Source: Gemmatimonadaceae bacterium (lineage in GTDB: Bacteria > Gemmatimonadota > Gemmatimonadetes > Gemmatimonadales > Gemmatimonadaceae). Taken from it: DNA of 64,000 nucleotides. The stretch covers positions 1 through 64,000 of the forward strand of contig JALHNZ010000004.1 in NCBI GenBank assembly GCA_022843265.1, read 5' to 3'. The notes beneath the pieces were generated by a model. It searched no databases and was not told the origin of the DNA. It was given only the letters and a program-made list of their open reading frames with translations. Shown here piece after piece: positions 1 through 64,000 of the stretch. The translations under genes and the position numbers were made by a program. How positions within the stretch are numbered: position 1 is the first letter of the stretch; the number at the start of each line of letters is the position of its first letter.

Positions 1-387
1 CTCATCGAGCTGTTCGATGTCGAAGGGAACACACTCGTCGCCGCAGAGTCGCTGCCTGACGCACTCGAAGCACTTCGCACGCAGGCGTTCGACTTTATCG
101 TGACGGATTTGCGTCTGGGCGGTAAGCGAGACGGCGGTCTGCAGGTCATGGCGATGGCGGGAATGGTAAGTCACGAGGCAACAGTTCTGGTGCTAACGGC
201 TTACCCGGATGACGCCAATCGTCAGGCGGCGAATCGGTTGGGAGCGTTGCACTTCCTCGAGAAGCCGGCTGATCTGCATGTCATTGCGACGTTAGCGAAT
301 GAATGCGGTGTGAGTACGGCGTTCGGGGCAAGTGAGCGCGAGGTAAATCGGCGCGAGTCGGTGCCGGGGTTGAGCACGGTCAGCTGA
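1..387 (+). CDS. Response-regulator receiver-domain protein (5' end outside window)
   Basis: The reading frame is open from the first base to TGA at 385-387, so this is the C-terminal part of a longer gene. The visible 128 residues follow the CheY-like receiver pattern: a strand ending in VTDLRL whose Asp (about residue 36 of the visible part) is the expected phospho-acceptor, then VLVLTAY with the conserved Thr, then FLEKPAD with the conserved Lys. About 25 residues follow the Lys and no output domain is seen, so it is either a stand-alone receiver or a protein whose output domain precedes it. It would receive phosphate from a histidine kinase; no kinase lies in the window. Confidence 0.8.
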   Translation, partial: LIELFDVEGNTLVAAESLPDALEALRTQAFDFIVTDLRLGGKRDGGLQVMAMAGMVSHEATVLVLTAYPDDANRQAANRLGALHFLEKPADLHVIATLANECGVSTAFGASEREVNRRESVPGLSTVS

Positions 388-553
388 GGTCGACACGCTG
401 TTGATGCGAGTGATGTGCCATCGAAGGTTCACGGCACCGGAGGTGGTTGTCAGGTCTGTTCCGCGGGGTGGTGGTGATACTGGGGAGTGTCACGTGGGCG
501 GCCTGGCAACTTCTGGTGTGCGAAGAACTCGACGGTCTCACTCGCGGCGCCGC

Positions 554-1333
554 TCAGGCGTTGCGCCGCAGATATTGTATCCGGCCAAAGGTGTGGTCGT
601 AGAGCGCACTAAGCGATCCAAGTCCCTCGAGCACGAGCCGGAATTGACGCACTCCCGGCTGGGCCAGATCGGCATCGAGCAGCGCCAACTCCTGTTTCAA
701 ACGGTGCTCCAGTCGGCGGCTCAGCGCGGCCGCTGTCTCGTTGGGTTGCGCGTATACCGCCTCACCCACGCGCACAAAACATTCCGCCCGCTGATCGAGC
801 CGAAACTCGTAGCGTACCGCGACCGGTACGAGCGGCACGTCTGGGATGGACCGGGCGAAGCGTGCCATCAGGGAGCGAAACACGAGCGGCATACGTGCGG
901 GCAACAGTTCGCCTTGCGGCAGCACCCACAGCGTTCGCGAAGGCCCGCCGGTGAGCAGCGCATTCGCGTAGGGCGGCAGGGCCCGCAGATCATCGAGGCG
1001 ATCGGTGGTGATGCCGAAACACCCCAGACGTCGGAAGAACGGATACCGCTGCAACTCTTCGCCGCGGAACAGTCCGTACGCGTCTCGCCCAAGTACCGAA
1101 CGCGAAAGAAACAGCGTCAGAATGGGATCCCACCAGGCGCTGTGATTCAGGAACGCAATACTCGGCGCCGGGCCGTCCGGGAATGGGACGCCCCCAAGCC
1201 ACACCCGAGCAAACGCTCGGCGCAGCAGGAATCGGAAGTAGCGCGCCGCCGCACGCTCCGCCAAGGGGAGCTTTCGCGCCTCAAGCAACATGCCTCGACG
1301 ATGCCTCAGATGGGGCGGGAATGCAATGCGCAA
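554..1333 (-). CDS. PlsC-type 1-acylglycerol-3-phosphate acyltransferase
   Basis: Lysophospholipid acyltransferase family, expected to transfer an acyl chain to a glycerol-phosphate acceptor at the inner membrane. With the TTG at 1333 as start the protein has 259 residues. The catalytic HX4D box is NHSAWWD (His64, Asp69), followed by FRGEEL and by PQGE near 139-142, which sits where the family has its acceptor-binding EGT block, and a VPLVPVAV strand near 167. The frame stays open upstream to 1483, but those 50 residues are rich in Arg, Pro and His and look non-coding. An ATG at 1291 is a second alternative start. It diverges from the MerR-like gene. Family is secure, substrate is not. Confidence 0.8.
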   Translation of the reverse strand: MRIAFPPHLRHRRGMLLEARKLPLAERAAARYFRFLLRRAFARVWLGGVPFPDGPAPSIAFLNHSAWWDPILTLFLSRSVLGRDAYGLFRGEELQRYPFFRRLGCFGITTDRLDDLRALPPYANALLTGGPSRTLWVLPQGELLPARMPLVFRSLMARFARSIPDVPLVPVAVRYEFRLDQRAECFVRVGEAVYAQPNETAAALSRRLEHRLKQELALLDADLAQPGVRQFRLVLEGLGSLSALYDHTFGRIQYLRRNA

Positions 1334-1531
1334 AGTCGTCTCATGTCTGAACTTGGGCACTGGCCGGGTTCTGCCGCGACAGTGGCAGGATCTTTTCTTC
1401 CGGGCTGTGCATTGAGCGTGTGGTGGGCTTTGGTGGACCCGGACCTCGGATTCGGGCGCACTGGGAACGAGCAGGTCATCCAAGGCGCTGACGCCTGGCG
1501 GTTACACTCACTTCATTACCCTTTCTGATCC

Positions 1532-2077
1532 ATGGCTGACTCTCCGGTCTCGCTGCTTCGTGCACATTCGCGTCACGCTCCGTGGAACGCGCGTGGGCTC
1601 GCCTCACACGCGTCGGCGCTTGTTGATGCCGCCGGAATGCGTCCCACCAATGCATCCGCTCGCGCGATGCCGAGCGCACGAGCCGTGCGCTTTTACGTGG
1701 CGAACGGTTTGCTCGATCGACCGGAAGGTGCGGGCACGGCCGCGACCTACGGCTACCGGCATCTGTTGCAGTTACTTTCCATCAAGATTCGTCAGCGTGA
1801 AGGACAAACGCTCGACGCGATCAAGCAGGAGATGCGGGAAGTCACGGGTGACGCACTCGAACGTCGTGTTGCCACGTCGCTCACTCCCGCGCTGATGCTC
1901 AATGGCAGCGGCACGACAACCACCAGTGACAGTCCGGCAACGTGGCGACGCTTGCCAATCAGTGATGGCGTTGAAATTCATGTGCGCGATGATTCACCGG
2001 CGGCGCGCGAAAGTGTGTTGCTGGCTATGCGTGAAGCGGTGCGTGGTGCCGTTGGCCGCGCTGAAATCTCTGACTAA
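1532..2077 (+). CDS. MerR-family HTH transcriptional regulator
   Basis: Protein of 181 residues. Residues about 48-100 carry the MerR-type winged helix: SARAVRFYVANGLLDRP followed by YGYRHLLQLLSIKIRQREG, then the start of a coiled dimerisation helix. An unusual 45-residue Ala/Ser-rich extension precedes it, so the true start may be internal. The C-terminal part resembles no effector domain that I recognise and has no Cys cluster, so metal sensing is unlikely. It ends 15 bases before serA on the same strand, which suggests co-transcription and possibly control of the serine/glycolate genes; that role is inference from position. Confidence 0.8.
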   Translation: MADSPVSLLRAHSRHAPWNARGLASHASALVDAAGMRPTNASARAMPSARAVRFYVANGLLDRPEGAGTAATYGYRHLLQLLSIKIRQREGQTLDAIKQEMREVTGDALERRVATSLTPALMLNGSGTTTTSDSPATWRRLPISDGVEIHVRDDSPAARESVLLAMREAVRGAVGRAEISD

Positions 2078-2092
2078 CTCACCCCTACCTCG

Positions 2093-3694
2093 ATGCTCCG
2101 CGTCCTGGTCACTGATGACATCGACGCGGAAGGCGTCGCGCTGTTAGCTGCTGAACCGCTGTTACAAGTTGACGAAGTTGCCACGCTTCCCGTGGCAGAG
2201 TTGCACGAACGCATCGGCGACTACGATGCGATCGTTGGTCGCAGCGCCACGCGCATCACGCGTGAACTGCTTGAGCGCGCTCCCCGCCTGCGCGTAGTCG
2301 GACGCGCTGGCGTTGGTGTGGACAACATTGCGATCGATGTCGCAACAGCGCTTGGCATCGCCGTCATCAATGCACCGGCCGGCAACACCGTTGCCGTCGC
2401 CGAACTGGTGTTTGGCGCGATGATTGGATTGTTGCGCCAGATCCCACGCGCCGCGACCGGAATGGCCAACGGCAAATGGGAACGCGCCGACTTGCTGGGC
2501 CGCGAACTCAAAGGCAAGACGTTGGGCATCGTGGGGCTCGGCCGCATCGGCAGCGAAGTCGCGCTGCGTGCACACGCGTTTGGGATGCCGGTGATTGCGT
2601 ACGATCCGTACATCGGCGACGAGCGCTTCACCACGCTGCGTGTGCAACGTGCCGCCACGCTCGACGAGCTGATCGGCGAGGCCAATATTGTCACGGTGCA
2701 CACCCCGCTCACCGAAGAAACACGCGGCATGATCGGCAAAAAACAGCTCGATCATTTGCAGCCACGGTCTGTAGTGGTGAACATGGCGCGCGGTGGCATC
2801 ATCGATGAGGACGCACTCGTGGCCGCGCTCAACGCCAATCAGTTGCGTGGTGCCATCATCGATGTGTTCACGATCGAACCGCTCGCAAAGGATCATCCGC
2901 TCCGGACCGCGCCGAACACGTTACTCACGCCCCATCTCGGCGCGAACTCCATCGAAGCGCAGCGCAACGTGGCGAAAGATGTGTGTCTCGGTGTGCGCGA
3001 TGCGTTGTTGCGGCAGGACCTTTCGCGCTCCATCAATGTTGCGGCGTCAGCTGGTGACTGGACAGATCTCGCGCCGGCCATGTTGCTGGTGCGTCGCTGT
3101 GCGGCCGTCGCACGCGCGTTGCTAGCTGATCAGGGCACGCGCGCCATCACGCAGCTTACCGTACGCTGTGGTCCCGCGCTCGCGGGTGGAAGCAGTGCGT
3201 TGCTCTCATCGGCGGCGGTTGGCGCGCTCGAAGGCGTGCTGGAAACTGATCGCCTGAACTTGATCAACGCCCGCACACTGGCGGACGCGCGCGGAATTTC
3301 CCTGTCCGTTGGTGTATCGGCCGAGCTTGGTCATCCGCGCGCTGTGGAAGTATCGCTCCGCGGTGGCATGCAGCAGCTCACCGTGGCGGGCATTGCCACT
3401 CCCGATGCACTGCGTCTCACGCGCATTGGTGCCTTCCATGTCGATGTGAACCCACGGCAAACGTTGATCGTGCTCACCAACCATGACGTGCCGGGTGTCA
3501 TCGGTCGCGTGGGTACCGTGCTCGGCGAAGCCAAGGTCAATATCGCCGAGTATCACCAGGCGCGACTCGCGCAGGGTGGTGATGCACTGGCCGCGATTAC
3601 GGTAGACGGAACGGTTGATGAGTCCACGAAACAGGCGTTGCTCGCGCTGCCCGACGTGCGTTCGGCTTCGATCGTGCAGTTGCGCGACAAGTGA
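2093..3694 (+). CDS. serA: D-3-phosphoglycerate dehydrogenase
   Basis: Oxidises 3-phosphoglycerate to 3-phosphohydroxypyruvate with NAD+, the first step of serine synthesis in the cytosol. The 533-residue length matches the long (type I) family. Order: N-terminal substrate domain, Rossmann domain with GLGRIGSE at 148-155, the D-2-hydroxyacid dehydrogenase signature with catalytic Arg/Glu/His (TPHLGANS near 282-289), an intervening ASB-like domain, and a C-terminal ACT domain from about 453 (NHDVPGVIGRVG), which usually gives feedback by serine. ATG start 15 bases after the MerR-like gene; the next gene begins 34 bases on. It could also reduce hydroxypyruvate, but the full SerA architecture favours phosphoglycerate. 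Confidence 0.93.
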   Translation: MLRVLVTDDIDAEGVALLAAEPLLQVDEVATLPVAELHERIGDYDAIVGRSATRITRELLERAPRLRVVGRAGVGVDNIAIDVATALGIAVINAPAGNTVAVAELVFGAMIGLLRQIPRAATGMANGKWERADLLGRELKGKTLGIVGLGRIGSEVALRAHAFGMPVIAYDPYIGDERFTTLRVQRAATLDELIGEANIVTVHTPLTEETRGMIGKKQLDHLQPRSVVVNMARGGIIDEDALVAALNANQLRGAIIDVFTIEPLAKDHPLRTAPNTLLTPHLGANSIEAQRNVAKDVCLGVRDALLRQDLSRSINVAASAGDWTDLAPAMLLVRRCAAVARALLADQGTRAITQLTVRCGPALAGGSSALLSSAAVGALEGVLETDRLNLINARTLADARGISLSVGVSAELGHPRAVEVSLRGGMQQLTVAGIATPDALRLTRIGAFHVDVNPRQTLIVLTNHDVPGVIGRVGTVLGEAKVNIAEYHQARLAQGGDALAAITVDGTVDESTKQALLALPDVRSASIVQLRDK

Positions 3695-3728
3695 GAGACA
3701 CACGCTCGAGGCGCGCAGCTCGTGATTC

Positions 3729-5189
3729 GTGACGCACGTGAGTAACGCGAGCGTGAACGGCACCATGTTCGCACACGACGCGCTGACCACGGACATTGAT
3801 GTGCGTCACGCCTACGCGCGTGACGTGTCAGGGTTGGAGCTGGTCGCCGAGGCCGTTGCACGCCCACGATCGGTCGCCGAAGTGGCCGATGTGCTGGCAG
3901 CAGCGCATGCCTCGCGCACATATGTGACGCCGGCCGGACTGCAGTCGAGTACCACCGGTGCATCGATCACGGATCAGGGCGTGTTGCTTTCGCTGTGCGC
4001 GCTCAATCGGGTGCTGGATGTAGATCCGGTGTCACGCATGATCCGCGTGGAGGCGGGAGCGCGCGTGGCCGATGTGCGACGCGCCGCCGAACACGCAGGC
4101 CTGCTTTTTACTCCCGATCCTACGAGCGAAGAAGAGAGCACCATCGGCGGTGCCATTGCGTGCAACGCCAGCGGTGCGCGCTCCTTTCGCTACGGTGCAA
4201 CACGCGCGCACGTGCGAGCTTTGACCGTGTTGCTCGCCAACGGTGAACGCCTCGACGTGCGCAGACCCGCGCTGGAGAAAAACACCGTGGGCTTTCCCAT
4301 GGCCCACGATCCGGTGGATTGGTTCGTGGGCAGCGAGGGAACGCTCGGCGTGGTGGTAGAAGCCGAGCTGGGCTTGCTGCCGTTGCCTGAGCATGTGGTG
4401 GGTCTCGCCATTCCATTCGCGACTGAGCACGACGCGTTGGCCTTCGTGGTGTCGTCGCGCGAGGCAGCGTACGGCGGCGGTCATGCAAACGACCTTCCGG
4501 TGCGTGTGGCGGCCGTGGCACCCCGCTGTCTTGAATACTTTGACGGACGCGCGGTGGAACTGGTACGCGCGCACGATACGCAGGTGCCGTGGGGCCACGA
4601 TGTTGCGGCGATCGTGTACACCGAAGACGCCGGTGATCACGCGCACGATACCGACGCCGCACTCGACGCCTGGTTGGCCTTGGCAGAGGCCCACAACGCG
4701 ATCACCGGTGACATTCGCGTATTCGACGGCGAAGCGGCGTTGGCCGACGCACGACGCTTACGACACGCTGTACCGAGCACCATGAACGAACGCGGTGCGC
4801 GCTATCGCGCTGACGGCGGGCGAAAGGTGTCAACGGATTGGGCCGTACCCTACCGACTGCTCGGCGACGCGCTGGCTATGGCGCACGCGCTGGCCGATGC
4901 CGCCGGCATTGAGCGCTCCGTCACGTATGGTCACGCGGGCAACGGACATCCGCACCAGAACTTCATTGCGCGCAACGCCGACGAGCTCGCACATCTCCAA
5001 CGCGTGCTGTACGACACGCTCACCCGCGTCGTGCAGATGGGCGGTACCGTGGCAGCCGAACACGGCATTGGCAAAATCAAGCGCAAATGGTTGCCACTGC
5101 AAATGTCGCATGTGCAGCAGGATGTGATGCGTTCACTCAAGCACGCGCTGGATCCGTACGGATTGCTCGCGCCCGGGAACGTGTTGTGA
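3729..5189 (+). CDS. FAD-linked oxidase, GlcD/D-2-hydroxyacid dehydrogenase family
   Basis: A 486-residue flavoprotein of the glycolate oxidase GlcD / D-lactate dehydrogenase type. Residues about 40-180 form the FAD-binding PCMH domain, with PDPTSEEESTIGGAIACNAS carrying the pyrophosphate-binding glycine region and GSEGTLGVVVEAELGLLP after it. The C-terminal half is the FAD-oxidase C domain, ending with YGHAGNGHPHQNF and AAEHGIGKIKRKWL, both hallmarks of the family. The start is GTG at 3729; ATG at 3765 is possible. No GlcE or GlcF partner is adjacent. Lying between serA and serB-like genes, it probably oxidises a 2-hydroxyacid (glycolate, lactate or 2-hydroxyglutarate); the substrate is not decided by sequence. 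SerA can make 2-hydroxyglutarate as a side product, which offers one rationale. Confidence 0.85.
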   Translation: MTHVSNASVNGTMFAHDALTTDIDVRHAYARDVSGLELVAEAVARPRSVAEVADVLAAAHASRTYVTPAGLQSSTTGASITDQGVLLSLCALNRVLDVDPVSRMIRVEAGARVADVRRAAEHAGLLFTPDPTSEEESTIGGAIACNASGARSFRYGATRAHVRALTVLLANGERLDVRRPALEKNTVGFPMAHDPVDWFVGSEGTLGVVVEAELGLLPLPEHVVGLAIPFATEHDALAFVVSSREAAYGGGHANDLPVRVAAVAPRCLEYFDGRAVELVRAHDTQVPWGHDVAAIVYTEDAGDHAHDTDAALDAWLALAEAHNAITGDIRVFDGEAALADARRLRHAVPSTMNERGARYRADGGRKVSTDWAVPYRLLGDALAMAHALADAAGIERSVTYGHAGNGHPHQNFIARNADELAHLQRVLYDTLTRVVQMGGTVAAEHGIGKIKRKWLPLQMSHVQQDVMRSLKHALDPYGLLAPGNVL

Positions 5190-5223
5190 AGCGGGCTGAA
5201 AACTGTCGCTCACGGATGGCCTC

Positions 5224-5907
5224 GTGAGTAGCCATGACAGCGCACGTCGCGCAGCATTCGCGAGCGTGGTGTTTGACGCGGACTCAACGCTCTCCGCCAT
5301 TGAAGGCATAGATTGGCTGGGTGAACGGCGTAATGCCGCGGTTGCCGCGCAGATCGCCGACCTGACAAATCAGGCCATGGACGGCCGTGTTTCGCTGGAT
5401 CAGGTATACGCCGAGCGCGTTGCACGGATTCGGCCAACGCGAGACGAGCTACAGTTGTTGAGCGAAGCCTACATCGCGCATGTCGTGCCCGGCATGACAG
5501 CACTGGTCGCAGATTTGCACGCGCTGGGTGTGACAACGGCAGTTGTCAGCGGCGGTATTCGTGACGCCCTGCTTCCTCTCGCAACGCACCTCGGCATTGC
5601 CCACGAGCGCGTACATGCAGTGGACCTGGCGTCGACGGCGAATGATCAGGTTCTCGACGCCCTGCTCGGCGATCAGCCGCTGGCTACGAGTCGAGGCAAG
5701 GTGACCGTGGTTGAGCAGCTTCGTCGCAGCGGCGCGCTGTCACAACCGGCGGTGATGGTCGGCGACGGTGCGACCGATGCAGCCGCACGTGAGAGCGTCG
5801 GTACCTTTATTGCGTTCACCGGTGTGGTGCGGCGCGCGGCGGTTGTTGACGCAGCCGATCACGAGGCCGTGGACATCAACGCACTCAGATCGCTTTTGAT
5901 TCTATGA
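5224..5907 (+). CDS. serB: Phosphoserine phosphatase-like HAD hydrolase
   Basis: Removes phosphate from O-phosphoserine, the last step of serine synthesis. All HAD motifs are visible in 227 residues: motif I FDADST with nucleophile Asp18 and acid Asp20, motif II VVSGG with Ser109, motif III Lys159 in SRGKVTVVEQL, and motif IV VGDGATDAA with Asp181 and Asp185. The DxDST form of motif I is that of the SerB group. GTG start at 5224. Its last codons overlap the next start by 4 bases, so it is translationally coupled to the aminotransferase. Function is well supported by the serA and aminotransferase neighbours; the precise substrate is inferred. Confidence 0.85.
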   Translation: MSSHDSARRAAFASVVFDADSTLSAIEGIDWLGERRNAAVAAQIADLTNQAMDGRVSLDQVYAERVARIRPTRDELQLLSEAYIAHVVPGMTALVADLHALGVTTAVVSGGIRDALLPLATHLGIAHERVHAVDLASTANDQVLDALLGDQPLATSRGKVTVVEQLRRSGALSQPAVMVGDGATDAAARESVGTFIAFTGVVRRAAVVDAADHEAVDINALRSLLIL

Positions 5908-7004
5908 CATTCGGTCACTTCTTCCTTCCGGGCCCAACGGACGTGCGCGCCGAAGTTCTCGCAGCACAGTCTGGTCCCATGTTGCCGCATCGCGGCGCCG
6001 ATTTTGAAACGCTGTTCGCGAACATCCAGCGCGGGCTCAAGCTGGTGTTGCGCACCGCGCGTCCGGTGTACGTGTCCACATCGTCGGCGACGGGATTAAT
6101 GGAAGCAGCGGTACGCTGCGCCAAGCCCGGGCCGATTTTGTCGCTCGTGAACGGTGCCTTTGCCGAACGGTTCGCTGATGTTGCACGCTCGTGTGGGCGC
6201 GATGTCACCGTGCTTGAAGCAAAGTGGGGCGATATCGTGCCGCTCGAACAGCTCGAGACGGCGCTGCGCAGCGGTTCGTTTGCGGCAGTCACCGTGGTAC
6301 ACAGTGAAACGAGTACGGGTGCGCTCACGCCGCTGCCGGAACTGGCGGCGCTCTGCGCCAGGCACGGTGCGCTGTCGCTCGTCGACTCGGTCACGGGCGT
6401 CGCTGGTGCGCCAGTCGAGACGGATGACTGGTCGCTGGATTTTGTGTTCACAGGCTCGCAAAAGGCGCTCGCATTGCCGCCCGGCCTCGCGTTTGGCGTG
6501 GCCAGCGAGCGCTATCTCGCGACCGCGCATGAGTCGCCCAACCGCGGTCGGTATTTTGATGTGCTCGAGTTCGAGCAGTACGTGCACAAGAATCAGACGC
6601 CGAATACACCCGCGACGTCGCTGCTCTACGCCGCGGAAACGCAGCTCGAAGCGATTGCACGCGAAACACTGGAAGCGCGCTGGCAGCGTCATGACGACAT
6701 GGCGGATTACACCAACCGCTGGCTTGAGGAAACGCGCGAGGCGCTCGGCGTTGCGCTCTGTACGCAGGCGAGACCCGGTGAGCGTTCACCGACGGTCACG
6801 TGTGTCGCACTTCCTCCAAGCATTCGCGGTGAAGACGTGGTGCGTGAAACCGCTGCGCGCGGCTTCGTGATTGGCGGTGGTTATGGCAAGCTCAAAAGCA
6901 CAGCGTTTCGTATCGGACACATGGGTGATCACACGCTGGCAGGTGTTGCGAACTGTCTTCACGCGGTCCGCGATGCGTTGTCCTCCTTGCGCACACGGAG
7001 TTGA
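5904..7004 (+). CDS. Class V aminotransferase (serine-glyoxylate / phosphoserine type)
   Basis: PLP enzyme of fold type I, 366 residues, in the alanine/serine-glyoxylate aminotransferase family. PLP lysine is Lys187 in FTGSQKALALPPG; Asp161 in LVDSVTG binds the pyridine nitrogen; FLPGPTDVR at 7-15 and PMLPHRG at 25-31 are family signatures. It starts inside the last codons of serB (ATGA overlap). No canonical SerC is present here, so with SerA and SerB it probably supplies the phosphohydroxypyruvate-to-phosphoserine step, as in other lineages where a class V enzyme replaces SerC. Serine-glyoxylate transamination is the alternative, favoured by the GlcD-like oxidase upstream. Confidence 0.85.
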   Translation: MTFGHFFLPGPTDVRAEVLAAQSGPMLPHRGADFETLFANIQRGLKLVLRTARPVYVSTSSATGLMEAAVRCAKPGPILSLVNGAFAERFADVARSCGRDVTVLEAKWGDIVPLEQLETALRSGSFAAVTVVHSETSTGALTPLPELAALCARHGALSLVDSVTGVAGAPVETDDWSLDFVFTGSQKALALPPGLAFGVASERYLATAHESPNRGRYFDVLEFEQYVHKNQTPNTPATSLLYAAETQLEAIARETLEARWQRHDDMADYTNRWLEETREALGVALCTQARPGERSPTVTCVALPPSIRGEDVVRETAARGFVIGGGYGKLKSTAFRIGHMGDHTLAGVANCLHAVRDALSSLRTRS

Positions 7005-7005
7005 G

Positions 7006-7728
7006 ATGTCTGAGTATCAGGGTAAACTTGTTGTCCTAACGGGCGTTGGCCGAAAAGGTCAGGCCGGTGAGATGATCGCGCGCATGTTCGCCGAACGTGG
7101 TGCGGCGCTGGCGTTGCTCGATGTGGCGCCCGACGAAGTCAACGCGCGCGCGGATGAGTTACGCGCCGCTGGTTTTGTCGCCACCGCACACGCCGGGGAT
7201 CTCAGCAACGCGGACGAGGCCATGCGCATCGCGCATGAAGTGCTTACCGCGCACCCGTCGGCGAACGGTGCCGTTCACGCACTCATTAACGCGGCGGGCG
7301 GTTTTGGTATGACCGGCCCGCTGGACACCAGTGATCCTGCACAGTGGCGCAAAATGTTCACCATCAGCGCTGACACTGCGTATTGCGCCACGCGCGCTTT
7401 TCTACCCGCGTTGCGAGCGGGACAAGGTTCCACCGTGTACTTCGCATCAGCCGCCTCACTACCCGGTGGCAACGCCGGCGGTATGGCCGCCTACGCCGGC
7501 GCCAAAAGCGCCGTTCTCACGCTCATGCGCAGCGTAGCGCAAGACGAACGTGAAAAGGGTGTACGTGCAAACGCTGTCGCGCCGGTCGCAATTCGCACCG
7601 CGGCGAACGTGAAATCGATGGGCGAGAAGGACAACTACGTGGACCGCGAGTCCGTCGCCGATGTGTTGCTGTTTCTGTGCAGTCACGCGGCACGGAATGT
7701 GAGTGGCCAGGTGATTGAACTGGCGTAG
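7006..7728 (+). CDS. Short-chain dehydrogenase/reductase (SDR)
   Basis: A 240-residue Rossmann oxidoreductase. The cofactor loop is TGVGRKGQAG (12-21), followed by an Asp39 that suggests NAD(H) preference, NAAG at 95-98, a Ser near 148-151, and the catalytic YxxxK pair Tyr163/Lys167 in AAYAGAKSA. The ATG at 7006 has GGAG five bases upstream and lies 1 base after the preceding stop, so it belongs to the serine cluster operon. The frame is open further upstream but that overlaps the aminotransferase. Substrate unknown. It converges on the next minus-strand gene. Confidence 0.85.
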   Translation: MSEYQGKLVVLTGVGRKGQAGEMIARMFAERGAALALLDVAPDEVNARADELRAAGFVATAHAGDLSNADEAMRIAHEVLTAHPSANGAVHALINAAGGFGMTGPLDTSDPAQWRKMFTISADTAYCATRAFLPALRAGQGSTVYFASAASLPGGNAGGMAAYAGAKSAVLTLMRSVAQDEREKGVRANAVAPVAIRTAANVKSMGEKDNYVDRESVADVLLFLCSHAARNVSGQVIELA

Positions 7729-7759
7729 CGCACCGCACGCCGCGGCGCGGCGCATCTCG

Positions 7760-10285
7760 CTACCGCCTCGGCCCTGTCCATACGGCCACAATACCACACG
7801 AGCCACGCAGCGTGAGCGGAATCAGCTCAGCCGGCGCGTTGGCGGTCGACGGATAGATCTCAATCGCCATCACTTCGTTGCCAGGGACGCCAATTGAGTT
7901 TCCCTCTGTGCGCTTACCGTCCACAAGGACTTGCATGCGGCAGTTGCCGCGTCCGTACAGCTGACCGCTCACTACGGTCACATACTGCCGACCGTAGAGC
8001 ACGTTTGCCACGCTGCCGCCAACAAGGCGCAGATCCAATTCTTCGGGTAAAATGAACTCGCCTAGAATTGCCCCCCGCCGCACCTGTGTCATGCGATCGT
8101 AGAATCCGGTGCGCGACAGTGGCGTGTTCCTCGGCGCAATAGTTCGCACCGCACCGAGTTGATTGCCAGCGTGTTCAAGCACCAGCGTAAACGGCTTGTC
8201 GATCCCATTTCGCACAACCTTGCCGTTGTACGGGCGATAACCAATGCGTTGTGCGCGAGCGTCAATCGACAGTCGATCGTCGCTCCCAAGCAGCAACCGA
8301 CCCGTGGAATCCGCGGCGCGCGCTGCGTTGCCCCCCAATGTCACCATCGCGTACGGGATCGGAATACTGTCCGCGTCTACCACGAACAGCATTGTTGGTG
8401 GACGCGTGGCTTCTGTTTCAACCGCCGCGATCTGGCGCGGCAGCGCTTCGATCTGCACGACAAAGGGCGAAGATGTGTTTGCGCGCGTTGCAACACCACG
8501 ATACTGCTGGAAGCCAATGCGCTGCACAAAGACGGGCAGGGTGAGCGCCGACGTGTCGCGCATCGCCAGAATTCCCACCTCATCAGTTGCTCGCACCGAT
8601 CCATCGGGCATCTCGACGCGCGCCGATGACACCGGCTGTCGGGCTTCATCGACTACGCGCAGCAAGGTCACAGCCGCAAGCGCAGGTCGCGGGGGGTCAC
8701 GAGTAAGCACACCCGACACCACTGCGGCAAGTCCACTGTCCACGGCTTGCACCGCGCCCGAAAGATCGACTTGCGCCGAAAGATTCTCTGCGGCAACAGA
8801 AGCCGTTGGCGCCAGCATCAGATCAACGTTGGCCACATGGCGCGTCGGACCGGCGCGCAGGGTCAACGCGGCGCTCTGGTGCGCGTCCGCGCTGAATTGC
8901 ACGTCGACCACTCGGTCAGGCGGCACGCCGCACACGCGATACACTCCGAGAGAATCTGTGCGCACCGTCGTACTATCTCTGTACGCGTCCGCCGCACCGG
9001 TTGCCGAAGGTCGATGTGCCCGCGAGGCACCGCGCCACACAACATGTACGGCAGCATTGGCAAGCGTACCACCACCGACGCCGCGCACAGTTCCGTACAC
9101 AAGCGTGCTTGCGTCTGGCGCGTTCGTGCAGAGTGAGGCATCGACATTCAACTCGATCGGCCCCTGCATGATCGCGCCGGTCTCCGTCACTACATCGGTC
9201 GTTCCCACGGTGTAGCGCATTCGCCCGTTCAGCGACACATCCAGCACTTCACCGGCAATGCGGTGCACGCCCAGCACCGTTTGATGGGCCACCAGATCGC
9301 GCGCGGTCGCAACGACGTGCTGCGCCACACGCGGCATGCGAATTTCCCAACGACTCACGAACCACACGCCGCTGGAGAGTCGTGAGTATTCAACCCATCC
9401 GCCGGGTTTGGTACGTCCTGCGGCCGGGTCGAGTCCCACGTAGCCATACTCCACACGCTGCAGCTCATTCGTTGCACGATCAAGCCACAGCGTGCCTTCC
9501 ACTTCCACAATTCCGCGCCGCATGCGCGCCGGTTTGAAACCCACACCAATCCACTCGTCACGGTCCTCGCTGCCTTCAACCAGATGCACGCAGTAGAGCG
9601 ACAAAAAGCGGTCGTCGACCAGCAGGTCGGCGTCGGGCGCGCGGTACACCGTGCTGCCATCCCGCTGTCTGGCAACGTAGCCCGCAGTGGCGAGTGAATC
9701 GGCCGGCACACTCTGGAACGGTCGCAGCGAGTCGCTCACAAAGTCCGCCGCAAATGAGGACACAAACTCCTGCTCGTTCGCCTTCCACTCTTCGCGAATC
9801 AAACGATAGTGTGTACGTGGACGACCATCTGCCGATACAAGTTGGGAAGCCAGCAGCGCCGTTCGTGCCTGCGCAAAGAGTTGCGCCACCAGCGCCGCAC
9901 CATCAGGGCGCACTTCACACCGCGAATCAACGCGTGATGCAAGCCGCGAAATCATGACCGGAGAATCTTCGAGTGTGCGACTCATCTCATAGCGCGCTCC
10001 GCTCTGCAATCGAACAACACCCAACACTTGTGGCTGTTGTCCAATGCGCAGTGCCCGCACGCGCAGTGAATCGGTGGTCACAACAACCCGATACGTGCCG
10101 GCTTCGCCGGTCACCGTTCGTCCAATCACACGACCGTCGCGCACATCTTCGGCCAGCACCACAACGCCGGGTGCCGGTGCACCATCACTGCGACGCAGCG
10201 TGCCTTGAATCTCCTGCGCGGACAGCGTCGTCGAGCAAAGCGCAGCGCTGAGAACCGAATACACAGCAGCACGAATACGCATCAT
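7760..10285 (-). CDS. Secreted protein with repeated carboxypeptidase-regulatory-like domains and plug-like C-terminus
   Basis: An 841-residue exported protein with a Sec signal peptide ending near TLSAQ (residues 1-23). The mature part holds several CarboxypepD-reg/transthyretin-like beta-sandwiches, recognisable by repeated patterns such as GTLRRSDGAPAPGVVV, GTVRGVGGGTLANAAVHV, DEARQPVSSARVEMPDGS and DADSIPIPYAMVTLGG, each followed by a T/S-D-x-x-G segment. The last 130 residues resemble the TonB-dependent receptor plug (MQVLVDGKR, then GSCGIVAVWTG) but no barrel follows. Such barrel-less proteins are typical of Gemmatimonadota. It is probably anchored at or in the outer membrane, ligand unknown. 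Ten bases separate it from the DUF2269 gene upstream in the same direction. Confidence 0.7.
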   Translation of the reverse strand: MMRIRAAVYSVLSAALCSTTLSAQEIQGTLRRSDGAPAPGVVVLAEDVRDGRVIGRTVTGEAGTYRVVVTTDSLRVRALRIGQQPQVLGVVRLQSGARYEMSRTLEDSPVMISRLASRVDSRCEVRPDGAALVAQLFAQARTALLASQLVSADGRPRTHYRLIREEWKANEQEFVSSFAADFVSDSLRPFQSVPADSLATAGYVARQRDGSTVYRAPDADLLVDDRFLSLYCVHLVEGSEDRDEWIGVGFKPARMRRGIVEVEGTLWLDRATNELQRVEYGYVGLDPAAGRTKPGGWVEYSRLSSGVWFVSRWEIRMPRVAQHVVATARDLVAHQTVLGVHRIAGEVLDVSLNGRMRYTVGTTDVVTETGAIMQGPIELNVDASLCTNAPDASTLVYGTVRGVGGGTLANAAVHVVWRGASRAHRPSATGAADAYRDSTTVRTDSLGVYRVCGVPPDRVVDVQFSADAHQSAALTLRAGPTRHVANVDLMLAPTASVAAENLSAQVDLSGAVQAVDSGLAAVVSGVLTRDPPRPALAAVTLLRVVDEARQPVSSARVEMPDGSVRATDEVGILAMRDTSALTLPVFVQRIGFQQYRGVATRANTSSPFVVQIEALPRQIAAVETEATRPPTMLFVVDADSIPIPYAMVTLGGNAARAADSTGRLLLGSDDRLSIDARAQRIGYRPYNGKVVRNGIDKPFTLVLEHAGNQLGAVRTIAPRNTPLSRTGFYDRMTQVRRGAILGEFILPEELDLRLVGGSVANVLYGRQYVTVVSGQLYGRGNCRMQVLVDGKRTEGNSIGVPGNEVMAIEIYPSTANAPAELIPLTLRGSCGIVAVWTGPRR

Positions 10286-10295
10286 CGCACCTCGA

Positions 10296-10772
10296 TCAGC
10301 CCGGTTTCACCACCATCACCCACACCGCCGCGATCAGCGGTATCGTGGCCACAATACCCCAGAACAACCACCGACGTGCGTCGCGGCGATACGACGCCGG
10401 AATCTCACCGCCGTTCGCAAACGCGCGAGCCTCTCGCGCCTGACGGATCTGTGCGGGCAGCAGCACACACATCCAGAGAAGCGCCGAAAACACGAACAGC
10501 GCCTGCCCCCAAACAAGCCACCGCGGACCGAAAAGTGGAAGCCCGCCAACATACGCGGCACCGTACCCACCAATCACAATCAACGCGATTCCGCCCGCCG
10601 TTAGCCACCAGTCCGTCAGTGTGACCAGTCGCTGCGCAAACGCAATCACGCCTCGGTCGCCCGTCCGATCTGCTGCCACTTTCCACAGCGCCGTCGCGAT
10701 GGCGTTGCCAAGCAGCAAGACAACACCTAGTACATGCACTGCCTTCAGCGAGGAGTAGAGATTCAGATCCAT
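10296..10772 (-). CDS. DUF2269-family integral membrane protein
   Basis: A 158-residue protein with four predicted membrane helices (about 8-28, 47-70, 82-102, 133-154). HVLGVVLLLGNAIATALWK near the N-terminus, the central GGIALIVIGGYG and the RDARRWLFWG loop match the DUF2269 family, whose function is unknown. The ATG at 10772 was chosen because the family begins there; the frame is open to 10832 with unlikely residues. It is probably transcribed with the downstream secreted multi-domain protein. Confidence 0.75.
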   Translation of the reverse strand: MDLNLYSSLKAVHVLGVVLLLGNAIATALWKVAADRTGDRGVIAFAQRLVTLTDWWLTAGGIALIVIGGYGAAYVGGLPLFGPRWLVWGQALFVFSALLWMCVLLPAQIRQAREARAFANGGEIPASYRRDARRWLFWGIVATIPLIAAVWVMVVKPG

Positions 10773-10950
10773 GTTCGTATCGTGACACTGTGAACGAAGG
10801 AATGCACGCGTATGGACACGAAGAAGCTGCATGCCAGCGCGCGCGTCAGTTCCTGTTCTCTGCTGTATTCACGGGACCGCGACGCCGACGCCGTACAAAC
10901 AATCCGCTCCCCTCTGGCGCCTGCAGCCCACCGTACCCAAATTCGCCCGG

Positions 10951-11814
10951 ATGACCCTCGCCGCGCGTCGGCGCCCGGCCGTTCGGGGAGTGGTGCTCGA
11001 TCGCTCTCTGGAGGCCCTGCCGCTATTCCGGCTGAGTGACTCAGCCGACGACTCGCCCGTTGCCTTTACCGCCGACAACGGTGGCCGGTGGCGTGTAATC
11101 GCGGCCCCCGATGATCGCCTGCCCGGAACGTTCGACCAGGACGTCTACGTGGAAATCCTGCATCGTTGGCAGGAAGCCGGCACCCCGGCTGACGGCGCCG
11201 TCTCCTTCACGCTGCACGCCTTCCTGCGCTCCATGGGTCGGCGCGCCGATGGACGCACCTACGAGCAGCTCCGCGGTGCCCTCTCTCGGCTCGAACGCAC
11301 CACGCTCGAGTCCAACGGCGCCTACTGGACGGCCGCGTCGGGCGACAGCCCGGAGATGTCGTTCACTCTGCTCTCCAGCGTGGCCGTACAGCGCCGCCGA
11401 GCCGCTGAACGGGAGCAAATGAACCTCTTCGCCAATCTGGCCACCGGCGAGCCGGGAGACGCGCGCGTGGTGCTCTCCCCCACGCTGCGCGCGAATCTGT
11501 TCTCTCGGCACGTGGTCGCACTGTCGCTCTCGCGATACCACGCGCTGTCGTCCCCCGTGGCGCGTCGGCTCTATCGCCTGCTGGAGGTGGCCCGCGCCGA
11601 GGGGCGCCTGTCGTGGCGCGTTCCTCTCGAACGCCTGGCGGAGCAGCTCCCGCTCTCCCAGCGCTACCCGTCGCACCTGCAACGCGTGTTGCAGCCGGCC
11701 CACGAAATGCTGCTTTCCGCCGGCCTCGTGCGCGACGTGACCATTCGGCAGTACGACCGCAGCTGGTTTGTGGACTACGTGCTCTCGATCCGTCCACGCG
11801 AGGACGTCGAGTAA
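10951..11814 (+). CDS. Plasmid-type replication initiator (RPA family)
   Basis: Resembles the replication initiator protein A (RPA/RepA) family of plasmids. After an Arg-rich start the conserved block PLFRLSDSADDSPVAF / WRVIAAPDDRLPGTFDQDVY is seen, then FTLHAFLRSMGRRADGRTY, LSRLERTTLESNGAYW, and a second winged-helix-like part (SRYHALSSPVARRLYRLLEVA). 287 residues from the ATG at 10951; the frame is open to 10831, where a GAAG element precedes an ATG, but the 40 extra residues look less protein-like. No iterons are evident in the 127 bases downstream. Beside it lies a toxin-antitoxin pair, so a relic of an integrated plasmid is possible; a chromosomal regulatory role is the alternative. Confidence 0.7.
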   Translation: MTLAARRRPAVRGVVLDRSLEALPLFRLSDSADDSPVAFTADNGGRWRVIAAPDDRLPGTFDQDVYVEILHRWQEAGTPADGAVSFTLHAFLRSMGRRADGRTYEQLRGALSRLERTTLESNGAYWTAASGDSPEMSFTLLSSVAVQRRRAAEREQMNLFANLATGEPGDARVVLSPTLRANLFSRHVVALSLSRYHALSSPVARRLYRLLEVARAEGRLSWRVPLERLAEQLPLSQRYPSHLQRVLQPAHEMLLSAGLVRDVTIRQYDRSWFVDYVLSIRPREDVE

Positions 11815-11936
11815 CCGAGCCCTGGTCCGCATGGGTTTGATACGCGCAGCAGGGAAATGGTGACGGGCCTGAGCGCACGCGAGGCCATCATATTCACAGC
11901 GCACTTCAACCACACCAACACCTCCTCACCGCGACG

Positions 11937-11971
11937 TTGACATGTGGAAAACATGCACGCATGTTTATCAC
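11937..11971 (+). promoter_or_regulatory. Promoter and palindromic operator of the toxin-antitoxin pair
   Basis: TTGACA at 11937-11942, a 17-base spacer, and CATGTT at 11960-11965 form a promoter candidate. Overlapping it is an inverted repeat, AAACATGC-AC-GCATGTTT at 11949-11966, with perfect 8-base arms. Antitoxins of this class bind such repeats to repress their own operon. The predicted transcript start coincides with the antitoxin ATG at 11972. Confidence 0.65.
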
Positions 11972-12202
11972 ATGCCAAAAATGATCCAGATCCGACACGT
12001 ATCCGACACGCTCCACCGCACGCTCAAAGTGCGCGCCACTGAGGCCGACATGACCCTCTCCGACTACATCAAAGCCGAGCTCGAACGTATGGCGGCTCGC
12101 CCCACGCTCGACCAGATCGCCGCCCGCCTGAGCGCCCTCGAACCCGTCGAGCCGCGCGAGTCCGTCGTGGACATGCTGCACGAGGCGCGGGACGCGAGGT
12201 GA
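11972..12202 (+). CDS. FitA/VapB-like ribbon-helix-helix antitoxin
   Basis: A 76-residue protein. The N-terminal IQIRHVSDTLHRTLKVRA followed by MTLSDYIKAELERM is the ribbon-helix-helix DNA-binding fold of FitA-like antitoxins (residues about 4-35); the C-terminal tail would wrap the toxin. It should bind the palindrome just upstream and neutralise the PIN toxin encoded next. The frame stays open to 11942, but those codons lie inside the operator, so ATG 11972 (or 11981) is preferred. The gene overlaps the toxin start by 4 bases. Confidence 0.82.
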   Translation: MPKMIQIRHVSDTLHRTLKVRATEADMTLSDYIKAELERMAARPTLDQIAARLSALEPVEPRESVVDMLHEARDAR

Positions 12203-12627
12203 TCGCCACGGCGGTCGCATTGCCGCGCAACTCGGCCATTGTGCTCGATGCGTCAGTGGTGGTGGAGACGCTCCTCAACTCGAACGCCGGAAAACACGTC
12301 ATGGCGCGCCTGATTGCTGCTGACGCCGAGCTCCACGCGCCCGAGTTGCTCGACATCGAAGTCTTGCACGTACTACGACGTCTCGTGCGTCAGGGTGCGA
12401 TGACTGAACGTCGCGCCCAAGAGGCGCTGGTCCTGCTTGATGCGCTGCCCCTCACGAGACATCGGCACGCCGCACTCACGCATCGGTGCTGGCAACTGCG
12501 CGCCAACCTCTCGGCGTACGACGCCACCTACGTAGCGTTGGCTGAAGGACTGGGGGCATCACTACTCACACGTGACGCGCGTCTCGCGCGCGCCCCAGGA
12601 GTGGCCGCTCTCATCGAAGTCATGTAG
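12199..12627 (+). CDS. VapC/FitB-type PIN-domain toxin
   Basis: A 142-residue PIN-domain ribonuclease, expected to cleave RNA with Mg2+ or Mn2+. The acidic residues are visible: Asp17 in VLDASVVVE, Glu49/Glu54 in APELLDIEVLHVLR, Asp108 in LSAYDATYVALAE, and Asp126 in LLTRDARLA. It starts with GTG in a GTGA overlap with the antitoxin stop, the usual order and coupling of type II pairs. All active-site acids are present, so it looks intact. Confidence 0.87.
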   Translation: MIATAVALPRNSAIVLDASVVVETLLNSNAGKHVMARLIAADAELHAPELLDIEVLHVLRRLVRQGAMTERRAQEALVLLDALPLTRHRHAALTHRCWQLRANLSAYDATYVALAEGLGASLLTRDARLARAPGVAALIEVM

Positions 12628-12822
12628 CCGCGCTCGGACTGCGACCGGCCGCACCAATGCACGTGAAACAGCGGAGCATGGGACCAAACCCCGGAACCGG
12701 CAACATTCGAGGGGGTCAGAACGTCTAATCCCGGAGACCTTGTGCTTTAGCGCAGACCTCCGCAGGATGCACGGTGGTACCCGCGCGAGAGTTCGCGATT
12801 TCCCTTCTGTTTGAGGCGCCGC

Positions 12823-14439
12823 ATGACCCGCTTCCGCAAAACCGCCCTCGTGGCTGGTTTCCTCGTGGTCCCAGTGCTCGCTGGCGGCTTCGCGCTGCAG
12901 GCGCGCGATGTGCGCGGTGGGGCGCAGCTCCTCGACCAGGTGCTCACCTTCGTACACATGCGCTACGTCGACACACTCGACGCGAATGCACTTTACGAAA
13001 AGGCCGCGCGCGGTCTGGTGAAAGAACTCGGCGATCCGTACACCGAGCTCTTCTCGCCCAAGCAGATGGAAGAATTCACCCGCAATACGAACGGCCGCTA
13101 CGCCGGCCTCGGCATGGAAATCACGCCGATCGGAAACTACGTGACCGTGGGCAAAGTCTTTCCAGACACGCCGGCGGAGCGCGGTGGTGTCATGGAAGGC
13201 GACGCGATCGTACAGATCGACACCTTCCCGGCCCGAGGTTGGACCACGCAGCAGGTACAGAACAAGCTGCTCGGCGTGCCGGGAACGCAGGTTCGCGTGA
13301 CCTTCGGCCGCCCAGGCGTGCCGGAGCCGATCACCATGAACTTCCGCCGCGCCGAGGTAAAGGTGCCGGCCGTGCGGTACACGCTCATGCTCGACGAACG
13401 TACCGGTTACATCCCGATTGAACGTTTCAGCGAAAACACCACGAGCGATGTGGCCAAGGCGGTTGAGTCGCTCAAGGCGCGCGGCGCCAAGGGAATTGTG
13501 CTCGACGTGCGCGGCAACCCGGGCGGCATTCTCGACCAGGCCATCTCCACCACCAACCTCTTCCTGCCTGCGGGCAAGGAAGTGGCCAGCGTGCGTGGTC
13601 GGGGCGACGTGCAGAACTTTGTCTCCGAGAATCAGCCCATTGCCGCGGACATTCCCCTGGTCGTGCTGACCGACGGCGGCTCGGCGTCAGCCTCGGAAAT
13701 CGTGGCGGGCGCGCTGCAGGATTATGATCGCGCCCTCGTGATCGGGACCACGTCGTTCGGCAAGGGACTCGTGCAGTCACTGTATCCGCTCGACGGGGGG
13801 TATGCGCTCAAGATCACCACGGGCAAGTGGTACACACCCAGCGGCCGCAGCATTCAGAAAGATCGCAAGCAGGGGGACGCGTTTGTACTTGATGCGATTG
13901 CCGACACGGTGGTTACGGACACCTCCCGCAACGATCGCCCGGTATACAAGTCGAGCAGCGGCCGCGTGGTGTATGGTGGCGGCGGCATCACGCCCGATGT
14001 CATGATCGTGCCGGACACGATCAGCTCCGCCGAACAGGCTGTGCGTCGCATTCTCCTGCCCAAAATGGGCGCGGTGTTCAGCATCGTGGGCGAAATTGCC
14101 TTGGAGCTCAAGGGCAAGGTGTCGCCGGACTTTACGCTGCAGCCTGAGTGGATCAACACGTTCTACACGCGCCTCGATACGGCCGGCGTGAAGATCGACC
14201 GCCCAGCGTGGGAAGCCGGTCGCCGCGAGGCGGAGCGGTATCTCGAGCGGCAAATCGCCCGCACCGCGTTCGGCGATACGCTCACCAAGCGTCGCGAGAT
14301 CAAGGACGACAACCAGCTCAGCAAGGCCATGGAACTGCTTCGCAAGGGCAATACGCAGAGCGAGTTGTTCGTGGCGGCCAAGGCGGATGCCGCCAAGCCG
14401 GTCGCTCGCACGGGCGCAAACCGAGGCGGCGCGCAGTAA
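12823..14439 (+). CDS. S41-family C-terminal processing peptidase
   Basis: A 538-residue serine protease of the CtpA/Prc family, acting in the periplasm. Order: N-terminal signal anchor (about 8-27), helical cap (DPYTELFSPKQ), PDZ domain (GLGMEITPIGNYVTVGKV to about residue 170), then the protease core with LDVRGNPGGIL, the catalytic Ser region GSASASEIVAG near 286-296, and the catalytic Lys in TSFGKGLVQS (Lys314). A long charged C-terminal helix follows. The ATG at 12823 has GAGG six bases upstream; a TTG at 12811 is less likely. Preceded by a 195-base gap with no gene. Target proteins unknown. Confidence 0.92.
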   Translation: MTRFRKTALVAGFLVVPVLAGGFALQARDVRGGAQLLDQVLTFVHMRYVDTLDANALYEKAARGLVKELGDPYTELFSPKQMEEFTRNTNGRYAGLGMEITPIGNYVTVGKVFPDTPAERGGVMEGDAIVQIDTFPARGWTTQQVQNKLLGVPGTQVRVTFGRPGVPEPITMNFRRAEVKVPAVRYTLMLDERTGYIPIERFSENTTSDVAKAVESLKARGAKGIVLDVRGNPGGILDQAISTTNLFLPAGKEVASVRGRGDVQNFVSENQPIAADIPLVVLTDGGSASASEIVAGALQDYDRALVIGTTSFGKGLVQSLYPLDGGYALKITTGKWYTPSGRSIQKDRKQGDAFVLDAIADTVVTDTSRNDRPVYKSSSGRVVYGGGGITPDVMIVPDTISSAEQAVRRILLPKMGAVFSIVGEIALELKGKVSPDFTLQPEWINTFYTRLDTAGVKIDRPAWEAGRREAERYLERQIARTAFGDTLTKRREIKDDNQLSKAMELLRKGNTQSELFVAAKADAAKPVARTGANRGGAQ

Positions 14440-14460
14440 CTCCGTGATCCTACGGATTGT

Positions 14461-14497
14461 CAGGCGCGCGGGAGGCTTTTACGCTCCCGCATGCCTG
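14461..14497 (+). promoter_or_regulatory. Hairpin that encloses the start codon of the TolB-like lipoprotein gene
   Basis: CAGGC (14461-14465) and GCGGGAG (14468-14474) can pair with CTCCCGC (14484-14490) and GCCTG (14493-14497), giving 12 base pairs around a 9-base loop. The AT of the ATG at 14491 lies in the small internal loop, and the only GGGAGG-like ribosome site is in the stem. No U-run follows, so it is not a normal terminator. It may limit translation initiation. Confidence 0.5.
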
Positions 14498-15615
14498 TCA
14501 ATCCGATAGTTTCCTCGCGCGCTGCGGCGCGCGCCCTGAGTGCGGCCGCTCTCGCGCTCCTGTTCACCGCCTGTGGCGAAAAGCCCGAGGCCGAAGCTCC
14601 CCTTACCGCCGAAGCGCAGGCCGGCAGCTCGCCGGCCGTGATGATCGAGCCGGAAGAGGCGGAGCGCGCGTTCATTGCCAACGTTCGCCAGCTCACCTTT
14701 GGCGGCGAGAACGCCGAGGCGTACTGGAGCGCCAATGGCGAGTACATCACGATGCAGAGCACCCGTGATGGCGCCGCCTGCGACCAGCAATACGTGATGC
14801 GCGCCGACGGATCGGACGTGAAGAAGATCTCGGTGGGTGGTAAGACCACCTGCGGATTCTTCTACGACAACGACAGTCGCGTGTTTTTTGCCGCGACGCA
14901 TCACGCGGATACCGCCTGCCCGGTGAAGCCGGATCCGTCGCAGGGGTACGTGTGGCCGCTCGACAAGTTCGACTTCTACACGTCGAAGCCTGACGGCAGC
15001 GATCTGCAGCGTCTCACCAACTACGGCGTGTACACGGCGGAGGGCATTCTCTCGCCCGATGGCAAAACGATCGTGTTCACATCCACGAAAGACGGCGACC
15101 TCGACATTTATACCATGAATGTCGATGGCACGAACGTAAAGCGTCTCACCAACACGCCAGGCTACGACGGCGGCCCGTGGTGGTCGCCCGATGGCACGAA
15201 GATCGTGTACCGCGCGCATCATCCGAAAGATTCAGCGGAGCTCGCCCAGTACAACGCGCTGCTCGCGAACAACATGATCCGTCCAAGCAAGGTTGAGCTG
15301 TTCGTGATGAACGCCGACGGCAGCAATCAGACGCAGATCACGAACTTGGGCGGCGCGAACTTTGGTCCGTCATGGACACCAGACGGTCAGCGCATTCTGT
15401 TTTCGTCAAACCATTCGAATCCGCGCAGCCGTGATTTCAACCTGTACATCGTGAATCTCGACGGCACTGGGCTGACGCAGGTCACGTCGCATCCCGAGTT
15501 TGACGGCTTCCCGATGTTTAGCCCGGACGGCACCAAGATTGTCTGGGCGTCAAACCGGAACGCCAAGTCGGAAGGCGAAACGAACGTGTTTGTTGCGGAT
15601 TGGGTCGGCAAGTAA
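14491..15615 (+). CDS. TolB-like beta-propeller lipoprotein
   Basis: A 374-residue exported lipoprotein: signal peptide with lipobox LLFTAC ending at about Cys28. The mature part consists of WD40-like/PD40 repeats typical of TolB, with repeated SPDGTKIV/ NVDGTNVKRLT patterns: ILSPDGKTIVFTSTKDGDLD, WWSPDGTKIVYRA, WTPDGQRILFSS, and MFSPDGTKIVWASNRN. This makes a six-bladed propeller in the periplasm. There is no N-terminal TolB D1 domain, so it is not the TolB of the Tol-Pal system itself; it more likely belongs to the DUF5050/PD40 lipoprotein group of unknown role. Its start codon lies in an RNA hairpin. Confidence 0.85.
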   Translation: MPVNPIVSSRAAARALSAAALALLFTACGEKPEAEAPLTAEAQAGSSPAVMIEPEEAERAFIANVRQLTFGGENAEAYWSANGEYITMQSTRDGAACDQQYVMRADGSDVKKISVGGKTTCGFFYDNDSRVFFAATHHADTACPVKPDPSQGYVWPLDKFDFYTSKPDGSDLQRLTNYGVYTAEGILSPDGKTIVFTSTKDGDLDIYTMNVDGTNVKRLTNTPGYDGGPWWSPDGTKIVYRAHHPKDSAELAQYNALLANNMIRPSKVELFVMNADGSNQTQITNLGGANFGPSWTPDGQRILFSSNHSNPRSRDFNLYIVNLDGTGLTQVTSHPEFDGFPMFSPDGTKIVWASNRNAKSEGETNVFVADWVGK

Positions 15616-15680
15616 CGGACCGCTCGCGCACCGTTCGTAGGCTGGGGATCCTGAGGAACACGGCAGGCCGTTAGTTTGAT

Positions 15681-15707
15681 AGGAGGGGCGCGTATGCGCG
15701 CCCTCCT
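15681..15707. other. Intergenic hairpin
   Basis: AGGAGG plus GCGCG (15681-15692, one extra G bulged) can pair with CGCGCCCTCCT (15697-15707) around a TATG loop. It lies between the TolB-like lipoprotein gene and the SPFH gene. No T-run follows in either direction, so it may be a weak terminator or a leader structure. Confidence 0.4.
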
Positions 15708-15734
15708 GTCACCCGCTGCCTGGGAGCATCTACC

Positions 15735-16847
15735 GTGCTTGTGCTCGCTATCCTTGGTCTTATTGCTCTCGCCGTGGTCATGTCGTCGGTGAAAATCATC
15801 GGCCAGGCTGAAGTCATGGTGGTTGAGCGGCTTGGCCGCTTTGATCGCGTGGCCCGTTCGGGATTGAACATTCTGATCCCGTTTATTGAGCGGCCGCGAT
15901 CCATCGAAGTGCGATTCTTCGATTCAGATCCCGGTGGACTCAAGCGCGTGGTGCAGTCGGTCACCGCGCGCATTGATCTGCGCGAGCAAGTGCTGAACTT
16001 TCCGAGCCAGCCCGTGATCACCAAAGACAATGTCACGATCGACATTGATGCGGTGCTCTACTATCGCGTCGCCGATCCGCAAAAGGCTACGTATTCCGTC
16101 GCGAACTTGCCGTACGCGCTCGAAACGCTCACGCGTACCACGCTGCGTAATATCGTAGGCGAAATGGAACTCGACTCCACGCTCTCGAGCCGCGACGTGA
16201 TCAACACGCGCATGCGCGAAGTGATTGAAGAAGCCTCCATCGGTTGGGGCGTCGACGTGACGCGTGTCGAACTGCAGAGCATTGAACCCCCGCGCGATAT
16301 CCAGCAAAGCATGGAACTGCAAATGCGCGCGGAGCGTGAGCGTCGTGCGGCAGTTACGAATGCGGAAGCGAGCAAGCGTGCCGCGGTGCTCGAAGCGGAA
16401 GGCTTGCGTGAATCGCAGGTGCGAAAGGCGGAAGGCGAACGCGAAGCGTCGATCTTGCGCGCGCAGGGTTTGGCCGAAGCACGCCTGGCAATGGCCGACG
16501 CAGAAGCGGCCGCCATTACGCGCATTGCGGGTGCACTGCCCGATGGCCAGGCGTCGACATATCTGCTTGGACTCAAGTATCTGGAAGCCTTGCCGCAACT
16601 GGCCGCCGGCAAGGGCTCCACGGTGTTCTTGCCCGTTGAAGCGTCTGGCGTGATGGGCGCGCTCGGTGGATTGCGCGAGTTGTTGCGCGCGCGTGAAGCA
16701 GATGACACATCGCCCGGCAGTGCACCACTGCGCCGGCCCGCGCCTTCGGCATCGCTCGGCTTCCCGGATCCGATGCGCGGCATGCTTGGCACCGGCCGCG
16801 ACGCGCATCGCGACGCGCCGCATCGCGACGACGAAAGCAAGGGCTGA
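15735..16847 (+). CDS. SPFH/band-7 (stomatin-like) membrane protein
   Basis: A 370-residue protein with an N-terminal membrane helix (1-20), the SPFH domain (about 20-190; VVERLGRFDRVARSGLNILIPFIE and NIVGEMELDSTLSSRD are characteristic), a long Ala/Glu-rich coiled coil (about 195-260; AERERRAAVTNAEASKRA), and a Gly/Pro-rich tail. Such proteins oligomerise on membranes and help stabilise or regulate other membrane proteins. The GTG start at 15735 has GGGAG eight bases upstream. The usual NfeD partner is not adjacent; a small zinc-ribbon protein overlaps by one base instead. Confidence 0.88.
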   Translation: MLVLAILGLIALAVVMSSVKIIGQAEVMVVERLGRFDRVARSGLNILIPFIERPRSIEVRFFDSDPGGLKRVVQSVTARIDLREQVLNFPSQPVITKDNVTIDIDAVLYYRVADPQKATYSVANLPYALETLTRTTLRNIVGEMELDSTLSSRDVINTRMREVIEEASIGWGVDVTRVELQSIEPPRDIQQSMELQMRAERERRAAVTNAEASKRAAVLEAEGLRESQVRKAEGEREASILRAQGLAEARLAMADAEAAAITRIAGALPDGQASTYLLGLKYLEALPQLAAGKGSTVFLPVEASGVMGALGGLRELLRAREADDTSPGSAPLRRPAPSASLGFPDPMRGMLGTGRDAHRDAPHRDDESKG

Positions 16848-17065
16848 TGAGCATTACGCAGGAACGTGCCGAACGTATTGCTCGCGCTCACGCGTGCTCC
16901 GGTTGCAAGGAGTACACGTGGCGCAAGGTCAGCGTGAAGCCGAGCAGCACTGCGCTGCGCGAGTCATTGCTCGTGGTGTGGAGTGCGTCGATGAAGTGTG
17001 GGATTTGCGGAAACGAGCAAGAGCTCGGTATCGACGACGACGGAGATATTGTATTTGAGGGGTGA
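16847..17065 (+). CDS. Small cysteine-rich (zinc-ribbon-like) protein
   Basis: A 72-residue soluble protein, start overlapping the SPFH stop (TGATG), so translationally coupled. Two CxxC pairs, CSGC near residue 17-20 and CGIC near 51-54, suggest a zinc ribbon. The acidic tail is IDDDGDIVFEG. No known family is recognised. A strong terminator lies 34 bases after the stop. Confidence 0.7.
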   Translation: MSITQERAERIARAHACSGCKEYTWRKVSVKPSSTALRESLLVVWSASMKCGICGNEQELGIDDDGDIVFEG

Positions 17066-17098
17066 CGTGGCAGCACGCTGTTCCTCGCCCCTACAGCA

Positions 17099-17139
17099 AG
17101 CGGGCGCTCTCACCAGATGGTAAGAGCGCCCGTTTTTTT
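17099..17139 (+). terminator. Rho-independent terminator
   Basis: CGGGCGCTCT (17101-17110) pairs perfectly with AGAGCGCCCG (17123-17132), with a further ACC/GGT pairing inside the loop, followed by seven T (17133-17139). It ends the SPFH / small zinc-ribbon transcript. Confidence 0.93.
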
Positions 17140-17191
17140 GCCTGCAGTTAGTACAGCGCGACAGCGCGTGTAGACCACGCCACGCTGCGTA

Positions 17192-17716
17192 TTACGCCGC
17201 CACCGCTTCCGGCGCCGCCTGCACCTCGAGTTCAAGCGTCACGTTATCAGAGACCAGCACGCCACCCGCCTCGAGCGCGGCGTTCCAGGTCAGGCCCCAC
17301 TCCTTGCGCGAGATCTTGGTGGAGAGCGTGGCGCTGACCTTCGTGTTGCCCCACGGATCCTTGGCTGGACCACCAACTTCGCCCGTCAGCGCGACCGGCT
17401 TGGTCACGCCACGGAGCGTCAGTTCACCGTGCGCCTTGAGCGTCTCGCCAGTGCGTTCCGTGTTCAGTAGACGGAACGAAGCCGTGGGATACGTGGCCAC
17501 ATCAAAGAAGTCGGCCGAACGCAGGTGATCGTCGCGCTGTGTGGCGCCGGTGCTCAATGAGGCCACGTCGATCGAGACATCCGCCCCGCTGATCGTGCCG
17601 TCGTTCTCGTCGATCGTGCCGCTGATCGTATCAAACGTGCCGCGAACGGTTGAGATACCCATGTGTCTGACCGAAAACGTGATCTGGCTGTGTGCTGGAT
17701 CGATTGCCCACTTCAT
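17192..17716 (-). CDS. YceI-family lipocalin-fold protein
   Basis: A 174-residue YceI-like protein: a beta-barrel that binds polyisoprenoid-type lipids. Motifs: MKWAIDPAHSQITFSVRHMG at the start, GADVSIDVASLSTG, RDDHLRSADFFD, and ELTLRGVTKPV. No signal peptide is seen, so this copy appears cytoplasmic. The ATG at 17716 has GAGGA eight bases upstream; an ATG at 17752 lacks one. It lies downstream of a MarR-type regulator in the same direction, and the intergenic AT-rich region holds a likely MarR operator, so induction by a small ligand or oxidative stress is plausible. Confidence 0.9.
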   Translation of the reverse strand: MKWAIDPAHSQITFSVRHMGISTVRGTFDTISGTIDENDGTISGADVSIDVASLSTGATQRDDHLRSADFFDVATYPTASFRLLNTERTGETLKAHGELTLRGVTKPVALTGEVGGPAKDPWGNTKVSATLSTKISRKEWGLTWNAALEAGGVLVSDNVTLELEVQAAPEAVAA

Positions 17717-17780
17717 GGCGGAGTTCCTCGGGATGTCGTAAGGGTGAAGCAACTGAGATTCAATTGCTCATATATGATAT

Positions 17781-17794
17781 TCTCAGTACTAAGA
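17781..17794 (-). promoter_or_regulatory. Putative MarR operator upstream of the YceI gene
   Basis: TCTCAGTACTAAGA is a near-perfect inverted repeat (TCT-C-AGTACT-A-AGA) inside a very AT-rich stretch (17762-17800) that must hold the YceI promoter. A related sequence, GCTCAGTAGAGAGA at 18522-18535, lies upstream of the marR-like gene and agrees at 10 of 14 positions. Confidence 0.5.
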
Positions 17795-17840
17795 TATATC
17801 GACCCTCGATGCGGCGCAAGAGGTCAATGGGTTGTCTGAA

Positions 17841-18398
17841 CTATTCGCCGCGCGCCGAGGAAAACTCGGCCGCCGCCGCGCCGTGTCCCAGCCGCTTGAG
17901 CAGAGAAGCCGCCGCCGCCTGCTCTTCCGGGCTTAGCGCCCCGACCACACGCTCGATCATCGCCGCGTGCTGCGGGAAGATGCGGGCGATCAGCGCCTCG
18001 CCCTCGGCCGTGAGCGCGGCGTAGCGCGCTCGGCGATCCGACGGGCACTCCTGACGCTCCACAAGCCCCTTGGCTACCAGTCGGTCGACCAGGAAGGTGA
18101 TACCACCGCTGGAGACCAGAATGCGGCGCTGCACTTCGCCCAGGAGCATCGCCCCGCGGTGATACAGCGCCTCCAGAATTGCGAACTCAGTGAGCGTCAG
18201 CCCATGGCGAGCCACATCGTCGGCCACATGCGCACTCACGGCGACCTGCGCACGCGAGAGCACCACCCACAACTTGAGTGCCGCAGCGGTATCATCGCTG
18301 ACATCGAGTGGGTGCGCCGTTCCGGCCACAATGCCGTGCGAATCTGCGGGCTCCCGCAGGACGACAGTGTCGGTTTCAGACTTTTCGTGAACTGGCAT
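17841..18398 (-). CDS. MarR-family transcriptional regulator
   Basis: A 185-residue winged-helix regulator. Residues about 60-150 show the MarR core: LTLTEFAILEALYHRGAM, LGEVQRRILVSSGGITFLVDRLVAKGLVERQECPSDRRARYAALTAEG (recognition helix and wing with the DRR motif). A C-terminal helix completes the dimer domain. The ATG at 18398 was chosen because the upstream extension to 18695 is Cys/Pro-rich and not family-like. Encoded just upstream of the YceI gene and co-directional with it; probably represses yceI and itself through the paired sites noted at 17781 and 18522. Confidence 0.87.
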   Translation of the reverse strand: MPVHEKSETDTVVLREPADSHGIVAGTAHPLDVSDDTAAALKLWVVLSRAQVAVSAHVADDVARHGLTLTEFAILEALYHRGAMLLGEVQRRILVSSGGITFLVDRLVAKGLVERQECPSDRRARYAALTAEGEALIARIFPQHAAMIERVVGALSPEEQAAAASLLKRLGHGAAAAEFSSARGE

Positions 18399-18521
18399 AG
18401 GTAACTCAAGCCTCAGCTTTGACGCACCGTTACGCAAGTGCGGTGGGTCAGGACTCGCGGTTCGGACTGGAAGGACCGAACAACAACCGACAATCACTGT
18501 TTTGACGGTTATTCTCTCATG

Positions 18522-18535
18522 GCTCAGTAGAGAGA
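18522..18535 (-). promoter_or_regulatory. Putative MarR auto-regulatory site
   Basis: GCTCAGTAGAGAGA resembles the operator at 17781-17794 (10 of 14 bases) and lies about 124 bases upstream of the marR-like start, flanked by TCTCTC/GAGAGA inverted repeats (18513-18518 and 18530-18535). Confidence 0.35.
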
Positions 18536-18616
18536 TGGACCCGGAATCATTATTATGCGGATGACGCGCTGGTGCGACGGTCGCACCACGCTTCGCACAC
18601 CCGAAGAGGGGGGGTA

Positions 18617-18826
18617 ATGCGGAAGCCGAGGCCGAACACCTACAACCCTGCACAGGCGCTGCACCTGATTGCGAGTGATCGCAGTGCCCTGCCACTGAGC
18701 TGTCCGTCTTGTTCCGGTGAGATCACGCGGGAGCCCGCGCTGTATCCACCGCCGACTAACTCACACGTCACGCTCAAATGCGCGGTGTGTGGTCGCTTCG
18801 CTCGCTACATCGCCGGCAACGGCTGA
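18617..18826 (+). CDS. Small zinc-ribbon-like hypothetical protein
   Basis: A 69-residue protein. CPSC (about residues 29-32) and CAVC (about 54-57) make a four-Cys metal site like a rubredoxin/zinc-ribbon knuckle. The ATG at 18617 is directly preceded by a G-rich ribosome site (GAGGGGGGG); an upstream GTG/ATG-like extension to 18572 lacks one. No family recognised. It ends at a bidirectional terminator shared with the convergent YggX-like gene. Confidence 0.6.
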   Translation: MRKPRPNTYNPAQALHLIASDRSALPLSCPSCSGEITREPALYPPPTNSHVTLKCAVCGRFARYIAGNG

Positions 18827-18850
18827 GCGTCTCCACCCAATCACGCAGTT

Positions 18851-18895
18851 ACAACAGGAACGCCCCGGCCACATTGGTGACCGGGGCGTTGTTGT
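18851..18895. terminator. Bidirectional terminator hairpin
   Basis: AACGCCCCGG (18859-18868) pairs with CCGGGGCGTT (18881-18890), extended by ACAAC (18851-18855) with GTTGT (18891-18895) across an AGG bulge. It sits between convergent genes. The T-runs are weak (GTTGTTGT), so efficiency is uncertain. Confidence 0.7.
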
Positions 18896-18981
18896 ATCGC
18901 CCACGAATTGCCTGGCACACGCTTCGCACACATACGTCGCGCCCGAAACTTCGTTCAAGCGTGCACGAATGTGTCGGTGCG

Positions 18982-19266
18982 CTACCAGTTGATCGTGCCT
19001 TGTTTCGTTGTGTCTACGTTTTCCGCATCACCCGACTTGAACAGAAACCGATCACGATTGCGACTCAGGAACGTGCGCGCTTGCGCGTCCATGAGATTGA
19101 GGCCGTAGTGATTGATCAGCATGGTTTGCTGCTTGAGCCAATCTGCCCAACACGTTTGGCATACTTCGGCAACCAGACGTTCAGCGGTGGCACCAACCAC
19201 ACCAATCGGCGCCTTCTCAAAACCGGCGCGCGTTTCTCCGCAGCGCTTGCACGTGATATCGGGCAT
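18982..19266 (-). CDS. YggX-like Fe(II)-trafficking protein with N-terminal zinc-knuckle
   Basis: A 94-residue protein. Residues about 40-78 carry the YggX signature WADWLKQQTMLINHYGLNLM followed by an ARTFLSRNRDRFLF helix; YggX proteins protect Fe-S clusters and handle labile iron. Unlike the classical family, the N-terminus holds two CxxC pairs (Cys6/Cys9 and Cys36/Cys39), suggesting an added metal site. Start ATG at 19266. Convergent with the small zinc-ribbon gene; not in an obvious operon. Confidence 0.8.
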   Translation of the reverse strand: MPDITCKRCGETRAGFEKAPIGVVGATAERLVAEVCQTCWADWLKQQTMLINHYGLNLMDAQARTFLSRNRDRFLFKSGDAENVDTTKQGTINW

Positions 19267-19338
19267 ATGTACTCACTCCGTGGCAACGATCAGAACCAGA
19301 ACAGCGGTTGCCACAATCTAGCACGCGGGCGATCGAGT

Positions 19339-19872
19339 CTAGAGCAGCGACGCGGGTTCAAGTCGTAGAGTTGACGCAGGCGGAGGCGGCGTGTTGACGT
19401 CTGGTGCGATCCAGATGACCTCCACCGCGTACTGTCCGGCGGACTGTGGCGCCGACAGCACCACGCGGTCGGCGTTCCACGACACCAGCTGTCCGCTCGC
19501 GTCAAGCACCTGCCAGTTTGGTCCGGGGGCGCCAGCCTCAATCACCAGTCGACCTGACACATTACTGCTCACGTCCACTTTTGCGACCCAGGCGCGCTGC
19601 GCCAGCTGGGGCGTGGCTGCGTCACCTAACCGGGCACGCATCAGTGAGACGCCGGGCCGCGAATGTGATGAAATTGCCGTACGCGTGACAATCGGCACCT
19701 CGCCCACCAGCGTGTGGCGCACCGTGTGTAGCGGTGTTCCTGCAGCTTGTGCGCCGCTCGCCCGTGGCGCCAACGCCACGATTGCCATCAATAGCAACGC
19801 GCTCGCCCGGCCAACGAGAGGGCTCGAGACAAGGGCGCGTAGGACTGGGCGGGAGGAACACACAGAGCTCAT
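19339..19872 (-). CDS. Secreted hypothetical protein, last gene of the chaperone-usher-like locus
   Basis: About 177 residues with a signal peptide ending near RASGAQ (about residue 42). The mature part is beta-strand-rich: WVAKVDVSSNVSGRLVIEAG, WQVLDASGQLVSW, AGQYAVEVIWIAPD, ending with a Pro-rich tail. No known family. It follows the second pilin-like gene in the same direction with a 105-base gap, so it may be an accessory or tip component. The start is uncertain: ATG 19872 is preferred, GTG 19890 is in frame; a perfect hairpin (TGCCGAT-GCGT-ATCGGCA, 19872-19889) covers this region. Confidence 0.6.
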   Translation of the reverse strand: MSSVCSSRPVLRALVSSPLVGRASALLLMAIVALAPRASGAQAAGTPLHTVRHTLVGEVPIVTRTAISSHSRPGVSLMRARLGDAATPQLAQRAWVAKVDVSSNVSGRLVIEAGAPGPNWQVLDASGQLVSWNADRVVLSAPQSAGQYAVEVIWIAPDVNTPPPPASTLRLEPASLL

Positions 19873-19951
19873 GCCGATGCGTATCGGCACAGCGCGTGCC
19901 GAAGTTAAGCGTCGGCGGGCGGGATTCGCTGCGAAATTCCCGCGGTGTAAC

Positions 19952-19981
19952 GGTGGCGCGCGCTACGGTGGTGCGCGCTAC
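19952..19981. repeat. 15-base tandem duplication at the end of the second pilin-like gene
   Basis: GGTGGCGCGCGCTAC (19952-19966) is followed directly by GGTGGTGCGCGCTAC (19967-19981), one mismatch apart. The gene's stop codon (TAG on the minus strand, 19978-19980) lies in the second copy, and the other copy holds the same TAG. Confidence 0.7.
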
Positions 19982-20607
19982 GGTGCCGTCACGTTGATCG
20001 TGAGCGGCAGGCTGTACGTGCCCGGTGGATTGCTCGCAAAAATCCAGCGTACGCGAAAACAGAGCTGACGCATGACCCCATTCATGCCCGCGTTTGACCG
20101 AATGAGCACGCGCGGCGCGTTGCGCTGAACTGCAATCGGGCTCGCGCTCAGGGGTGTCATCAAGACACCCGTGCACATGTTCTCCATTGTGGACAAACCG
20201 AGATCAACATCTGCAGCCGATTTCAGCGCCGGTCCGCTGAACACCGGTTCGTTTACCAGCGTCACGCTGATTCCGAAGTTCGACTGCGCGCGCAACGTCG
20301 GGCCCACAATCACAATGCCGGTATCGGCCGCGATGCTGAATCCGCCATTCGCAGCAGCGGCAACACCGCCGGCAAGATCGGTGGTGGTGCGGTTGAGCTG
20401 CACGAGCGATTGCACCGGCAGTTGCACCGACGCCGTCAGATTGACGGTGCACGTTCGCGTTTGTCGTCGTCCGGGCTGCTGAACCGTGCAACTCGATTGC
20501 GCAGACACCGCTGTGCTCAGCAGCAGCAACGCGGGCACGACATAACGCGCGAATCGTGCCGAGGTGGTGAAACTCGCGCGGAGAGTTTGCGCCACGGTCG
20601 CACTCAT
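19978..20607 (-). CDS. Pilin-like protein of the SCPU/CsuA type (second copy)
   Basis: A 209-residue exported protein with a signal peptide ending near TAVSAQ (about 37). Cys pairs, Ala/Val/Thr-rich strands and the C-terminal block QLCFRVRWIFASNPPGTYSLPLTINVTAP-like resemble the spore-coat-U/CsuA-B pilin fold and match the end of the first gene of this locus (QLCFDIVWNYASDTPGSYELPL). Its ATG overlaps the stop of the lipoprotein gene by 4 bases. I infer it is a fibre subunit or tip adhesin; family assignment is by pattern, not by alignment. Confidence 0.65.
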   Translation of the reverse strand: MSATVAQTLRASFTTSARFARYVVPALLLLSTAVSAQSSCTVQQPGRRQTRTCTVNLTASVQLPVQSLVQLNRTTTDLAGGVAAAANGGFSIAADTGIVIVGPTLRAQSNFGISVTLVNEPVFSGPALKSAADVDLGLSTMENMCTGVLMTPLSASPIAVQRNAPRVLIRSNAGMNGVMRQLCFRVRWIFASNPPGTYSLPLTINVTAP

Positions 20608-21023
20608 CGCTGCCGCACCAGAACAAACGCGCCCGATGTAAAAGACGCGTCGAGTCCGCTGTCGTTGAACCAGGTGCCGGAAATGCTGTCACCCGAGACA
20701 CGCCCGATATGCCGCACCACGGAGCCATCAAGCGTTGCTTCAAACTCCATCGCGTCATTGCTGCGTCGACCGATCACCAGCCCTGCCACACGCTGCACCT
20801 GACCCACCGGATCGGTACGCCGGAGATCGAGCAGGCCTTCAAAGCGAGCGCTGCTCACCGGGGTCAGCTGCAAGCCTCCCTCAAGGCGAAGCGCTACCGG
20901 AAGCCGCTGCTCTCCCGCGTAGCGCCACTGTTCTGTGCTCGCATGCGGCTCCAGCGAAGCATTCACGCACGCAGATGCCGCCAACAACCACAGGCTCAGG
21001 AACACGCGTGATGTGCGCATCAT
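20604..21023 (-). CDS. Lipoprotein of unknown function
   Basis: A 139-residue protein with a lipobox LAASAC (Cys at about residue 19), so a likely outer-membrane or periplasmic lipoprotein. The mature part alternates strands with Gly/Ser turns (FEGLLDLRR, MEFEATLDGSVVRHIGRVSG, ISGTWFNDSG, SGAFVLVRQR), reminiscent of a small beta-barrel. It overlaps the usher-like gene by ATGA upstream and the pilin-like gene by ATGA downstream, so it is fixed in the operon and may assist the barrel. Confidence 0.7.
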   Translation of the reverse strand: MMRTSRVFLSLWLLAASACVNASLEPHASTEQWRYAGEQRLPVALRLEGGLQLTPVSSARFEGLLDLRRTDPVGQVQRVAGLVIGRRSNDAMEFEATLDGSVVRHIGRVSGDSISGTWFNDSGLDASFTSGAFVLVRQR

Positions 21024-24000
21024 GGCCGACCCGTTGCAGCCGGGCGTTCAACCGGTGGTGCACGAAACACACGCACACGACGTGGTCCCACCAGCACACG
21101 CACAGTCTGTCGTGCGCGCTGTCCATCAAGCCGCACGGTGGGTGACACGCCCTGTACGCTGAGCGGTTCCCGTGCAGCTGACCCATCAACGTCAATGCGG
21201 TACACGCCGGGAGGCAACGCGTCGAATACGGCGCGTCCGTCGGGCAGCAACGTCGCGAGGTGACGACGTCCCGCCTCGTCAATCGCCGCGACCGTCACGC
21301 CCGCTAGCGAGAGCGCCGTGCCGTCCACCATCGAGTCATGCACGATCTCAAGCCTCACTTCAACGGCTCCAACCGGCACGACCGGAATGTCGAGGGATCC
21401 GTCGCGCAGTGCGCCTGCGGTGGCGCGACTCACCTGCGGCGCCAGCATCAACCCAAACGGCAACGAGCGTTCATCCAATTCGGGAATGCCTGCCCCGACA
21501 CGCGTCAGGCGATAGCTGCCATCGCGATCCGTCACCAATACTTCACCGCCAATCCGCACCAGCACACTCGCCAGACCTCGTTCACCTTGATCGCGCACGC
21601 CATTGCCATTGAGATCTTCGAAGACCACACCCATGCCGCGTCCGCCGCGCAGAAACGCTGGTGCACCAAAGTTGCGCTCAACGCGTAGTGCGGTGGTCCA
21701 GCCACGGGCGCCGTTGAGCGCAAACGCCGGATTGCGCTCAAAATCAACGCGAATGTACGTCTGAAACGGCAACACCGACGCCAGACCCACGCGCTGCGTC
21801 AACACTTCCGATCCAGTGCCCAAACTGACAGTGCGACCAACGGCCGCATTGACATACAGTCGCTTGTCCATGAATGGCACGGCAATCTGCTCCGCGCGCA
21901 ACGCCATATCGTGCTGACCATCGCCAAGCACTGCCGCGCCGGAACGACGTTGCACGGCCGAGTACAGATCAAATGTGCCAATGGCGGTAGGCCACAGCAG
22001 CTGCGTTGACCAGAACAGCTGATCCTCACGCTCACGCGGCAGACGCGAATCAAAGTACGCGAAGTCTCGCTGCAACTGTGTGTACGTTGCGCTCGCCGAT
22101 GCGGTCAACACACCAACTCGCGTTGAACCAAACAGACCGGCGATCTGTGAAAGCGTCGAAAGCTGGACCGACGCGTCACCGCTGCGCGAGCTGCCAACGC
22201 GCGCTTCAAATCCAAGGCTGCTCGACTGTCCAAGGCGAAACTGCGGCATTACGCCGACGCCGCTCGTCTGCTGCACAACGCCACGTTCGCCTTCGTCACT
22301 CGCGTACCACCCAAGATAGCCGAACCGCAACACGCCGAGCCCCTGTCCACCAGTCATGGTGATGTCTGTTTGCGCGCGCGCGAATGCGCGACTGCCGCCG
22401 GGCGCATGCGTTGCGCGCAAACGCCAATCACTGCGTGTGGTACGATTGCCAAACTCGGCCGCGGCACCAACGCCGCTTCCATTATTCCATCGGCGATACG
22501 CCAGTTCGCCACGCGCGTCCACACCAGCGTCGGCGACACGCTCCGCGCCCAATGCAAACGCGTCAAGTTCCGCGCGTGTAATCAGTGGATCACGCAAGTG
22601 ACTCGCCGACGCCGTGTACGCAATGCCGCCACGAATCGCGCGGGCACGCAAACCCGCCAGCACACCGCCGTATTGCACAATCAACGAACGATTGAACCCC
22701 TGCGTCTCGTTGCTCGATGGCGCGATGCCGAGCGTAAATGGCCGCGCTGCGAGCGCGGAGAGCTGCCACATGGTGTCGCCCATTGTGGCGGACACACCGC
22801 GACCGTCGCGTGTGAGCCCCGCCATGTCGCCGAAATCAACCGCGGCGTTACCTGCGTCCACTCGCCAGTTGGGATGAATAAACGCGATGGTGGGAAACGC
22901 CTGTCCACCGCCAATGCGCGAGAGACCGGGCGCACCGCCAACGGCGCGCTGTGTCCACGCAGCGCTCACGTTTACGCGCGAACTGATCGGTCCGGTGAGC
23001 GTGAACCCCCAGCTATCGAGATACGCCTGCCCTGGCTGCTGCACAGCGTTGTAGCTCAGTCCCAGCACGGGCCCAAAGGCTCCGCCGCGACTGGCCGACA
23101 GCACCTCTACAGGCAGTGAGAGTGTGCGCGGGGCGGCATCGCTGGATGTGGCGTCGTCCTTCAATCGGGCGGCGTACAGTTGCATGCTTGACGCGCCAGC
23201 CTGATGATCCCGCGGCACCGTCACTTCAATATCGCGCGTCACTGTTTCGCCGGGAGCCAGCACAATGCGCGCGGACTGCTGCACACGCCCCCGCCAATCA
23301 ACCGGCAAGGTGAGCGAGAGACTTACCGTGTCTTCAACGTTACCACCGTTCGCGATCACAACCCGCACGGCCGTGCGTTTACCCGGCATGGCATGCATCG
23401 TGGGTGCGGCTGGCGTCACACTGATCGCACGAACGGGTGCGACCATGACGTCCACCGGCGCGACCACTGTTTCGGCGCGTAACGTTTCTGAATTTGCAGG
23501 CAGATGAAATCGCACTTCGGCCAGTCGTAGCGCACCCGCGAGCGCTTTGCTCGGCACCGACACACTCAGGGTCACACGCGAGTCGTTGCCAACAAGCACA
23601 CCGGCCGAGGCACCGCCGACCACAGCGCCCGGCGCGCGGTGCACGGTGTACGCAATCGAGTCATGCGCTCCCAGTGTGACGGGTGCCGCGATGCGCACGA
23701 GATGAATGCTGCGCGGCGCGGCCTCGATCAACGTGGCGGGCACGACGCGCACCGTGCCCGTCGCGGCGTTCGCAGTGCTCTCCACGTTTGGCGTCAGCGC
23801 TGCATCGCGAAGGTCTGCGCTGGCAGTCACGGTGAGCTCGATCGGCACAATCACACGGTCACCAGTGCCGTCGGCAGACCAGAAGCGCACGTCAGCCAGA
23901 CGGTGCACTCCCGGAGCGGCGGACATGGGTGCACGCACGAGCAGTGGCACGGTCGCGTCGGCACTCATGAACGTACCGTCACCCGCACCGCCCACCGCGC

Positions 24001-24196
24001 CGGCGAGCGTGCGATTGACATGAAAGCTGATCGAATCGCTGGAGCGCAACAGCACGGGAACTGGCACACTGAGCGTTGTGCTCGTGCCCGACTCAAGGGT
24101 TATTCGGATTGTTGGCGCAACGCGAATATTCGGCGGCGCCGCGTTTATGGAATGCGCAAACGCAAACGTGAGCGCCACGGCAAGACGCGCAATCAC
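21020..24196 (-). CDS. Large usher-like outer-membrane beta-barrel protein
   Basis: A 1058-residue exported protein. Visible order: signal peptide (MIARLAVALTFAFAHSINA), two homologous beta-sandwich repeats (about 30-125 and 150-255, each with SI-x-hydrophobic-x-V-x-R ... AVVGGA/GAVGGA ... AEVRF/ADVRF), an NEW3/Ig-like domain (about 258-366), a long Gly/Tyr/Arg-rich region of alternating strands (about 373-845) like an outer-membrane barrel, an SdrD-B-like domain with the calcium motif EDLNGNGVRDQGE near 859, and a final Ig-like domain. Canonical PapC ushers are shorter and lack these repeats, but position beside a PapD-like chaperone and pilin-like genes suggests fibre assembly or export. 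GTG 24196 chosen because it overlaps the preceding stop by GTGA. Confidence 0.65.
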   Translation of the reverse strand: MIARLAVALTFAFAHSINAAPPNIRVAPTIRITLESGTSTTLSVPVPVLLRSSDSISFHVNRTLAGAVGGAGDGTFMSADATVPLLVRAPMSAAPGVHRLADVRFWSADGTGDRVIVPIELTVTASADLRDAALTPNVESTANAATGTVRVVPATLIEAAPRSIHLVRIAAPVTLGAHDSIAYTVHRAPGAVVGGASAGVLVGNDSRVTLSVSVPSKALAGALRLAEVRFHLPANSETLRAETVVAPVDVMVAPVRAISVTPAAPTMHAMPGKRTAVRVVIANGGNVEDTVSLSLTLPVDWRGRVQQSARIVLAPGETVTRDIEVTVPRDHQAGASSMQLYAARLKDDATSSDAAPRTLSLPVEVLSASRGGAFGPVLGLSYNAVQQPGQAYLDSWGFTLTGPISSRVNVSAAWTQRAVGGAPGLSRIGGGQAFPTIAFIHPNWRVDAGNAAVDFGDMAGLTRDGRGVSATMGDTMWQLSALAARPFTLGIAPSSNETQGFNRSLIVQYGGVLAGLRARAIRGGIAYTASASHLRDPLITRAELDAFALGAERVADAGVDARGELAYRRWNNGSGVGAAAEFGNRTTRSDWRLRATHAPGGSRAFARAQTDITMTGGQGLGVLRFGYLGWYASDEGERGVVQQTSGVGVMPQFRLGQSSSLGFEARVGSSRSGDASVQLSTLSQIAGLFGSTRVGVLTASASATYTQLQRDFAYFDSRLPREREDQLFWSTQLLWPTAIGTFDLYSAVQRRSGAAVLGDGQHDMALRAEQIAVPFMDKRLYVNAAVGRTVSLGTGSEVLTQRVGLASVLPFQTYIRVDFERNPAFALNGARGWTTALRVERNFGAPAFLRGGRGMGVVFEDLNGNGVRDQGERGLASVLVRIGGEVLVTDRDGSYRLTRVGAGIPELDERSLPFGLMLAPQVSRATAGALRDGSLDIPVVPVGAVEVRLEIVHDSMVDGTALSLAGVTVAAIDEAGRRHLATLLPDGRAVFDALPPGVYRIDVDGSAAREPLSVQGVSPTVRLDGQRARQTVRVLVGPRRVRVFRAPPVERPAATGRP

Positions 24197-24708
24197 GGGC
24201 GAAACACCGAGAGCGTGAGTGCGATGTTGCTGGCAACGGTAGACGGCGCAGGATCTGCCCACGCAATGCGCACACGCAACCAGAGGGTGCCCGACCACGG
24301 ATCGTTCAACCCATTGGGTATCACCGTACGCGACTCAACACTATTGTCGAGCAACGTCAACGCGCGCCACGGACCCACTGGCCCGTTCCGCCACTCCACA
24401 TCCGTGCACTGTTTCGGGCCGGTGACCGTGACGCAGCGAATGAGCACGTCGGTAATGCGCGTGCTGTTCTGATTGAGCACACTGACGGTAAAGGGTACCG
24501 CCACCGAATCGGTGACAGGCCCGGTGGCGCTCGCTGGCCACGCGGTATAGTTCGCCATGCGAGGCGTCGGGATGGTGACGGCGCCGGTGGAGAGCGCGAA
24601 CCCGGTACTCTGGCCTGGCATCGCACGCCACGGCGAGAGGCTGCCGATGAGCAGCGTCACGGTGCAAAACAATCGCGTGAGGGAGAAAGCCATGCGCGCC
24701 GTTCGCAC
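24193..24708 (-). CDS. Secreted pilin-like minor protein
   Basis: A 171-residue exported protein with a signal peptide (FCTVTLLIGSLSPWRAM...). The mature part has one Cys pair (IRCVTVTGPKQC), strand-rich spacing, and ends in LWLRVRIAW...SNIALTLSVFRP, similar in layout to the C-terminal block of the two SCPU-like proteins. It starts with GTG directly after the chaperone stop (ATG 24693 is an alternative) and overlaps the usher-like start. Most likely a minor or adaptor subunit; not assignable to a named family. Confidence 0.6.
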   Translation of the reverse strand: MRTARMAFSLTRLFCTVTLLIGSLSPWRAMPGQSTGFALSTGAVTIPTPRMANYTAWPASATGPVTDSVAVPFTVSVLNQNSTRITDVLIRCVTVTGPKQCTDVEWRNGPVGPWRALTLLDNSVESRTVIPNGLNDPWSGTLWLRVRIAWADPAPSTVASNIALTLSVFRP

Positions 24709-25599
24709 TTACCGAACCTCGTACTCCAGCTGACCCGCGACAAGTTCGCTGCCACCAAAGTCGAGCAGCGCAAGCATCACATAGCGACCAGCGGGCAGTT
24801 CGGGCAGCAGCTGTTGCAGCATGCGGCGTGAACCCGGCAGCACGGGAAACGTGGCCACGTCAACACGATGCGCAACGGAGTTGTCGGCGCGACGCACTTC
24901 GATGGAACCCTTCACAAGCAACTGCACGTCGCCAACGTTACGAAAGCCAACCGAGAGGGTGGGCGGCGCAAACGTACGCGTGGTATTGTGGGCCGGCGCG
25001 GAGTGGGATTCCATGGGCGGCGCGTCCTGGGTCGGCGTATCGTTGAGCGTCATGGCATCGATCAATCCATCACGCACCGCGCTTGTCGACTCACCGTACA
25101 CTTTGATGCCCGTGCGCACGTTGTAGCTCAGCTGCCGCGCGCCCTCCACCGCCGTGGCGCGGTTTTCAAAGAAGACAATCGACCAGCAGTTCGACGGCAC
25201 CTTGTCAGACGCCGTGAGCGAGATGCGCACATTGGCACTCTGCCCCGGCTCGAGCACGATCGACTTGGGGAACACCTCAAGTCCGGCCGCGCAACTGTTC
25301 TTCATTGTGTGCGCCGCGTAGAAGCGATTGGTGCCGGCTTCATCGCGATCCCAATCCTCGATCGTCACCACAGCCTGCACGGCCTTGGCTGTTTCATTAC
25401 GTACGGCCACGATGCGCACCGTTGGTGTGGTCGATGGTGTGACAAACAGCTCGAGCTCATCAACGGTGAGCTGCGCTTCAACGGCCGCGGGCAGCAACAG
25501 ACAGCACACGGCGAGCAGGACGCGACGCCAATCGCTGGTGCGCTCGGGGCGATCGGGGCGTGGTTCCTGAATGGTGAGAACGGGCGGGCGGGCAGTCAT
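24709..25599 (-). CDS. PapD-like periplasmic fimbrial chaperone
   Basis: A 296-residue protein with an unusually long N-terminal leader (43 residues; membrane segment WRRVLLAVCCLLLPAAVEAQ). The mature part has the PapD-like first domain: ELELFVTPSTTPTVRIVAVRN, VVTIEDWDRDEAGTNRFY, FPKSIVLEPGQSANVRISLT, CWSIVFFENRA, and YNVRTGIKVYG, which corresponds to the strand order and the edge-strand region used to donate to pilins. A second beta domain follows (VGFRNVGDVQLLVKGSIEVR). It should escort the pilin-like proteins of this locus. ATG at 25599 chosen over the open frame to 25686, which has an unlikely Arg-rich start. Confidence 0.78.
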   Translation of the reverse strand: MTARPPVLTIQEPRPDRPERTSDWRRVLLAVCCLLLPAAVEAQLTVDELELFVTPSTTPTVRIVAVRNETAKAVQAVVTIEDWDRDEAGTNRFYAAHTMKNSCAAGLEVFPKSIVLEPGQSANVRISLTASDKVPSNCWSIVFFENRATAVEGARQLSYNVRTGIKVYGESTSAVRDGLIDAMTLNDTPTQDAPPMESHSAPAHNTTRTFAPPTLSVGFRNVGDVQLLVKGSIEVRRADNSVAHRVDVATFPVLPGSRRMLQQLLPELPAGRYVMLALLDFGGSELVAGQLEYEVR

Positions 25600-25804
25600 G
25601 CGAGGCAGGATGAAAACGGTGGGGGCGCGAATCGCTAAAGTTCGGCGCGCTGGTGCCGAGACTCGAAACCGAGGTGTCGCGGGCATGCAGCAACTAGACG
25701 CGTCTGTGCCAGCGCGGTAACGCCGCGCGTCGGTAGGCCGCAGTTTGTGAGACAGGGGGCCGTGGCTGTAATGCCAAAGCGGCCAGACCGTCTGTCGGAC
25801 ACAG

Positions 25805-25840
25805 CGAAAAGGGGAGCCTGCACCTGTGCAGACTCCCCTC
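25805..25840 (-). terminator. Terminator between the first pilin-like gene and the chaperone
   Basis: Read on the minus strand, AGGGGAG-T-CTGCAC / GTGCAG-G-CTCCCCT makes a 13-bp stem (25810-25839) with a 2-base loop and one mismatch, followed by TTTT. Being inside the locus, it would let most transcripts stop after the pilin-like gene, giving more subunit than chaperone and usher. Confidence 0.8.
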
Positions 25841-25884
25841 CGTTCCGTCGCGGTAGCAGCTCGCCGAGCGTGAGAGCGTCCCGA

Positions 25885-26433
25885 TTACGGTGCGCTGACG
25901 CTGACGTTCAGGGGCAGTTCGTATGAGCCCGGCGTGTCCGAGGCATAGTTCCACACGATGTCGAAGCACAGCTGCTGACGCGGCGAGGTGCCAGCGGTAC
26001 CAGAGTAGATGAGTGCGGCCGTGGTGCTGACGGCCGTGTACGACGTCGCAGAGCTGCAACCGGCAGCAGCTGTCACGCGAGCCCACCGTGCGTCACCGGC
26101 AGACTTCGCGGCGTTCGCGCCAGTGCCGGCGGTGAAGTTCGCGTTGGTTGACGCGACAGACACCGAGTAGGTGCGATTGGCACGCGCTTCGAAGAGCGGG
26201 CCGTTGATCTGCTGACCGCTGTTGTAATGCGCGGCCGTGATGGTGCCAAGATTGGTGATGGCATTCTCGAGCGTGAGCGTCACGAGCGTTGGTACGTTCG
26301 CGTTCAGCGTGTGTGCACACGCTGCGCCACCGACGGAGCACGAGGGGCCCGAGAGCGGCTGCGCACCAGCTTCGGCCGAGAGAACAAGGCCGAGCGTAAA
26401 CACGCCGGCTACAACTGAAAGGCGACGGAACAT
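25885..26433 (-). CDS. Pilin-like protein of the SCPU/CsuA type (first copy)
   Basis: A 182-residue exported protein with a signal peptide ending near AEAGAQ. Cys pairs CSVGGAAC and a third Cys AAGC, long runs of Ala/Thr/Asn in strands (SVSVASTNANFTAGTG), and the C-terminal QLCFDIVWNYASDTPGSYELPLNVSVSAP-like block. The layout matches the SCPU/CsuA-B pilin family. ATG 26433 is preferred: GGAG lies nine bases upstream, whereas the nearer ATG (26442) abuts it. First gene of the locus, with its own terminator downstream, as expected for the major subunit. Confidence 0.72.
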   Translation of the reverse strand: MFRRLSVVAGVFTLGLVLSAEAGAQPLSGPSCSVGGAACAHTLNANVPTLVTLTLENAITNLGTITAAHYNSGQQINGPLFEARANRTYSVSVASTNANFTAGTGANAAKSAGDARWARVTAAAGCSSATSYTAVSTTAALIYSGTAGTSPRQQLCFDIVWNYASDTPGSYELPLNVSVSAP

Positions 26434-26705
26434 GCGATGCATCTCCAAGGAGGTTTCACGGAATCAAGGGCGGGATCAAGAAGTTTTCTGCGAAACGCTC
26501 AAGTTCTTGAGCGATGCTGCCGAAACCCTTCAAGGAAGATCTTCCGTGTGTGCCCTGAAGACGAGAGCGCCGCGCTCGTCGTAACGGGCGCGGCGCAATT
26601 GTGCCGGACAGTGAACAGGCGTGCCAGCCCTGTGATGTTTTTCCCGTCAGCCGTGACGGCAGTTGCCGTTTGTGTGACAGTGCGTGGCACGCCGTGGCAC
26701 AACGC
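26434..26705. other. Intergenic region upstream of the chaperone-usher-like locus
   Basis: No gene is seen. It must contain the promoter for the first pilin-like gene (leftward) and separates it from the end of pntB. A perfect inverted repeat GCTCAAG-TT-CTTGAGC lies at 26497-26512, about 64 bases before the start codon, and may be an operator or leader stem. No convincing -35/-10 pair was found. Confidence 0.5.
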
Positions 26706-28196
26706 CTACAGCGATTTGACCTCGGACACGAGCTTCGTCAGCGACGTTTTTGCATCGCCGAAGAGCATGTTCGTCTTTTCGTCGAAGAACAGCTCGTTCT
26801 CAATGCCGGCGAATCCGGGATTCATGCCGCGCTTGAGCACGATGATATTGCGCGCCTCACTCACATTGAGAATGGGCATGCCATAAATCGGCGATGACTT
26901 GTCAGTTTTTGCGGCCGGATTCACGACGTCGTTCGCGCCAATGACCACGACAACATCCGTCTCGTGAAAGCTGTCATTGATCTCTTCCATATCGTACATC
27001 TTGTCGTATGGCACGTTCGCTTCGGCGAGCAGCACGTTCATATGCCCAGGCATGCGACCGGCGACGGGATGGATCGCGTACTTCACTTCACCGCCGTTCT
27101 TCTCAATCAGTTCGGCGAGTTCGCGCACCTGGTGCTGCGCCTGCGCCACGGCCATGCCGTAGCCCGGCACGAACACCACGCGTCCGGCATACGCCAGCTG
27201 CACCGCCGCGTCTTCGGCACTGATGCTCTTGGCGACCAGCCCTTCCGACGTTTTTCCGCTTGACGTAACCACGCTGCCGAACGCGCCAAAGAGCACGTTG
27301 CCAAACGACCGGTTCATGGCCTTGGACATGATGATCGACAGAATAAAGCCGGATGCACCATCGAGTGCACCGGCAATGATCAGCACGTTGTTATCAATCG
27401 CGAAGCCGGTAGCCGACGCGGCGAGACCGGCGTACGAGTTGAGCAGCGACACCACCACCGGCATATCGGCACCGCCGATCGGCAGCACCATGAGCACGCC
27501 AATCGCAAACCCAGCCGCGAGCATCACGTAAAACACGCGCACGTCGAATGGATTGAAGATCATCCAGACAAAACAACCAATCGCGGCGGTGAAGAGCAGG
27601 AGATTAAAAAAGTTTTGCCCCTTGAACGTGATCGGACGGCCCGTGATGAACTCCTGCAGTTTGCCGAACGCCATGAAGCTGCCGGTCACAGTCAGTGATC
27701 CAAACAACACTTCAAATCCAATCGCGGCCATCTTGAAGCGTTCAATGCCCGCAGCGCCTTCGATCTGAATAGAGTGGTAGTACTCACCCACACCAACGAG
27801 CGTGGCCGCCAGCGCACCGAACATGTGCGAGAACGCAATGCGCTGCGGCATTGCGGTCATTGGCACAAACTTGCCGAGCGGATAACCCAGCACCGCGCCG
27901 AGAATCAAACCACCAATGATCCACGAATACGTGAGAATACCGCTGTTCAGCAGCGTCCCCACAATCGCGAACGCCATGCCGAGCGCGGCGAGCTGCATGC
28001 CTCGGCGCGCCTGATCCGGTTTGGTGAGCGAACGCAAACCGAGAATGAACAGCACCGACGACGCGAGATACGTGAGTTGTACCATCAACTCACGGCCACC
28101 GAGTGCATCCATCGATGCGCCGGTCGGACTCGACATCAGCAAATAGGCGGCCGCGGCCGCCGTGGGCAGCCCAGCCAGAAACAGAAGCAGACTCAC
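26706..28196 (-). CDS. pntB: NAD(P) transhydrogenase subunit beta
   Basis: A 496-residue membrane protein: the beta subunit of the proton-translocating transhydrogenase, which transfers hydride between NADH and NADP+ using the proton gradient. The N-terminal two-thirds hold about nine helices; the C-terminal part is the NADP(H)-binding domain III with GYGMAVAQAQHQVREL, AIHPVAGRMPGHMNVLLAEANVPYD and the GANDVVNPAAK motif. GTG start at 28196, in a GTGA overlap with the upstream subunit stop, so it is coupled. The frame is open to 28310 but that overlaps the neighbour. Confidence 0.95.
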   Translation of the reverse strand: MSLLLFLAGLPTAAAAAYLLMSSPTGASMDALGGRELMVQLTYLASSVLFILGLRSLTKPDQARRGMQLAALGMAFAIVGTLLNSGILTYSWIIGGLILGAVLGYPLGKFVPMTAMPQRIAFSHMFGALAATLVGVGEYYHSIQIEGAAGIERFKMAAIGFEVLFGSLTVTGSFMAFGKLQEFITGRPITFKGQNFFNLLLFTAAIGCFVWMIFNPFDVRVFYVMLAAGFAIGVLMVLPIGGADMPVVVSLLNSYAGLAASATGFAIDNNVLIIAGALDGASGFILSIIMSKAMNRSFGNVLFGAFGSVVTSSGKTSEGLVAKSISAEDAAVQLAYAGRVVFVPGYGMAVAQAQHQVRELAELIEKNGGEVKYAIHPVAGRMPGHMNVLLAEANVPYDKMYDMEEINDSFHETDVVVVIGANDVVNPAAKTDKSSPIYGMPILNVSEARNIIVLKRGMNPGFAGIENELFFDEKTNMLFGDAKTSLTKLVSEVKSL

Positions 28197-28519
28197 GAGG
28201 CCCCGCCTGTGGTATCCTGCGGCGCCGTGGGTTTGGAATCCGCACGCTTGAACATGCTCAGCATGCGATCCGTGATAATGAAACCACCCACCACGTTGGT
28301 CATCGCGCACACCACCGCGATGAAGCCAAGAACCGTAGCGACGGTGCCGTACTGGCCGCCCGCGAGCACGATACTGCCCACGAGTGAGATGCCGCTGATC
28401 GCGTTCGTCGCGGCCATGAGCGGTGTATGCAACAGCGGCGGTACTTTGGTGATCACCAAGTAGCCGACAAAGCCGGCGAGGATGAACACGTAGAGCTGAA
28501 TGATTTGTGTAACGGTCAT
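28193..28519 (-). CDS. NAD(P) transhydrogenase alpha subunit, membrane part (PntA2)
   Basis: A 108-residue membrane protein corresponding to the C-terminal membrane domain of PntA, found as a separate subunit in three-part transhydrogenases. Three to four helices (about 5-25, 33-52, 60-84); motifs YLVITKVPPLLHTPLMAATN and GFIITDRML. It sits between pntA and pntB and overlaps the latter by 4 bases. Confidence 0.93.
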   Translation of the reverse strand: MTVTQIIQLYVFILAGFVGYLVITKVPPLLHTPLMAATNAISGISLVGSIVLAGGQYGTVATVLGFIAVVCAMTNVVGGFIITDRMLSMFKRADSKPTAPQDTTGGAS

Positions 28520-28554
28520 GGAAGCAGTCCGGAGAAGCGGTCGGGAATCACGTA

Positions 28555-29661
28555 CTAGCGGCGCACAACACCCGCGTGCGCGACAGCCATCGCACCAGTG
28601 ATTTCATCATCAAGATCCACGTGCAGCGCACCCTCCTTATCAAGGTGCTGCAACAACGTGAGCATATTGCGACTGTACATCTGGCTCGCGTGCAGCGGCT
28701 GCGTGGCCGGCAGGTTGCGAGCGCCAATGATCGACACGTCGCCCTCCATCACGGTCTCACCAAGTACGGTGAGTTCGCAGTTGCCGCCTGTCTCTGCCGC
28801 GAGGTCAACGATCACGGAACCCGGCTTCATGCTCCGCACCATCTCGGCGGTCACCAATCGAGGCGCCGCGCGACCAGGAATCTGCGCCGTGGTGATTACC
28901 AGATCCTGGTCAGGGATATGCCGCGCAATGGCGGCCAGCGTGCGCGTCTGCTCGTCGTCACTCTGCGCTTTTGCGTAGCCGCCTTTGTCCTCCGCGCCCG
29001 CACTGACCAGATCGGTGGCCACGAACTTCGCGCCCAGCGATTGCACCTGCTCGCGCGCGGCGGCACGAACATCAAACGCACTGACCTGCGCACCAAGTCG
29101 ACGTGCCGTTGCGATCGCCTGCAAACCAGCAACACCAGCGCCAATCACAAACGCCTTGGCTGGTTGAATTGAACCGGCGGCCGTCGTGAGCGACGGCAGA
29201 AAACGCGGCAGCGCGGCGGCGGCGATCAGCACGGCCTTGTAGCCCGCGACCGTGGCCTGCGACGAAAGCACATCCATGCTTTGCGCTCGGGTAATGCGCG
29301 GTACCAGCTCCATGGCCAGCACCGTGACCCGCCGCGCGTTAAGCGCCGTCACCAGGGCCTGTGCGCTCGACGGCTGCAGGAGGCAGGCCACCGCGGTGCC
29401 TTCCGGCAGGGCCGCCACTTCGGCCTCGGACGGTCGCTGTACCTTGGCCACCAGCGCCGCGCCGTCGACGGTCGCCGCAAAGCCGCTGGCCAATCGAGCA
29501 CCAGCCTTTTCGTACTGCTCATCCGGAAAGTAGGCCATCGCGCCCGCCCCACGCTCGACAACGACTTCATGTCCCGCCTTGATCAGCTTGACCACGCTGT
29601 CTGGGACAAGAGCCACGCGGCGCTCAAACTCTTCTGTCTCCCGAGGAACACCAATGCGCAT
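28555..29661 (-). CDS. pntA: NAD(P) transhydrogenase subunit alpha, NAD-binding part
   Basis: A 368-residue NAD(H)-binding domain I, related to alanine dehydrogenase. Motifs: MRIGVPRETEEFERRVALVP, the Rossmann turn VIGAGVAGLQAIATARRLGA with acidic FDVR, GGYAKAQSDDEQTRT loop (partner contact), TTAQIPGRAAPRLVTAEMV, and VDLAAETGGNCE. First gene of the three-gene pnt operon (pntA / PntA2 / pntB) on the minus strand; the 187-base gap upstream (29662-29848) must hold the promoter but I see no clear hexamers. Confidence 0.95.
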   Translation of the reverse strand: MRIGVPRETEEFERRVALVPDSVVKLIKAGHEVVVERGAGAMAYFPDEQYEKAGARLASGFAATVDGAALVAKVQRPSEAEVAALPEGTAVACLLQPSSAQALVTALNARRVTVLAMELVPRITRAQSMDVLSSQATVAGYKAVLIAAAALPRFLPSLTTAAGSIQPAKAFVIGAGVAGLQAIATARRLGAQVSAFDVRAAAREQVQSLGAKFVATDLVSAGAEDKGGYAKAQSDDEQTRTLAAIARHIPDQDLVITTAQIPGRAAPRLVTAEMVRSMKPGSVIVDLAAETGGNCELTVLGETVMEGDVSIIGARNLPATQPLHASQMYSRNMLTLLQHLDKEGALHVDLDDEITGAMAVAHAGVVRR

Positions 29662-29848
29662 AACAGCAAGTGCAATGAGGAAGCGCCCGCAACCGCGGTA
29701 GCAGAGCGCAACGATTGTGTGGGAATGTGATCTGGTCCAGGCCGCTCACCGTCAAGCGCACCAATGCCGAGCGAAGCTACGCGCTGCCGACCGGAGCGTA
29801 AACCCGTCCCAGCCCAACTCCGAGGCAAGGAACCGGGTTCCGAAGGTG

Positions 29849-30769
29849 CTAGATCGGCGCCTTGAACCGGTTCAACCAGCTCACCACCTCGTGAAAAACG
29901 GTCTGTTTTTCGTAGTCAACGGTAATCACGTGACCGGACTCGTCCAGCCAGACAAAACGGCGCACCGGTGACGTGATGCGTGTCCAGTTCCGCAATGCGT
30001 CAAACGCCGGCACACGGTTATCCTGCCGCGAGGCGATGTACAGGAGCGGCGTGTCGATTTCCGGCAGCGCCTCCTGTGCGATCTGCGTGACTTCCTGGAG
30101 CTCTCCAATGAGCCGACCCGAGATCACGCCCATGCCGCGACTGGCCGGCCACGCCTCGGGATTATGAATGGAGCTGCGTTTGCCCGTGCTGCGCCTGAAC
30201 GGGGCCAGCGGGCCCGCGATCCGCAGCAATGGGGCGAGGCGGCGTACCCGTGGTGGCATGCTCAGATACGGCGACAGCAACACGACCGCGTCAAGATCGT
30301 TGTGCTCCGCCGCAACAATCGCACACAGCGCTGCGCCCATGGAGAGTCCAACCAGTGAGACGTGCGGATAAATACGCCGCAGACGTGCGACCTGATCACG
30401 GATGTATCCCACCCAATCGTGCACGCGCGCCGCTCCAAACTCCGTGAGCGTGCGCCCGTGGCCGGGAAGCAGTGGCACCTCCACCGTGTAGCCCTCGCGG
30501 TGCAACACGTGCGCCAGTTCGCGCACCGACTGTGGCGTATCGCCAAAACCGTGCACCACCAGCACCGCATGCGTCGCGCTGCCAATCAACGACTCCGGCT
30601 CAGCACCGTCGACGATGCCGTTGGCTCCGAGACGCAAGCGATTGGCCACTTCCGCTTCAAGGCGACGAGCCCGCACGCGATCTCGTAGCAACAAGGCCGC
30701 TATGCCAAACGCCGTCACGCCCGCGATCAGCGGGACGAGATTTTTCTTAGTAGCGCGGTAACGACGCAT
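29849..30769 (-). CDS. Alpha/beta hydrolase (carboxylesterase / monoacylglycerol lipase type)
   Basis: A 306-residue hydrolase with an N-terminal membrane helix (about 11-29), so likely membrane-anchored. The catalytic triad is visible: Ser143 in GLSMGAAL, Asp251 in YIASRQDNRVP, His281 in DESGHVITVD; the oxyanion region is HGFGDTPQ at 73-80. The ESGH motif and length suit the Est30/MGL-like carboxylesterase group acting on medium-chain acyl esters. The ATG at 30769 overlaps the rhodanese gene by 23 bases; a longer frame to 30898 is a shadow of that gene. Confidence 0.85.
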   Translation of the reverse strand: MRRYRATKKNLVPLIAGVTAFGIAALLLRDRVRARRLEAEVANRLRLGANGIVDGAEPESLIGSATHAVLVVHGFGDTPQSVRELAHVLHREGYTVEVPLLPGHGRTLTEFGAARVHDWVGYIRDQVARLRRIYPHVSLVGLSMGAALCAIVAAEHNDLDAVVLLSPYLSMPPRVRRLAPLLRIAGPLAPFRRSTGKRSSIHNPEAWPASRGMGVISGRLIGELQEVTQIAQEALPEIDTPLLYIASRQDNRVPAFDALRNWTRITSPVRRFVWLDESGHVITVDYEKQTVFHEVVSWLNRFKAPI

Positions 30770-31067
30770 CGACCTCAAGACTCCAGGCGTCGATGCCGCC
30801 GTCGAGGTTGGCAACCTTTGCGAAACCCTGACTGCGCAACCACTGCACCGCCATCGCACTGCGACCGCCGTGGTGGCAATACACCACGTACTCGGCATGA
30901 CGATCGAGCGTGGGCGACACAGCTTGCAGCGTCCCCAGCGGAATCAGTCTCGCGTCCGGCAACGCGGCAATCTTGTGCTCCCACGCTTCGCGGACATCGA
31001 TTAGCACCGGCTGATCACCCGCGGCCAGGCGTGCAGACAGTTCGGTGACGTTTAGATCCTGCGACAT
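30747..31067 (-). CDS. Rhodanese-like domain protein
   Basis: A 106-residue single rhodanese domain. LIDVREAWEH near 22-31, and the active-site loop with Cys64 (CHHGGRS) followed by GFAKVANLDGGIDAW. The Cys loop length is that of single-domain sulfurtransferases such as GlpE/PspE; likely moves sulfane sulfur. No signal peptide. Overlaps the M28 peptidase stop by one base and the esterase by 23 bases, so it is within the operon. Confidence 0.92.
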   Translation of the reverse strand: MSQDLNVTELSARLAAGDQPVLIDVREAWEHKIAALPDARLIPLGTLQAVSPTLDRHAEYVVYCHHGGRSAMAVQWLRSQGFAKVANLDGGIDAWSLEVDASLPRY

Positions 31068-33208
31068 TAGTTGGCTCTCATGATGGCCGATCGTGCGTCA
31101 ACAAGCGCCTTGGTCGCCGCCGCAAACGCTTTCGCAAGATCGTCGATTTCTGATTGTGCACGCGCGGCATCGCGCGCTCGGACCGCTTCGTTGACACCCG
31201 GAAAACTCATCGTGGCGTAGCCGTTGTCGACATCGGCGGCGTAAATAAGCGAACGCCACCACGGCCGTCCCAGCAACCCTTGTGGACGAGTGAGCGAACG
31301 CTCAACGCTGCGCAGCGCTGCATTCGTCTGCTCGCGCACTGCTTTAGGCAGCATCACCGCGAGTTGTGCATCGCGCGACACGGCAAAACGTTCAGCGGCG
31401 GCTTGCATGCTATCGATCGCATGGGCCAACGGCTGCACCAGGGCACTGTCCCACCCGTTGCGCGCGAGTCCCCGCGAGACGAGGGGCACGTAGCCCTTCA
31501 TCGTGCGCGCAAACTCCACGTAGTCATACGGGTGCACATCAGCGTTCGCGAGACGCAGCGCCATGGCCGCACCAATGCGCGCCGCGGTCGCATGAAAGAG
31601 AAATCCGGGATCGCCCCAGGTGCGCATCCATTCAAAGGTGTCGTACGCCGAGTGGTAGACACCGGCCGGTCCGGAAAAACCCCAGTCGGCATGCGGAATG
31701 CCGAGGTGATTGTAGAAGCCGGCAAAATCCGAACCGCCACCAGGATCTCCCATCGCGGGCTCCGCGTCGGCGCGAGTCGTGCCGGTGTTCAATCGCCACA
31801 CATCGTACACCATGCCGCGACCGCGCGGATCTGGTATCTGACTCACGACGGAGCGCAGGGTTGAACGCAGCGACGGACTGCCGCCTGCACCAAACGACGG
31901 CCCCTGCGCCGCTACGTCCTGGTTGAGATACGCCACGCCACCGCGCAGCAGCTTCAGGGAATCGTCTTCGACATACTCCGTGGATCCGACCAGGCCCCAC
32001 TCTTCGGCATCCCAGGTGGCAAAGACAATACTGCGCCGCGGGCGTTCGCCGCGCTTGGCCAGCTCACTCAGTGCCTGCGCGGCTTCGAGCACACTTACCG
32101 TGCCGCTCACGTTGTCTGCCGCACCTGCACCCCAGCCATCACGGTGCGAACCGATGTAGATGTACTCGTCGGGAAACTCACTGCCCGGCAAGATGCCCAG
32201 CGTGTTCCAGATCGTTTTCACGCCGTGTGTATCGGCATCGGTTTCGACGGTGAGTTTCACGCGCACCGGACCGGCGCCAATGTGATAACGCAGCGGCAAA
32301 CCGCCTTGCCAGCCAGCGGGAATGTCCGTGCCGCGCAAATCACGCATAAGCAGTTCAGCGTTCTGCGCACTCAGTGGCACCACGGGAATCCGCGGAACCG
32401 CCGTTTGCTCGAGCGGTACGCGTACGGCGGTTTTGGTGCTCGCGTATCCCGGCGTAGTGGGATCACCTTGTCCGTTAAACACACTGCCACGTTGCACGCC
32501 GGTGATGGGACGCATCGGCCCCTCAGGATAGACATCACCGCGCGCGAATCCGTCGTCGAGCGGATCGGTGTAAATGAACAGACCCAGCGCGCCGCGCTTT
32601 TCCGCTTCTCGCGCCTTGATGCCTCGGAAGCTGCGACCGTAACGCGCCAACACCACCTTGCCCTTCACCGATACGCCCAACGAATCAAGCACGGCGTAGT
32701 CTTCGATCAAGCCAAAATTGACGAAGACGAGTTCGCCCTCGGCGGTACCCGCGGCACTGTACCCATTCACCGTGGGGTACTGTGGCATGGCCGTGGTCTC
32801 GTCACCGGGAATCGGTGGCTCCTGCAGCGCGAGTTCGAGCGTGTCACGCCCAAACCGCCAGGCGCGCACGGACGTCGCGTGCGGCAACCACACATCGTAC
32901 GCACGCACCTCCGTGCGCAGGCCCATGCGCTTCATCTCGTTGATCACGTAGTCGCGCGTGCGTGCCTGCGCCTCGGTGCCGGCTACGTGCGGTTCCGCAG
33001 AGAGCGCCTTTGCATGTGCTTGCGCTCGGACCGAGTTGGGCGTGCCAATCGCTTCGCGTTCGAGCCGCTGTTGCTGTGTGCTGTTGGCGGGAGAAAAACC
33101 CGGCAAGCGATCCAGTGGACGGGGCGCTGACTGTGCGGACAGCAGCGGTGCAGCGGCGATCAGCAGCACGCCTGCAAGCGGCACGGAGAATTTCGGCAAA
33201 AGTGTCAT
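31067..33208 (-). CDS. M28-family metallopeptidase (glutamate carboxypeptidase II type)
   Basis: A 713-residue exported zinc peptidase. Signal peptide (GVLLIAAAPLLSAQ), a PA (protease-associated) insert domain (GKVVLARYGRSFRGIKAREAEKRGALGLFIY), the di-zinc catalytic core with GSHRDGWGAGAADNVSGT and WDAEEWGLVGSTEY, a late His in YHSAYDTFEWM, and a C-terminal helical dimerisation domain. Organisation matches human GCPII/PSMA and transferrin-receptor relatives. It acts in the periplasm on acidic or N-blocked peptides; substrate not determined. ATG 33208 chosen; open sequence upstream to 33547 reads through another gene. Confidence 0.92.
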   Translation of the reverse strand: MTLLPKFSVPLAGVLLIAAAPLLSAQSAPRPLDRLPGFSPANSTQQQRLEREAIGTPNSVRAQAHAKALSAEPHVAGTEAQARTRDYVINEMKRMGLRTEVRAYDVWLPHATSVRAWRFGRDTLELALQEPPIPGDETTAMPQYPTVNGYSAAGTAEGELVFVNFGLIEDYAVLDSLGVSVKGKVVLARYGRSFRGIKAREAEKRGALGLFIYTDPLDDGFARGDVYPEGPMRPITGVQRGSVFNGQGDPTTPGYASTKTAVRVPLEQTAVPRIPVVPLSAQNAELLMRDLRGTDIPAGWQGGLPLRYHIGAGPVRVKLTVETDADTHGVKTIWNTLGILPGSEFPDEYIYIGSHRDGWGAGAADNVSGTVSVLEAAQALSELAKRGERPRRSIVFATWDAEEWGLVGSTEYVEDDSLKLLRGGVAYLNQDVAAQGPSFGAGGSPSLRSTLRSVVSQIPDPRGRGMVYDVWRLNTGTTRADAEPAMGDPGGGSDFAGFYNHLGIPHADWGFSGPAGVYHSAYDTFEWMRTWGDPGFLFHATAARIGAAMALRLANADVHPYDYVEFARTMKGYVPLVSRGLARNGWDSALVQPLAHAIDSMQAAAERFAVSRDAQLAVMLPKAVREQTNAALRSVERSLTRPQGLLGRPWWRSLIYAADVDNGYATMSFPGVNEAVRARDAARAQSEIDDLAKAFAAATKALVDARSAIMRAN

Positions 33209-33260
33209 ACCGCAGCTTCGCGCTCCCCTCGCTCCCGAGCAAGAGGGTGACGCCCGACGA

Positions 33261-33875
33261 CTAGTCCGCGTCGTGATCTTCAAGCGCGCGCACGAGGGCC
33301 TGCTGCAAACGTGCTTCTGCATCTTCCGATTGACCGAGCGCTGGTGACAGCGCCGCGTATTGTCGCAACATTTCGTCGCCGACCACGGCGTCACTGGGCG
33401 TCCGGACGCCGAGGGCCTGCAGCTGTTGCAAGGCGAGCTCGTGCAACAGCGCAATGGTATCGGCCTCGAGCGCGGCCAGCTGCGGCACCGACGGCCGAGC
33501 GGTGGGTTGCGTATTGCGTCGACGCTTCGGCGCCTCGAACAGTGCACGTACCGGGGCCGGCACGATCACGAACGAGCCGGCCGTGTGCTCCTGCCATTCC
33601 TTGATCACATTGCGGCGCCTGAGCGCGGGCATCAGCGCCAGCACGGCTTCGCGCACTGGGCTCACGCCGCCAAAGCTGCGCATACCGCGACCGGTGATGA
33701 CCAGCACTTCCGTTGCGCCTTCCACCTGCTGCTGGCGCAGCCAGCGCTCACAGCGGGCGACCGCCTCAGCGACGGTCGGTTGCTGTGCGCGCAGGTTCAA
33801 CGTGCGCCGCGGTCCAAAGCGCACCTCGTCGAACGCCTGCTGCAGCGGAACCGGTGACCGAGGCGACTGAGACAT
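33261..33875 (-). CDS. Smr-domain protein
   Basis: A 204-residue protein with an Smr domain at about 20-95: LNLRAQQPTVAEAVARCERWL then EVLVITGRGMRSFGG and REAVLALMP, the usual DLxG...EA...HGxG layout, though the first motif reads NLRAQ rather than DLHG. Smr domains are nucleic-acid endonucleases or binders. A charged Arg-rich linker and an Ala/Leu/Gln-rich helical tail follow. Start ATG 33875; the frame runs on to 33932 without family support. Between the phosphodiesterase and the M28 peptidase genes. Confidence 0.75.
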   Translation of the reverse strand: MSQSPRSPVPLQQAFDEVRFGPRRTLNLRAQQPTVAEAVARCERWLRQQQVEGATEVLVITGRGMRSFGGVSPVREAVLALMPALRRRNVIKEWQEHTAGSFVIVPAPVRALFEAPKRRRNTQPTARPSVPQLAALEADTIALLHELALQQLQALGVRTPSDAVVGDEMLRQYAALSPALGQSEDAEARLQQALVRALEDHDAD

Positions 33876-33954
33876 GTGGAAGAGGGAGACATGCGATGCG
33901 ACAAGCGCGACATGAGCCGAGACCTTGGCCATCGTATCGCGGACACGCCGTACG

Positions 33955-35640
33955 CTACCGCCGCCGTGCTGGACTTAATGTACCGCCGCGCGGATCTCCG
34001 CCCAACGCTTCCTGTAGCACCTGTCCGTCAATCGGCTCAAGCGGAACAATGCCAAGCACAGCCGCCAGTGTGGCCGCCACATCCACCGTTCGGGCAGGCG
34101 CGTCGTAGAAGCCGGCACGAAACGGAGACCCGAGAAACGCGATCGGTACGCGGGCATCAATGTCATGAGGCATGCCGTGCGTCGCGTACGTCGTGGTGAA
34201 CCAGTAATGATCCGGTTCCAGCGTGATGGTCAGCAACGCATTCAGGTCGGGCGGAATGGCGTTGTACCAGCGACGTGCAAACGTATCGTTACGCGCCATC
34301 AACGCGGGCAGTTCGGACACGGCGTCCACGCGCATGACACCCGGTAGCGCACGAAACTCAGTCCGTAGTGCCGCCACGACCGAATCAACCGGTACGTTCT
34401 TCCGACGAAGGCGCGCCGTATCGAGCACGACGATCCCCGATTCCATCTGCAGCGCGTCTCCTTCTACCCCGAACGCGGCCAATGCGCTGCGACCGCGCGC
34501 CATGGTGGGGCGAATATCCACGCGACCGCGCGCCGAGTCGGTGCCGACAAACGTGAGTTCCGGATACGGCGCCACGCCATGATCGGAACTGATCGCGAAG
34601 AGAATGCGTGATGAGTCGCGCGTGCGGAAAAGTGAATCGATAAACTGCCCCAGATAGTGGTCCACGCTCAGGAGCTGATCATGCACTTCGCGGGAATCGG
34701 GGCCGTAGCGATGACCAATCGCGTCCGTGGTCGACAACGACAGGCCGATAAAGTCGGTGCTGCTACCAGCGCCCAGCTTCATGGCGTCAATGCCAGCGAG
34801 CGCGAGCTGCACGGTCAGTGAGTCCATCACCGGATATTCGGTCAGCATCAAGGCGCGACGCGCGGCCGAATCGGGGAGGAGGTGGGGGAATACAAAATCG
34901 CGTCCGCTATTCTCACGGCGCACCGAATCCGGTTCCGGATACGCGCTCGCGGGCTTTCGGGTCGTCCATCGAGCACCCTGCAGGGCGCCGATGAAATCAC
35001 GTTCGTTAAACGCGCGCACCCAGCTCGGCAGGGTATCGGCGTAGTAGCGACTGGTGACGAAGCGGCCGTCCGTGGAATACCAAAACGCCGACTGTTTGGC
35101 ACGACCAATCGGCAGAATTGCCCCACGGTCCTTGCGAGAGACGGACAGCGCGCGCGCCCATTGATCGTTGCTGCGCATCCAGTCGAACAACGACGTGCCG
35201 CGGAAGCGGTCGGGAGACGCACCGCCGCCACGTCCACCATCAATGAGCGGCGCTTGTGGATCGCTCACGCCCGCATCATTGCGCACAATGCCGGTGCTGC
35301 GCGGATGCCGACCGCTGCCAAGCGAGGCGTGTCCGGGTGCGGTTTCCGTGACCGCGTGGTCGTGCGACGCGTTCGTGAAAAACGCGCCCTGTTTCATGAA
35401 GCGCGCCAGTCCGCCGGTGAACTCACTACGCCATCTGGTGAGATAGTCAGGGCGCAGTTGATCCACCGTGATCAGCACCACGAGTTGCGGACGCGAAGGA
35501 TCGGCGGCGGGTTGGGCCGGCGCGTGCGACGCCGTCAGCGCGATCGTGATCGCTGCGAAAGCACAGTGTCGCACCGTTCTGGTGCGAGGCGCGGCATTGG
35601 TGCTGGCGCGCGCAGATCGAGAGAAGAGAGAGAGACGCAT
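33955..35640 (-). CDS. Alkaline phosphatase / nucleotide pyrophosphatase superfamily protein (PafA-like)
   Basis: A 561-residue exported phosphoesterase with a signal peptide ending near HAPAQ. Metal and catalytic residues of the superfamily are seen: Asp60 in VLITVDQLRPDYL, the nucleophile Thr in AVTETAPGHASLGSG (98 or 100), Asp/His in STTDAIGHRYGPDS, ISSDHGVAPYP, and a late His in ATHGMPHD. A Thr nucleophile is as in PafA and NPP enzymes. It should release phosphate from monoesters or cleave phosphodiesters in the periplasm. First gene of the hydrolase run. Confidence 0.9.
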   Translation of the reverse strand: MRLSLFSRSARASTNAAPRTRTVRHCAFAAITIALTASHAPAQPAADPSRPQLVVLITVDQLRPDYLTRWRSEFTGGLARFMKQGAFFTNASHDHAVTETAPGHASLGSGRHPRSTGIVRNDAGVSDPQAPLIDGGRGGGASPDRFRGTSLFDWMRSNDQWARALSVSRKDRGAILPIGRAKQSAFWYSTDGRFVTSRYYADTLPSWVRAFNERDFIGALQGARWTTRKPASAYPEPDSVRRENSGRDFVFPHLLPDSAARRALMLTEYPVMDSLTVQLALAGIDAMKLGAGSSTDFIGLSLSTTDAIGHRYGPDSREVHDQLLSVDHYLGQFIDSLFRTRDSSRILFAISSDHGVAPYPELTFVGTDSARGRVDIRPTMARGRSALAAFGVEGDALQMESGIVVLDTARLRRKNVPVDSVVAALRTEFRALPGVMRVDAVSELPALMARNDTFARRWYNAIPPDLNALLTITLEPDHYWFTTTYATHGMPHDIDARVPIAFLGSPFRAGFYDAPARTVDVAATLAAVLGIVPLEPIDGQVLQEALGGDPRGGTLSPARRR

Positions 35641-35929
35641 GCCTCACAATTTATCCCGTGAGGCCGCATGCAGTGCGATTGTTGTACGACTGTGACGCAG
35701 CGCGTGTCGCGACCGCGTACACCGTGCAGACCCAAGGTTCGGCCGGCGGTTCCCGCTCGAGCCTCGGACGCGCCGCCGGATCGGCGCATTCGAACGGGAA
35801 CCACCCCGCCGGCGAACACTCAGGTCATCTGATGCGCGCACCGTCGGTGCATCGCACGCGCTTCTGCGAGGCGCAAGAAGCTGCGACAATATGTGACACC
35901 TCGGCGCAATGCGCCAGCGTGCGCGGCAA
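35641..35929. other. 289-base gap with a large folded element
   Basis: No gene is seen. At 35742-35813 an elaborate inverted repeat stands out: outer GCCGGC/GCCGGC, then GGTTCCCG (35748-35755) with CGGGAACC (35795-35802), TCGA with TCGA, and GCGCCG (35770-35775) with CGGCGC (35782-35787). It may be a terminator for argD without a U-run, a structured RNA, or a mobile repeat. Confidence 0.55.
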
Positions 35930-37144
35930 CTAGTTGTCGAGCAACGCCGATTCAAGCAGGGCGATTGCTTCGCTCAGTTCATCGCGTGTCATGACAAGCG
36001 GTGGCAACAATCGCAGCGTGTGCTCGCCGGCACCAACAAGCAACAGCCCACGATCATACGCGCGTCCGACAATCGCCGCCGCGGGTTCGTGCGTGTCGAG
36101 CCCCCACATGAAGCCCATTCCACGAATCGCACGGATCTTTCCCGTGCGCTTCATCAGGGCGTTCAGTTCGGCGCTCAACCAGCAACCGGTTTCGAGCACG
36201 TGTTCCAGCAAGACCGGATCGGCGAGACGTTGCACGACATGCTCCGCCACTGCCGCGACAAGCGGCCCGCCACCAAACGTGGTGCCGTGATCACCTGGCT
36301 GCATGGCGCCCGCCACTGGTTCATTGACCAGCACCGCACCAATCGGCAAACCGTTTGCCATCGGCTTGGCAAGTGTGACCATGTCTGGCACCACACCTAA
36401 TCCTTCGTACGCGAAGAGGTGCCCCGTGCGTCCGAGTCCACACTGAATCTCGTCGAGAATCAGCAACACATTGCGCTCTCGAGTGAGCGTGCGCACCTCG
36501 CGCACAAAATCGGGATCGAGCACGCGCACGCCACCTTCTCCCTGAATGGGCTCCAGAATCAGCGCTGCGGTTGTATCCGGATCGAGCACCGCACGCAGCT
36601 CTTCAAGATCACGCTCCACGATCTGCACACCGCCCATCAGCGGAAGAAACGGCTGCCGATAGCTGGCGCGATCCGTCGCCGCGAGGGTGCCCGGCAGACG
36701 TCCGTGAAATGCACCGCGCAGACTCACAATGCCAAACTTGTTGTCATTGCCCTGCGCGCGCCCCCAACGCCGCGCAAACTTGAACGCCGCCTCGTTGGCT
36801 TCAGCGCCCGAGTTGCAGAAGAACACCTGACTCGCAAACGAGTGCTGCACAAACCACGCGGCCAGACGCTCTCCGGCCGCCGTGCGGTAGAGGTTGGACG
36901 TATGAATCAAACCGGAGGTGAGTGTCTCCTGGATGACGCGCGCCACGCCTGCATCTCCGTGACCGAGTGACACCACCGCAATGCCCGCCACCATATCCAG
37001 ATACGACTTGCCACTATCGTCGAACAGTCGCACGCCTTCTCCTCGCACGAACAGCGCAGGCTGGCGCTTGTACGTGCCGAGAATGGCGTTGCTGGCACTC
37101 GCCGGAGCGGTGACAGAGTCAGGAAGCGCGGTAGCGGTAGACAT
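35930..37144 (-). CDS. argD: Acetylornithine aminotransferase
   Basis: PLP enzyme (class III aminotransferase, 404 residues) converting N-acetylglutamate semialdehyde to N-acetylornithine. PLP lysine is Lys260 in LAKPMANGLPIG; Asp231 in LILDEIQCGLGRTG; FCNSGAEANEAA at 109-120 and EPIQGEGGV at 198-206 are family motifs. It follows argB with a 67-base gap on the minus strand, forming argC-argB-argD. Start ATG 37144. Confidence 0.95.
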   Translation of the reverse strand: MSTATALPDSVTAPASASNAILGTYKRQPALFVRGEGVRLFDDSGKSYLDMVAGIAVVSLGHGDAGVARVIQETLTSGLIHTSNLYRTAAGERLAAWFVQHSFASQVFFCNSGAEANEAAFKFARRWGRAQGNDNKFGIVSLRGAFHGRLPGTLAATDRASYRQPFLPLMGGVQIVERDLEELRAVLDPDTTAALILEPIQGEGGVRVLDPDFVREVRTLTRERNVLLILDEIQCGLGRTGHLFAYEGLGVVPDMVTLAKPMANGLPIGAVLVNEPVAGAMQPGDHGTTFGGGPLVAAVAEHVVQRLADPVLLEHVLETGCWLSAELNALMKRTGKIRAIRGMGFMWGLDTHEPAAAIVGRAYDRGLLLVGAGEHTLRLLPPLVMTRDELSEAIALLESALLDN

Positions 37145-37211
37145 GGCAATAGGAGTCGATGGTCAGACAACACAGAACATGAAAGACGTACACTTCAGCG
37201 GGAATACCAGC

Positions 37212-38018
37212 TCAACCGCTCACTATCGTGGTGCCGGCGCTTCGTTGCAGCAGGGCCGCGAGATCACCAATACGCACCTGGCGCACCCCATCGTTCAACG
37301 CACGCAATCCCGCTTCGAGCTTCGCGGCCATACCGCCCTCAGCGGTGCCGTTGGCGATCAGCTCCGCGGCATCGTGCGGCGTGACCACACCGATCGGGGT
37401 GCGCTCGCGATCCAGCACGGCCGGCACGTCGGCCATGAAAAACAGTTCGTCTGCCCCAAGCGCGCCGGCGATGGCCGCGGCCGCGTCGTCACCGTTCACG
37501 TTCATGGCCTGCGCGCGATGTGCGTCCTCATGTGCCGCGACTGGCGACAGCACCGGGAAAAATCCGCGCTCGAGCAACAACTGTGGCAATCGGGCGTCGA
37601 CGCTGACCGGCGTGCCGGCAAATCCAAACGTGGCGACATCAATCGGTGTCGCCCGTAAAAATCCCGCGTCCTCACCACTGAAACCAACCGCCGGAACACC
37701 AACGGCCACGAGCGCCGACACCAACTGTTTGTTGGCAAGACCCGAGAGTGCCATGCGCACGACATCCAGGTCGCCCTCAGTGGTGACGCGGCGTCCACCC
37801 ACAAAACGTGGCGTGTCGCCACGCTGCTTTTGCAGCACCGAGATTTGATCACCACCGCCGTGCACAATCACGACGCGACCTTCGCGCGCACGCCAGAGCT
37901 CCGAGAGCGCGCCCGGCAACGCGGGATCCGCCTGCGTACGTCCGCCGAGCTTGACGACGATGAGTGATGACACCGCCGACGTGTTCGCCGGCGGTGCAGT
38001 CTGCGCATTCGCTGTCAT
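37212..38018 (-). CDS. argB: Acetylglutamate kinase
   Basis: Phosphorylates N-acetylglutamate, the second step of arginine synthesis. 268 residues: VVKLGGRTQAD at the start of the kinase fold, VIVHGGGDQIS loop binding the nucleotide, NGDDAAAAIAGALGADELFFMADVPAVLD near 173-201, and GGMAAKLEAGLRAL near 229-242. Closer in composition to the hexameric, arginine-sensitive group is not decidable by eye. ATG 38018 overlaps the argC stop by 4 bases, so it is coupled. Confidence 0.94.
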   Translation of the reverse strand: MTANAQTAPPANTSAVSSLIVVKLGGRTQADPALPGALSELWRAREGRVVIVHGGGDQISVLQKQRGDTPRFVGGRRVTTEGDLDVVRMALSGLANKQLVSALVAVGVPAVGFSGEDAGFLRATPIDVATFGFAGTPVSVDARLPQLLLERGFFPVLSPVAAHEDAHRAQAMNVNGDDAAAAIAGALGADELFFMADVPAVLDRERTPIGVVTPHDAAELIANGTAEGGMAAKLEAGLRALNDGVRQVRIGDLAALLQRSAGTTIVSG

Positions 38019-39040
38019 CGCGGGAGTCCGGCGGCTTCGTCCAGGCCGAGCATGATGTTGGCATTCTGCACCGCCTGACCGGCGGCACCCTTCACAAGAT
38101 TGTCGATCGCTGCGAAGAGCAGCAGCGTAGGCGTGCGCACATGCTGCACCGTGACCGCACTGACGCGCACCACATTGCGATGCACCACATCAGCGAGCGC
38201 CGGCAACTCGGCGCTCACTTCGACGAACGGTTCATTGTCGTATGCCGCACGCAGGACACTCAGTGGATCGGCGATCGGCGCCGTCAGCGGTACGGTGATG
38301 GTGCTGAGAATGCCGCGGTCCACCGGGAGCAGATGCGGAGTGAACAACAGATCAAAATCGCCACCAAGCCGTGCCACACTGTCTGTCATTTCCGGCAAAT
38401 GGCGATGCACGTTGCCGGCCGAGTAGGCTCTGAAGTTTTCCGTCACCTCGGCGAACAGCAGCTCAGCTTTGGGCGATGCACCGGCGCCACTCACACCGCT
38501 GGCGGCGGCCACCGACACGAGCGCACCCGGAGCGACCAGTCCCGCGCGCACAAACGGTGCGAGCGCGACAAGAATGCTCGTGGGATAACAACCGGGGTTT
38601 GCGACCACGCGCGCGCCGGCTATGTCCGCACGAAAAAGCTCAGGTAATCCGTACGGCACATTCGCCGGCACACTGGCCGGAATCGGATGCGTGCTACCAC
38701 CACGACCGGGACGCAAATCGCTTGAAAGGTCGACAACGCGAATACCGGCGTCGAGCACACGGCCCACCCAGTCCACACTGGCACCATGCGGGAGCGCGCT
38801 GAAAACGAGCTCGACCTCATTGAGGTTTGCGTCGTCTGGCGCGATCATGGGCACATCGATCAGGGCGCCGTGGCCGGAGCGCACGCGCAACGTTTGCCCC
38901 CGGCGCTCGTTGGCGGTGGCAAAACGCAGATTGCAGGAGGGGTGGGACGCAATGAGTCCACACAACTCGCGTCCAGCGTAGCCGCTGGCGCCGAGGACCC
39001 CGATCGGAATACTATGCACAGTGAATGCATATTCTTGCAT
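38015..39040 (-). CDS. argC: N-acetyl-gamma-glutamyl-phosphate reductase
   Basis: NADPH-dependent reductase of arginine synthesis, 341 residues from the ATG at 39040. IGVLGASGYAGREL is the cofactor-binding turn, VDLSSDLR and the catalytic Cys151 in VANPGCYPT follow, then the FTPHLLPVDRGI and GNVHRHLPEM substrate region. A second candidate start is GTG 39019: it lies exactly 7 bases after a predicted -10, so the transcript may be leaderless and begin there, with the ATG at 39040 lying inside the ARG-box candidate. First gene of argCBD, divergent from argR. Confidence 0.93.
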   Translation of the reverse strand: MQEYAFTVHSIPIGVLGASGYAGRELCGLIASHPSCNLRFATANERRGQTLRVRSGHGALIDVPMIAPDDANLNEVELVFSALPHGASVDWVGRVLDAGIRVVDLSSDLRPGRGGSTHPIPASVPANVPYGLPELFRADIAGARVVANPGCYPTSILVALAPFVRAGLVAPGALVSVAAASGVSGAGASPKAELLFAEVTENFRAYSAGNVHRHLPEMTDSVARLGGDFDLLFTPHLLPVDRGILSTITVPLTAPIADPLSVLRAAYDNEPFVEVSAELPALADVVHRNVVRVSAVTVQHVRTPTLLLFAAIDNLVKGAAGQAVQNANIMLGLDEAAGLPR

Positions 39041-39054
39041 GGCCGCGCTGTCAA
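39025..39054 (-). promoter_or_regulatory. argC promoter with overlapping ARG-box candidate
   Basis: On the minus strand TTGACA (39054-39049), 17 bases, and TATGCA (39031-39026) form a sigma-70-type promoter. The palindrome ATGCA-N6-TGCAT (39025-39040) covers the -10 and spacer, so a bound repressor would block it. The same core, ATGCATAT-(A/T)-CT, recurs before argH. Confidence 0.68.
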
Positions 39055-39088
39055 TCGTCGCGGGTGAACCTTCTGGCAGGAGTTTGGG

Positions 39089-39547
39089 GTGAGCGACAAA
39101 AGCACGCGGCATACGGCTATTCGGGAACTGGTCTCCGAACGGGCCGTGGGCAGTCAGGAGGAGCTGCGAAAGCTGTTGCATCAGCGTGGCTGGGATGTGA
39201 CGCAGTCCACGCTCTCGCGCGACTTGCGGGAGCTTCGGCTGGCGCGTATTCCGGACGGACATGGCAGCGCGCGCTACGCATTTCCTGAGGGGGCCCCTGA
39301 CGAGTCGGGCCCGAGCCTCGAGCAGCTGTTGCCGCAGCTGCTGATTGCCGTAGAAGCCGTGCAGGTGTTGGTCGTGGCCCGCACGGTGCCCTCAGGTGCG
39401 CAACCGGTCGCGGCTGCGCTCGACAGCGCGGCCTGGGGCGATGTCCTGGGCACGATCGCCGGCGACGATACGGTGCTGATCATCTGTCGTTCGCCGCAAG
39501 GACGCGAGCGTGTGGTGCGGCGCCTGAAACCGCTCACACGCCCGTGA
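39089..39547 (+). CDS. argR: Arginine repressor
   Basis: A 152-residue ArgR/AhrC-type regulator. The N-terminal winged helix (SQEELRKLLHQRGWDVTQSTLSRDLREL, residues about 22-49) binds ARG boxes; the C-terminal domain binds arginine and forms hexamers (QPVAAALDSAAWGDVLGTIAGDDTVLIICRS). It diverges from argCBD across a short region with the ARG-box candidate and therefore probably controls itself too. GTG start at 39089 with CAGGAG seven bases upstream. Confidence 0.93.
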   Translation: MSDKSTRHTAIRELVSERAVGSQEELRKLLHQRGWDVTQSTLSRDLRELRLARIPDGHGSARYAFPEGAPDESGPSLEQLLPQLLIAVEAVQVLVVARTVPSGAQPVAAALDSAAWGDVLGTIAGDDTVLIICRSPQGRERVVRRLKPLTRP

Positions 39548-39605
39548 CCGCAGTAAGGGTCTAGATTCCCTCGAAACGACGCCGCGGAGGCGCCCGTTCG
39601 AATCA

Positions 39606-39626
39606 TTATGCATATACTATGCATAA
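39606..39626 (+). promoter_or_regulatory. ARG-box candidate upstream of argH
   Basis: Perfect 9-base arms TTATGCATA and TATGCATAA separated by TAC. It shares the ATGCATAT-x-CT core and TGCAT half with the argC site. A TATACT element (39613-39618) inside it could serve as the -10 for argH, 44 bases before the ATG. Confidence 0.65.
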
Positions 39627-39661
39627 GTTCTCAACCGCCCTGAACGTTCGCCACTGCAATT

Positions 39662-41089
39662 ATGAATTCGCCTGCTTCGTCTGAATCGTCCGCCACACCC
39701 TCAGAAGGCACTCACAAACTGTGGGGCGGCCGATTCGCCAGCGGGCCGCATCCGCTGCTCACCGCGGTCAACCGTTCCATCGGCACGGACTTCCGGCTCT
39801 GGCCGCACGATGTGCGTTTGTCGCGCGCCTGGGCGCTCGCCCTGCGCGATGCCGGTGTGTTCTCGGCCGAGGAGTGCGACGCCGTCCGCGCGGGACTGGA
39901 TCGCGTGGGCGAGCGACTGGCCGCTGGTGAAACGCCGGTCGACACGGATGAAGACATCCATACCATGATCGATCGGTTGTTGCACGAGGAAGCGGGAGCG
40001 CCCGCCTCGCGCTTGCACACGGGTCGCTCACGCAATGATCAGGTGGCCACCGCGACACGCTTGTGGACGATGCAGGCGTGCACAATGCTCGACGCAGCGA
40101 TCGGTGAGCTGCAGCAGTCGCTGTATGCGCAGGCCGAGCAGTTACAGGACGCCGTGCTTCCCGCGTACACACATTTGCAGCGCGCACAGCCGGTGAGCGG
40201 CGCGCATTGGTTGCTGTCGCACTTCTGGGCGCTCGATCGGGATCGCGGGCGCCTCGCGGCCGCCTCTCTCGGTGCAGGCGTGATGCCACTGGGCTCCGGC
40301 GCGATTGCCGGGAGTGCGTTTCCTGTGTCGCGCGAACTCCTGCGTAGCGAGCTCGGCTTTCACACGATTTCACAGAACAGCATTGATGCGACCGGCGATC
40401 GCGACTTTGTGGCGGAGACGCTGTTCACGTGCGCACTCACCGCCGCGCATTGCTCGCGTCTGGCCGAGGATTTGATCGTGTACGGGTCGAGCGAGTTTGG
40501 TTTTGTGAAGTTCGGTGATCGCTTCAGTACCGGCTCCAGCATGATGCCGCAAAAGCGGAACCCTGATGTGTTTGAACTCGCGCGCGGGTCTGGTGGACGA
40601 CTGTTAGGCGACCTCGTCAGTATGCTGGCGACGCTCAAGGGATTGCCGAGCGGCTATAGCAAAGATTTGCAGGACGACAAACGCGCGCTGTTCAATGCCG
40701 TGGATATGCTCTTGCTTGTGCTGCCCGCGATGGCGGGCGCCATTGCCGAACTGCAGTTCAATCGCGAGCGCATGCGAGCCGCGGTGACGGGAGCCATGAT
40801 GGCCACTGACCTTGCGGACTACCTCGTGCGCAAAGGCGCCTCATTTCGCGAGGCGCACGGCGCGGTGGGACGGTTGGTTCGTGAGTCAGAAGACGCGAAT
40901 GTTGAACTGAACGAGCTGCCTCTGTCACAGGTGCGAGCCGCACACCCGTTGTTCGGGGAAGACGTCATGGACGCGCTAAGCATTGAAGCGTCGCTCGCGG
41001 TACGAAACGTTGAGGGTGGGACGGGACGCGATGCGGTCACTCAACAGTTGCAGCACGCACAGAATCGCATGCACCGCAGTGCGCAATAG
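39662..41089 (+). CDS. argH: Argininosuccinate lyase
   Basis: Cleaves argininosuccinate to arginine and fumarate; 475 residues, fumarase/aspartase superfamily. HTGRSRNDQVAT (about 119-130), the TSH-like GAHWLLSHFWALDRD region, and the signature GSSMMPQKRNPD at about 291-302, whose Ser/Lys/Asn loop closes on the substrate, are all present. An N-terminal Ser/Thr-rich extension (20 residues) precedes KLWGGRF. ATG 39662; no Shine-Dalgarno is evident. argG is not in the window. Confidence 0.95.
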   Translation: MNSPASSESSATPSEGTHKLWGGRFASGPHPLLTAVNRSIGTDFRLWPHDVRLSRAWALALRDAGVFSAEECDAVRAGLDRVGERLAAGETPVDTDEDIHTMIDRLLHEEAGAPASRLHTGRSRNDQVATATRLWTMQACTMLDAAIGELQQSLYAQAEQLQDAVLPAYTHLQRAQPVSGAHWLLSHFWALDRDRGRLAAASLGAGVMPLGSGAIAGSAFPVSRELLRSELGFHTISQNSIDATGDRDFVAETLFTCALTAAHCSRLAEDLIVYGSSEFGFVKFGDRFSTGSSMMPQKRNPDVFELARGSGGRLLGDLVSMLATLKGLPSGYSKDLQDDKRALFNAVDMLLLVLPAMAGAIAELQFNRERMRAAVTGAMMATDLADYLVRKGASFREAHGAVGRLVRESEDANVELNELPLSQVRAAHPLFGEDVMDALSIEASLAVRNVEGGTGRDAVTQQLQHAQNRMHRSAQ

Positions 41090-41182
41090 GTCACAGAACT
41101 CTTGACCGAAGTGGACTTTGGTCGCTTATTGGTGACACTGTAACAGATCAACCACGTTTCTCCCCAAGCCACAAGGATACTC

Positions 41183-41698
41183 ATGCTAAAATCACTCCGA
41201 CCGTTTGCCTTCGCGCTCGCCGCGGCAGTTTCGCTTCCCGCCAGCGCCGCCATGGCGCAGGGTGAGTTCACTCCCGGTACCAAGATTCTGAGCCTTGGTG
41301 TCCTGAGTGACAACGGAACGGGATTCGGCGGCGCGTTTGAGTACAGCTTGCTCGAACTGGCCCCGAACCTTCGTCTCGGTGTGGGCGGCTCGCTTGGTTA
41401 CTTCAGTGAAGATGTCGCTGGCTTCAGCTTCTCGTCGATGCCGATTCTGGCCAACGGCAATGTGCATCTTGCACTGCCCGATGTGCCGGCGCTCGACCTC
41501 TTCGCTGGCGCGTCCTTCGGTATCGTGCGCTTCTCGTACGACGACAACTTCCCGGGCACGGACAACTCGGATTCCGACACGGTGTTTGGCGTGAACCTTG
41601 GCGCGCGCTACTACTTCACGCCGCGCGTTGGCGCGGTCGCGCAGTTCGGCATTGGTGACGTGCCGGAGCTCTTCTTCGGCGTCACGTTCAAGTTCTAA
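41183..41698 (+). CDS. Small outer-membrane beta-barrel protein
   Basis: A 171-residue exported protein: signal peptide (MLKSLRPFAFALAAAVSLPASAAMAQ) and an eight-strand-like barrel (alternating strands such as LRLGVGGSLGYFS and FGVNLGARYYFTPRVG) ending in the BAM-type terminal FKF. No family can be named. In the 93 bases upstream a near-palindrome ACCGAAGT-gg-ACTTTGGT (41105-41122) overlaps a TTGACC hexamer, a possible operator. Confidence 0.75.
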   Translation: MLKSLRPFAFALAAAVSLPASAAMAQGEFTPGTKILSLGVLSDNGTGFGGAFEYSLLELAPNLRLGVGGSLGYFSEDVAGFSFSSMPILANGNVHLALPDVPALDLFAGASFGIVRFSYDDNFPGTDNSDSDTVFGVNLGARYYFTPRVGAVAQFGIGDVPELFFGVTFKF

Positions 41699-41710
41699 AC
41701 GGCGCGCTGT

Positions 41711-41760
41711 TGAGAAAAAAACGGGCGTCCGGCGTTCTGCCGGACGCCCGTTTTTTCTCA
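41711..41760. terminator. Bidirectional rho-independent terminator
   Basis: CGGGCGTCCGGC (41722-41733) pairs perfectly with GCCGGACGCCCG (41739-41750) with A-run and T-run on either side (TGAGAAAAAAA ... TTTTTTCTCA), so it serves both the small barrel gene and the convergent FAD oxidoreductase. Confidence 0.95.
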
Positions 41761-41777
41761 ATCGTGCTCGGCGATCG

Positions 41778-43085
41778 TTACGCGCGCTGGCCTGCGAGAA
41801 TCGCCTGCGCCGCCATCTGGCCTCCCCGCGCCGCACCTTCGAGCGAACTTGAGTGCAACGTCTCACTCGCTCGCCACAGTCCCCGCAATGTCGTGCGAGC
41901 CGTCGGCCGCACCGACGCATCTGCAAGAACCGGCTGAGCATACTGCGCGAGCGGCACACGCCACGTCGCAATCCGTGTGAGTGATGCTGGCGCAGCCGAC
42001 GGTGACATGCGGACGAGATCCGTGCGCACGGACGCATCAAGTTCGTCATCAGCACGCACGGCATGTTCACCAAGCACCGTCGCCGCCAACAGATGCGTGC
42101 CCCGTGGCGCGTATTCCGGCGCCACATCAGATATGGTGATGGCATGGCTGACCACGGCATCGGCCCGCGCATTCAACCACAACGCCTTGCCGGCTAACAA
42201 CGGAGCGCTGGACTGATAGTAGAGCGTGGTGCACCCGAGCACTGCTCGTGGTTCACCGAGCGCTACGCCGGCCGTGCTAGCCAGCGCGTGCGCTGCAATC
42301 AGGTCGGTCGCGAGCACGATGTCATTGGCCAGCACGGTGCTGCCGTCGTCCAACACGACACCTCGCGCCGCACCATCCACGAAGTGCAACGCACGCACGC
42401 GCGTGTTGCAGCGAACGCTGTCGGCGGGTAGCTGCGCCGCAAGTTGGCGCGGTACTGCCCCCATGCCGGCGGCCGGCACAGCCGTTTTTCCTTCTGACAA
42501 CATCTTGAACGTAAAGAGCAGCACACTCGCCCGGGTTGTGAGCGATCGATCGAGCAGAATCCCGCCATAAAACGGCGCAAAGAATCCGTGAATCGTTCGC
42601 TCGGAAAAACCGCGGGACGCGAGGAACGCACGCGTGGACACGGCGGCGTATTTCGCGTGGAAACAGTCATCAACGCTCAGCGACATGGCAAATTGGCGTA
42701 GTCGCAGCATGCGCCAGAGATCGGTCACAGGCAGCGCGCCGCCCGTGAGTGAAGGCAGGAACAGCGTGGGATCATTGAACGCATCACCAACAAGCGCAGG
42801 CGGTCCTGATTCGCGCGTGATGCGGGCCGCCGGCAAAAACGGGCGCAACTGTAGCGAGGCGTGATCGAGGTAGCGATTGAGCACCGGATACGCGGTGAAC
42901 AACACCTGAAAGCCATGATCCAGCTGAAACCCATCGCGCTCCGTGGTACGCACGCGTCCGCCAACTTCGGGCGAGGCTTCAAGCACCTGTACCGCGCGAC
43001 CGGCGCGATGCAGCTCGATGGCCGCAACGAGTCCTGCAACGCCGGCGCCGACGATCACCACTGGAGATTCAGTATTCGTAGTCAC
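41778..43085 (-). CDS. FAD-dependent amine-oxidase-like oxidoreductase
   Basis: About 435 residues of the flavin amine oxidase / phytoene desaturase / protoporphyrinogen oxidase superfamily. Dinucleotide site VVIVGAGVAGLVAAIEL with VLEASPEVGGRVRT (the GGR motif), GFQLDHGFQVLF, and a C-terminal FAD motif GLWRASETLHSSSLEGAARGGQMAA. Substrate not determined. The frame is open to 43115, but that part overlaps the terminator of the next gene, so GTG 43085 (or 43088) is preferred. Possibly pigment or quinone related. Confidence 0.85.
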   Translation of the reverse strand: MTTNTESPVVIVGAGVAGLVAAIELHRAGRAVQVLEASPEVGGRVRTTERDGFQLDHGFQVLFTAYPVLNRYLDHASLQLRPFLPAARITRESGPPALVGDAFNDPTLFLPSLTGGALPVTDLWRMLRLRQFAMSLSVDDCFHAKYAAVSTRAFLASRGFSERTIHGFFAPFYGGILLDRSLTTRASVLLFTFKMLSEGKTAVPAAGMGAVPRQLAAQLPADSVRCNTRVRALHFVDGAARGVVLDDGSTVLANDIVLATDLIAAHALASTAGVALGEPRAVLGCTTLYYQSSAPLLAGKALWLNARADAVVSHAITISDVAPEYAPRGTHLLAATVLGEHAVRADDELDASVRTDLVRMSPSAAPASLTRIATWRVPLAQYAQPVLADASVRPTARTTLRGLWRASETLHSSSLEGAARGGQMAAQAILAGQRA

Positions 43086-43090
43086 CACGG

Positions 43091-43128
43091 AAAAATAACG
43101 GGGGCTCCCGAACATGTCGGAAGCCCCC
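43091..43128 (-). terminator. Rho-independent terminator
   Basis: On the minus strand GGGGGCT/AGCCCCC (43100-43106 with 43122-43128) plus CCG/CGG make a 10-bp stem with one mismatch and a 7-base loop (43111-43117), followed by a T-rich run (43096-43091). It ends the transcript of the barrel gene at 43158-43736. Confidence 0.88.
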
Positions 43129-43157
43129 GATGTGCTGCACCGCCGAAGCGGATCAGA

Positions 43158-43736
43158 CTAGAAACGAATGCCGAACGTGATCGGGATCCAGCGCGACGAG
43201 CTCTGCTCACCGTCGCCGAACACATTCACAAAACGAGCTTCGGCAAACGTGGAGAAACCGGCCAGCTTGAACTCAAAACCACCGCCAACGCCAATGCCGA
43301 GATCGTTGGATGATTCCGACTCCTGGCCAGACGCCGTACCCGTGCCTTCAAACTTCGTGCGATAGAGACCACCACCGCCGATCAAGTACGGGCGGATGCT
43401 GCCTTCAGCCGTGGTCGAGGACAACGGGAAAAGAATATTGCCCGTGACCGACAGCACGTTGAGGTCAAAGCCGACGACGCTGTTGCTGGCCTTGCCACCA
43501 AAGCTCTCGTATCCAACGTCACCACGGAAGCTGAAGCGTGATGCAGCAGGCTTCAAATAAATGTTGCCGGTGATGTTGTAACCGCTTTCAACTCCGTCGG
43601 CGAGATCACCCATCGGCAACGACAGACCACCCATGACGCCAACGGAAATCGGCTTGGAATCCTGAGCACCAGCAACCGCCGGCAGGAGCGCGAAGGTGCC
43701 GACGGCACAGAGAGCACGAAGAGCGCGAAGCGACAT
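43158..43736 (-). CDS. Outer-membrane beta-barrel protein (OmpW/OmpX-like)
   Basis: A 192-residue exported barrel: signal peptide (ending VAGAQ) and eight to ten alternating strands (e.g. FSFRGDVGYESF, IRPYLIGGGGLYRTKF, GIGVGGGFEFKL, FSTFAEARFVNVF), ending with the aromatic GIRF needed for BAM insertion. Strong AAAGGAG six bases before ATG 43736. Function not known; a structural or porin-like role is likely. Upstream gap of 240 bases contains ACCCT-AG-AGGGT. Confidence 0.82.
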   Translation of the reverse strand: MSLRALRALCAVGTFALLPAVAGAQDSKPISVGVMGGLSLPMGDLADGVESGYNITGNIYLKPAASRFSFRGDVGYESFGGKASNSVVGFDLNVLSVTGNILFPLSSTTAEGSIRPYLIGGGGLYRTKFEGTGTASGQESESSNDLGIGVGGGFEFKLAGFSTFAEARFVNVFGDGEQSSSRWIPITFGIRF

Positions 43737-43976
43737 ACAAAACTCCTTTGGTAGGAATAAACTGAATGATGTGCAGTGTGACCCAACCGAGTCGATCGAC
43801 CCGTTACTCGGCGTACCACCTCGTACACCGAACACTTCACAGTTGCTCATACCCTAGAGGGTCCGCGAAAGTCCAACAACGTTTCCGTGTGACCTGCATC
43901 ACGCATTGCCGTTAATTTCGGCTTCGGTAACATCGCGGGCAGGTCAACAACCCAACGGCCAAAGCAACTGCGCCCT

Positions 43977-44483
43977 TTACTGTGGTTCCGGTGCGTTCCC
44001 CACGACACGAACGCCGGTCACGAAGTAGTTCGTCTCGCCAAAGCAACTCGTGGGAACCCACGGCTTTTCATCGTACGTAAGCACAATGCGCTTGCCGTTG
44101 GTGGCCTCAATGGCGTGCGCGACCGAATCGCTGCGGACACTGAACGTCCAGAGCTGAGGCATGCTACCGGGAATGGTAGAAATGGCCATTTCGCCTTCCC
44201 AGGTTTTGCAGAGCCAACCCTTCTCCGAGATTTTCTGCACGAATCCCGCGCGCTCTCCCGAGGAGTACACAAAGTTCAGCCCAACTGCGGCCCAGATGCC
44301 AAACGCCAGGGTAGGCGCGCCAACCAGTGCCAGCACCGTGAGCTTGCCCCAATGCCGCCGGGCAAACGACCCCTGCTTCGCCCTCGACGTGGAGGAACTC
44401 GGGGCGGTATCGGCGGGCGTGGCCGCGCCGTCGGTGCGGTCGGGCGCCGGCTCAGAGGCATTCGGATCGTATGGACCTGTCAT
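43977..44483 (-). CDS. Hypothetical membrane-anchored protein
   Basis: A 168-residue protein with an N-terminal 45-residue Pro/Ala/Thr-rich cytoplasmic stretch, one membrane helix (about 47-68), and a periplasmic domain with two Cys ([15 protein letters not shown]). The domain reads like a small soluble fold with conserved [20 protein letters not shown] and [15 protein letters not shown] do not recognise a named family, but the WLCKTWEGE pattern occurs in many hypothetical bacterial proteins. Divergent from ispG. Confidence 0.68.
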
Positions 44484-44587
44484 ACCACAAAGCTCATGCC
44501 GAAGGTGGCACGGCGGAAGGGTGGGACGCGCAGTACGCCGCGGCTATTTTGCATAGGTCTTCTTCATCCCCGTTCTCCGAGAATCGC

Positions 44588-45799
44588 GTGACGTTTCGAG
44601 CCCGACGACAGACAGCCACCGTGCACGTGCGCGGCACACCCGTTGGTGGATCCCATCCGATTGTGGTGCAATCCATGACCAACACCGATACGGCCGACGC
44701 CGCCGGTACCGCCGAGCAGGTTGCACAACTCTACGAGGCGGGCTCGCAAAAGGTTCGCATTACGGTCAACAATGACGAAGCCGCGCAGGCCGTACCGGAA
44801 ATCCGCCAACGGCTGGCTGACCGCGGTCTCGATGTCCCACTGATTGGTGATTTTCATTACAATGGACACTTGCTGCTCACCAAGTATCCAGCGTGCGCCG
44901 CGGCACTCGACAAGTATCGCATCAATCCGGGCAACACCGGCACCAAACATCGCGACACCAACTTCACCACGATCGTGCAAGCGGCCATTGATCACGGCAA
45001 GCCAGTGCGCATTGGCGTGAACTGGGGCTCGCTCGATCAGACGCTGCTCACCGATATGATGGACGCGAATGCACGCTCGGCCGAGCCGCGTGATGCGAAA
45101 GACGTCTACATGGATGCGATGCTCGAGAGTGCGCTACGTTCGGCCGCCCTCGCAGAGGAAGTGGGATTGCCGCACGACCGCATTATTGTGAGCGCGAAGA
45201 TTTCCGTTGTGCAGGATCTTGTGGAGTGTTATCGCCGACTCGCTGCGCGCTGTGACTATCCGCTGCACCTCGGCCTGACTGAGGCGGGCATGGGCAACAA
45301 GGGCGTCATCGCCAGCACCGCTGCGCTCAGCATTCTGCTTGGCGAAGGGATCGGTGACACGATCCGAGTGTCGCTCACACCAAAGCCGAACGGTGACCGC
45401 CGCGAAGAAGTGTTTGTGGCGCAGCAGATCCTGCAGTCGCTCGGTTTGCGTTCGTTCGCACCGCAGGTCACCGCATGTCCTGGGTGCGGTCGCACCACAA
45501 GCACCTTCTTCCAGCATATGGCGGAAGACATTCAGGGATATTTGCGTGAACAAATGCCGGTATGGCGCGAGTCACGTCCGGGCGTTGTCGATATGAAGGT
45601 CGCCGTGATGGGCTGCGTGGTAAACGGACCAGGCGAATCAAAGCACGCCAACATCGGCATTTCGCTGCCAGGTACATTCGAGGAGCCTAAAGCGCCCGTG
45701 TACGTGGATGGCAAGTTGTTCACCACACTCAAGGGTGACCGGATTGTCGCCGAGTTTCTGGAGATTCTCGAGAACTACGTGACGACAACGTATGCGTAG
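44588..45799 (+). CDS. ispG: (E)-4-hydroxy-3-methylbut-2-enyl-diphosphate synthase (GcpE)
   Basis: MEP-pathway Fe-S enzyme that reduces the cyclic diphosphate MEcPP to HMBPP. 403 residues from GTG 44588: TIM barrel ([11 protein letters not shown] start, [16 protein letters not shown]) and a C-terminal Fe-S domain with Cys297 and Cys300 in [10 protein letters not shown], Cys343 in [11 protein letters not shown] and the following Glu that completes the [4Fe-4S] ligand set. The open frame to 44471 has no family match, so the GTG is preferred. Single gene, divergent from the membrane protein. Confidence 0.94.
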
Positions 45800-45812
45800 C
45801 CGCGTTCGCTGA

Positions 45813-46421
45813 TTACGGCGCCGCTCCCTCAAGAGCGGCGGTGGCGGCTTCGAGTTCCGCAACGATGGGCGCGGAGAACCCGACGTCGCGTAAACGATCG
45901 CACACCGCGCGATACCAGCGCACCGTGCCTTCGCGCCCCGCGCTGAAACGCCCCCACACGGTTTCGGGAAACGACGTGCGGGCCAGATCGTACACAATTG
46001 TGTTTGCGTTGTGCAGCGTGTCGGCGGTACACACCCAGCGCGCGGCATCCGAGGCCACGGAGAGGCGCGTCAGAATGTCCGCTTTACGATCGTCAACGGA
46101 CAGCTCGACACCGTCGTCGTCAACACGACGTTCAATCACCGCGAGCACCGTCTCCAGCGCATCCATGCCAAACTTGCGTCCAATACGCTCTTCGAGCGTG
46201 GATCGATTCCATCCATCGCGGACGGCGTCTTCGATGGTATCGTGCAGAATTCCCGCGACCACGGTGGATTCATCCTGTCCATACCGCGTGAGAATCACCG
46301 CCACATTCGCGGGTTGTGTCAGGTACGGCAGCCGTGTGCCGCTGCGCACCTGCTGATCGTGGTGCTTGGCCGCAAATGCGAACGCGTGATTGATGCGATC
46401 GGAGTAACCGGTCACCGTCAT
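45813..46421 (-). CDS. HD-domain protein, RelA/SpoT hydrolase-like
   Basis: A 202-residue HD-superfamily protein. Residues about 10-75 fit the ppGpp-hydrolase-like HD fold: AFAAKHHDQQVRSGTRLPYLTQPANV, His60-Asp61 in GILHDTIED, and Glu64/Asp65 after it; a second acidic region VCTADTLHNANT near 135-146 matches the KxAD/DxxHN part of MESH1/SpoT enzymes. No synthetase or TGS domain, so it looks like a small alarmone hydrolase or phosphohydrolase. ATG 46421 has GAGG five bases upstream; the frame extends to 46445. Confidence 0.8.
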   Translation of the reverse strand: MTVTGYSDRINHAFAFAAKHHDQQVRSGTRLPYLTQPANVAVILTRYGQDESTVVAGILHDTIEDAVRDGWNRSTLEERIGRKFGMDALETVLAVIERRVDDDGVELSVDDRKADILTRLSVASDAARWVCTADTLHNANTIVYDLARTSFPETVWGRFSAGREGTVRWYRAVCDRLRDVGFSAPIVAELEAATAALEGAAP

Positions 46422-46521
46422 GAAAGCCTCGGCGTGAATCCGCAAACTGCGCGGTCATAACAACGCACAGGAAAGTGCGCCGGAAAATGCGTCCCGTTAT
46501 CCACGATCACAATGTACCTCA

Positions 46522-47016
46522 TCACGCGGTCGCCACGCGAAACCAGCGCATCAACGCTTCAAGTCCTTGTGCGTCCTGCTCATCAAACATGGCCGGTTCG
46601 CCACTATCAATATCCAGCACCGCAATGAGCGAGTCATCGGCGGCGAAAACCGGCACGACAATTTCACTTTGAGAGCGTGGGTCACATGTGATGTGACCGG
46701 GGAATGCATGCACATCGGGCACCACCACGGTGCGTCGTTCCGCCGCCGCGGTTCCGCACACACCTCGACCGAAGGTGATGTCGAGACAGCCGAGCGATCC
46801 TTGATACGGCCCGACGCGAAGCATCGTTCCGGGTTCCACCACACGATAGAATCCGGTCCACAAATGCGAGAACGCGTGATGCAACAGCGCACTCGTTGTC
46901 GCCATCCCGGCGATCACGTCGTTGCTGCCGTCGAGCAACAACGATTGCATCTGGAGCAGCTGTTCGTAGGCTTCGACGCGCGGCGCGGCGCGCAGGTCGG
47001 GAATTGCCGGTTCCAT
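46522..47016 (-). CDS. msrC: Free methionine-(R)-sulfoxide reductase (GAF type)
   Basis: A single GAF domain (164 residues) with the fRMsr active-site pattern: three Cys at 77 (LGCLDITFG), 87 (GRGVCGTAA) and 111 (HITCDPRS), followed by SEIVVPVF. These match the recycling and catalytic Cys of the family, which reduces free methionine-R-sulfoxide using thioredoxin. Co-directional with the neighbours but with gaps of 100 and 39 bases, so it may be monocistronic or in a loose operon. Confidence 0.9.
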   Translation of the reverse strand: MEPAIPDLRAAPRVEAYEQLLQMQSLLLDGSNDVIAGMATTSALLHHAFSHLWTGFYRVVEPGTMLRVGPYQGSLGCLDITFGRGVCGTAAAERRTVVVPDVHAFPGHITCDPRSQSEIVVPVFAADDSLIAVLDIDSGEPAMFDEQDAQGLEALMRWFRVATA

Positions 47017-47055
47017 GTGTTCAGTCGGTTCGAAAAAGTCTGATGCGCTGCGAGT

Positions 47056-47496
47056 TTACGCAGCGCGTGCCGCGGCAATTTGGGCCAGCAGCACGAGATC
47101 CAGCAGCGCGAGCGCGAGCCCCTGAACAATGATGCCCATGCCGGCGCCCACGCCACCAAGCTTTTTTCCCAGACGCCAGCTGCACAGCGCAATCGTGAGA
47201 CCCACGCCAGCATAGCCAGCATCAAGTCCCACGTTCAACCACAAAAAGTTGATCAGCGACGTTGCGCCATCCAGATCACGCAGCGCGAGCGTTCGCGCCG
47301 CCCAGGCGCAAATCGCCAGATCCACAGCGCCCCAGGCAGCGGTTTGAATTGCAAAGTGTCGCAGCAATGGCGAGCTCGAGCCGCGCATGGCCAGCCAGGC
47401 GAGCGTGAAAGTACCAAGCAGCACGCTACCGCCGCCCCAGATCGCCAGCCGGAGCAGGTGCGCGCGTTCGAGCGAGAGAAGCGCATCGGCCCACAT
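47056..47496 (-). CDS. Hypothetical integral membrane protein
   Basis: A 146-residue protein with four probable membrane helices (about 14-36, 48-66, 79-98, 112-138). No catalytic motif. ATG 47496 is preferred; the frame extends to 47601 with no support. Resembles DUF6992-type four-helix proteins; function unknown. The 40-base gap to the next gene suggests possible co-transcription with msrC. Confidence 0.6.
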   Translation of the reverse strand: MWADALLSLERAHLLRLAIWGGGSVLLGTFTLAWLAMRGSSSPLLRHFAIQTAAWGAVDLAICAWAARTLALRDLDGATSLINFLWLNVGLDAGYAGVGLTIALCSWRLGKKLGGVGAGMGIIVQGLALALLDLVLLAQIAAARAA

Positions 47497-47593
47497 GCAG
47501 TAGGAGGCTAGCGGGCGGTCGCGTGGCGGAGAAGGGGGAGCCGTGCGCGCGCGCGTGTGGTAGTTTGTTTCGCATGCGAGTCGACTTCGCCCA

Positions 47594-48274
47594 ATGAGCA
47601 ACGACGCTCAACCAGAGCGCAGCCCATCCGCGGCCCCCTCGGCCACGGATCGAGAGGCGGTAATGTCCGCGCTTGGCGACGCCTACGCTGCGGACCAACT
47701 GGAGCTCGATGAGCTGGAGCGGCGCATGGCGCGGGTCTATCGCGCCACATCGCACGATGCGCTGGCTGAAGTACTCACCGGGTTGGGATCGCGAGGTTCG
47801 CTCGCCCGCGCGCCGATGAGCGCACCGGCGGCCGCGGCCGCGCAGCGCGTACAGACCGACCTGTCGATCCGTGCATATGACTATGGCGTCGCCACGATTG
47901 CGCGACCCGAGATCGTACCAGAGCGCGCCGTTCTCATGGGGGTAATGGGCGCGGCGGAGCGCAAAGGGGCATGGGTTGTCCCGCGGCAGCTCAAGGTGTT
48001 CGCGGCCATGGGTGGTGTAGATCTCGACCTTCGCGAAGCGCAGTTTGCCAGCGGCGTTACGGAGATCGAGATTTTCGCCATTTGGGGCGGCGTGGATATC
48101 AAGGTACCCACCGGCGTTCGCGTCGAGTCCACCGGCGTGGGCATCATGGGCGGATTCAGCGTCAGTGGCGCGGATGCGGACCCTGGCCCTGACGCGCCCG
48201 TGTTGCGCATCAATGGCGTGGCCATCATGGGTGGCGTGGAAGCCAAAATGAAAAAAATCAAACGCCCGAAGTAG
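47594..48274 (+). CDS. DUF1707/LiaF-like protein
   Basis: A 226-residue protein. N-terminal DUF1707 segment (about 17-62): DREAVMSALGDAYAADQLELDELERRMARVYRATSHDALAEVLTGL, typical of SHOCT-like short oligomerisation motifs. The C-terminal part (about 115-225) resembles the LiaF/DUF2154 cell-wall stress sensor fold (VMGAAERKGAWVVPRQLKVFAAMGGVDLDLREA and IEIFAIWGGVDIKVPTGVRVE), with repeated Gly-Gly turns. No membrane helix is seen. Role in envelope-stress response is inferred from the family. Confidence 0.82.
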   Translation: MSNDAQPERSPSAAPSATDREAVMSALGDAYAADQLELDELERRMARVYRATSHDALAEVLTGLGSRGSLARAPMSAPAAAAAQRVQTDLSIRAYDYGVATIARPEIVPERAVLMGVMGAAERKGAWVVPRQLKVFAAMGGVDLDLREAQFASGVTEIEIFAIWGGVDIKVPTGVRVESTGVGIMGGFSVSGADADPGPDAPVLRINGVAIMGGVEAKMKKIKRPK

Positions 48275-48286
48275 ACGCGGACACAC

Positions 48287-48331
48287 AAAAAAATGGGGGC
48301 CGACGATTTCTCGTCGGCCCCCATTCGTTTT
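48287..48331. terminator. Bidirectional terminator
   Basis: ATGGGGGCCGACGA (48293-48306) pairs with TCGTCGGCCCCCAT (48311-48324) around a TTTC loop. On the minus strand a run of T follows (A-run 48286-48293), strong for the cupredoxin gene; on the plus strand TTCGTTTT is weaker. Confidence 0.9.
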
Positions 48332-48348
48332 CCCGCGTTACAGCCAGA

Positions 48349-48843
48349 TTACGGCGTAACGGTGACTTTGCCCTTCATGCCCATCGCAAGGTGCGGCGTG
48401 CAGAAGTACTCGTACGTGCCAGGCGCGACGCCAGCGAAGGAGAGCGTGTACTCTTCGTTCGCGTTCATCATCATCGGGCTGCTCAGCTCGCTCATCTGGT
48501 TCGGCATGTTGGCCATGAGCTGCGCCTTCACGTCGGCCGGAAGAAGCGTTGCGTCGAACGCCACATTGTGCGGCGCGCCGCTGACCATGATGAACTTGAT
48601 GCCGTCGCCGGCCTTGATCGTGATTTCAGCCGGCTCGTAACGGAACGTCGCGTCACCAACCATCTTCACTTCGTGAATCGTGCCAGTGATTGCCTGCGCG
48701 GCACCAGCAGCCGGAGCGGCCGGAGCATCCATCGCGGGTGCTTCAACGGCCGGTGTGTCCGTCGTTTCCGCCGCCTTGTCACCACCACCGCACGCGCCGA
48801 GCAGCATCGCTGCGCTTACTACTGCAAATCCAAGAAACCGCAT
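48349..48843 (-). CDS. Cupredoxin-fold copper lipoprotein (plastocyanin-like)
   Basis: A 164-residue lipoprotein (lipobox MLLGAC, Cys18) with a flexible Ala/Pro/Glu linker, then a plastocyanin-like domain. Copper ligands are His92 in APHN, Cys148, His151 and Met156 in YFCTPHLAMGMKG, the type-1 blue-copper set. Family members carry electrons between a donor and a copper enzyme or oxidase; partner not in the window. ATG 48843 has GGAGG nine bases upstream; the frame runs to 49026 without support. A perfect CRP-like palindrome lies about 85-100 bases upstream. Confidence 0.88.
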   Translation of the reverse strand: MRFLGFAVVSAAMLLGACGGGDKAAETTDTPAVEAPAMDAPAAPAAGAAQAITGTIHEVKMVGDATFRYEPAEITIKAGDGIKFIMVSGAPHNVAFDATLLPADVKAQLMANMPNQMSELSSPMMMNANEEYTLSFAGVAPGTYEYFCTPHLAMGMKGKVTVTP

Positions 48844-48926
48844 TTCGAAAGGCCTCCAAAGCCAGATCGACGGAATGGACACATGTCCACGAGAAACAAC
48901 GAACACCCGCAGCACTCCTGCGAGCC

Positions 48927-48944
48927 TTGTGAATATATTCACAA
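48927..48944. promoter_or_regulatory. Perfect CRP/FNR-type palindrome
   Basis: TTGTGAATATATTCACAA is an 18-base perfect palindrome containing TGTGA-N6-TCACA, the textbook CRP half-sites. It lies between the divergent cupredoxin gene and the his leader and may serve either, or both. Confidence 0.6.
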
Positions 48945-48980
48945 ATACGTCGCAACGTAAGGGCTCCAACTTCGCGGGGC

Positions 48981-49010
48981 TTGACCGCGCTGCCCGGCTC
49001 CCACTAGCAT
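48981..49010 (+). promoter_or_regulatory. his operon promoter
   Basis: TTGACC (48981-48986), an 18-base spacer, and TAGCAT (49005-49010). The predicted transcript start falls on the ATG of the leader peptide (49017). Confidence 0.6.
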
Positions 49011-49016
49011 TGCCGC

Positions 49017-49106
49017 ATGCGCTCAACGCTCCAGCATCACCATCACGTGCACCACGGTCACGGCCCGACGGGTCGCGGACTCGCGTACGTGCTGGCTGGA
49101 GCCTGA
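49017..49106 (+). CDS. His operon leader peptide
   Basis: A 29-residue open frame, ATG 49017 to TGA 49104. Residues 7-15 read HHHHVHHGH: seven His codons in nine (49035-49061). That is the signature of a histidine attenuator: ribosomes stall here when charged tRNA-His is scarce. It ends 36 bases before an intrinsic terminator and lies 144 bases before hisG. No ribosome site precedes it, and the promoter geometry suggests a leaderless message. Confidence 0.9.
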   Translation: MRSTLQHHHHVHHGHGPTGRGLAYVLAGA

Positions 49107-49142
49107 TCGCGCTCTATCGTTAGCTCTGCCCGAATTGCCGCT

Positions 49143-49172
49143 GGCCCGTCCTCCCGAGGATGGGCCTTTTTT
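49143..49172 (+). terminator. his attenuator terminator
   Basis: GGCCCGTCCT (49143-49152) pairs with AGGATGGGCC (49157-49166; one G-T wobble) around CCCG, followed by TTTTTT (49167-49172). GGCCCGTC (49143-49150) can instead pair with GACGGGTC (49067-49074), which lies in the leader just after the His codons, giving a possible antiterminator. Confidence 0.85.
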
Positions 49173-49250
49173 CTTGCCCAGCTTTTCATTCTCGGGATTT
49201 GTTCGGTTTTTCCGGCTCAACTTTCCCGCTTTCGACCTTTTGAGATCGCC

Positions 49251-50129
49251 ATGCTTAGAATCGCGCTGCCAAACAAAGGGCGGCTCAGTGAAGAAACCCG
49301 CACGTTATTCAACGACGCTGGCCTGGAAGTACGGGCCGCCGGTGAACGCGCCCTGACCGCATCACTCGGCGGGGAGTTCGAGGCGATCTTTGTGCGCGCT
49401 CAGGACATTCCTGAGTTCGTCGCGGACGGAGCCGCTGACGCCGGTGTGACCGGATGGGACCTCGTCAACGAGTCCGGTCGCGCGCTCACGGAGCACCTGG
49501 ACCTGGGTTTCGGACGCTGCCGGCTTGTCGTGGCCGCCAAAGATGACTCCGGTATCACCAGCGTCAGCCAGATTGGTGAAAATGGTCAGCCTGTGCGCGT
49601 TGCATCGGTGTTTCCCCGCATCACGGCACGCTTCTTTGCCGAACGCGGTCGACCGGTTGAAGTCGTGCCGGTATCAGGCGCTGCGGAAATCGCGCCGCAC
49701 CTCGGCATCGCCGACATCGTGGTGGATCTCACGTCCACTGGCTCCACGCTCAAAATGAACGGGCTCCACGAAGTAGAAACGGTGCTCGAAAGTTCAGCGC
49801 GCCTGGTGACTGCAGCGGGAGGGCCTCGTAGTGGCAATGCGGAGGCCGCCGCGCAGCTCGAAGAGCTCGTGACCGCACTTGGCTCCGTGATTCGTGCGCG
49901 CGGTCAGCGCTATCTCATGGCCAATGTGCCGCGCAGCGTGCTTGAACAAGTAAAGAGAGTATTGCCGGGACTCAACGGACCAACCGTTGTCGACATCATG
50001 AACGGTGGCACGTATGTCGCGGTGCACGCCGTCGTGCCCGCGAAAATGGTGTATCGCGTGATCTCGCAGTTGCGCGCTCTCGGCGCCGAGGGCCTGTTGG
50101 TCACTCGCATTGAGAGGCTGGTGCCGTGA
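49251..50129 (+). CDS. hisG: ATP phosphoribosyltransferase, long form
   Basis: Catalyses the first step of histidine synthesis (ATP + PRPP). 292 residues, the long form with a C-terminal ACT-like regulatory domain (about 215-292: VVDIMNGGTYVAVHAVVPAKMVYRVISQL), so HisZ is not needed and histidine feedback is expected. Motifs: MLRIALPNKGRLSEET, GFGRCRLVVAA, ITARFFAE and the PRPP loop IVVDLTSTGSTLK near 160-172. Preceded by the attenuator; ATG 49251. Confidence 0.96.
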   Translation: MLRIALPNKGRLSEETRTLFNDAGLEVRAAGERALTASLGGEFEAIFVRAQDIPEFVADGAADAGVTGWDLVNESGRALTEHLDLGFGRCRLVVAAKDDSGITSVSQIGENGQPVRVASVFPRITARFFAERGRPVEVVPVSGAAEIAPHLGIADIVVDLTSTGSTLKMNGLHEVETVLESSARLVTAAGGPRSGNAEAAAQLEELVTALGSVIRARGQRYLMANVPRSVLEQVKRVLPGLNGPTVVDIMNGGTYVAVHAVVPAKMVYRVISQLRALGAEGLLVTRIERLVP

Positions 50130-51451
50130 GCGAAGCCTCGGGTATTGTCTTGCGCGCACGTGGCGCGTTCAACGCGCTTGATGCGGCAACACGTCGCGAC
50201 CTGATGGCGCGCGACGCCGGCGGCGGTGATGTCACGGTGCGTACACGCGTAAGCGCGATGATCGACGACGTACGCGTGCGTGGTGACCTGGCCCTGCGCG
50301 ATTTTGCACAGCAGTTTGACAACGTGTCGCTTGATGCATTCGAAGTACCGCGCACAGAATGGGTTCGCGCGCTCAACGCGCTTGACGCACCACTTCGCCG
50401 TGCCATCGAACGTGCGGCAAAAAATATCCGCACGGTGCATTCCGCTTTTCTCCCGCAAGCGACGGAAGTATCACCGGAGCCCGGCATCATTGTTGGCCGG
50501 CGTCCCGATCCGCTTTCACGCGTGGGCGTGTACGCGCCCGGTGGACGCGCGGCGTATCCGAGTTCGCTGCTCATGGGGGCTGTGCCAGCACGCGTGGCGG
50601 GCGTGGGTGAAGTGATTGTGTGTTCGCCGCCGGGACCGTCAGGGCAACCGAGCGATGTCGTATTGGCCGCGGCCGAGCTCGCGGGAGTGGATCGCGTCTT
50701 TGCGCTGGGCGGTGCGGGTGCGATTGCGGCGATGGCGCTTGGCACCGAGACAGTGCCGCGCGTAGACCGGATTGTTGGACCGGGCAATGCATACGTCGCT
50801 GAAGCCAAGTTGCAACTCGTATCCAACGTCACGATCGACTCACCAGCGGGTCCCAGCGAGCTGCTCGTACTCGCTGACGGTACATCCAATGCCGACGTCG
50901 TCGCGCGCGAAATGATCGCGCAGGCTGAACACGATCCTGACGCGGCCGTGATTGCGATTATTGCCGGTGCCGAAACGCTGGCAGTGGAGATTGAACGTGC
51001 CGTGGCCGCACAACTGCGCGAATCACCACGCGCGCACATTGTGGCCGCCGCGCTTGCCGCGCGGGGCGCGGTGATAACGACAGAAACGCTCGCGGAAGCG
51101 GTAACCTTCGCGAACGAATGGGCGGCTGAACATTTGCTGCTTGTGGTGAACGACGCACTGATCGGTGATACGCTCGCTTCGCTGCGTCATGCTGGTACGA
51201 TTTTCGTTGGCGAGAGTGCATCGGTGGCATTTGGCGACTACATGACGGGGGCAAATCATGTGTTGCCAACAGCGGGACTGGCACGTTGTTACTCGGGGTT
51301 GTCCACGCTCGATTTTGTGCGATGGACCACATGGCAGTTGGTCACGCCATCGGCGGCCGCCTCCATGTCGGAAGACGTGGGCGTGTTCGCGGACGCCGAG
51401 GGGTTACCCGGGCACGCAGCCGCCGCGCGCGCGTGGGGGATTCGTTCGTGA
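50126..51451 (+). CDS. hisD: Histidinol dehydrogenase
   Basis: Oxidises histidinol to histidine in two NAD+-dependent steps, zinc-dependent. 441 residues with the family motifs YAPGGRAAYPSS, GGAGAIAAMALGTETVPRVDRIVGPGN, DSPAGPSELLVLAD, QAEHDPDA (zinc Gln/His) and AEHLLLVV. Start GTG 50126 overlaps hisG by 4 bases. Confidence 0.96.
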   Translation: MSEASGIVLRARGAFNALDAATRRDLMARDAGGGDVTVRTRVSAMIDDVRVRGDLALRDFAQQFDNVSLDAFEVPRTEWVRALNALDAPLRRAIERAAKNIRTVHSAFLPQATEVSPEPGIIVGRRPDPLSRVGVYAPGGRAAYPSSLLMGAVPARVAGVGEVIVCSPPGPSGQPSDVVLAAAELAGVDRVFALGGAGAIAAMALGTETVPRVDRIVGPGNAYVAEAKLQLVSNVTIDSPAGPSELLVLADGTSNADVVAREMIAQAEHDPDAAVIAIIAGAETLAVEIERAVAAQLRESPRAHIVAAALAARGAVITTETLAEAVTFANEWAAEHLLLVVNDALIGDTLASLRHAGTIFVGESASVAFGDYMTGANHVLPTAGLARCYSGLSTLDFVRWTTWQLVTPSAAASMSEDVGVFADAEGLPGHAAAARAWGIRS

Positions 51452-52524
51452 GCCAGCGCTCAACAGACCGATTGTCCATTGCGCGCGCCGCGTATCAGGA
51501 TGTGCCGCTGTATGATCCCAAGCGCTCGCCCGTTGAAATCGACCTCACGGACAACACAAATCTCTGGGGCATTCCGCCCCGCGCGGAACAGGTCCTGCGT
51601 GAATCACTGGCGTCGGTGATCACACGATACCCCTCGCTGTATGCGGGCGAGTTGAAATCGGCGCTCGCGCAATACGCGGGCGTGTCGGCCGACATGATTG
51701 TGACGGGCTGCGGTTCCGACGATGTGCTGGATTCTGCCATGCGCGCGTTCGCCGCGCCCGGCGAGCACGTTGTGTCATCGCTGCCATCGTTCGCCATGGT
51801 GCCGATCTTCGCGCGCATGAACGATCTCGAGTGGACGGGCGTGACCGAAACCCCCGATCACGCGATCAACGTTGAAGCGATGCTCGCCGAGCCTTCGAAG
51901 GTGCTGTACGTATGCACGCCGAACAATCCAACGGGTGCGGTGACACCGCTGCGCACACTTCGCGAACTGGCGTCTCGTTGTGCCGGTGTGCTGGTAATTG
52001 ACGAAGCGTACATCGAGTTTGGCGGCGAGGCGGCCACCGAACTCGTGCACGAGTTTGACCGCGTGTTGCTCGTGCGCACCATGTCGAAGGCGTTCGGGCT
52101 GGCCGGACTGCGTGTTGGCTACGCGATCGGACAGCCGGCGCTTGTGCTCGAAGTCGAAAAATCGCGCGGACCGTACAAGGTGAACGCACTCGCAGAGCGT
52201 GTCGCCACCGCCGCACTCACGCACGATATGGCGTGGGTGCAGGAGCATGTGGCCCTGGCGATTGAGCTGCGGGAGCGACTCAGCGCCGAACTGCGCGCGC
52301 GAGGACTGAATCCCATTCCGTCGGGCGGGAACTTTGTGTGTGCGGCTGTCCCGCACTGCGTGGCGGTAGGACAGGCAATGCGCGCCCGTGGCGTTGCCGT
52401 GCGGCCATTCCCGGATTTGCCGCACATCGGCGATGCGCTGCGCTTTTCAGTGGGTCCGTGGCCGTTGCTCGAACGCTGCTTGACAGCGTTCGACGAAGCG
52501 CGCGCTGAAGTGGGGGCGCCGTGA
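51448..52524 (+). CDS. hisC: Histidinol-phosphate aminotransferase
   Basis: PLP-dependent class I/II aminotransferase, 358 residues from GTG 51448 (GTGA overlap with hisD). Features: DNTNLWGIPPRA at the substrate end, CGSDDVLDSAMRAF, NNPTGAVT near 155-162, DEAYIEFGG, and the Schiff-base Lys in TMSKAFGLAGLRVGY. The usual His motif is as expected. The longer frame to 51286 lies inside hisD. Confidence 0.95.
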   Translation: MSQRSTDRLSIARAAYQDVPLYDPKRSPVEIDLTDNTNLWGIPPRAEQVLRESLASVITRYPSLYAGELKSALAQYAGVSADMIVTGCGSDDVLDSAMRAFAAPGEHVVSSLPSFAMVPIFARMNDLEWTGVTETPDHAINVEAMLAEPSKVLYVCTPNNPTGAVTPLRTLRELASRCAGVLVIDEAYIEFGGEAATELVHEFDRVLLVRTMSKAFGLAGLRVGYAIGQPALVLEVEKSRGPYKVNALAERVATAALTHDMAWVQEHVALAIELRERLSAELRARGLNPIPSGGNFVCAAVPHCVAVGQAMRARGVAVRPFPDLPHIGDALRFSVGPWPLLERCLTAFDEARAEVGAP

Positions 52525-53171
52525 GTTCGTCGCCACTTCGCGTGACGGTCTTCGATTACGAGGCCGGTAATTTGCACTCGCTCGTCAAATCACTGGAGAC
52601 GGACTTCACGGAGGTTCGCGTAGAAACGGACCCCGCCGCCGCGGTACGCGACACAGACGCGTTGGTGCTGCCGGGCGTTGGTGCCTTTTCGCCTGCCGCT
52701 GTCAAGCTGGCCTCCGGTCGTGACGCCATGCGTGACGCACTGCTTGGCGGACTCCCTTGTCTTGGGATTTGTCTCGGCATGCAGCTGCTGTTCGACGGCA
52801 GTGAAGAAGGCCCGGGAACGGGTCTGGGCGTATTATCTGGACAGGTCACCCGTCTGGCTGCTGAACGTGTGCCGCAGATCGGCTGGAATACACTGGAAGA
52901 CACCACACCGCGTGATACGTTGCTTGTCGAGTCGGATTTGCAGACGGCGTACTACGCGAACAGCTTTGTGTGCAGACCGACCGGCGAGTCCGCGCGTCAT
53001 GTGATTGCGTACACCACGCACGAGCGCGATCGTTTTCCCGCCGCGGTTCGCGTGGGCAACGTCGTTGGCACACAGTTTCATCCGGAAAAATCGAGCGCGG
53101 CCGGTGTGCGCTTTGTACGCGCTTTCCTCAGGGAAGCCGCATCTCACGTGACTCGAGGAGTTGGGCTGTGA
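52521..53171 (+). CDS. hisH: Imidazole glycerol phosphate synthase subunit HisH
   Basis: Glutamine amidotransferase that feeds ammonia to HisF. 216 residues; nucleophile Cys84 in GICLGMQLL, His187 and Glu189 in TQFHPEKS; FDYEAGNLHS and LPGVGAFSPA are family hallmarks. GTG start overlapping hisC. Confidence 0.96.
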   Translation: MSSSPLRVTVFDYEAGNLHSLVKSLETDFTEVRVETDPAAAVRDTDALVLPGVGAFSPAAVKLASGRDAMRDALLGGLPCLGICLGMQLLFDGSEEGPGTGLGVLSGQVTRLAAERVPQIGWNTLEDTTPRDTLLVESDLQTAYYANSFVCRPTGESARHVIAYTTHERDRFPAAVRVGNVVGTQFHPEKSSAAGVRFVRAFLREAASHVTRGVGL

Positions 53172-53881
53172 TTGTCATTCCTGCGGTAGACCTGCGCGAC
53201 GGGCGCTGTGTGCAGCTGGTCGGCGGCGAGTACGACAAGGAATCCGTGCGACTTGAGAATCCGCCCGAAGTCGCGCGAGAATGGGTGCGCGAAGGATTTT
53301 CACGCTTGCACGTGGTTGATCTTGATGCCGCCACGGGACGCGGCCGCAACGACGACATCATTCGCGACATTATTCGTGACTCGGGCGTACCGGTACAGGT
53401 TGGCGGCGGCGTGCGCGACGAAGCGCGAATCGAAGAGCTGTTGCTCGATGGCGCTTCCTGGGTGGTAGTTGGGACGCGCGCCGTGGAAGACGCCAGCTGG
53501 CTGAGCGAGATGGCGTATCAGTTTCCGGGGCAGTTGATCGTAGCTGCCGATGTGCGTGAGCGAAAGGTTGTGACTCGCGGTTGGACGGAAACACTGCCGC
53601 TGGATGTGGTCTCGTTTGTGGAAGATCTCGGTGCCCTGCCACTCGCTGGTGTACTCGTCACTGCCGTGCACATGGAAGGTCAGATGCAGGGCACCGATCT
53701 TTCACTCATGGAAGACGTGGCCGACGCCTCGGCGTGGCCGGTGTTTGCCAGTGGCGGTGTGACCACGATCGAAGATTTGCGCGCGCTTGAGCACCGTGGT
53801 GTGCACGGCGCCGTTCTCGGCATGGCCCTTTACACGGGCGCGATTGAACCGCGCCGTCTCCTCGAGGAATTTGGCGCATGA
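53168..53881 (+). CDS. hisA: ProFAR isomerase
   Basis: Converts ProFAR to PRFAR, an Amadori-type isomerisation. 237-residue TIM barrel with MIVIPAVDLRDGRCVQL (Asp8), VGGGVRDEARIEELLLDG, VAADVRERKV, and ASGGVTTIEDLRAL. GTG 53168 overlaps hisH. A longer frame upstream lies inside hisH. Confidence 0.95.
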   Translation: MIVIPAVDLRDGRCVQLVGGEYDKESVRLENPPEVAREWVREGFSRLHVVDLDAATGRGRNDDIIRDIIRDSGVPVQVGGGVRDEARIEELLLDGASWVVVGTRAVEDASWLSEMAYQFPGQLIVAADVRERKVVTRGWTETLPLDVVSFVEDLGALPLAGVLVTAVHMEGQMQGTDLSLMEDVADASAWPVFASGGVTTIEDLRALEHRGVHGAVLGMALYTGAIEPRRLLEEFGA

Positions 53882-54417
53882 CCACGGTAATTCGTGAAAG
53901 CAAGGAAACGCAGATTCGCCTGACGCTCACCGCCGGAACTGGCATTGCCACCGTGAGCACCAGCGAGCCGTTTCTTGATCATATGCTCGTGGCCTTGGCT
54001 CGTTACAGCGGTATCGACATCACGCTCACCGCGTCGGGTGATTTGCCGCACCACCTGATTGAAGACGTGGCGATCGCGCTCGGACAGGGCATGGCCACCT
54101 TCGCGCCCGCAACATGTGCCCGCTACGGCGATCGAACAGTGCCAATGGACGACGCGCTCGTGCACGTCTCGATCGATCTGGGAGGCCGCCCGTATTACAA
54201 GGGTCCTTTGCCGAGCAACCTGTACGATCACTTTTTGCGCTCATTCGCAGACAATGCGAAAGCCACGCTGCATGTGCGGGTGCTGCGCGGACACGATCGT
54301 CACCACGTCATTGAAGCCGCATTCAAAGCGCTCGGTCTCGCGTTGCGCGAGGCGCTGGTGGAATCCGGCGCAGTCTTCAGCACCAAGGGTTCGGTGCGTC
54401 TTGAAATTTCGGAGTAG
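53878..54417 (+). CDS. hisB: Imidazoleglycerol-phosphate dehydratase
   Basis: Monofunctional dehydratase, 179 residues, Mn-dependent. FLDHMLVALARYSGIDI, DLPHHLIEDVAIALGQG and HHVIEAAFKALGLALREAL provide the metal His/Glu ligands. It lacks the N-terminal histidinol-phosphatase domain, and the phosphatase is encoded as a separate hisN gene downstream. ATGA overlap with hisA. Confidence 0.95.
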   Translation: MTTVIRESKETQIRLTLTAGTGIATVSTSEPFLDHMLVALARYSGIDITLTASGDLPHHLIEDVAIALGQGMATFAPATCARYGDRTVPMDDALVHVSIDLGGRPYYKGPLPSNLYDHFLRSFADNAKATLHVRVLRGHDRHHVIEAAFKALGLALREALVESGAVFSTKGSVRLEISE

Positions 54418-54420
54418 GCA

Positions 54421-55200
54421 GTGCTGACACGACGATTGATTGTCTGCCTGGACGTCAAAGGCGCACGTGTGGTGAAGGGTGTGCAGTTCGTTGGGCTGCG
54501 CGACGTTGGTGATCCGGTTGCACTCGCCACGCGCTACGAAAGCGAGGGTGCGGACGAAATCACATTCCTCGACATCTCGGCCAGCGCTGAAGAACGCAGC
54601 ACCCTGCTCGATGTCGCGCGCCGTACCGCGGAACAGTTATTCATTCCGCTCACAATTGGTGGCGGCATTCGAACAGCCGATGACGTCGCGCGTGCGCTGC
54701 GCGCCGGTGCAGACAAGGTGAGCGTAAATTCGGCGGCGGTGACGCGTCCGGAAGTACTGACCGAATCTGCCGACCGGTTTGGGGCGCAATGCGTGGTGGC
54801 GAGCATCGATGCCAAGCGCGACGAGCAGGGCGTGTGGCGCGTGTGGGTAAAGGGCGGGCGTGAACAGACGCCGCTGGAAGCGGTGGCCTGGGCGCAGGAA
54901 TGTGTATCGCGCGGCGCCGGCGAGGTGCTGCTCACCAGTATTGACCGTGATGGCGCGCGCATAGGCTACGACACCGACCTGACGCGCGCCGTGTCGAACG
55001 CGGTGCACGTGCCGGTAATTGCCAGCGGAGGCGCGGGTCGCGCCGAGCATCTGGTCGAGGCGATCGAAACGGGGCATGCCGACGCGGTGCTGGTGGCCGG
55101 CATTCTGCACGATGGCGTCACGACGGTGCGCGCACTGAAAGACGTGATGCGGAGCGCCGGCATTCCGGTGCGTGACATTCCCGTGGAAGTGGCCGCATGA
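54421..55200 (+). CDS. hisF: Imidazole glycerol phosphate synthase cyclase subunit
   Basis: Cyclase of the HisH/HisF complex, 259-residue TIM barrel. Asp11 in IVCLDVKGARVVKGV and Asp130 in VASIDAKR are the catalytic acids; IGGGIRTADDV and ASGGAGRAEHL bind phosphate. GTG start 3 bases after hisB. Confidence 0.96.
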   Translation: MLTRRLIVCLDVKGARVVKGVQFVGLRDVGDPVALATRYESEGADEITFLDISASAEERSTLLDVARRTAEQLFIPLTIGGGIRTADDVARALRAGADKVSVNSAAVTRPEVLTESADRFGAQCVVASIDAKRDEQGVWRVWVKGGREQTPLEAVAWAQECVSRGAGEVLLTSIDRDGARIGYDTDLTRAVSNAVHVPVIASGGAGRAEHLVEAIETGHADAVLVAGILHDGVTTVRALKDVMRSAGIPVRDIPVEVAA

Positions 55201-55985
55201 GTACCAACACGCAGGAATCCGTGCACACGTTGTTGCAAGCGGTCACCGAGTTGTCACAGGGTTCTGCCGCCACCGCGATGCGCTGGTTTGGTCAGTCGTT
55301 TGATATCGACACCAAGGGCGACGGATCGCCGGTCACCATTGCTGATCGTTCGGCTGAGGAGTTCGCACGCGAGTGGATCACGGCGCGCTTTCCGAATGAT
55401 GGTGTGATTGGCGAAGAGTTTCCCCCGTTGCGGCCAGACGCGGTGCGCCAGTGGATTATTGATCCCATCGACGGCACCAAAGCGTTTGTTCGCGGTGTGC
55501 CGCTGTGGGGAACACTGGTGGCGGTGTGTGAAGGAGAGAATGTGCTGGCGGGCGCGGCGTGTTTTCCGGCAGTGAACGAAGTGGTGAGTGCGGCGCCCGG
55601 CGAAGGCTGTTGGTGGAATGGCGCGCGTGCATCGGTCAGCACCGTCGATTCACTGGCGCACGCAACGGTATTGGTCACGGACGACCGTTTTCCCGAACAC
55701 CCGCATCGCGGCGTGAAGTGGCGTGCACTGGCCGCCGACAGTGGCGTAGTGCGCACCTGGGGCGATTGTTATGGCTACCTGCTCGTGGCGACAGGGCGCG
55801 CTGAGGCGATGATGGATGACATTGTGAATCCATGGGACGCGGCGGCGCTGAAGCCGATTATTGAAGAAGCGGGCGGCGTATTCACCGACTGGCGCGGCCA
55901 TCACACCGCATTCGGCGGTGATCTGATGGCGACGAACGCCGCACTTTCGGCCACGATCCGTACGCGACTGCTGGACTCGAAATAG
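55197..55985 (+). CDS. hisN: Histidinol-phosphatase, inositol monophosphatase family
   Basis: A 262-residue Mg-dependent phosphatase. VIGEEFPPLR (Glu73), WIIDPIDGTKAFVRGVPLWGT (Asp89, Asp92) and NPWDAAALKPIIEEAGG are IMPase motifs. Its place in the operon, its overlap with hisF and the absence of a HisB phosphatase domain all fit histidinol-phosphatase. A general sugar-phosphate role cannot be excluded by sequence alone. Confidence 0.9.
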   Translation: MSTNTQESVHTLLQAVTELSQGSAATAMRWFGQSFDIDTKGDGSPVTIADRSAEEFAREWITARFPNDGVIGEEFPPLRPDAVRQWIIDPIDGTKAFVRGVPLWGTLVAVCEGENVLAGAACFPAVNEVVSAAPGEGCWWNGARASVSTVDSLAHATVLVTDDRFPEHPHRGVKWRALAADSGVVRTWGDCYGYLLVATGRAEAMMDDIVNPWDAAALKPIIEEAGGVFTDWRGHHTAFGGDLMATNAALSATIRTRLLDSK

Positions 55986-56046
55986 TGCGCGCGATCAATC
56001 GGCTTTGTGGTCGTCTACTCCTTGTACCTGTTCTGGACACGCACGC

Positions 56047-56712
56047 ATGAACGATTCAAACACGACCGTTGGCGGACTTGCCGTGCGTTCGAGCGCTGAC
56101 ATCGAGCGCCTCAACTTTGCCAAAGGCAACGGTCTGCTCACCGTGGTCGCACAGGATGCGGTGAGCGGTGCCGTGCTCATGGTGGCGCACGCGGATCGCA
56201 GTGCGGTTGAGCGAACGCTCGCGACCGGTGAAATGCACTACACCTCGCGCACCAGAGGGTCGTGGCACAAGGGGGAAACCAGCGGCAATGTGCAGGCGGT
56301 GGTATCCCTGACCGCCGACTGCGACGGTGACGCGCTGCTCGCACGCGTGCTGCCGGCCGGACCGGCGTGCCACGAAGGCACAACCAGTTGTTTCCGCGAG
56401 GTCGCGCTGGCGGCGGACGAACTTGGCGCGCTCGATCAGACCATTGCCGCACGCGCCAACGCGCTGGCGTCGTCCGCGCCCACAACAGCGGATCGTCCGA
56501 GCTGGACGCAGCGTTTGCTTGGCGACGCCAATCTCAGGCACAAGAAGCTTGGCGAAGAAGCCGTGGAGCTTACTATGGCGTGCATGGAAAACGATCAGGC
56601 CCGCGCTGCTGAAGAAGGCGCAGACCTGATCTATCACACGCTGGTAGCGCTTCGGGCCGTGGGCGTTTCCCTTGCAGATGTGCGCCGGGTCTTGCACACG
56701 AGAGCCAGGTAA
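56047..56712 (+). CDS. hisIE: Bifunctional phosphoribosyl-AMP cyclohydrolase / phosphoribosyl-ATP pyrophosphatase
   Basis: Fused HisI and HisE, 221 residues. N-terminal HisI (about 10-120) has the zinc Cys region CDGDALLA...CHEGTTSCF; C-terminal HisE has RHKKLGEEAVELTMACMENDQARAAEEGADLIYHTLVAL. These act at steps 2 and 3 of the pathway. ATG 56047 follows hisN by 61 bases; a frame from 56005 is open but lacks family residues. Last gene of the operon; no clear terminator follows. Confidence 0.94.
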   Translation: MNDSNTTVGGLAVRSSADIERLNFAKGNGLLTVVAQDAVSGAVLMVAHADRSAVERTLATGEMHYTSRTRGSWHKGETSGNVQAVVSLTADCDGDALLARVLPAGPACHEGTTSCFREVALAADELGALDQTIAARANALASSAPTTADRPSWTQRLLGDANLRHKKLGEEAVELTMACMENDQARAAEEGADLIYHTLVALRAVGVSLADVRRVLHTRAR

Positions 56713-56753
56713 AACTCGGGCCGCACGCGCCCCAACATTCTTCCCGTGTACGT

Positions 56754-58115
56754 CTAGAATCGCTCGAACAAACGTCTGTCCACGCGCAGCGCGTCACCAA
56801 TAAACGCCCAGCGCACGTTGCGAAAATACCGTACGGCCGCCTGACGAATGTCTTCCGGCGTAACGGCACGTAAGTCATCAACAAAGTTCGCGGCGACCCG
56901 GTAATCGCCCTGATACAACGACGCCCGCGCCAGCATATCGGCCTGATCGGCGTTGGTCTCGTTGTCGAGAAAGTAGTTCACAATGAACTGCTGCACGAGC
57001 CGGTCGAGTCCTTCTTGTGAAATCGTGCCCTGCTGCAGCGCCCGCATCTCGCGTTGCATGATGTTGAGCACCGCGTCGGGTTGCGTGGTGGTCACGTAGA
57101 GGCCGCCCACGGCGAACGCCCGTTCGCGAAACGGCGCATCGACGGCGTAGGTGAGATTGTACTTCTCACGTACTTCCGAGAAAAGCCGGCCCGAGAGCAC
57201 AGCACTCGCAAGGCGCAGCGCCGCGTACTCCGGTGATGTCGCGAGTGGACCCACGAAGTAACCCTGCAAGTAGTTCGTGGGGAGTCGGCGATTTACAAAA
57301 GTTGCGCCCGACACACGCGCTGTTGGCGGTTCTGGAAGAGTCCACGCGTAGTTACCCGCCGGGAGCGTAGCCAAAGTGCTGCGCACAAGGCGCTCCACGC
57401 GTTCGCGGGTCACGTTGCCCACAATCACCACACGCATGCGTGAGCGTACAATGTGATCGGCTTTGTACTGCACAAGTTGCGCGCGCGTAATCGCCTGAAT
57501 CGAGGCTTCGGTACCAACCGGTGAGAGTGCGTAGGGATGCCCCGCAAAGGCCGACGAATCAGCGAGATATTCGAGCAACGCATCGGGACTCTCGGCACGC
57601 TGTTTCACCGCCGACAGAATTTGCGAACGTACACGCTCCACGCCAGACGAATCCAGACGTGGTGCGACGAGCCGGTCAGCCAGAATCGCCCACGAAGAAT
57701 CGAAGTTGGCAACGGTAGATCGCAAACTGATGGTGCTCCAATCCACATCAGGACTCACCCCGATCGCACTACCCAGTCGCGCCATTTTCTGCCGCAACGC
57801 TTCGCGTGGATAGCGCGCCGTGCCCTGTTCTGTTGCTTCAAGCAGCAGCAACTCCAAGCCTTGTGTTTCCGGCGTGAGCTGCCGCACACCGCCAAGCAGA
57901 TACACGTTCGCCGCAACGACACTGTTTGCGGTGACGCGCCGGAGAATGACCGACACGCCGTCCACATTGAAACTGGTGGTGAGCGTGTCCGGATTCGCCG
58001 AGGCCGTCGGTCGAGCAGGCGCCGGACGTGGCGTCGTTGGTGGTGTGAACTGAGCCTGTACCGCGATTGGCACGCACAAGAGCATGGCAAACATCGCACG
58101 ACGCGTGCCGATCAT
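56754..58115 (-). CDS. M16-family peptidase-like protein, inactive partner
   Basis: A 453-residue exported protein (signal peptide FAMLLCVPIAVQAQ, then Pro-rich linker) with two M16 domains. The usual zinc motif HxxEH is replaced by LELLLLEATEQGT, so the protein is likely the non-catalytic subunit of a heterodimer. Other M16 features (LGGVRQLTPETQG, IVGNVTRERVERLV, YFVGPLATSPEYAAL) are clear. ATG 58115 overlaps the active-subunit stop by 4 bases. Confidence 0.88.
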   Translation of the reverse strand: MIGTRRAMFAMLLCVPIAVQAQFTPPTTPRPAPARPTASANPDTLTTSFNVDGVSVILRRVTANSVVAANVYLLGGVRQLTPETQGLELLLLEATEQGTARYPREALRQKMARLGSAIGVSPDVDWSTISLRSTVANFDSSWAILADRLVAPRLDSSGVERVRSQILSAVKQRAESPDALLEYLADSSAFAGHPYALSPVGTEASIQAITRAQLVQYKADHIVRSRMRVVIVGNVTRERVERLVRSTLATLPAGNYAWTLPEPPTARVSGATFVNRRLPTNYLQGYFVGPLATSPEYAALRLASAVLSGRLFSEVREKYNLTYAVDAPFRERAFAVGGLYVTTTQPDAVLNIMQREMRALQQGTISQEGLDRLVQQFIVNYFLDNETNADQADMLARASLYQGDYRVAANFVDDLRAVTPEDIRQAAVRYFRNVRWAFIGDALRVDRRLFERF

Positions 58116-59548
58116 GGCTGCACTCCGGCACGCACGCCCGCTCGCAGTTCGTTTTCGGTGAGGTTGAGCGACTGACGAGCCGCCGGTGAGAGCAGCACGC
58201 CCGTTAACCGCGGCCGAGCAACGATGTACGTGTTCACGTAGCGCTGCAGATCTTTGGCGGTTTGCGCTGCCATCGCGTCGTTGTATCGCAGGAAATAGTC
58301 GAGCCCCACAACGCTCCACCAGAATCCGATCGTGTGCGCAATGCCGCTGGCTTTCTCAATACCAAAGGCACTTGAGGTAACACGCTGTGCTTTAACGTTC
58401 TCAAGCTCGGTTGGTGTCACGTAGCCCGATTCACCAAAGCGAGCGACTTCACGATCGAGGGCGGCCATGGCGTCGCGTAACTTTTCTGGTGACGTCTGAC
58501 CACTGATGGTGATAGGTCCGACGTGATTTAATGTGTAGTAGTTCACCACGATGTCTTCCCAGAGTCCGCTATCAACGAGACGCGTGCGGAATCCTGAACC
58601 CGGCGTGTTCAGTGCGTCACTGAAGACGTCGGCCGCAAACGTGGCGTCAGGATCCTTGCTGGCGCTTGGTCCTTGCCACTGCACCAGCACACTGACCGCA
58701 CTCACCGCCGCTTCGTGAATCGCGGCTTCGTTTTTTGTCAGCGCCGGAATCGCCGGGATGGGTGCAGTCACAAATGGATCGGCGCCGCGTGGCCAGTCAC
58801 CAAACACGCGTTCGGCCAGCGCGAACACGCGTTCGGGATCCACATCACCGGTCACGATCAGCGCGCAGTTGTTCGGCACATAGTACAGGGCTTGAATCGT
58901 GCGCATCTGTGCGGGCGTCACGTTGCGGAGCACGGAGCGATCACCGAGCGCATCTTTGCGACTGGCGTTACCCGGATACAACAGCGCCGTCATGCGTTGG
59001 TCGAGGGCGAAGAAGGGGCTGGATTCGGCGCGATCGTATTCGCCCAGCACCACTTCCTTCTCGCTGGCCAGATCTTCTTCGCGAAACAGCGGCTCACGCA
59101 GCGAGGCGGCGAGAAAACGCAAACCGCCTTCGAGTGAATCCGCAGGGAGCGTGAGATAGTAGTTCACCCGCTCCTCCTGCGTGGTGCCGTTGTAGATCGC
59201 TCCCAGCTCCGAGGCGCGTCGCGCAAACGCGTCAGGACTGGGATAGGTGCGATTGGCTTTGAAGAACATGTGCTCATACATGTGCGCCAGCCCGGCGTAC
59301 TCGGGCGGTTGCGTAAAGGCACCGTTCTTTACGTCGATCTCAAGCGTGGCAATGGGTACGCCGTGATTTTCCACCACAATCACCTCGAGCCCGTTCGCCA
59401 ACACGCGTCGCTGCACGATGCGCTCCAGCTCGGCCCGCGTTTGCGCCGTGAGCAGCGCCACGGGCAGCAGCGTGACGCCCAAGGCGAGCGCACACGAAAA
59501 ACCAATCCGACCGATCCATGATCGGAAACAGGAACGAGACGCTGGCAT
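58112..59548 (-). CDS. M16-family zinc peptidase, catalytic subunit
   Basis: A 478-residue exported zinc peptidase (signal peptide to about 36). Inverted zinc motif HxxEH: His89, Glu92, His93 in AHMYEHMFF; distal acidic residues in SEKEVVLGEYDRAES. Two M16 domains (the second with ALIVTGDVDPERVF). Encoded with the inactive partner, as in PqqL/PMPB-type pairs. Substrate unknown; periplasmic or outer-membrane side. Divergent from murB (29 bases). Confidence 0.92.
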   Translation of the reverse strand: MPASRSCFRSWIGRIGFSCALALGVTLLPVALLTAQTRAELERIVQRRVLANGLEVIVVENHGVPIATLEIDVKNGAFTQPPEYAGLAHMYEHMFFKANRTYPSPDAFARRASELGAIYNGTTQEERVNYYLTLPADSLEGGLRFLAASLREPLFREEDLASEKEVVLGEYDRAESSPFFALDQRMTALLYPGNASRKDALGDRSVLRNVTPAQMRTIQALYYVPNNCALIVTGDVDPERVFALAERVFGDWPRGADPFVTAPIPAIPALTKNEAAIHEAAVSAVSVLVQWQGPSASKDPDATFAADVFSDALNTPGSGFRTRLVDSGLWEDIVVNYYTLNHVGPITISGQTSPEKLRDAMAALDREVARFGESGYVTPTELENVKAQRVTSSAFGIEKASGIAHTIGFWWSVVGLDYFLRYNDAMAAQTAKDLQRYVNTYIVARPRLTGVLLSPAARQSLNLTENELRAGVRAGVQP

Positions 59549-59577
59549 TGTGGCGAGGGAAGCAAGATGTTTCGGTC

Positions 59578-60540
59578 ATGACGGATTCCATCATCACGAC
59601 CAACTCGGCGAGTGCACTCGAAGCCCTCGCGCAACGACTGGACCCCAAACAGCTGCTCCGCGCGGAGCCATTAGCTCCGTACACTACCTTCAAGATCGGA
59701 GGTCCCGCTGACCTGCTGTACTATGCCACGTCGGCCGACGCCCTCGCTACCGCCGTGAGCGCGGCTCGCGAACTGGGGGTGCCGTGGTTCGTACTGGGTC
59801 TGGGCGCGAACATCCTGGTGGGAGACAAGGGATTTCGAGGGCTCGTGATCCGCAATCGTGCGAGCGCCCACGCGATCGCACCCGATGGCCGACTGGTCGC
59901 GGAGAGCGGGGCCATCGTGCGCGATCTGGTGCTCGACAGTGTGCGGCAGGGATGGTCAGGCCTTGAGCACTACGTGGGAATTCCGAGTACGGTGGGTGGC
60001 GCGCTCTGGCAGAATCTTCACTTCCTGTCGCCAGCACCGGAGCGTGAACGCACCATGTTCATCGCCGAAGTGTTCGAGTCGTGCGAGATTCTCAGCGAAG
60101 AAGGCGAACGCCGCACCGTGGATGCGGACTACGTGCAGTTTGGATACGACGACACTGTGTTTCACCATCGGCGCGACGTGATTCTCTCCGCCACGTTCCA
60201 GCTGCAGCGTGCAGATTCTGTCGCGCTGCAGCGCATTCTGCAGGAAAACCTTTCGTGGCGCGGCGCACGTCATCCGTGGCTTGAGATTCATCCGAGTGCC
60301 GGATCAATCTTCAAGAAGATTGCCGATGTAGGTGCAGGCCGACTCGTTGATCAGTGTGGGCTCAAAGGCTTTCGCGTGGGCGACGCCTCAATTTCGCACA
60401 TGCATGCGAACATCATGGTGAATCTCGGGCGCGCGACGGCGTCCGATGTGCGTGCACTCATTGCTCACGCTCAGCAGGCCGTGCTCGAACGCTTTGGTCA
60501 TGCGCTCGAGCCAGAAATTGCCTTTGTCGGCGAGTTCTAA
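59578..60540 (+). CDS. murB: UDP-N-acetylenolpyruvoylglucosamine reductase
   Basis: FAD/NADPH enzyme making UDP-MurNAc for peptidoglycan. 320 residues: TTFKIGGPADLLY for FAD binding, GLGANILVGDKGFRGLVI, GIPSTVGGALWQN, the active-site Ser in HPSAGSIFKK, and the final Glu in LEPEIAFVG. The ATG 59578 is used; the frame reaches 59518 upstream, overlapping the divergent peptidase gene. Single gene. Confidence 0.93.
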   Translation: MTDSIITTNSASALEALAQRLDPKQLLRAEPLAPYTTFKIGGPADLLYYATSADALATAVSAARELGVPWFVLGLGANILVGDKGFRGLVIRNRASAHAIAPDGRLVAESGAIVRDLVLDSVRQGWSGLEHYVGIPSTVGGALWQNLHFLSPAPERERTMFIAEVFESCEILSEEGERRTVDADYVQFGYDDTVFHHRRDVILSATFQLQRADSVALQRILQENLSWRGARHPWLEIHPSAGSIFKKIADVGAGRLVDQCGLKGFRVGDASISHMHANIMVNLGRATASDVRALIAHAQQAVLERFGHALEPEIAFVGEF

Positions 60541-60570
60541 CCGCGCGTTACCGCGAGCACCGCACCTGTC

Positions 60571-62859
60571 CTAGAGCTGCTGACTGAGCGTCACAAGCCA
60601 GCGCCACTTCTCGCCACGTTCAAGCGGTTGCGCACCGCCAATGAACATGGAGCCCGAGAACAATCGCAAGCCGGCGCTCACACTCGATCGCCAGCGGTCG
60701 GACGCAACCGAAACCGGAACCAGCGTGCCCGTTGAGTCAGCAACGGCCCCAAGCCGCGCCACACTCGCACGAGCGGACGCAGTGGGCGCACCCGTCCAGC
60801 CACTTTGCGCACCCACGCTGAATCCGGGTGCAAGCGCCGGGAGAAACAGATTGCGCCCCACCACAATGGGCTGTCGAAGCCACGGACCGGTGTACAGCAA
60901 CAACGCGCGCACGGCACTCGACTGCGTGCCCGCAAACGCCTTGTACTCGTAGCCCGGCAGTCCCTGACTGCGACCAAGTTCGAACAACTGCTGTGTTGGC
61001 AACGATGAACCCAGCAGGATGCCGGCATCGGCTCGTACCGCAGCCGTAAACGGACCAAGCGCACGTCGCGTTGTGAGGCGGGCTTCAAGCCGGGTGTAGT
61101 CGAGATCACCAACACCATTTTCGGCGTACAAGCGCGCACTCCAACCGGGGCGCATGAATTCGGCACTGCCATCCGGCCGCCAGGCCAGCGTAAAGGCGTT
61201 GCGCCAATACGTGCCCGCATCCACGGCACGGTTTTCTCGCAGACTCAGACCGCCCAACGGTGCTGCGGTGAACGCCGACGGTGTCGTGGCGTCGCGTGCC
61301 ACGCCCGTTTCCAGACGCCACTGCCACGCACGCGCGCCAATCGTGCGCACAACCTGCGCGCCCGCAAAGGTGCGGTCCACGTAGTCGTACTCGTCCTGTG
61401 CGGCGAGCGCCGCAAAACTGCTGCCTGAGTCGAGCGGATTCCGAAAATCGTTGGTGATGTCGAGCGACCGTCCTGCACGCAGCATTACGCGCCACGGCCC
61501 ACGATCCCGCTGCGCTTCCACGCGCCCGCGCACCGTGCCTTCACTCCACGCATACCCTGCGGTTGCTCGCAGGATGGTGCCCGGCATGACGTCCCGCAGC
61601 GCGAGCCGCGCACCAAAACCCGTGAACGCGCCTTCGACCCGATTGAATCGAAACAGATCACTGCCCTGTGGCACGCCCCAATCAAAACGCGGTGTACCGG
61701 TAGGACGCCAACGGTCCGGACCAAACGCATCGAAATCATCGGAGTGCAGTCCTTCAGACATACCGCCGAGCGTTGCCTGCCAGCGCGCAAACGCCGAAAG
61801 CGAATCGGGCGGCGCGTACGTAAGTCGACGGCGGGTGCGCGGCGGTTCCGAGTCAGCAGACGCCAACAGCCGCGCGGCATCGAGCACGGTGTCATTCACT
61901 GCCATGTCGCGGAAGCGGGAGACCACACGCACCACGGCGCGCCCGTCACTCGCCATTGGCGCCGCCGCCTGCAACTCAATGCGTTGTACCGTTGGCAACC
62001 AATACGCTTGATCGCGCTCCGCATTTTCGTAGTCAATAAAAGCGACCGCATCGACGAGCGAACCGGTGAGACGTGCAATCGGGCCACCAGGTTGCGGCCA
62101 ATGGCCCACGCGAACAAACGCGCCGCGCATGCGCACCAGTGTACCGCGTGACGCATCGAGATCCAGCTCGCCACGAAACAGGGTGGCACGTTCCGTCAGA
62201 TCCTCGCGTGGCGCTACCGATACCCGCACAATCGGAATGCGCCGTTCGCCCACCTGCAGTGTGACCAGCGTATCGCCGCCCGTGTACCGGTACCACGGGT
62301 CTCGGTCGGCCGCGAGCGGGTGCACAATGGCCGCCGTATCCGATGGATCACTGTCCCGCGTGGTACGGCGCGACGAGCGAGTGGAGTCGGTGGAGTCGGT
62401 CGCCGCCGTGTTCTGCCGAGCACGCAATCGATTGCCGTACAACGTGGGATTGAGCCATCCGGTGCGAAACAAGCTGAGCATGGAAATGCCCAAACCCGTT
62501 TGCTGTGCACGATGCCCTTGCACGCGCTGCTCGTACAAGCCAATGCGTCCCCATCGCAAGGTGCTGGCGATCTGTTCCACACTGCCGACGACTTCAGTGC
62601 CGTCAGCGCGACGAATTATGAGCGCGATCTCCGTTTCCACATTCGCCGAGTACGATTCCAGCGATGCCGGTGTGCGATTGCGAAGTGCCGCATTGTCAAC
62701 GATGCTGCGAAGCGCCGGACTCGCGTACATGGCAGCTTCTGACGGTGTCATACCTTGCGTTTGAGCTTGCAGGGCGTGTGAACAGACCGTCAGCACGCAT
62801 AATACGGCAGCCGTCGCCGCGTACACGACGCGCGATTGAATGGGCAGAGCTGAGACCAA
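60571..62859 (-). CDS. Large secreted / outer-membrane barrel protein (BamA-like C-terminal domain)
   Basis: About 762 residues with a signal peptide (VYAATAAVLCVLTVCSHALQAQ). The N-terminal half is a soluble beta-rich region (IALIIRRADGTEVVGSVEQIA, LDLDASRGTLVRMRGAFVRVG), the C-terminal half a barrel whose late section has GLPGYEYKAFAGTQ, similar to the (L)RGY...F lid motif of Omp85/BamA-type proteins. It ends in LSQQL, not an aromatic, which is unusual. No POTRA domains are evident. Possibly a DUF5686-like outer-membrane protein. Start uncertain: TTG 62859 is preferred, GTG 62826 is possible. Confidence 0.6.
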   Translation of the reverse strand: MVSALPIQSRVVYAATAAVLCVLTVCSHALQAQTQGMTPSEAAMYASPALRSIVDNAALRNRTPASLESYSANVETEIALIIRRADGTEVVGSVEQIASTLRWGRIGLYEQRVQGHRAQQTGLGISMLSLFRTGWLNPTLYGNRLRARQNTAATDSTDSTRSSRRTTRDSDPSDTAAIVHPLAADRDPWYRYTGGDTLVTLQVGERRIPIVRVSVAPREDLTERATLFRGELDLDASRGTLVRMRGAFVRVGHWPQPGGPIARLTGSLVDAVAFIDYENAERDQAYWLPTVQRIELQAAAPMASDGRAVVRVVSRFRDMAVNDTVLDAARLLASADSEPPRTRRRLTYAPPDSLSAFARWQATLGGMSEGLHSDDFDAFGPDRWRPTGTPRFDWGVPQGSDLFRFNRVEGAFTGFGARLALRDVMPGTILRATAGYAWSEGTVRGRVEAQRDRGPWRVMLRAGRSLDITNDFRNPLDSGSSFAALAAQDEYDYVDRTFAGAQVVRTIGARAWQWRLETGVARDATTPSAFTAAPLGGLSLRENRAVDAGTYWRNAFTLAWRPDGSAEFMRPGWSARLYAENGVGDLDYTRLEARLTTRRALGPFTAAVRADAGILLGSSLPTQQLFELGRSQGLPGYEYKAFAGTQSSAVRALLLYTGPWLRQPIVVGRNLFLPALAPGFSVGAQSGWTGAPTASARASVARLGAVADSTGTLVPVSVASDRWRSSVSAGLRLFSGSMFIGGAQPLERGEKWRWLVTLSQQL

Positions 62860-62955
62860 GGCAAAGCAACCGGTTAGAAGGTAAGCGCCGTCAGCAAGAC
62901 CTACGCGCAACCCGGAGAACAGTTTCCCGCCAGCCCCCAACCAGCGTCACGATCG

Positions 62956-64000
62956 TCACAAGGCGCCGAGCGCGTCCGCGGTTTCCGACGCCTCAGTCCA
63001 GCGGGCCTCTGCTTTGGCCAACGCCGCACGAGCCGCGGCCATCTCGGAACCCAGCTTCTTGGCCTTCGATGCCGAGTCCGAGGATCCGTCGTACAACTCG
63101 GGTGCCTCAAGCGCGGCCGCGAGCCGGCCCACCGTTGCCTCGGCGGCAATGACTGCGCGCTCCGCTTCTTCCACCGCTTTCGCGGCGTCGCGCTGGGCAC
63201 GGCGATCTCCGCGTGATTTTTCCTTTCGTACGTCGTGCGACGACGGCGGCGCTGAGGCAGCCTTGCCAATGCGCACTTGTCGCGCGGCGCCTGCTTCATC
63301 TGCCCGGCGTTGCGCCGTGAGTTCTTCCCACTCGGTGAAAGGCCCCGCGAAGTCGTGCAACTCGCCATCGCGAATCTCCCACACGCGCGTCGCGAGTCCG
63401 CGCAGCACCGCACGATCGTGTGAGACGATCGGTTCCGTGCCATCGTATCCGTCAATCGCGTCCTCGATCGCCTCGATGCTTTCGACATCCAGGTGATTGG
63501 TGGGCTCGTCGAGTACCAGCAGATTCGCCCGCGACAGTGTGAGCAGCGCGAGTGCGACGCGCGCGCGTTCGCCACCCGAGAGCGAGCCAATCACACGCTG
63601 TGATTCTTCGCCACCAAATCCGAAGCGGCCAAGATGCCCGTGCACTTCGCGACGCTCCCAGAAGGGGCGCAGCGATGTGATCGCATCGTGAATTGTGGAA
63701 TCGAGTGCGAGATGCCCGAGGTCCTGCCGGTAGTACGCGACCGTCGTTGACAAACCAATCTTGCAGGTACCACCATCGGGTTCGCGTTCGCCGAGCACGG
63801 TTTTGATAAAGGTGCTTTTACCGGCACCATTCGGTCCAACCAGCGCGATCACTTCTGTTCGCGGCATTACCAGCGTGACGTCTTCGAGCAGCGTGCGATC
63901 CTGCACACGCAGCGTCAACTTGCTGGTTTCGAGTACTCGATCACCACTGCGATCGCCGGCCTCAAGACGCAGCGCCATGATGCCCTCGCCACCAATGGGC
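62956..64000 (-). CDS. ABC-F family ATPase, C-terminal part (runs off window)
   Basis: The C-terminal ATPase half plus tail of an ABC-F protein. Walker A GPNGAGKST, Q-loop AYYRQDLG, signature LSGGERARVAL, Walker B NLLVLDEPTNHLD, switch His in VSHDRAV. A linker and a coiled-coil C-terminal tail (residues rich in Ala/Glu/Lys, as in Uup) follow. No transmembrane domain, as expected: these proteins act on ribosomes or in stress or DNA repair. The reading frame continues past base 64000, so the N-terminal half lies outside. Confidence 0.9.
   Translation of the reverse strand, partial: PIGGEGIMALRLEAGDRSGDRVLETSKLTLRVQDRTLLEDVTLVMPRTEVIALVGPNGAGKSTFIKTVLGEREPDGGTCKIGLSTTVAYYRQDLGHLALDSTIHDAITSLRPFWERREVHGHLGRFGFGGEESQRVIGSLSGGERARVALALLTLSRANLLVLDEPTNHLDVESIEAIEDAIDGYDGTEPIVSHDRAVLRGLATRVWEIRDGELHDFAGPFTEWEELTAQRRADEAGAARQVRIGKAASAPPSSHDVRKEKSRGDRRAQRDAAKAVEEAERAVIAAEATVGRLAAALEAPELYDGSSDSASKAKKLGSEMAAARAALAKAEARWTEASETADALGAL

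Follow-up and report, generated by a model that had tools for sequence, protein, structure and literature searches.

A plasmid-type replication initiator gene resident in the chromosome of Gemmatimonadaceae carries a candidate sliding-clamp motif

Our analysis of a 64,000-nucleotide stretch of a Gemmatimonadaceae genome (hereafter the window; contig JALHNZ010000004.1, assembly GCA_022843265.1) revealed that rep, a gene for a plasmid-type replication initiator at positions 10951-11814 of the plus strand, is an old and permanent chromosomal gene of this family, whose members live in soil and water. Its domestication is supported, and the best explanation, to which we assign a probability of roughly 0.48, a little short of even odds, is that a domesticated plasmid-type initiator has become a clamp-tethered DNA-binding factor in chromosome replication. 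An earlier note on the window had described rep together with an antitoxin and a toxin gene and had suggested a relic of an integrated plasmid or a domesticated module; the positions of the three genes were confirmed, and the two suggestions fared very differently.

The gene encodes a 287-aa two-winged-helix protein of the RPA type (RepA/TrfA-like), an assignment already made in the earlier note and borne out by a score of 70.1 bits against the Pfam family PF10134 (RPA; cut-off 27). Its ATG at 10951 is the start common to two sister species (MTLAARRRP), and the stop codon ends at 11814; a longer open reading frame, from 10831, is also present. The AlphaFold2 model (65 sequences) reached a mean pLDDT of 87.8 and a pTM of 0.86, and fold comparison with VIA-align returned as its best row a Rep protein with single-stranded origin DNA (8ac8_A; Z 17.6), together with RepE54 bound to iteron DNA (1rep_C; Z 17.3, 206 residues, rmsd 3.4), RctB (Z 15.5), and Pi (Z 15.5). 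Both winged helices of the iteron-initiator fold, WH1 and WH2, are retained in the predicted structure, and the conserved blocks of the protein include residues 44-68, 97-108, 202-209, and 234-251, the last of which sits in the WH2 helix expected to read DNA. The two-winged-helix fold is held in common with RepE of the F plasmid, Pi of R6K, and RctB of Vibrio chromosome 2, at an identity of only 10-16%. No ATPase domain match was found in rep with Pfam and no match at E 0.1 in PHROGs, PADLOC, or NCBIfam; a profile search of PDB sequences gave a single meaningless row, and a pattern-limited scan of viral contigs detected no relatives. Phages yielded one weak match to rep, and viral fold matches were remote. 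We found no publication on this gene in the openly licensed literature.

Plasmid relatives of rep, at about 25-33% identity (20 matches listed of 76 plasmid records), come from Rubrobacter, Deinococcus, and others. Seven of them, compared at full length, measure 363-483 aa and extend past WH2, whereas the chromosomal protein ends after WH2, at about 285 aa. The C-terminal tail of two of the three relatives scanned, both from Rubrobacter, resembles the DnaA N-terminal domain, with scores (24.2 and 23.9 bits) below the Pfam cut-off of 24.6. TrfA of RK2 and the TrfA/RepA proteins (PF10134) of Rubrobacter and Deinococcus plasmids have a WH1-WH2 core homologous to that of rep, RK2 TrfA itself not being part of the alignment. 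Unlike these plasmid systems, rep is chromosomal, has no shared iterons and no adjoining par genes, and lacks the C-terminal tail of the seven relatives compared.

The distribution of rep followed the family closely. In a phylum-wide sample of 395 genomes, it occurred in 130 of 140 Gemmatimonadaceae and in 1 of 255 others, there as a weak partial match, and a class-wide sample of 295 genomes placed it in 69 of 75 family genomes, with 2 marginal matches outside the family; family totals were counted from a genome list sorted by kinship. Not all of the 130 matches were whole, since some were cut by contig ends or split (G066, G152, G178, G319, G390, and G406 among them), and the one in G178 shows a stop codon. 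There is nearly always one copy, with two full-length copies in G323 and additional weak matches to proteins of about 600 aa in G060, G172, and G302. The 10 family genomes without rep also lack a MerR gene linked to it, and their best matches to the S41 peptidase encoded downstream of rep reach 35-48% identity, with none in one genome and the 48% case in a different neighbourhood; MerR being absent and S41 matches only distant, the rep locus is probably missing from these 10 assemblies rather than truly lost, and no clean deletion was seen. Most of the named loci (here and throughout the best 80 of 137) bear the title Gemmatimonas, Gemmatimonadaceae, or Gemmatimonadetes, and one is titled Kuenenia. 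In a tree of 44 rep rows, all 9 genera with at least two rows were monophyletic, and the join to the plasmid proteins, which has long branches, is untrustworthy. Estimates of dN/dS were 0.04-0.10 in 18 pairs within two genera, with dS high in several pairs, and rep is under purifying selection.

The position of rep is also conserved. An S41 (Ctp-type) peptidase gene (12823-14439, plus strand; PF03572; start set by comparison with relatives) is its constant downstream neighbour, following rep in the same orientation in 20 of 20 relatives and in all 73 of the best 80 of 137 named loci that have room for it, at a distance below 2.5 kb in 72 of them and of 2.77 kb in one. The usual upstream neighbour is an SDR gene (6949-7728, plus strand; PF13561; start approximate), which shares the strand of rep and lies within 1.5 kb of it in 42 of the 72 loci with room (best 80 of 137). 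In the sister species G259 and G223, the SDR gene is followed by rep within about 100 bases and rep by the S41 gene after about 330 bases. The window genome departs from this order twice: a 3.1-kb segment with two minus-strand genes (7760-10832), encoding a carboxypeptidase-regulatory-like protein and a DUF2269 protein and absent there in G259 and G223, separates the SDR gene from rep, and the toxin-antitoxin pair separates rep from the S41 gene. A further locus of the same genus (L094) has an oppositely oriented DUF2269 relative 70 bases upstream of rep, which indicates that the gap between the SDR gene and rep is a variable spot.

A recent integrated-plasmid relic, with the toxin-antitoxin pair brought in by the same element, would explain why an initiator stands beside an addiction-type pair among unrelated genes, and PF10134 is named for plasmid initiators. 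We leave this reading next to no chance, however, as rep holds its place family-wide beside the same S41 gene, is under purifying selection, and follows the genera in its tree, whereas the pair is absent at the locus in the relatives examined and the GC content there is ordinary. Conserved synteny, tree, and selection rule the relic out; conservation at one place in relatives was also what the earlier note had named as speaking for an ancient chromosomal role. A search for tRNA genes near the locus found none within 5-20 kb.

The pair consists of a probable RHH antitoxin gene (FitA/VapB-like; 11972-12202, plus strand) and a gene for a VapC-type PIN-domain toxin (12199-12627, plus strand). The toxin matched PF01850 at 55.5 bits (cut-off 23.6), and its translation contains the acidic residues D..E..D..D, which we take to be the PIN-toxin acidic motif, while the antitoxin scored 21.9 bits as a FitA-like RHH protein, below the cut-off of 27 (E 1.7e-4). 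An antitoxin start at 11942, as in the open reading frame list, would fall inside the probable operator, so that 11972 is likelier. This operator, a dyad at 11942-11973 with 12 of 14 arm positions matching, had been called intact in the earlier note; the dyad is there, and it stands only modestly beyond chance, because among 335 segments of 191 bases taken from this sequence, 10 score as high or higher. A PIN toxin, a putative RHH-like antitoxin, and a dyad in front are the same as in VapBC/FitAB systems, of which the window pair is an ordinary private copy, with no functional link to rep found. Neither gene had a match at the rep locus in 20 relatives (E 1e-5) or in the best 80 of 137 named loci (E 1e-4), 73 of which include over 1.2 kb of sequence after rep; the two sets overlap in many species. 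Alignment showed that homology to the two sister species restarts just past the toxin, at about 12690. Elsewhere, the toxin is sporadic, occurring in 6 of 59 other relatives' genomes and in none of four genomes of the same genus, and it matches 7 plasmid records at 34-45% identity, 6 of them annotated as VapC. These comparisons identify the pair as an independent, recent insertion unrelated to rep. The comparison with close genomes proposed in the earlier note thus returned a split answer, the pair being an insertion and rep not; rep and the pair do not form one block, as the pair was at the rep locus in no relative examined, and the idea of a domesticated module is supported for rep and not for the pair.

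The neighbourhood of rep bears on another reading, in which rep, a domesticated winged-helix DNA-binding protein, is a local transcription regulator of its own or neighbouring genes, and a conserved QLxLF-like stretch between its winged helices serves structure or some other interaction rather than clamp binding. Autorepression is common among iteron initiators, a habit that we counted in favour of this reading. It also gains from the placement of rep close behind the SDR gene in 42 of 72 loci and ahead of the S41 gene in 73 of 73 (best 80 of 137), and from the lack of replication features at the locus. However, an ECF-sigma-like promoter (GGAAC-N15-17-CGT) precedes the S41 gene in 17 of 30 non-redundant loci, compared with a mean of 0.28 and a maximum of 3 in 200 shuffles and with 1 on the reverse strand. 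A promoter of its own before the S41 gene argues against rep as its mere regulator, and, with an upstream gene that varies, leaves no fixed target operon. The conservation of QxxLF in a disordered loop would likewise go unexplained, and we consider a purely local role unlikely, if well above negligible. A search for an operator of rep by dyad counting gave an upstream signal that beat shuffled sequences and was rejected, as it was read as codons of the SDR gene, so that this counting upstream of rep identified no DNA target. Against a replication role for rep, its neighbours are metabolic and peptidase genes rather than replication genes, one genus excepted. In one genus, G136 (L040) encodes another DnaA-like protein, of 388 aa, some 3 kb away from rep, and a similar match stands 3 kb from rep in G323, a slight hint of a link between rep and DnaA.

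The chromosome-like setting proposed in the earlier note was confirmed by several relatives in which rep, dnaA, and parB share a single contig of several megabases. Of 30 genomes listed with rep and the main dnaA on the same contig, 28 have rep in antiparallel orientation to dnaA and 57-295 kb downstream of it, the exceptions being G148 and G302. In 18 of 19 genomes, the chromosomal parB stands between the two at a distance of 16-39 kb from dnaA, and the distance from parB to rep is 39-258 kb in 18 of 19 genomes and greater in G148, with no partition genes adjoining rep. Sites resembling parS occur within 2 kb of parB in 19 of 20 genomes, the exception being G016. In the window genome, contig C12 carries parB (C12:1231) and dnaA (C12:44076) and, at its base 165, a parS-like site with 2 mismatches; a second such site is found on contig C4, 365 bases short of its end. 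A backwards parS control pattern gave 4 matches against 3 in this genome, and the C4 site taken by itself may therefore be a chance match. If C4 and C12 adjoin, as we infer, the distance from rep to dnaA would be about 177 kb, with the two genes oriented as usual.

A DnaA_C match was detected in the window genome and in 79 of 98 other family genomes sampled, with assembly gaps the likely explanation for the other 19, and DciA was present in 19 of 19 genomes tested, which rules out rep as a replacement of DciA. In a genus seemingly without dnaA and represented by four genomes, a search with the ATPase domain recovered a genuine dnaA in G286, where a contig end truncates the gene, and the remaining three genomes yielded none; we treat these absences as assembly gaps and not as replacement of DnaA by rep. 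With DnaA and the helicase loader DciA both present, rep is not the sole initiator and replaces neither.

Rep could instead be a working second initiator at a cryptic chromosomal site, like RctB on Vibrio chromosome 2. The full WH1-WH2 fold, as in RepE and RctB, agrees with this reading, as do a clamp motif like that of TrfA and the fact that plasmid initiators are the closest known relatives. RepE, Pi, and RctB work at iteron origins, and RctB starts a second chromosome; unlike at those origins, no iterons were seen at rep. The earlier note had found none close by, and our search of the window from 7 to 17 kb, likewise without an array, upheld this. Arrays of at least 3 copies with a period of 10-40, sought from 400 bases upstream to 500 downstream of rep, occurred in 3 of 21 loci (L036, L039, and L047; the window, one of the 21, has none) and in 1 of the best 80 of 137 named loci (L097, with the row L112 set aside as an artefact), compared with 3 of 141 control pieces elsewhere. 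There is no iteron set common to the rep loci of the family, a result that weighs against a second initiator. Tandem arrays do stand directly upstream of rep in single species (e.g., G039, G148), which counts for it. Several candidate repeats were rejected: the 15-bp array immediately preceding rep in G039 is not common to most relatives, iteron-like 21-bp repeats 9 kb from rep in the same genome were read as lying inside a coding repeat, and GGTCGGA-type repeats between rep and the S41 gene in G116 and G146 proved to be dispersed, with 40 and 41 matches counted, and are spread genome-wide in G146.

GC skew, which is weak and was read in pieces of five genomes, did not place the origin sharply, and its switch never fell at rep itself. 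In G090, the sign change, at about 45-50 kb, adjoins parS (40.8 kb) and is far from rep (296 kb); that of G105 is likewise near parS, about 65 kb short of rep, and both genomes speak against an origin at rep. In G008, the change falls between parS and rep, about 20 kb past the former and 30 kb short of the latter, and the skew of G039 is near zero from about 20 to 170 kb. In G203, the change at about 50-58 kb also falls between the two, closer to rep (76.5 kb, about 20 kb away) than to parS (21.6 kb), which counts for an origin on the rep side. No cluster of DnaA boxes was found in the pieces of G203 and G039. The tail of the plasmid relatives, DnaA N-terminal-like in two of three at scores below the cut-off, is moreover missing from rep. 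A second origin at rep is weakened by these results, and we judge it quite improbable.

The reading that we prefer, a domesticated initiator working through the sliding clamp, draws on a short motif in the linker between the winged helices. The QMNLF codons (11416-11430, plus strand; residues 156-160) encode a candidate sliding-clamp-binding motif in the disordered WH1-WH2 loop, where residues 152-164 of the AlphaFold2 model have a pLDDT below 50. The pattern Q[LMF]x[LF]F was present in all of the best 80 of 137 named loci and in 20 of 20 other loci, many from the same species. Among the best 80 of 137, the variants were QLHLF (21), QLALF (19), QFTLF (12), QLTLF (9), and QLPLF (5), with QMNLF, QLQLF, and QLSFF (3 each), QLSLF and QFALF (2 each), and QFPLF (1) rarer. 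Across 65 aligned rows, Q156 and F160 are invariant and L159 is kept in 63, while positions 158, 161, and 162 vary. Only 0.8% of shuffled versions of the window rep sequence contain the motif, and among the 51 open reading frames of the window, it is found in one, rep itself. The seven plasmid relatives have a shorter loop that lacks the motif, and one of them has a looser QVDIF elsewhere. The bacterial clamp-binding consensus is QL(S/D)LF, with further variation possible (PMC9690074); the third position in rep is mostly neither S nor D. RK2 TrfA is described as likewise having such a motif, at residues 137-138, and as binding the clamp through it in a complex that is the key feature for its replisome assembly in vitro (PMC4980987); the motif of rep lies between the winged helices. 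Other residues of the rep linker are also conserved (RRR 148-150 and EPG 167-169), so part of the motif's conservation could be structural. The pattern suggests that rep docks onto the sliding clamp DnaN; this case is built from a short motif and its conservation, and motif matches alone do not show binding.

A coherent sequence of events can be proposed on this basis. An ancient plasmid-type initiator would have been fixed in the chromosome of the Gemmatimonadaceae ancestor and retained since. Its motif would bind the replication sliding clamp DnaN, its winged helices would recognise a specific chromosomal sequence, and the clamp would bring the protein to newly copied DNA or keep it nearby. 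In this way, rep may couple the passage of the fork to initiation control, a link that Hda makes in a different way, or to some other replication-coupled event. Given that rep has DNA-binding domains and a probable clamp dock but no plasmid-type tail, a clamp-recruited DNA-binding protein is the simplest mechanism. That rep is a family-wide plasmid initiator turned resident clamp-tethered replication regulator, different from Hda, YabA, and SeqA, with the tail absent and the winged helices kept, is a proposal we make tentatively and with real reservations. Hda, in the RIDA system, is a non-polymerase protein that works via the clamp, and the motif is the reason for proposing the same of rep; Hda is DnaA-like (PMC9690074), whereas rep is a winged-helix DNA-binding protein without an ATPase domain match. 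The domesticated phage helicase loaders DnaC and DnaI set a precedent for a mobile-element replication gene turned chromosomal (PMC5109545). DnaC and DnaI displaced dciA, whereas in genomes with rep, DciA is present (19 of 19) and DnaA is found in most.

These results caution that the label "plasmid replication initiator" on a Gemmatimonadaceae contig does not denote a plasmid, which matters for the sorting of plasmids from metagenomes. Replication control is known in detail in a few model bacteria, and the openly licensed literature yielded almost no replication biology for Gemmatimonadota. For this family, rep offers a conserved candidate replication factor whose evolutionary origin is clear and whose proposed partner, DnaN, can be tested. 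If the proposed role is true, it would be another kind of case, after DnaC and DnaI, of a mobile-element replication gene joining the machinery of its host.

Three RPA-like proteins of about 600 aa with a long C-terminal region (L241 in genome G172, L242 in G060 and L243 in G302) were found to be distinct from the family-wide rep, the chromosomal RPA-type initiator-like gene, and are possibly true plasmid or element initiators. Two of these larger proteins were scanned against PF10134, and L241 alone scored above the cut-off.

Proteins resembling DnaA also occurred in the relatives. One of 631 aa (L245; G203, contig C1:1400074-1401609) carries the DnaA-type AAA+ domain (PF00308) doubled in tandem, and the DnaA C-terminal domain family was absent from the best 25 families listed for it in a profile scan. 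Closely spaced pairs of PF00308 matches resembling this arrangement were detected in 16 of 21 genomes searched. In one genus, a DnaA-like protein of 388 aa with both AAA+ and C-terminal parts is encoded near the rep-S41-TolB genes (L040:5795-6961, genome G136), as is a DnaA-like match in a second genome (G323, contig C229:861-1061).

A 15-bp tandem array lies immediately 5' of rep in one species (L039; G039, contig C1, ~204252-204353), and a repeat scan of the rep loci showed most relatives to be without it there. The rep locus typical of Gemmatimonadaceae is also present, with 81% identity, in a record titled Candidatus Kuenenia stuttgartiensis (L095), which is probably mislabelled or a mixed bin.

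Between rep and the downstream S41 peptidase gene, a small conserved ORF, whose product begins approximately MxTKLEKTxxREIxIxG, is present in 22 of the 80 named loci (best of 137; e.g., L116, L118, L122), and also in L047-L049 and L051. In two species (G146 and G116), the rep-S41 gap holds copies of a dispersed GGTCGGA-type intergenic repeat family, with ~40 matches per genome. An ECF-sigma-like promoter, GGAAC-N15-17-CGT, precedes S41 in 17 of 30 non-redundant loci, 18-50 bases from its start in 15 of those 17. Such promoters suggest that Gemmatimonadaceae have an envelope-stress regulon.

Follow-up and report, generated by a model that had tools for sequence, protein, structure and literature searches.

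The locus considered here raises the question whether seven co-directional ORFs on the minus strand of a bacterium of the genus Gemmatimonas (positions 19339-26433 of the window, i.e., of the whole stretch of 64,000 nucleotides analyzed) encode a complete system for assembling surface pili and, if so, what kind of protein serves as its usher. In the largest of the seven proteins, an outer-membrane barrel, Pfam and NCBIfam profiles recognize only NEW3, SdrD_B, and a CarboxypepD_reg domain below cut-off, and Pfam finds neither an usher nor an SCPU domain. Taking chaperone, pilins, usher-like barrel, and operon order together, we consider it likely that the locus encodes a complete chaperone-usher (CU)-type pilus export and assembly system. 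The usher most likely represents a lineage that lacks an internal plug, carries NEW3/Ig domains at its N-terminus, and goes unrecognized by standard profiles.

Organization of the Locus

The features of the locus, in the order in which they would be transcribed, are the following:

25885..26433, minus strand: pilin 1, about 182 aa, probably the major subunit, with signal peptide, Cys35/Cys42 pair, N-terminal extension, and pilin Ig core (residue numbers counted from the ATG at 26442)
25808..25841, minus strand: RNA hairpin between pilin 1 and chaperone, a terminator-like or processing hairpin
24709..25599, minus strand: PapD-type periplasmic chaperone, start ATG at 25599, open frame reaching 25686
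24193..24708, minus strand: P3, third pilin-like secreted protein, 171 aa, matched by the pilin-family HMM
21020..24196, minus strand: usher-type outer-membrane barrel, 1058 aa, start GTG at 24196
20604..21023, minus strand: P5, small conserved lipoprotein, accessory, 139 aa, with lipobox-like LAASAC, kept beside the barrel in the family
19978..20607, minus strand: pilin 2, 209 aa, placed where archaic CU operons have their tip subunit, homologous to pilin 1
19339..19890, minus strand: P0007, a small secreted protein confined to the genus and encoded at the end of the locus

The stop of the chaperone gene and the start of P3 abut (24709/24708), and overlaps of 4 bp join P3 to the barrel, the barrel to lipoprotein P5, and P5 to pilin 2. 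The arrangement of seven co-directional genes, five of them abutting or overlapping by 4 bp, that had been reported in a preliminary description of this DNA is thus found again in the ORFs and junctions. A promoter scan of the locus gave no result. The hairpin following pilin 1 has a stem of 13-16 bp and recurs at this place, its sequence altered, in each of the five copies of the genus (5/5); it was not listed by a terminator scan and has only four T. In E. coli K-12, the sRNA FimR2 is annotated in the fimA-fimI gap, which corresponds to the position of this hairpin.

One might ask whether the operon is a non-functional or eroded copy. Apart from strong divergence from the copies of the same genus, nothing was found that would point in this direction, and the seven intact frames, their coupled starts, and a gene order conserved in about 20 genomes make erosion extremely improbable.

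A Chaperone of the PapD Family

The chaperone belongs to the PapD family. Alignment of the chaperone-family profile with a reference profile, comprising the chaperones of E. coli K-12 and one archaic chaperone from Gemmatimonadota, gave a match in hhalign of E 1.4e-12 over 208 columns, compared with E 0.7 for the reversed reference. A chaperone without the PapD fold had been named beforehand as a finding that would remove the usher interpretation, and this profile match points the other way. PapD_N is matched by 9 of the 25 chaperone-family members (best 1e-8), and EcpB (E 0.005), CupB2, and PapD are among the PDB chains matched by the family profile. The proline in the motif EVFP, conserved in nearly all rows of the family alignment, aligns with Pro60 of mature EcpB, and the CU-invariant proline (Pro59 in CsuC, Pro60 in EcpB) is therefore present.

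Arg89, the carboxylate anchor by which archaic and alternative chaperones are recognized (PMC4654587), is absent from the chaperone-family alignment, where serine and other residues occupy its place in CWSIVF. The lysine in RTGIKVY lies opposite the lysine in RIKLYYRP of FimC, in an alignment that is weak. Going by PapD and FimC, this lysine may correspond to the classical Lys112 anchor. The leader of the chaperone, earlier described as unusually long, is partly a matter of start-codon choice, as ATG 25599 leaves about 42 aa ahead of a signal-peptidase-like site. No second chaperone, either of this type or of the sister-system type described below, was found in the genome from which the window derives.

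Pilins

The AlphaFold2 model of pilin 1 consists of a confident core (pLDDT about 97-98 from residue 50) and an N-terminus that is of low confidence or disordered. Foldseek searches of the PDB with this model return a list headed almost entirely by CU pilins (probability ~1.0, E 0.002-0.05), CfaB being the best match, followed by the type 1 rod/FimA, the PapA rod of P pili, CsuA/B, PapE, and FimG. As no match falls below E 0.001, the weight rests on the consistency of this list. Judged by its model, pilin 1 has the fold of a CU pilin, an incomplete Ig domain with an N-terminal extension as putative donor. The highest TM-scores of pilin 1 (0.53-0.56) are those to the filament proteins TLP-1a/b (9ikj, 9ikk), which the PDB describes only as cryo-EM of “TLP-1”.

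When 34 pilins are aligned, all of them have Cys35 and 33 have Cys42. Following this pair, hydrophobic residues alternate at positions 44, 46, 48, and 50 (mean hydrophobicity of residues 43-50: -0.4, 2.0, -0.8, 2.5, -0.9, 2.6, -1.1, 3.3), Pro or Gly comes next in most pilins, and the final strand ends at the C-terminus. Work on the Csu pilus has described alternating hydrophobic residues as characteristic of N-terminal donor strands (PMC4654587). Pilin 2 is homologous to pilin 1 (phmmer 4e-9; family HMM 3e-42), and P3, which had been called a third pilin-like protein, is indeed related to the other two, matching the pilin-family HMM with E 4e-6 in the window and down to 7e-18 in relatives. The label SCPU/CsuA-like given earlier to the pilins finds no backing in the sequence, where SCPU (PF05229) is matched by 0 of the 34 family members and by nothing in the window's own genome, although in its predicted fold the protein is a CU pilin. 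Likewise, known pilins show no sequence match to the family, a profile-profile alignment of E 0.004 being confined to the signal-peptide region. Searches of the PDB with pilin sequence or profile gave chance matches only.

All pilins of the family are of single-domain size, and the operon encodes no two-domain adhesin. These features, together with a conserved lipoprotein that could anchor a coat, would agree with a product made of short fibrils or a coat resembling a capsule, as in the case of Caf1, instead of long pili with a tip adhesin; the assembly route would be the same and only the final product different. However, the presence at each locus of three distinct pilin-type proteins points to ordered tips or adaptors, and the pilin model is closest to rod subunits, though this resemblance does not discriminate. 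We regard fibrils or a coat as rather unlikely and retain a pilus as the preferred product.

The Barrel: Domains, Fold, and Missing Plug

The pilus reading assigns the role of usher to the 1058-residue barrel protein, which is composed of the following regions:

Residues ~25-124 and ~149-252: N-terminal repeats, two homologous domains
Residues ~264-351: NEW3 Ig-like domain (NEW3 match 3e-11)
Residues 377-844: plug-less barrel region, 26 predicted strands
Residues 857-904: SdrD_B-like domain (SdrD_B match 7e-8)
Residues 959-1005: CarboxypepD_reg-like domain (match below family cut-off)

The two N-terminal repeats align locally with a score of 130, the highest score among 300 shuffles being 59, and the first copy is matched independently by the family model (E 2.6e-12). 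Together with the NEW3 and SdrD_B matches, this bears out the composition first proposed for the protein, i.e., two homologous repeats, an Ig-like domain, a barrel, and an SdrD-like domain. Its AlphaFold2 model (mean pLDDT 81.6, pTM 0.52, pLDDT mostly >90 in residues 510-800) shows the same layout, with two N-terminal β domains, the NEW3 domain, 26 strands (377-844), and two C-terminal β domains.

In Foldseek, FimD ranks first for this model (2e-14) and PapC reaches 3e-11, ahead of LptD (1e-7) and TonB receptors (1.2e-7), so that the closest folds are ushers and not TonB-type or other barrels. High ranks are also held by Ig-rich ciliary proteins, for which the Ig domains are presumably responsible. 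Full-length TM-scores to ushers are mostly 0.2-0.34, and the isolated translocation domain of FimD reaches ~0.41, the same as BtuB. For the predicted structure, the fold ranking favors an usher and the TM-scores alone do not decide. With FimD first in the fold search and a chaperone of the PapD family at its side, the suggestion that the barrel is a new type of usher gains support.

By sequence, the barrel does not resemble known ushers. PF00577 has no match in the window's own genome and none among 20 barrel-family members (0/20), PapC_N and PapC_C domains are missing from the barrel, and alignment with a profile of known ushers is non-significant (hhalign E 0.002, probability 14%). EcpC, FimD, and an archaic usher were also tried as single sequences in hhalign, and nothing significant emerged.

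Ushers consist of five domains, namely an N-terminal domain (NTD), a 24-strand barrel, an Ig-like plug in the β6-β7 loop, and the C-terminal domains CTD1 and CTD2 (PMC4356140, PMC8410936). In the barrel studied here, β6 (465-473) and β7 (477-486), with strands counted from residue 377 on the model, are joined by 3 aa. The longest loop between any two strands of the model is 26 aa, and the largest extra insertion anywhere in the barrel among 31 aligned family members is 24 aa, so the barrel offers no room for an internal plug, whichever strands are assigned as β6 and β7. The domains earlier held to be foreign to classical ushers fall into two kinds: the NEW3/Ig N-terminal domains are foreign, and the SdrD_B- and CarboxypepD_reg-like domains are not extras, as they occupy the positions of CTD1 and CTD2. 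The genuine departures from ushers are thus the NEW3/Ig domains replacing the usher NTD and the absent plug.

Distribution in Gemmatimonadota and a Plugged Sister System

When 249 Gemmatimonadota genomes were searched with a barrel model from which the SdrD part had been removed, 19 of them matched at E <1e-175 (at least 20 places) and three more at 1e-26 to 1e-39; the remaining matches are short and restricted to the NEW3 region, leaving a clear gap. For the first genome-wide scan, the chaperone alignment was used, as the barrel alignment has no usable conserved stretch. About 20 Gemmatimonadota genomes share the order pilin-chaperone-P3-barrel-lipoprotein-pilin, and this synteny shows that the arrangement is more than chance. 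In L080, L084, L097, L098, and L101, the lipoprotein gene lies upstream on the other strand. A reduced version, pilin-pilin-chaperone-barrel, is present on two Verrucomicrobiota contigs (L109 and L110, titled Verrucomicrobia, Chthoniobacterales), one of which has a further pilin after the barrel. Duplication of the N-terminal domain of the barrel is found in genus copies only, and one genus copy (L074) has a single domain. Some genomes contain two copies of the system, either in tandem (L084 in G039) or as L072/L073 (G145).

Through the C-terminal half of the barrel, a sister system was reached in other Gemmatimonadota, in which chaperone A7 is encoded beside an usher, A8, of ~850 aa (loci L118-L135, e.g., L118:5563-9325 and L123:3903-7275). 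The sister barrel aligns with reference ushers (E 2.9e-9 over 469 columns) and carries a plug-like segment of ~89 aa in the expected place. The C-terminal halves of both barrel families align with 99.3% probability (E 6e-21), and the chaperones of the two systems do so at E 2e-19. An alignment limited to the barrels of the family and of its plugged sisters is undetectable, and the link therefore rests on the C-terminal half. The pilin profile built here did not recognize pilins in the sister system. The sister system is common in other Gemmatimonadota and is likewise missed by the standard usher profile save for weak partial matches of PF00577 to 3 of 15 sister barrels. A canonical archaic CU locus, with SCPU pilins and a PF00577 usher, occurs in only one of the 249 genomes (L133 in G069).

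These comparisons bear on the possibility that the barrel is an outer-membrane exporter of unrelated origin that was recruited to a chaperone and pilins, acquired its SdrD/CarboxypepD domains separately, and secretes subunits without catalyzing strand exchange. The non-significant similarity of the barrel to ushers or plugged sisters, the absence of the plug, and a TM-score to BtuB similar to that for the isolated barrel of FimD would all be expected of such an exporter. Against it, the best fold match is an usher, whose E value is lower than those of other barrels by more than six orders of magnitude; the protein holds the usher position of a CU-ordered operon; and two C-terminal β domains follow the barrel exactly as in the plugged sisters. 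We consider an unrelated exporter improbable and an usher of divergent type the better reading.

Divergence Within the Genus

Within the genus, the operon occupies a fixed site, with a small gene of zinc-ribbon-like type on one side and, on the other, the pnt genes, assigned to transhydrogenase by visual inspection of the sequence. Comparison of genus genomes gives 32-63% identity for all seven operon proteins, as opposed to mostly 75-94% for the flanking proteins (window 14491-19266 and 26706-29661), and the borders are sharp on both sides. Homologs of P0007 occur only in the genus loci L071, L073, and L074; as P0007 lies in the fast-diverging cassette (32-35% identity) beside slow flanks, it can be placed inside the operon unit. 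To judge from these sequences, the pattern would fit fast surface diversification or cassette exchange.

Proposed Mechanism and Significance

In the proposed pathway, Sec would export the three pilin-type subunits to the periplasm, where the PapD-like chaperone would cap each of them by donor-strand complementation and hand it over to the 1058-residue usher. At the usher, an incoming subunit would displace the chaperone strand with its own N-terminal extension (donor-strand exchange), and the growing fiber would pass out through the barrel. The roles of CTD1 and CTD2 may fall to the SdrD-like and carboxypeptidase-regulatory-like domains, and the NEW3/Ig-like domains may stand in for the usher NTD. 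As the plug has been described as the channel gate in papers on ushers, an usher without one must be gated differently, perhaps by its N-terminal Ig domains. Donor-strand complementation and exchange, the growth of a fiber, a gate formed by the N-terminal Ig/NEW3 domains, and an adhesive role are what we infer. Points that weigh against a CU reading are the non-significant sequence match to ushers, low TM-scores, 26 instead of 24 strands, the missing plug and two-domain tip adhesin, and the non-conserved Arg of the chaperone.

Somewhat more speculatively, and with slightly less than even confidence, one might propose a further CU class in Gemmatimonadota and Verrucomicrobiota, in which a plug-less usher would be gated periplasmically by N-terminal Ig/NEW3 domains and the chaperone anchor would differ both from the full classical Arg8/Lys112 pair and from the archaic Arg89. 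A natural lineage of plug-less ushers makes it testable what stops so large a pore from leaking and which parts of an usher are needed for fiber growth. It would also extend the CU pathway to a phylum in which annotation by profiles detects hardly any such system, a single one of canonical archaic type being present among 249 Gemmatimonadota genomes. A text search of the open-access literature found no papers linking usher systems with Gemmatimonas or Gemmatimonadota.

Comparison With Known Chaperone-Usher Systems

With archaic (σ) CU systems such as Csu pili (CsuA/B-A-B-C-D-E), the locus shares the gene order pilin(s)-chaperone-usher-pilin (compare csuA/B-csuC-csuD-csuE), single-Ig pilins with N-terminal alternating hydrophobic residues, and a PapD-type chaperone with the CU-invariant proline. 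It differs from them in lacking matches to the SCPU and usher Pfam families, Arg89 of the chaperone, and a two-domain adhesin, and in possessing an additional lipoprotein and a plug-less usher with NEW3/Ig N-terminal and SdrD/CarboxypepD C-terminal domains. Among alternative (α) CU systems, e.g., ECP (EcpA-E) and CFA/I, EcpB is the best PDB profile match of the chaperone (E 0.005) and CfaB the best fold match of the pilin, whereas sequence matches to EcpC or EcpA were not found and the Arg89 anchor is absent here. The classical ushers FimD and PapC provide the nearest fold for the barrel model and have in common with it a large single-chain barrel and two C-terminal β domains. In contrast to their 24 strands, β6-β7 plug, and different NTD, the protein described here has 26 predicted strands, a 3-aa turn between β6 and β7, and Ig/NEW3 domains at its N-terminus. 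The sister A7/A8 system shares the SdrD/CarboxypepD C-terminal half (E 6e-21) and a related chaperone (E 2e-19) but differs by its ~89-aa plug, its match to the usher profile (E 2.9e-9), and a chaperone with an invariant Arg near the Arg89 position. In formal terms, the chaperone is a member of its CU family, the pilins are members by predicted fold only, and the barrel stands apart both by usher profile and by plug. The system would work like a chaperone-usher system but lies outside the classical, alternative, and archaic classes.
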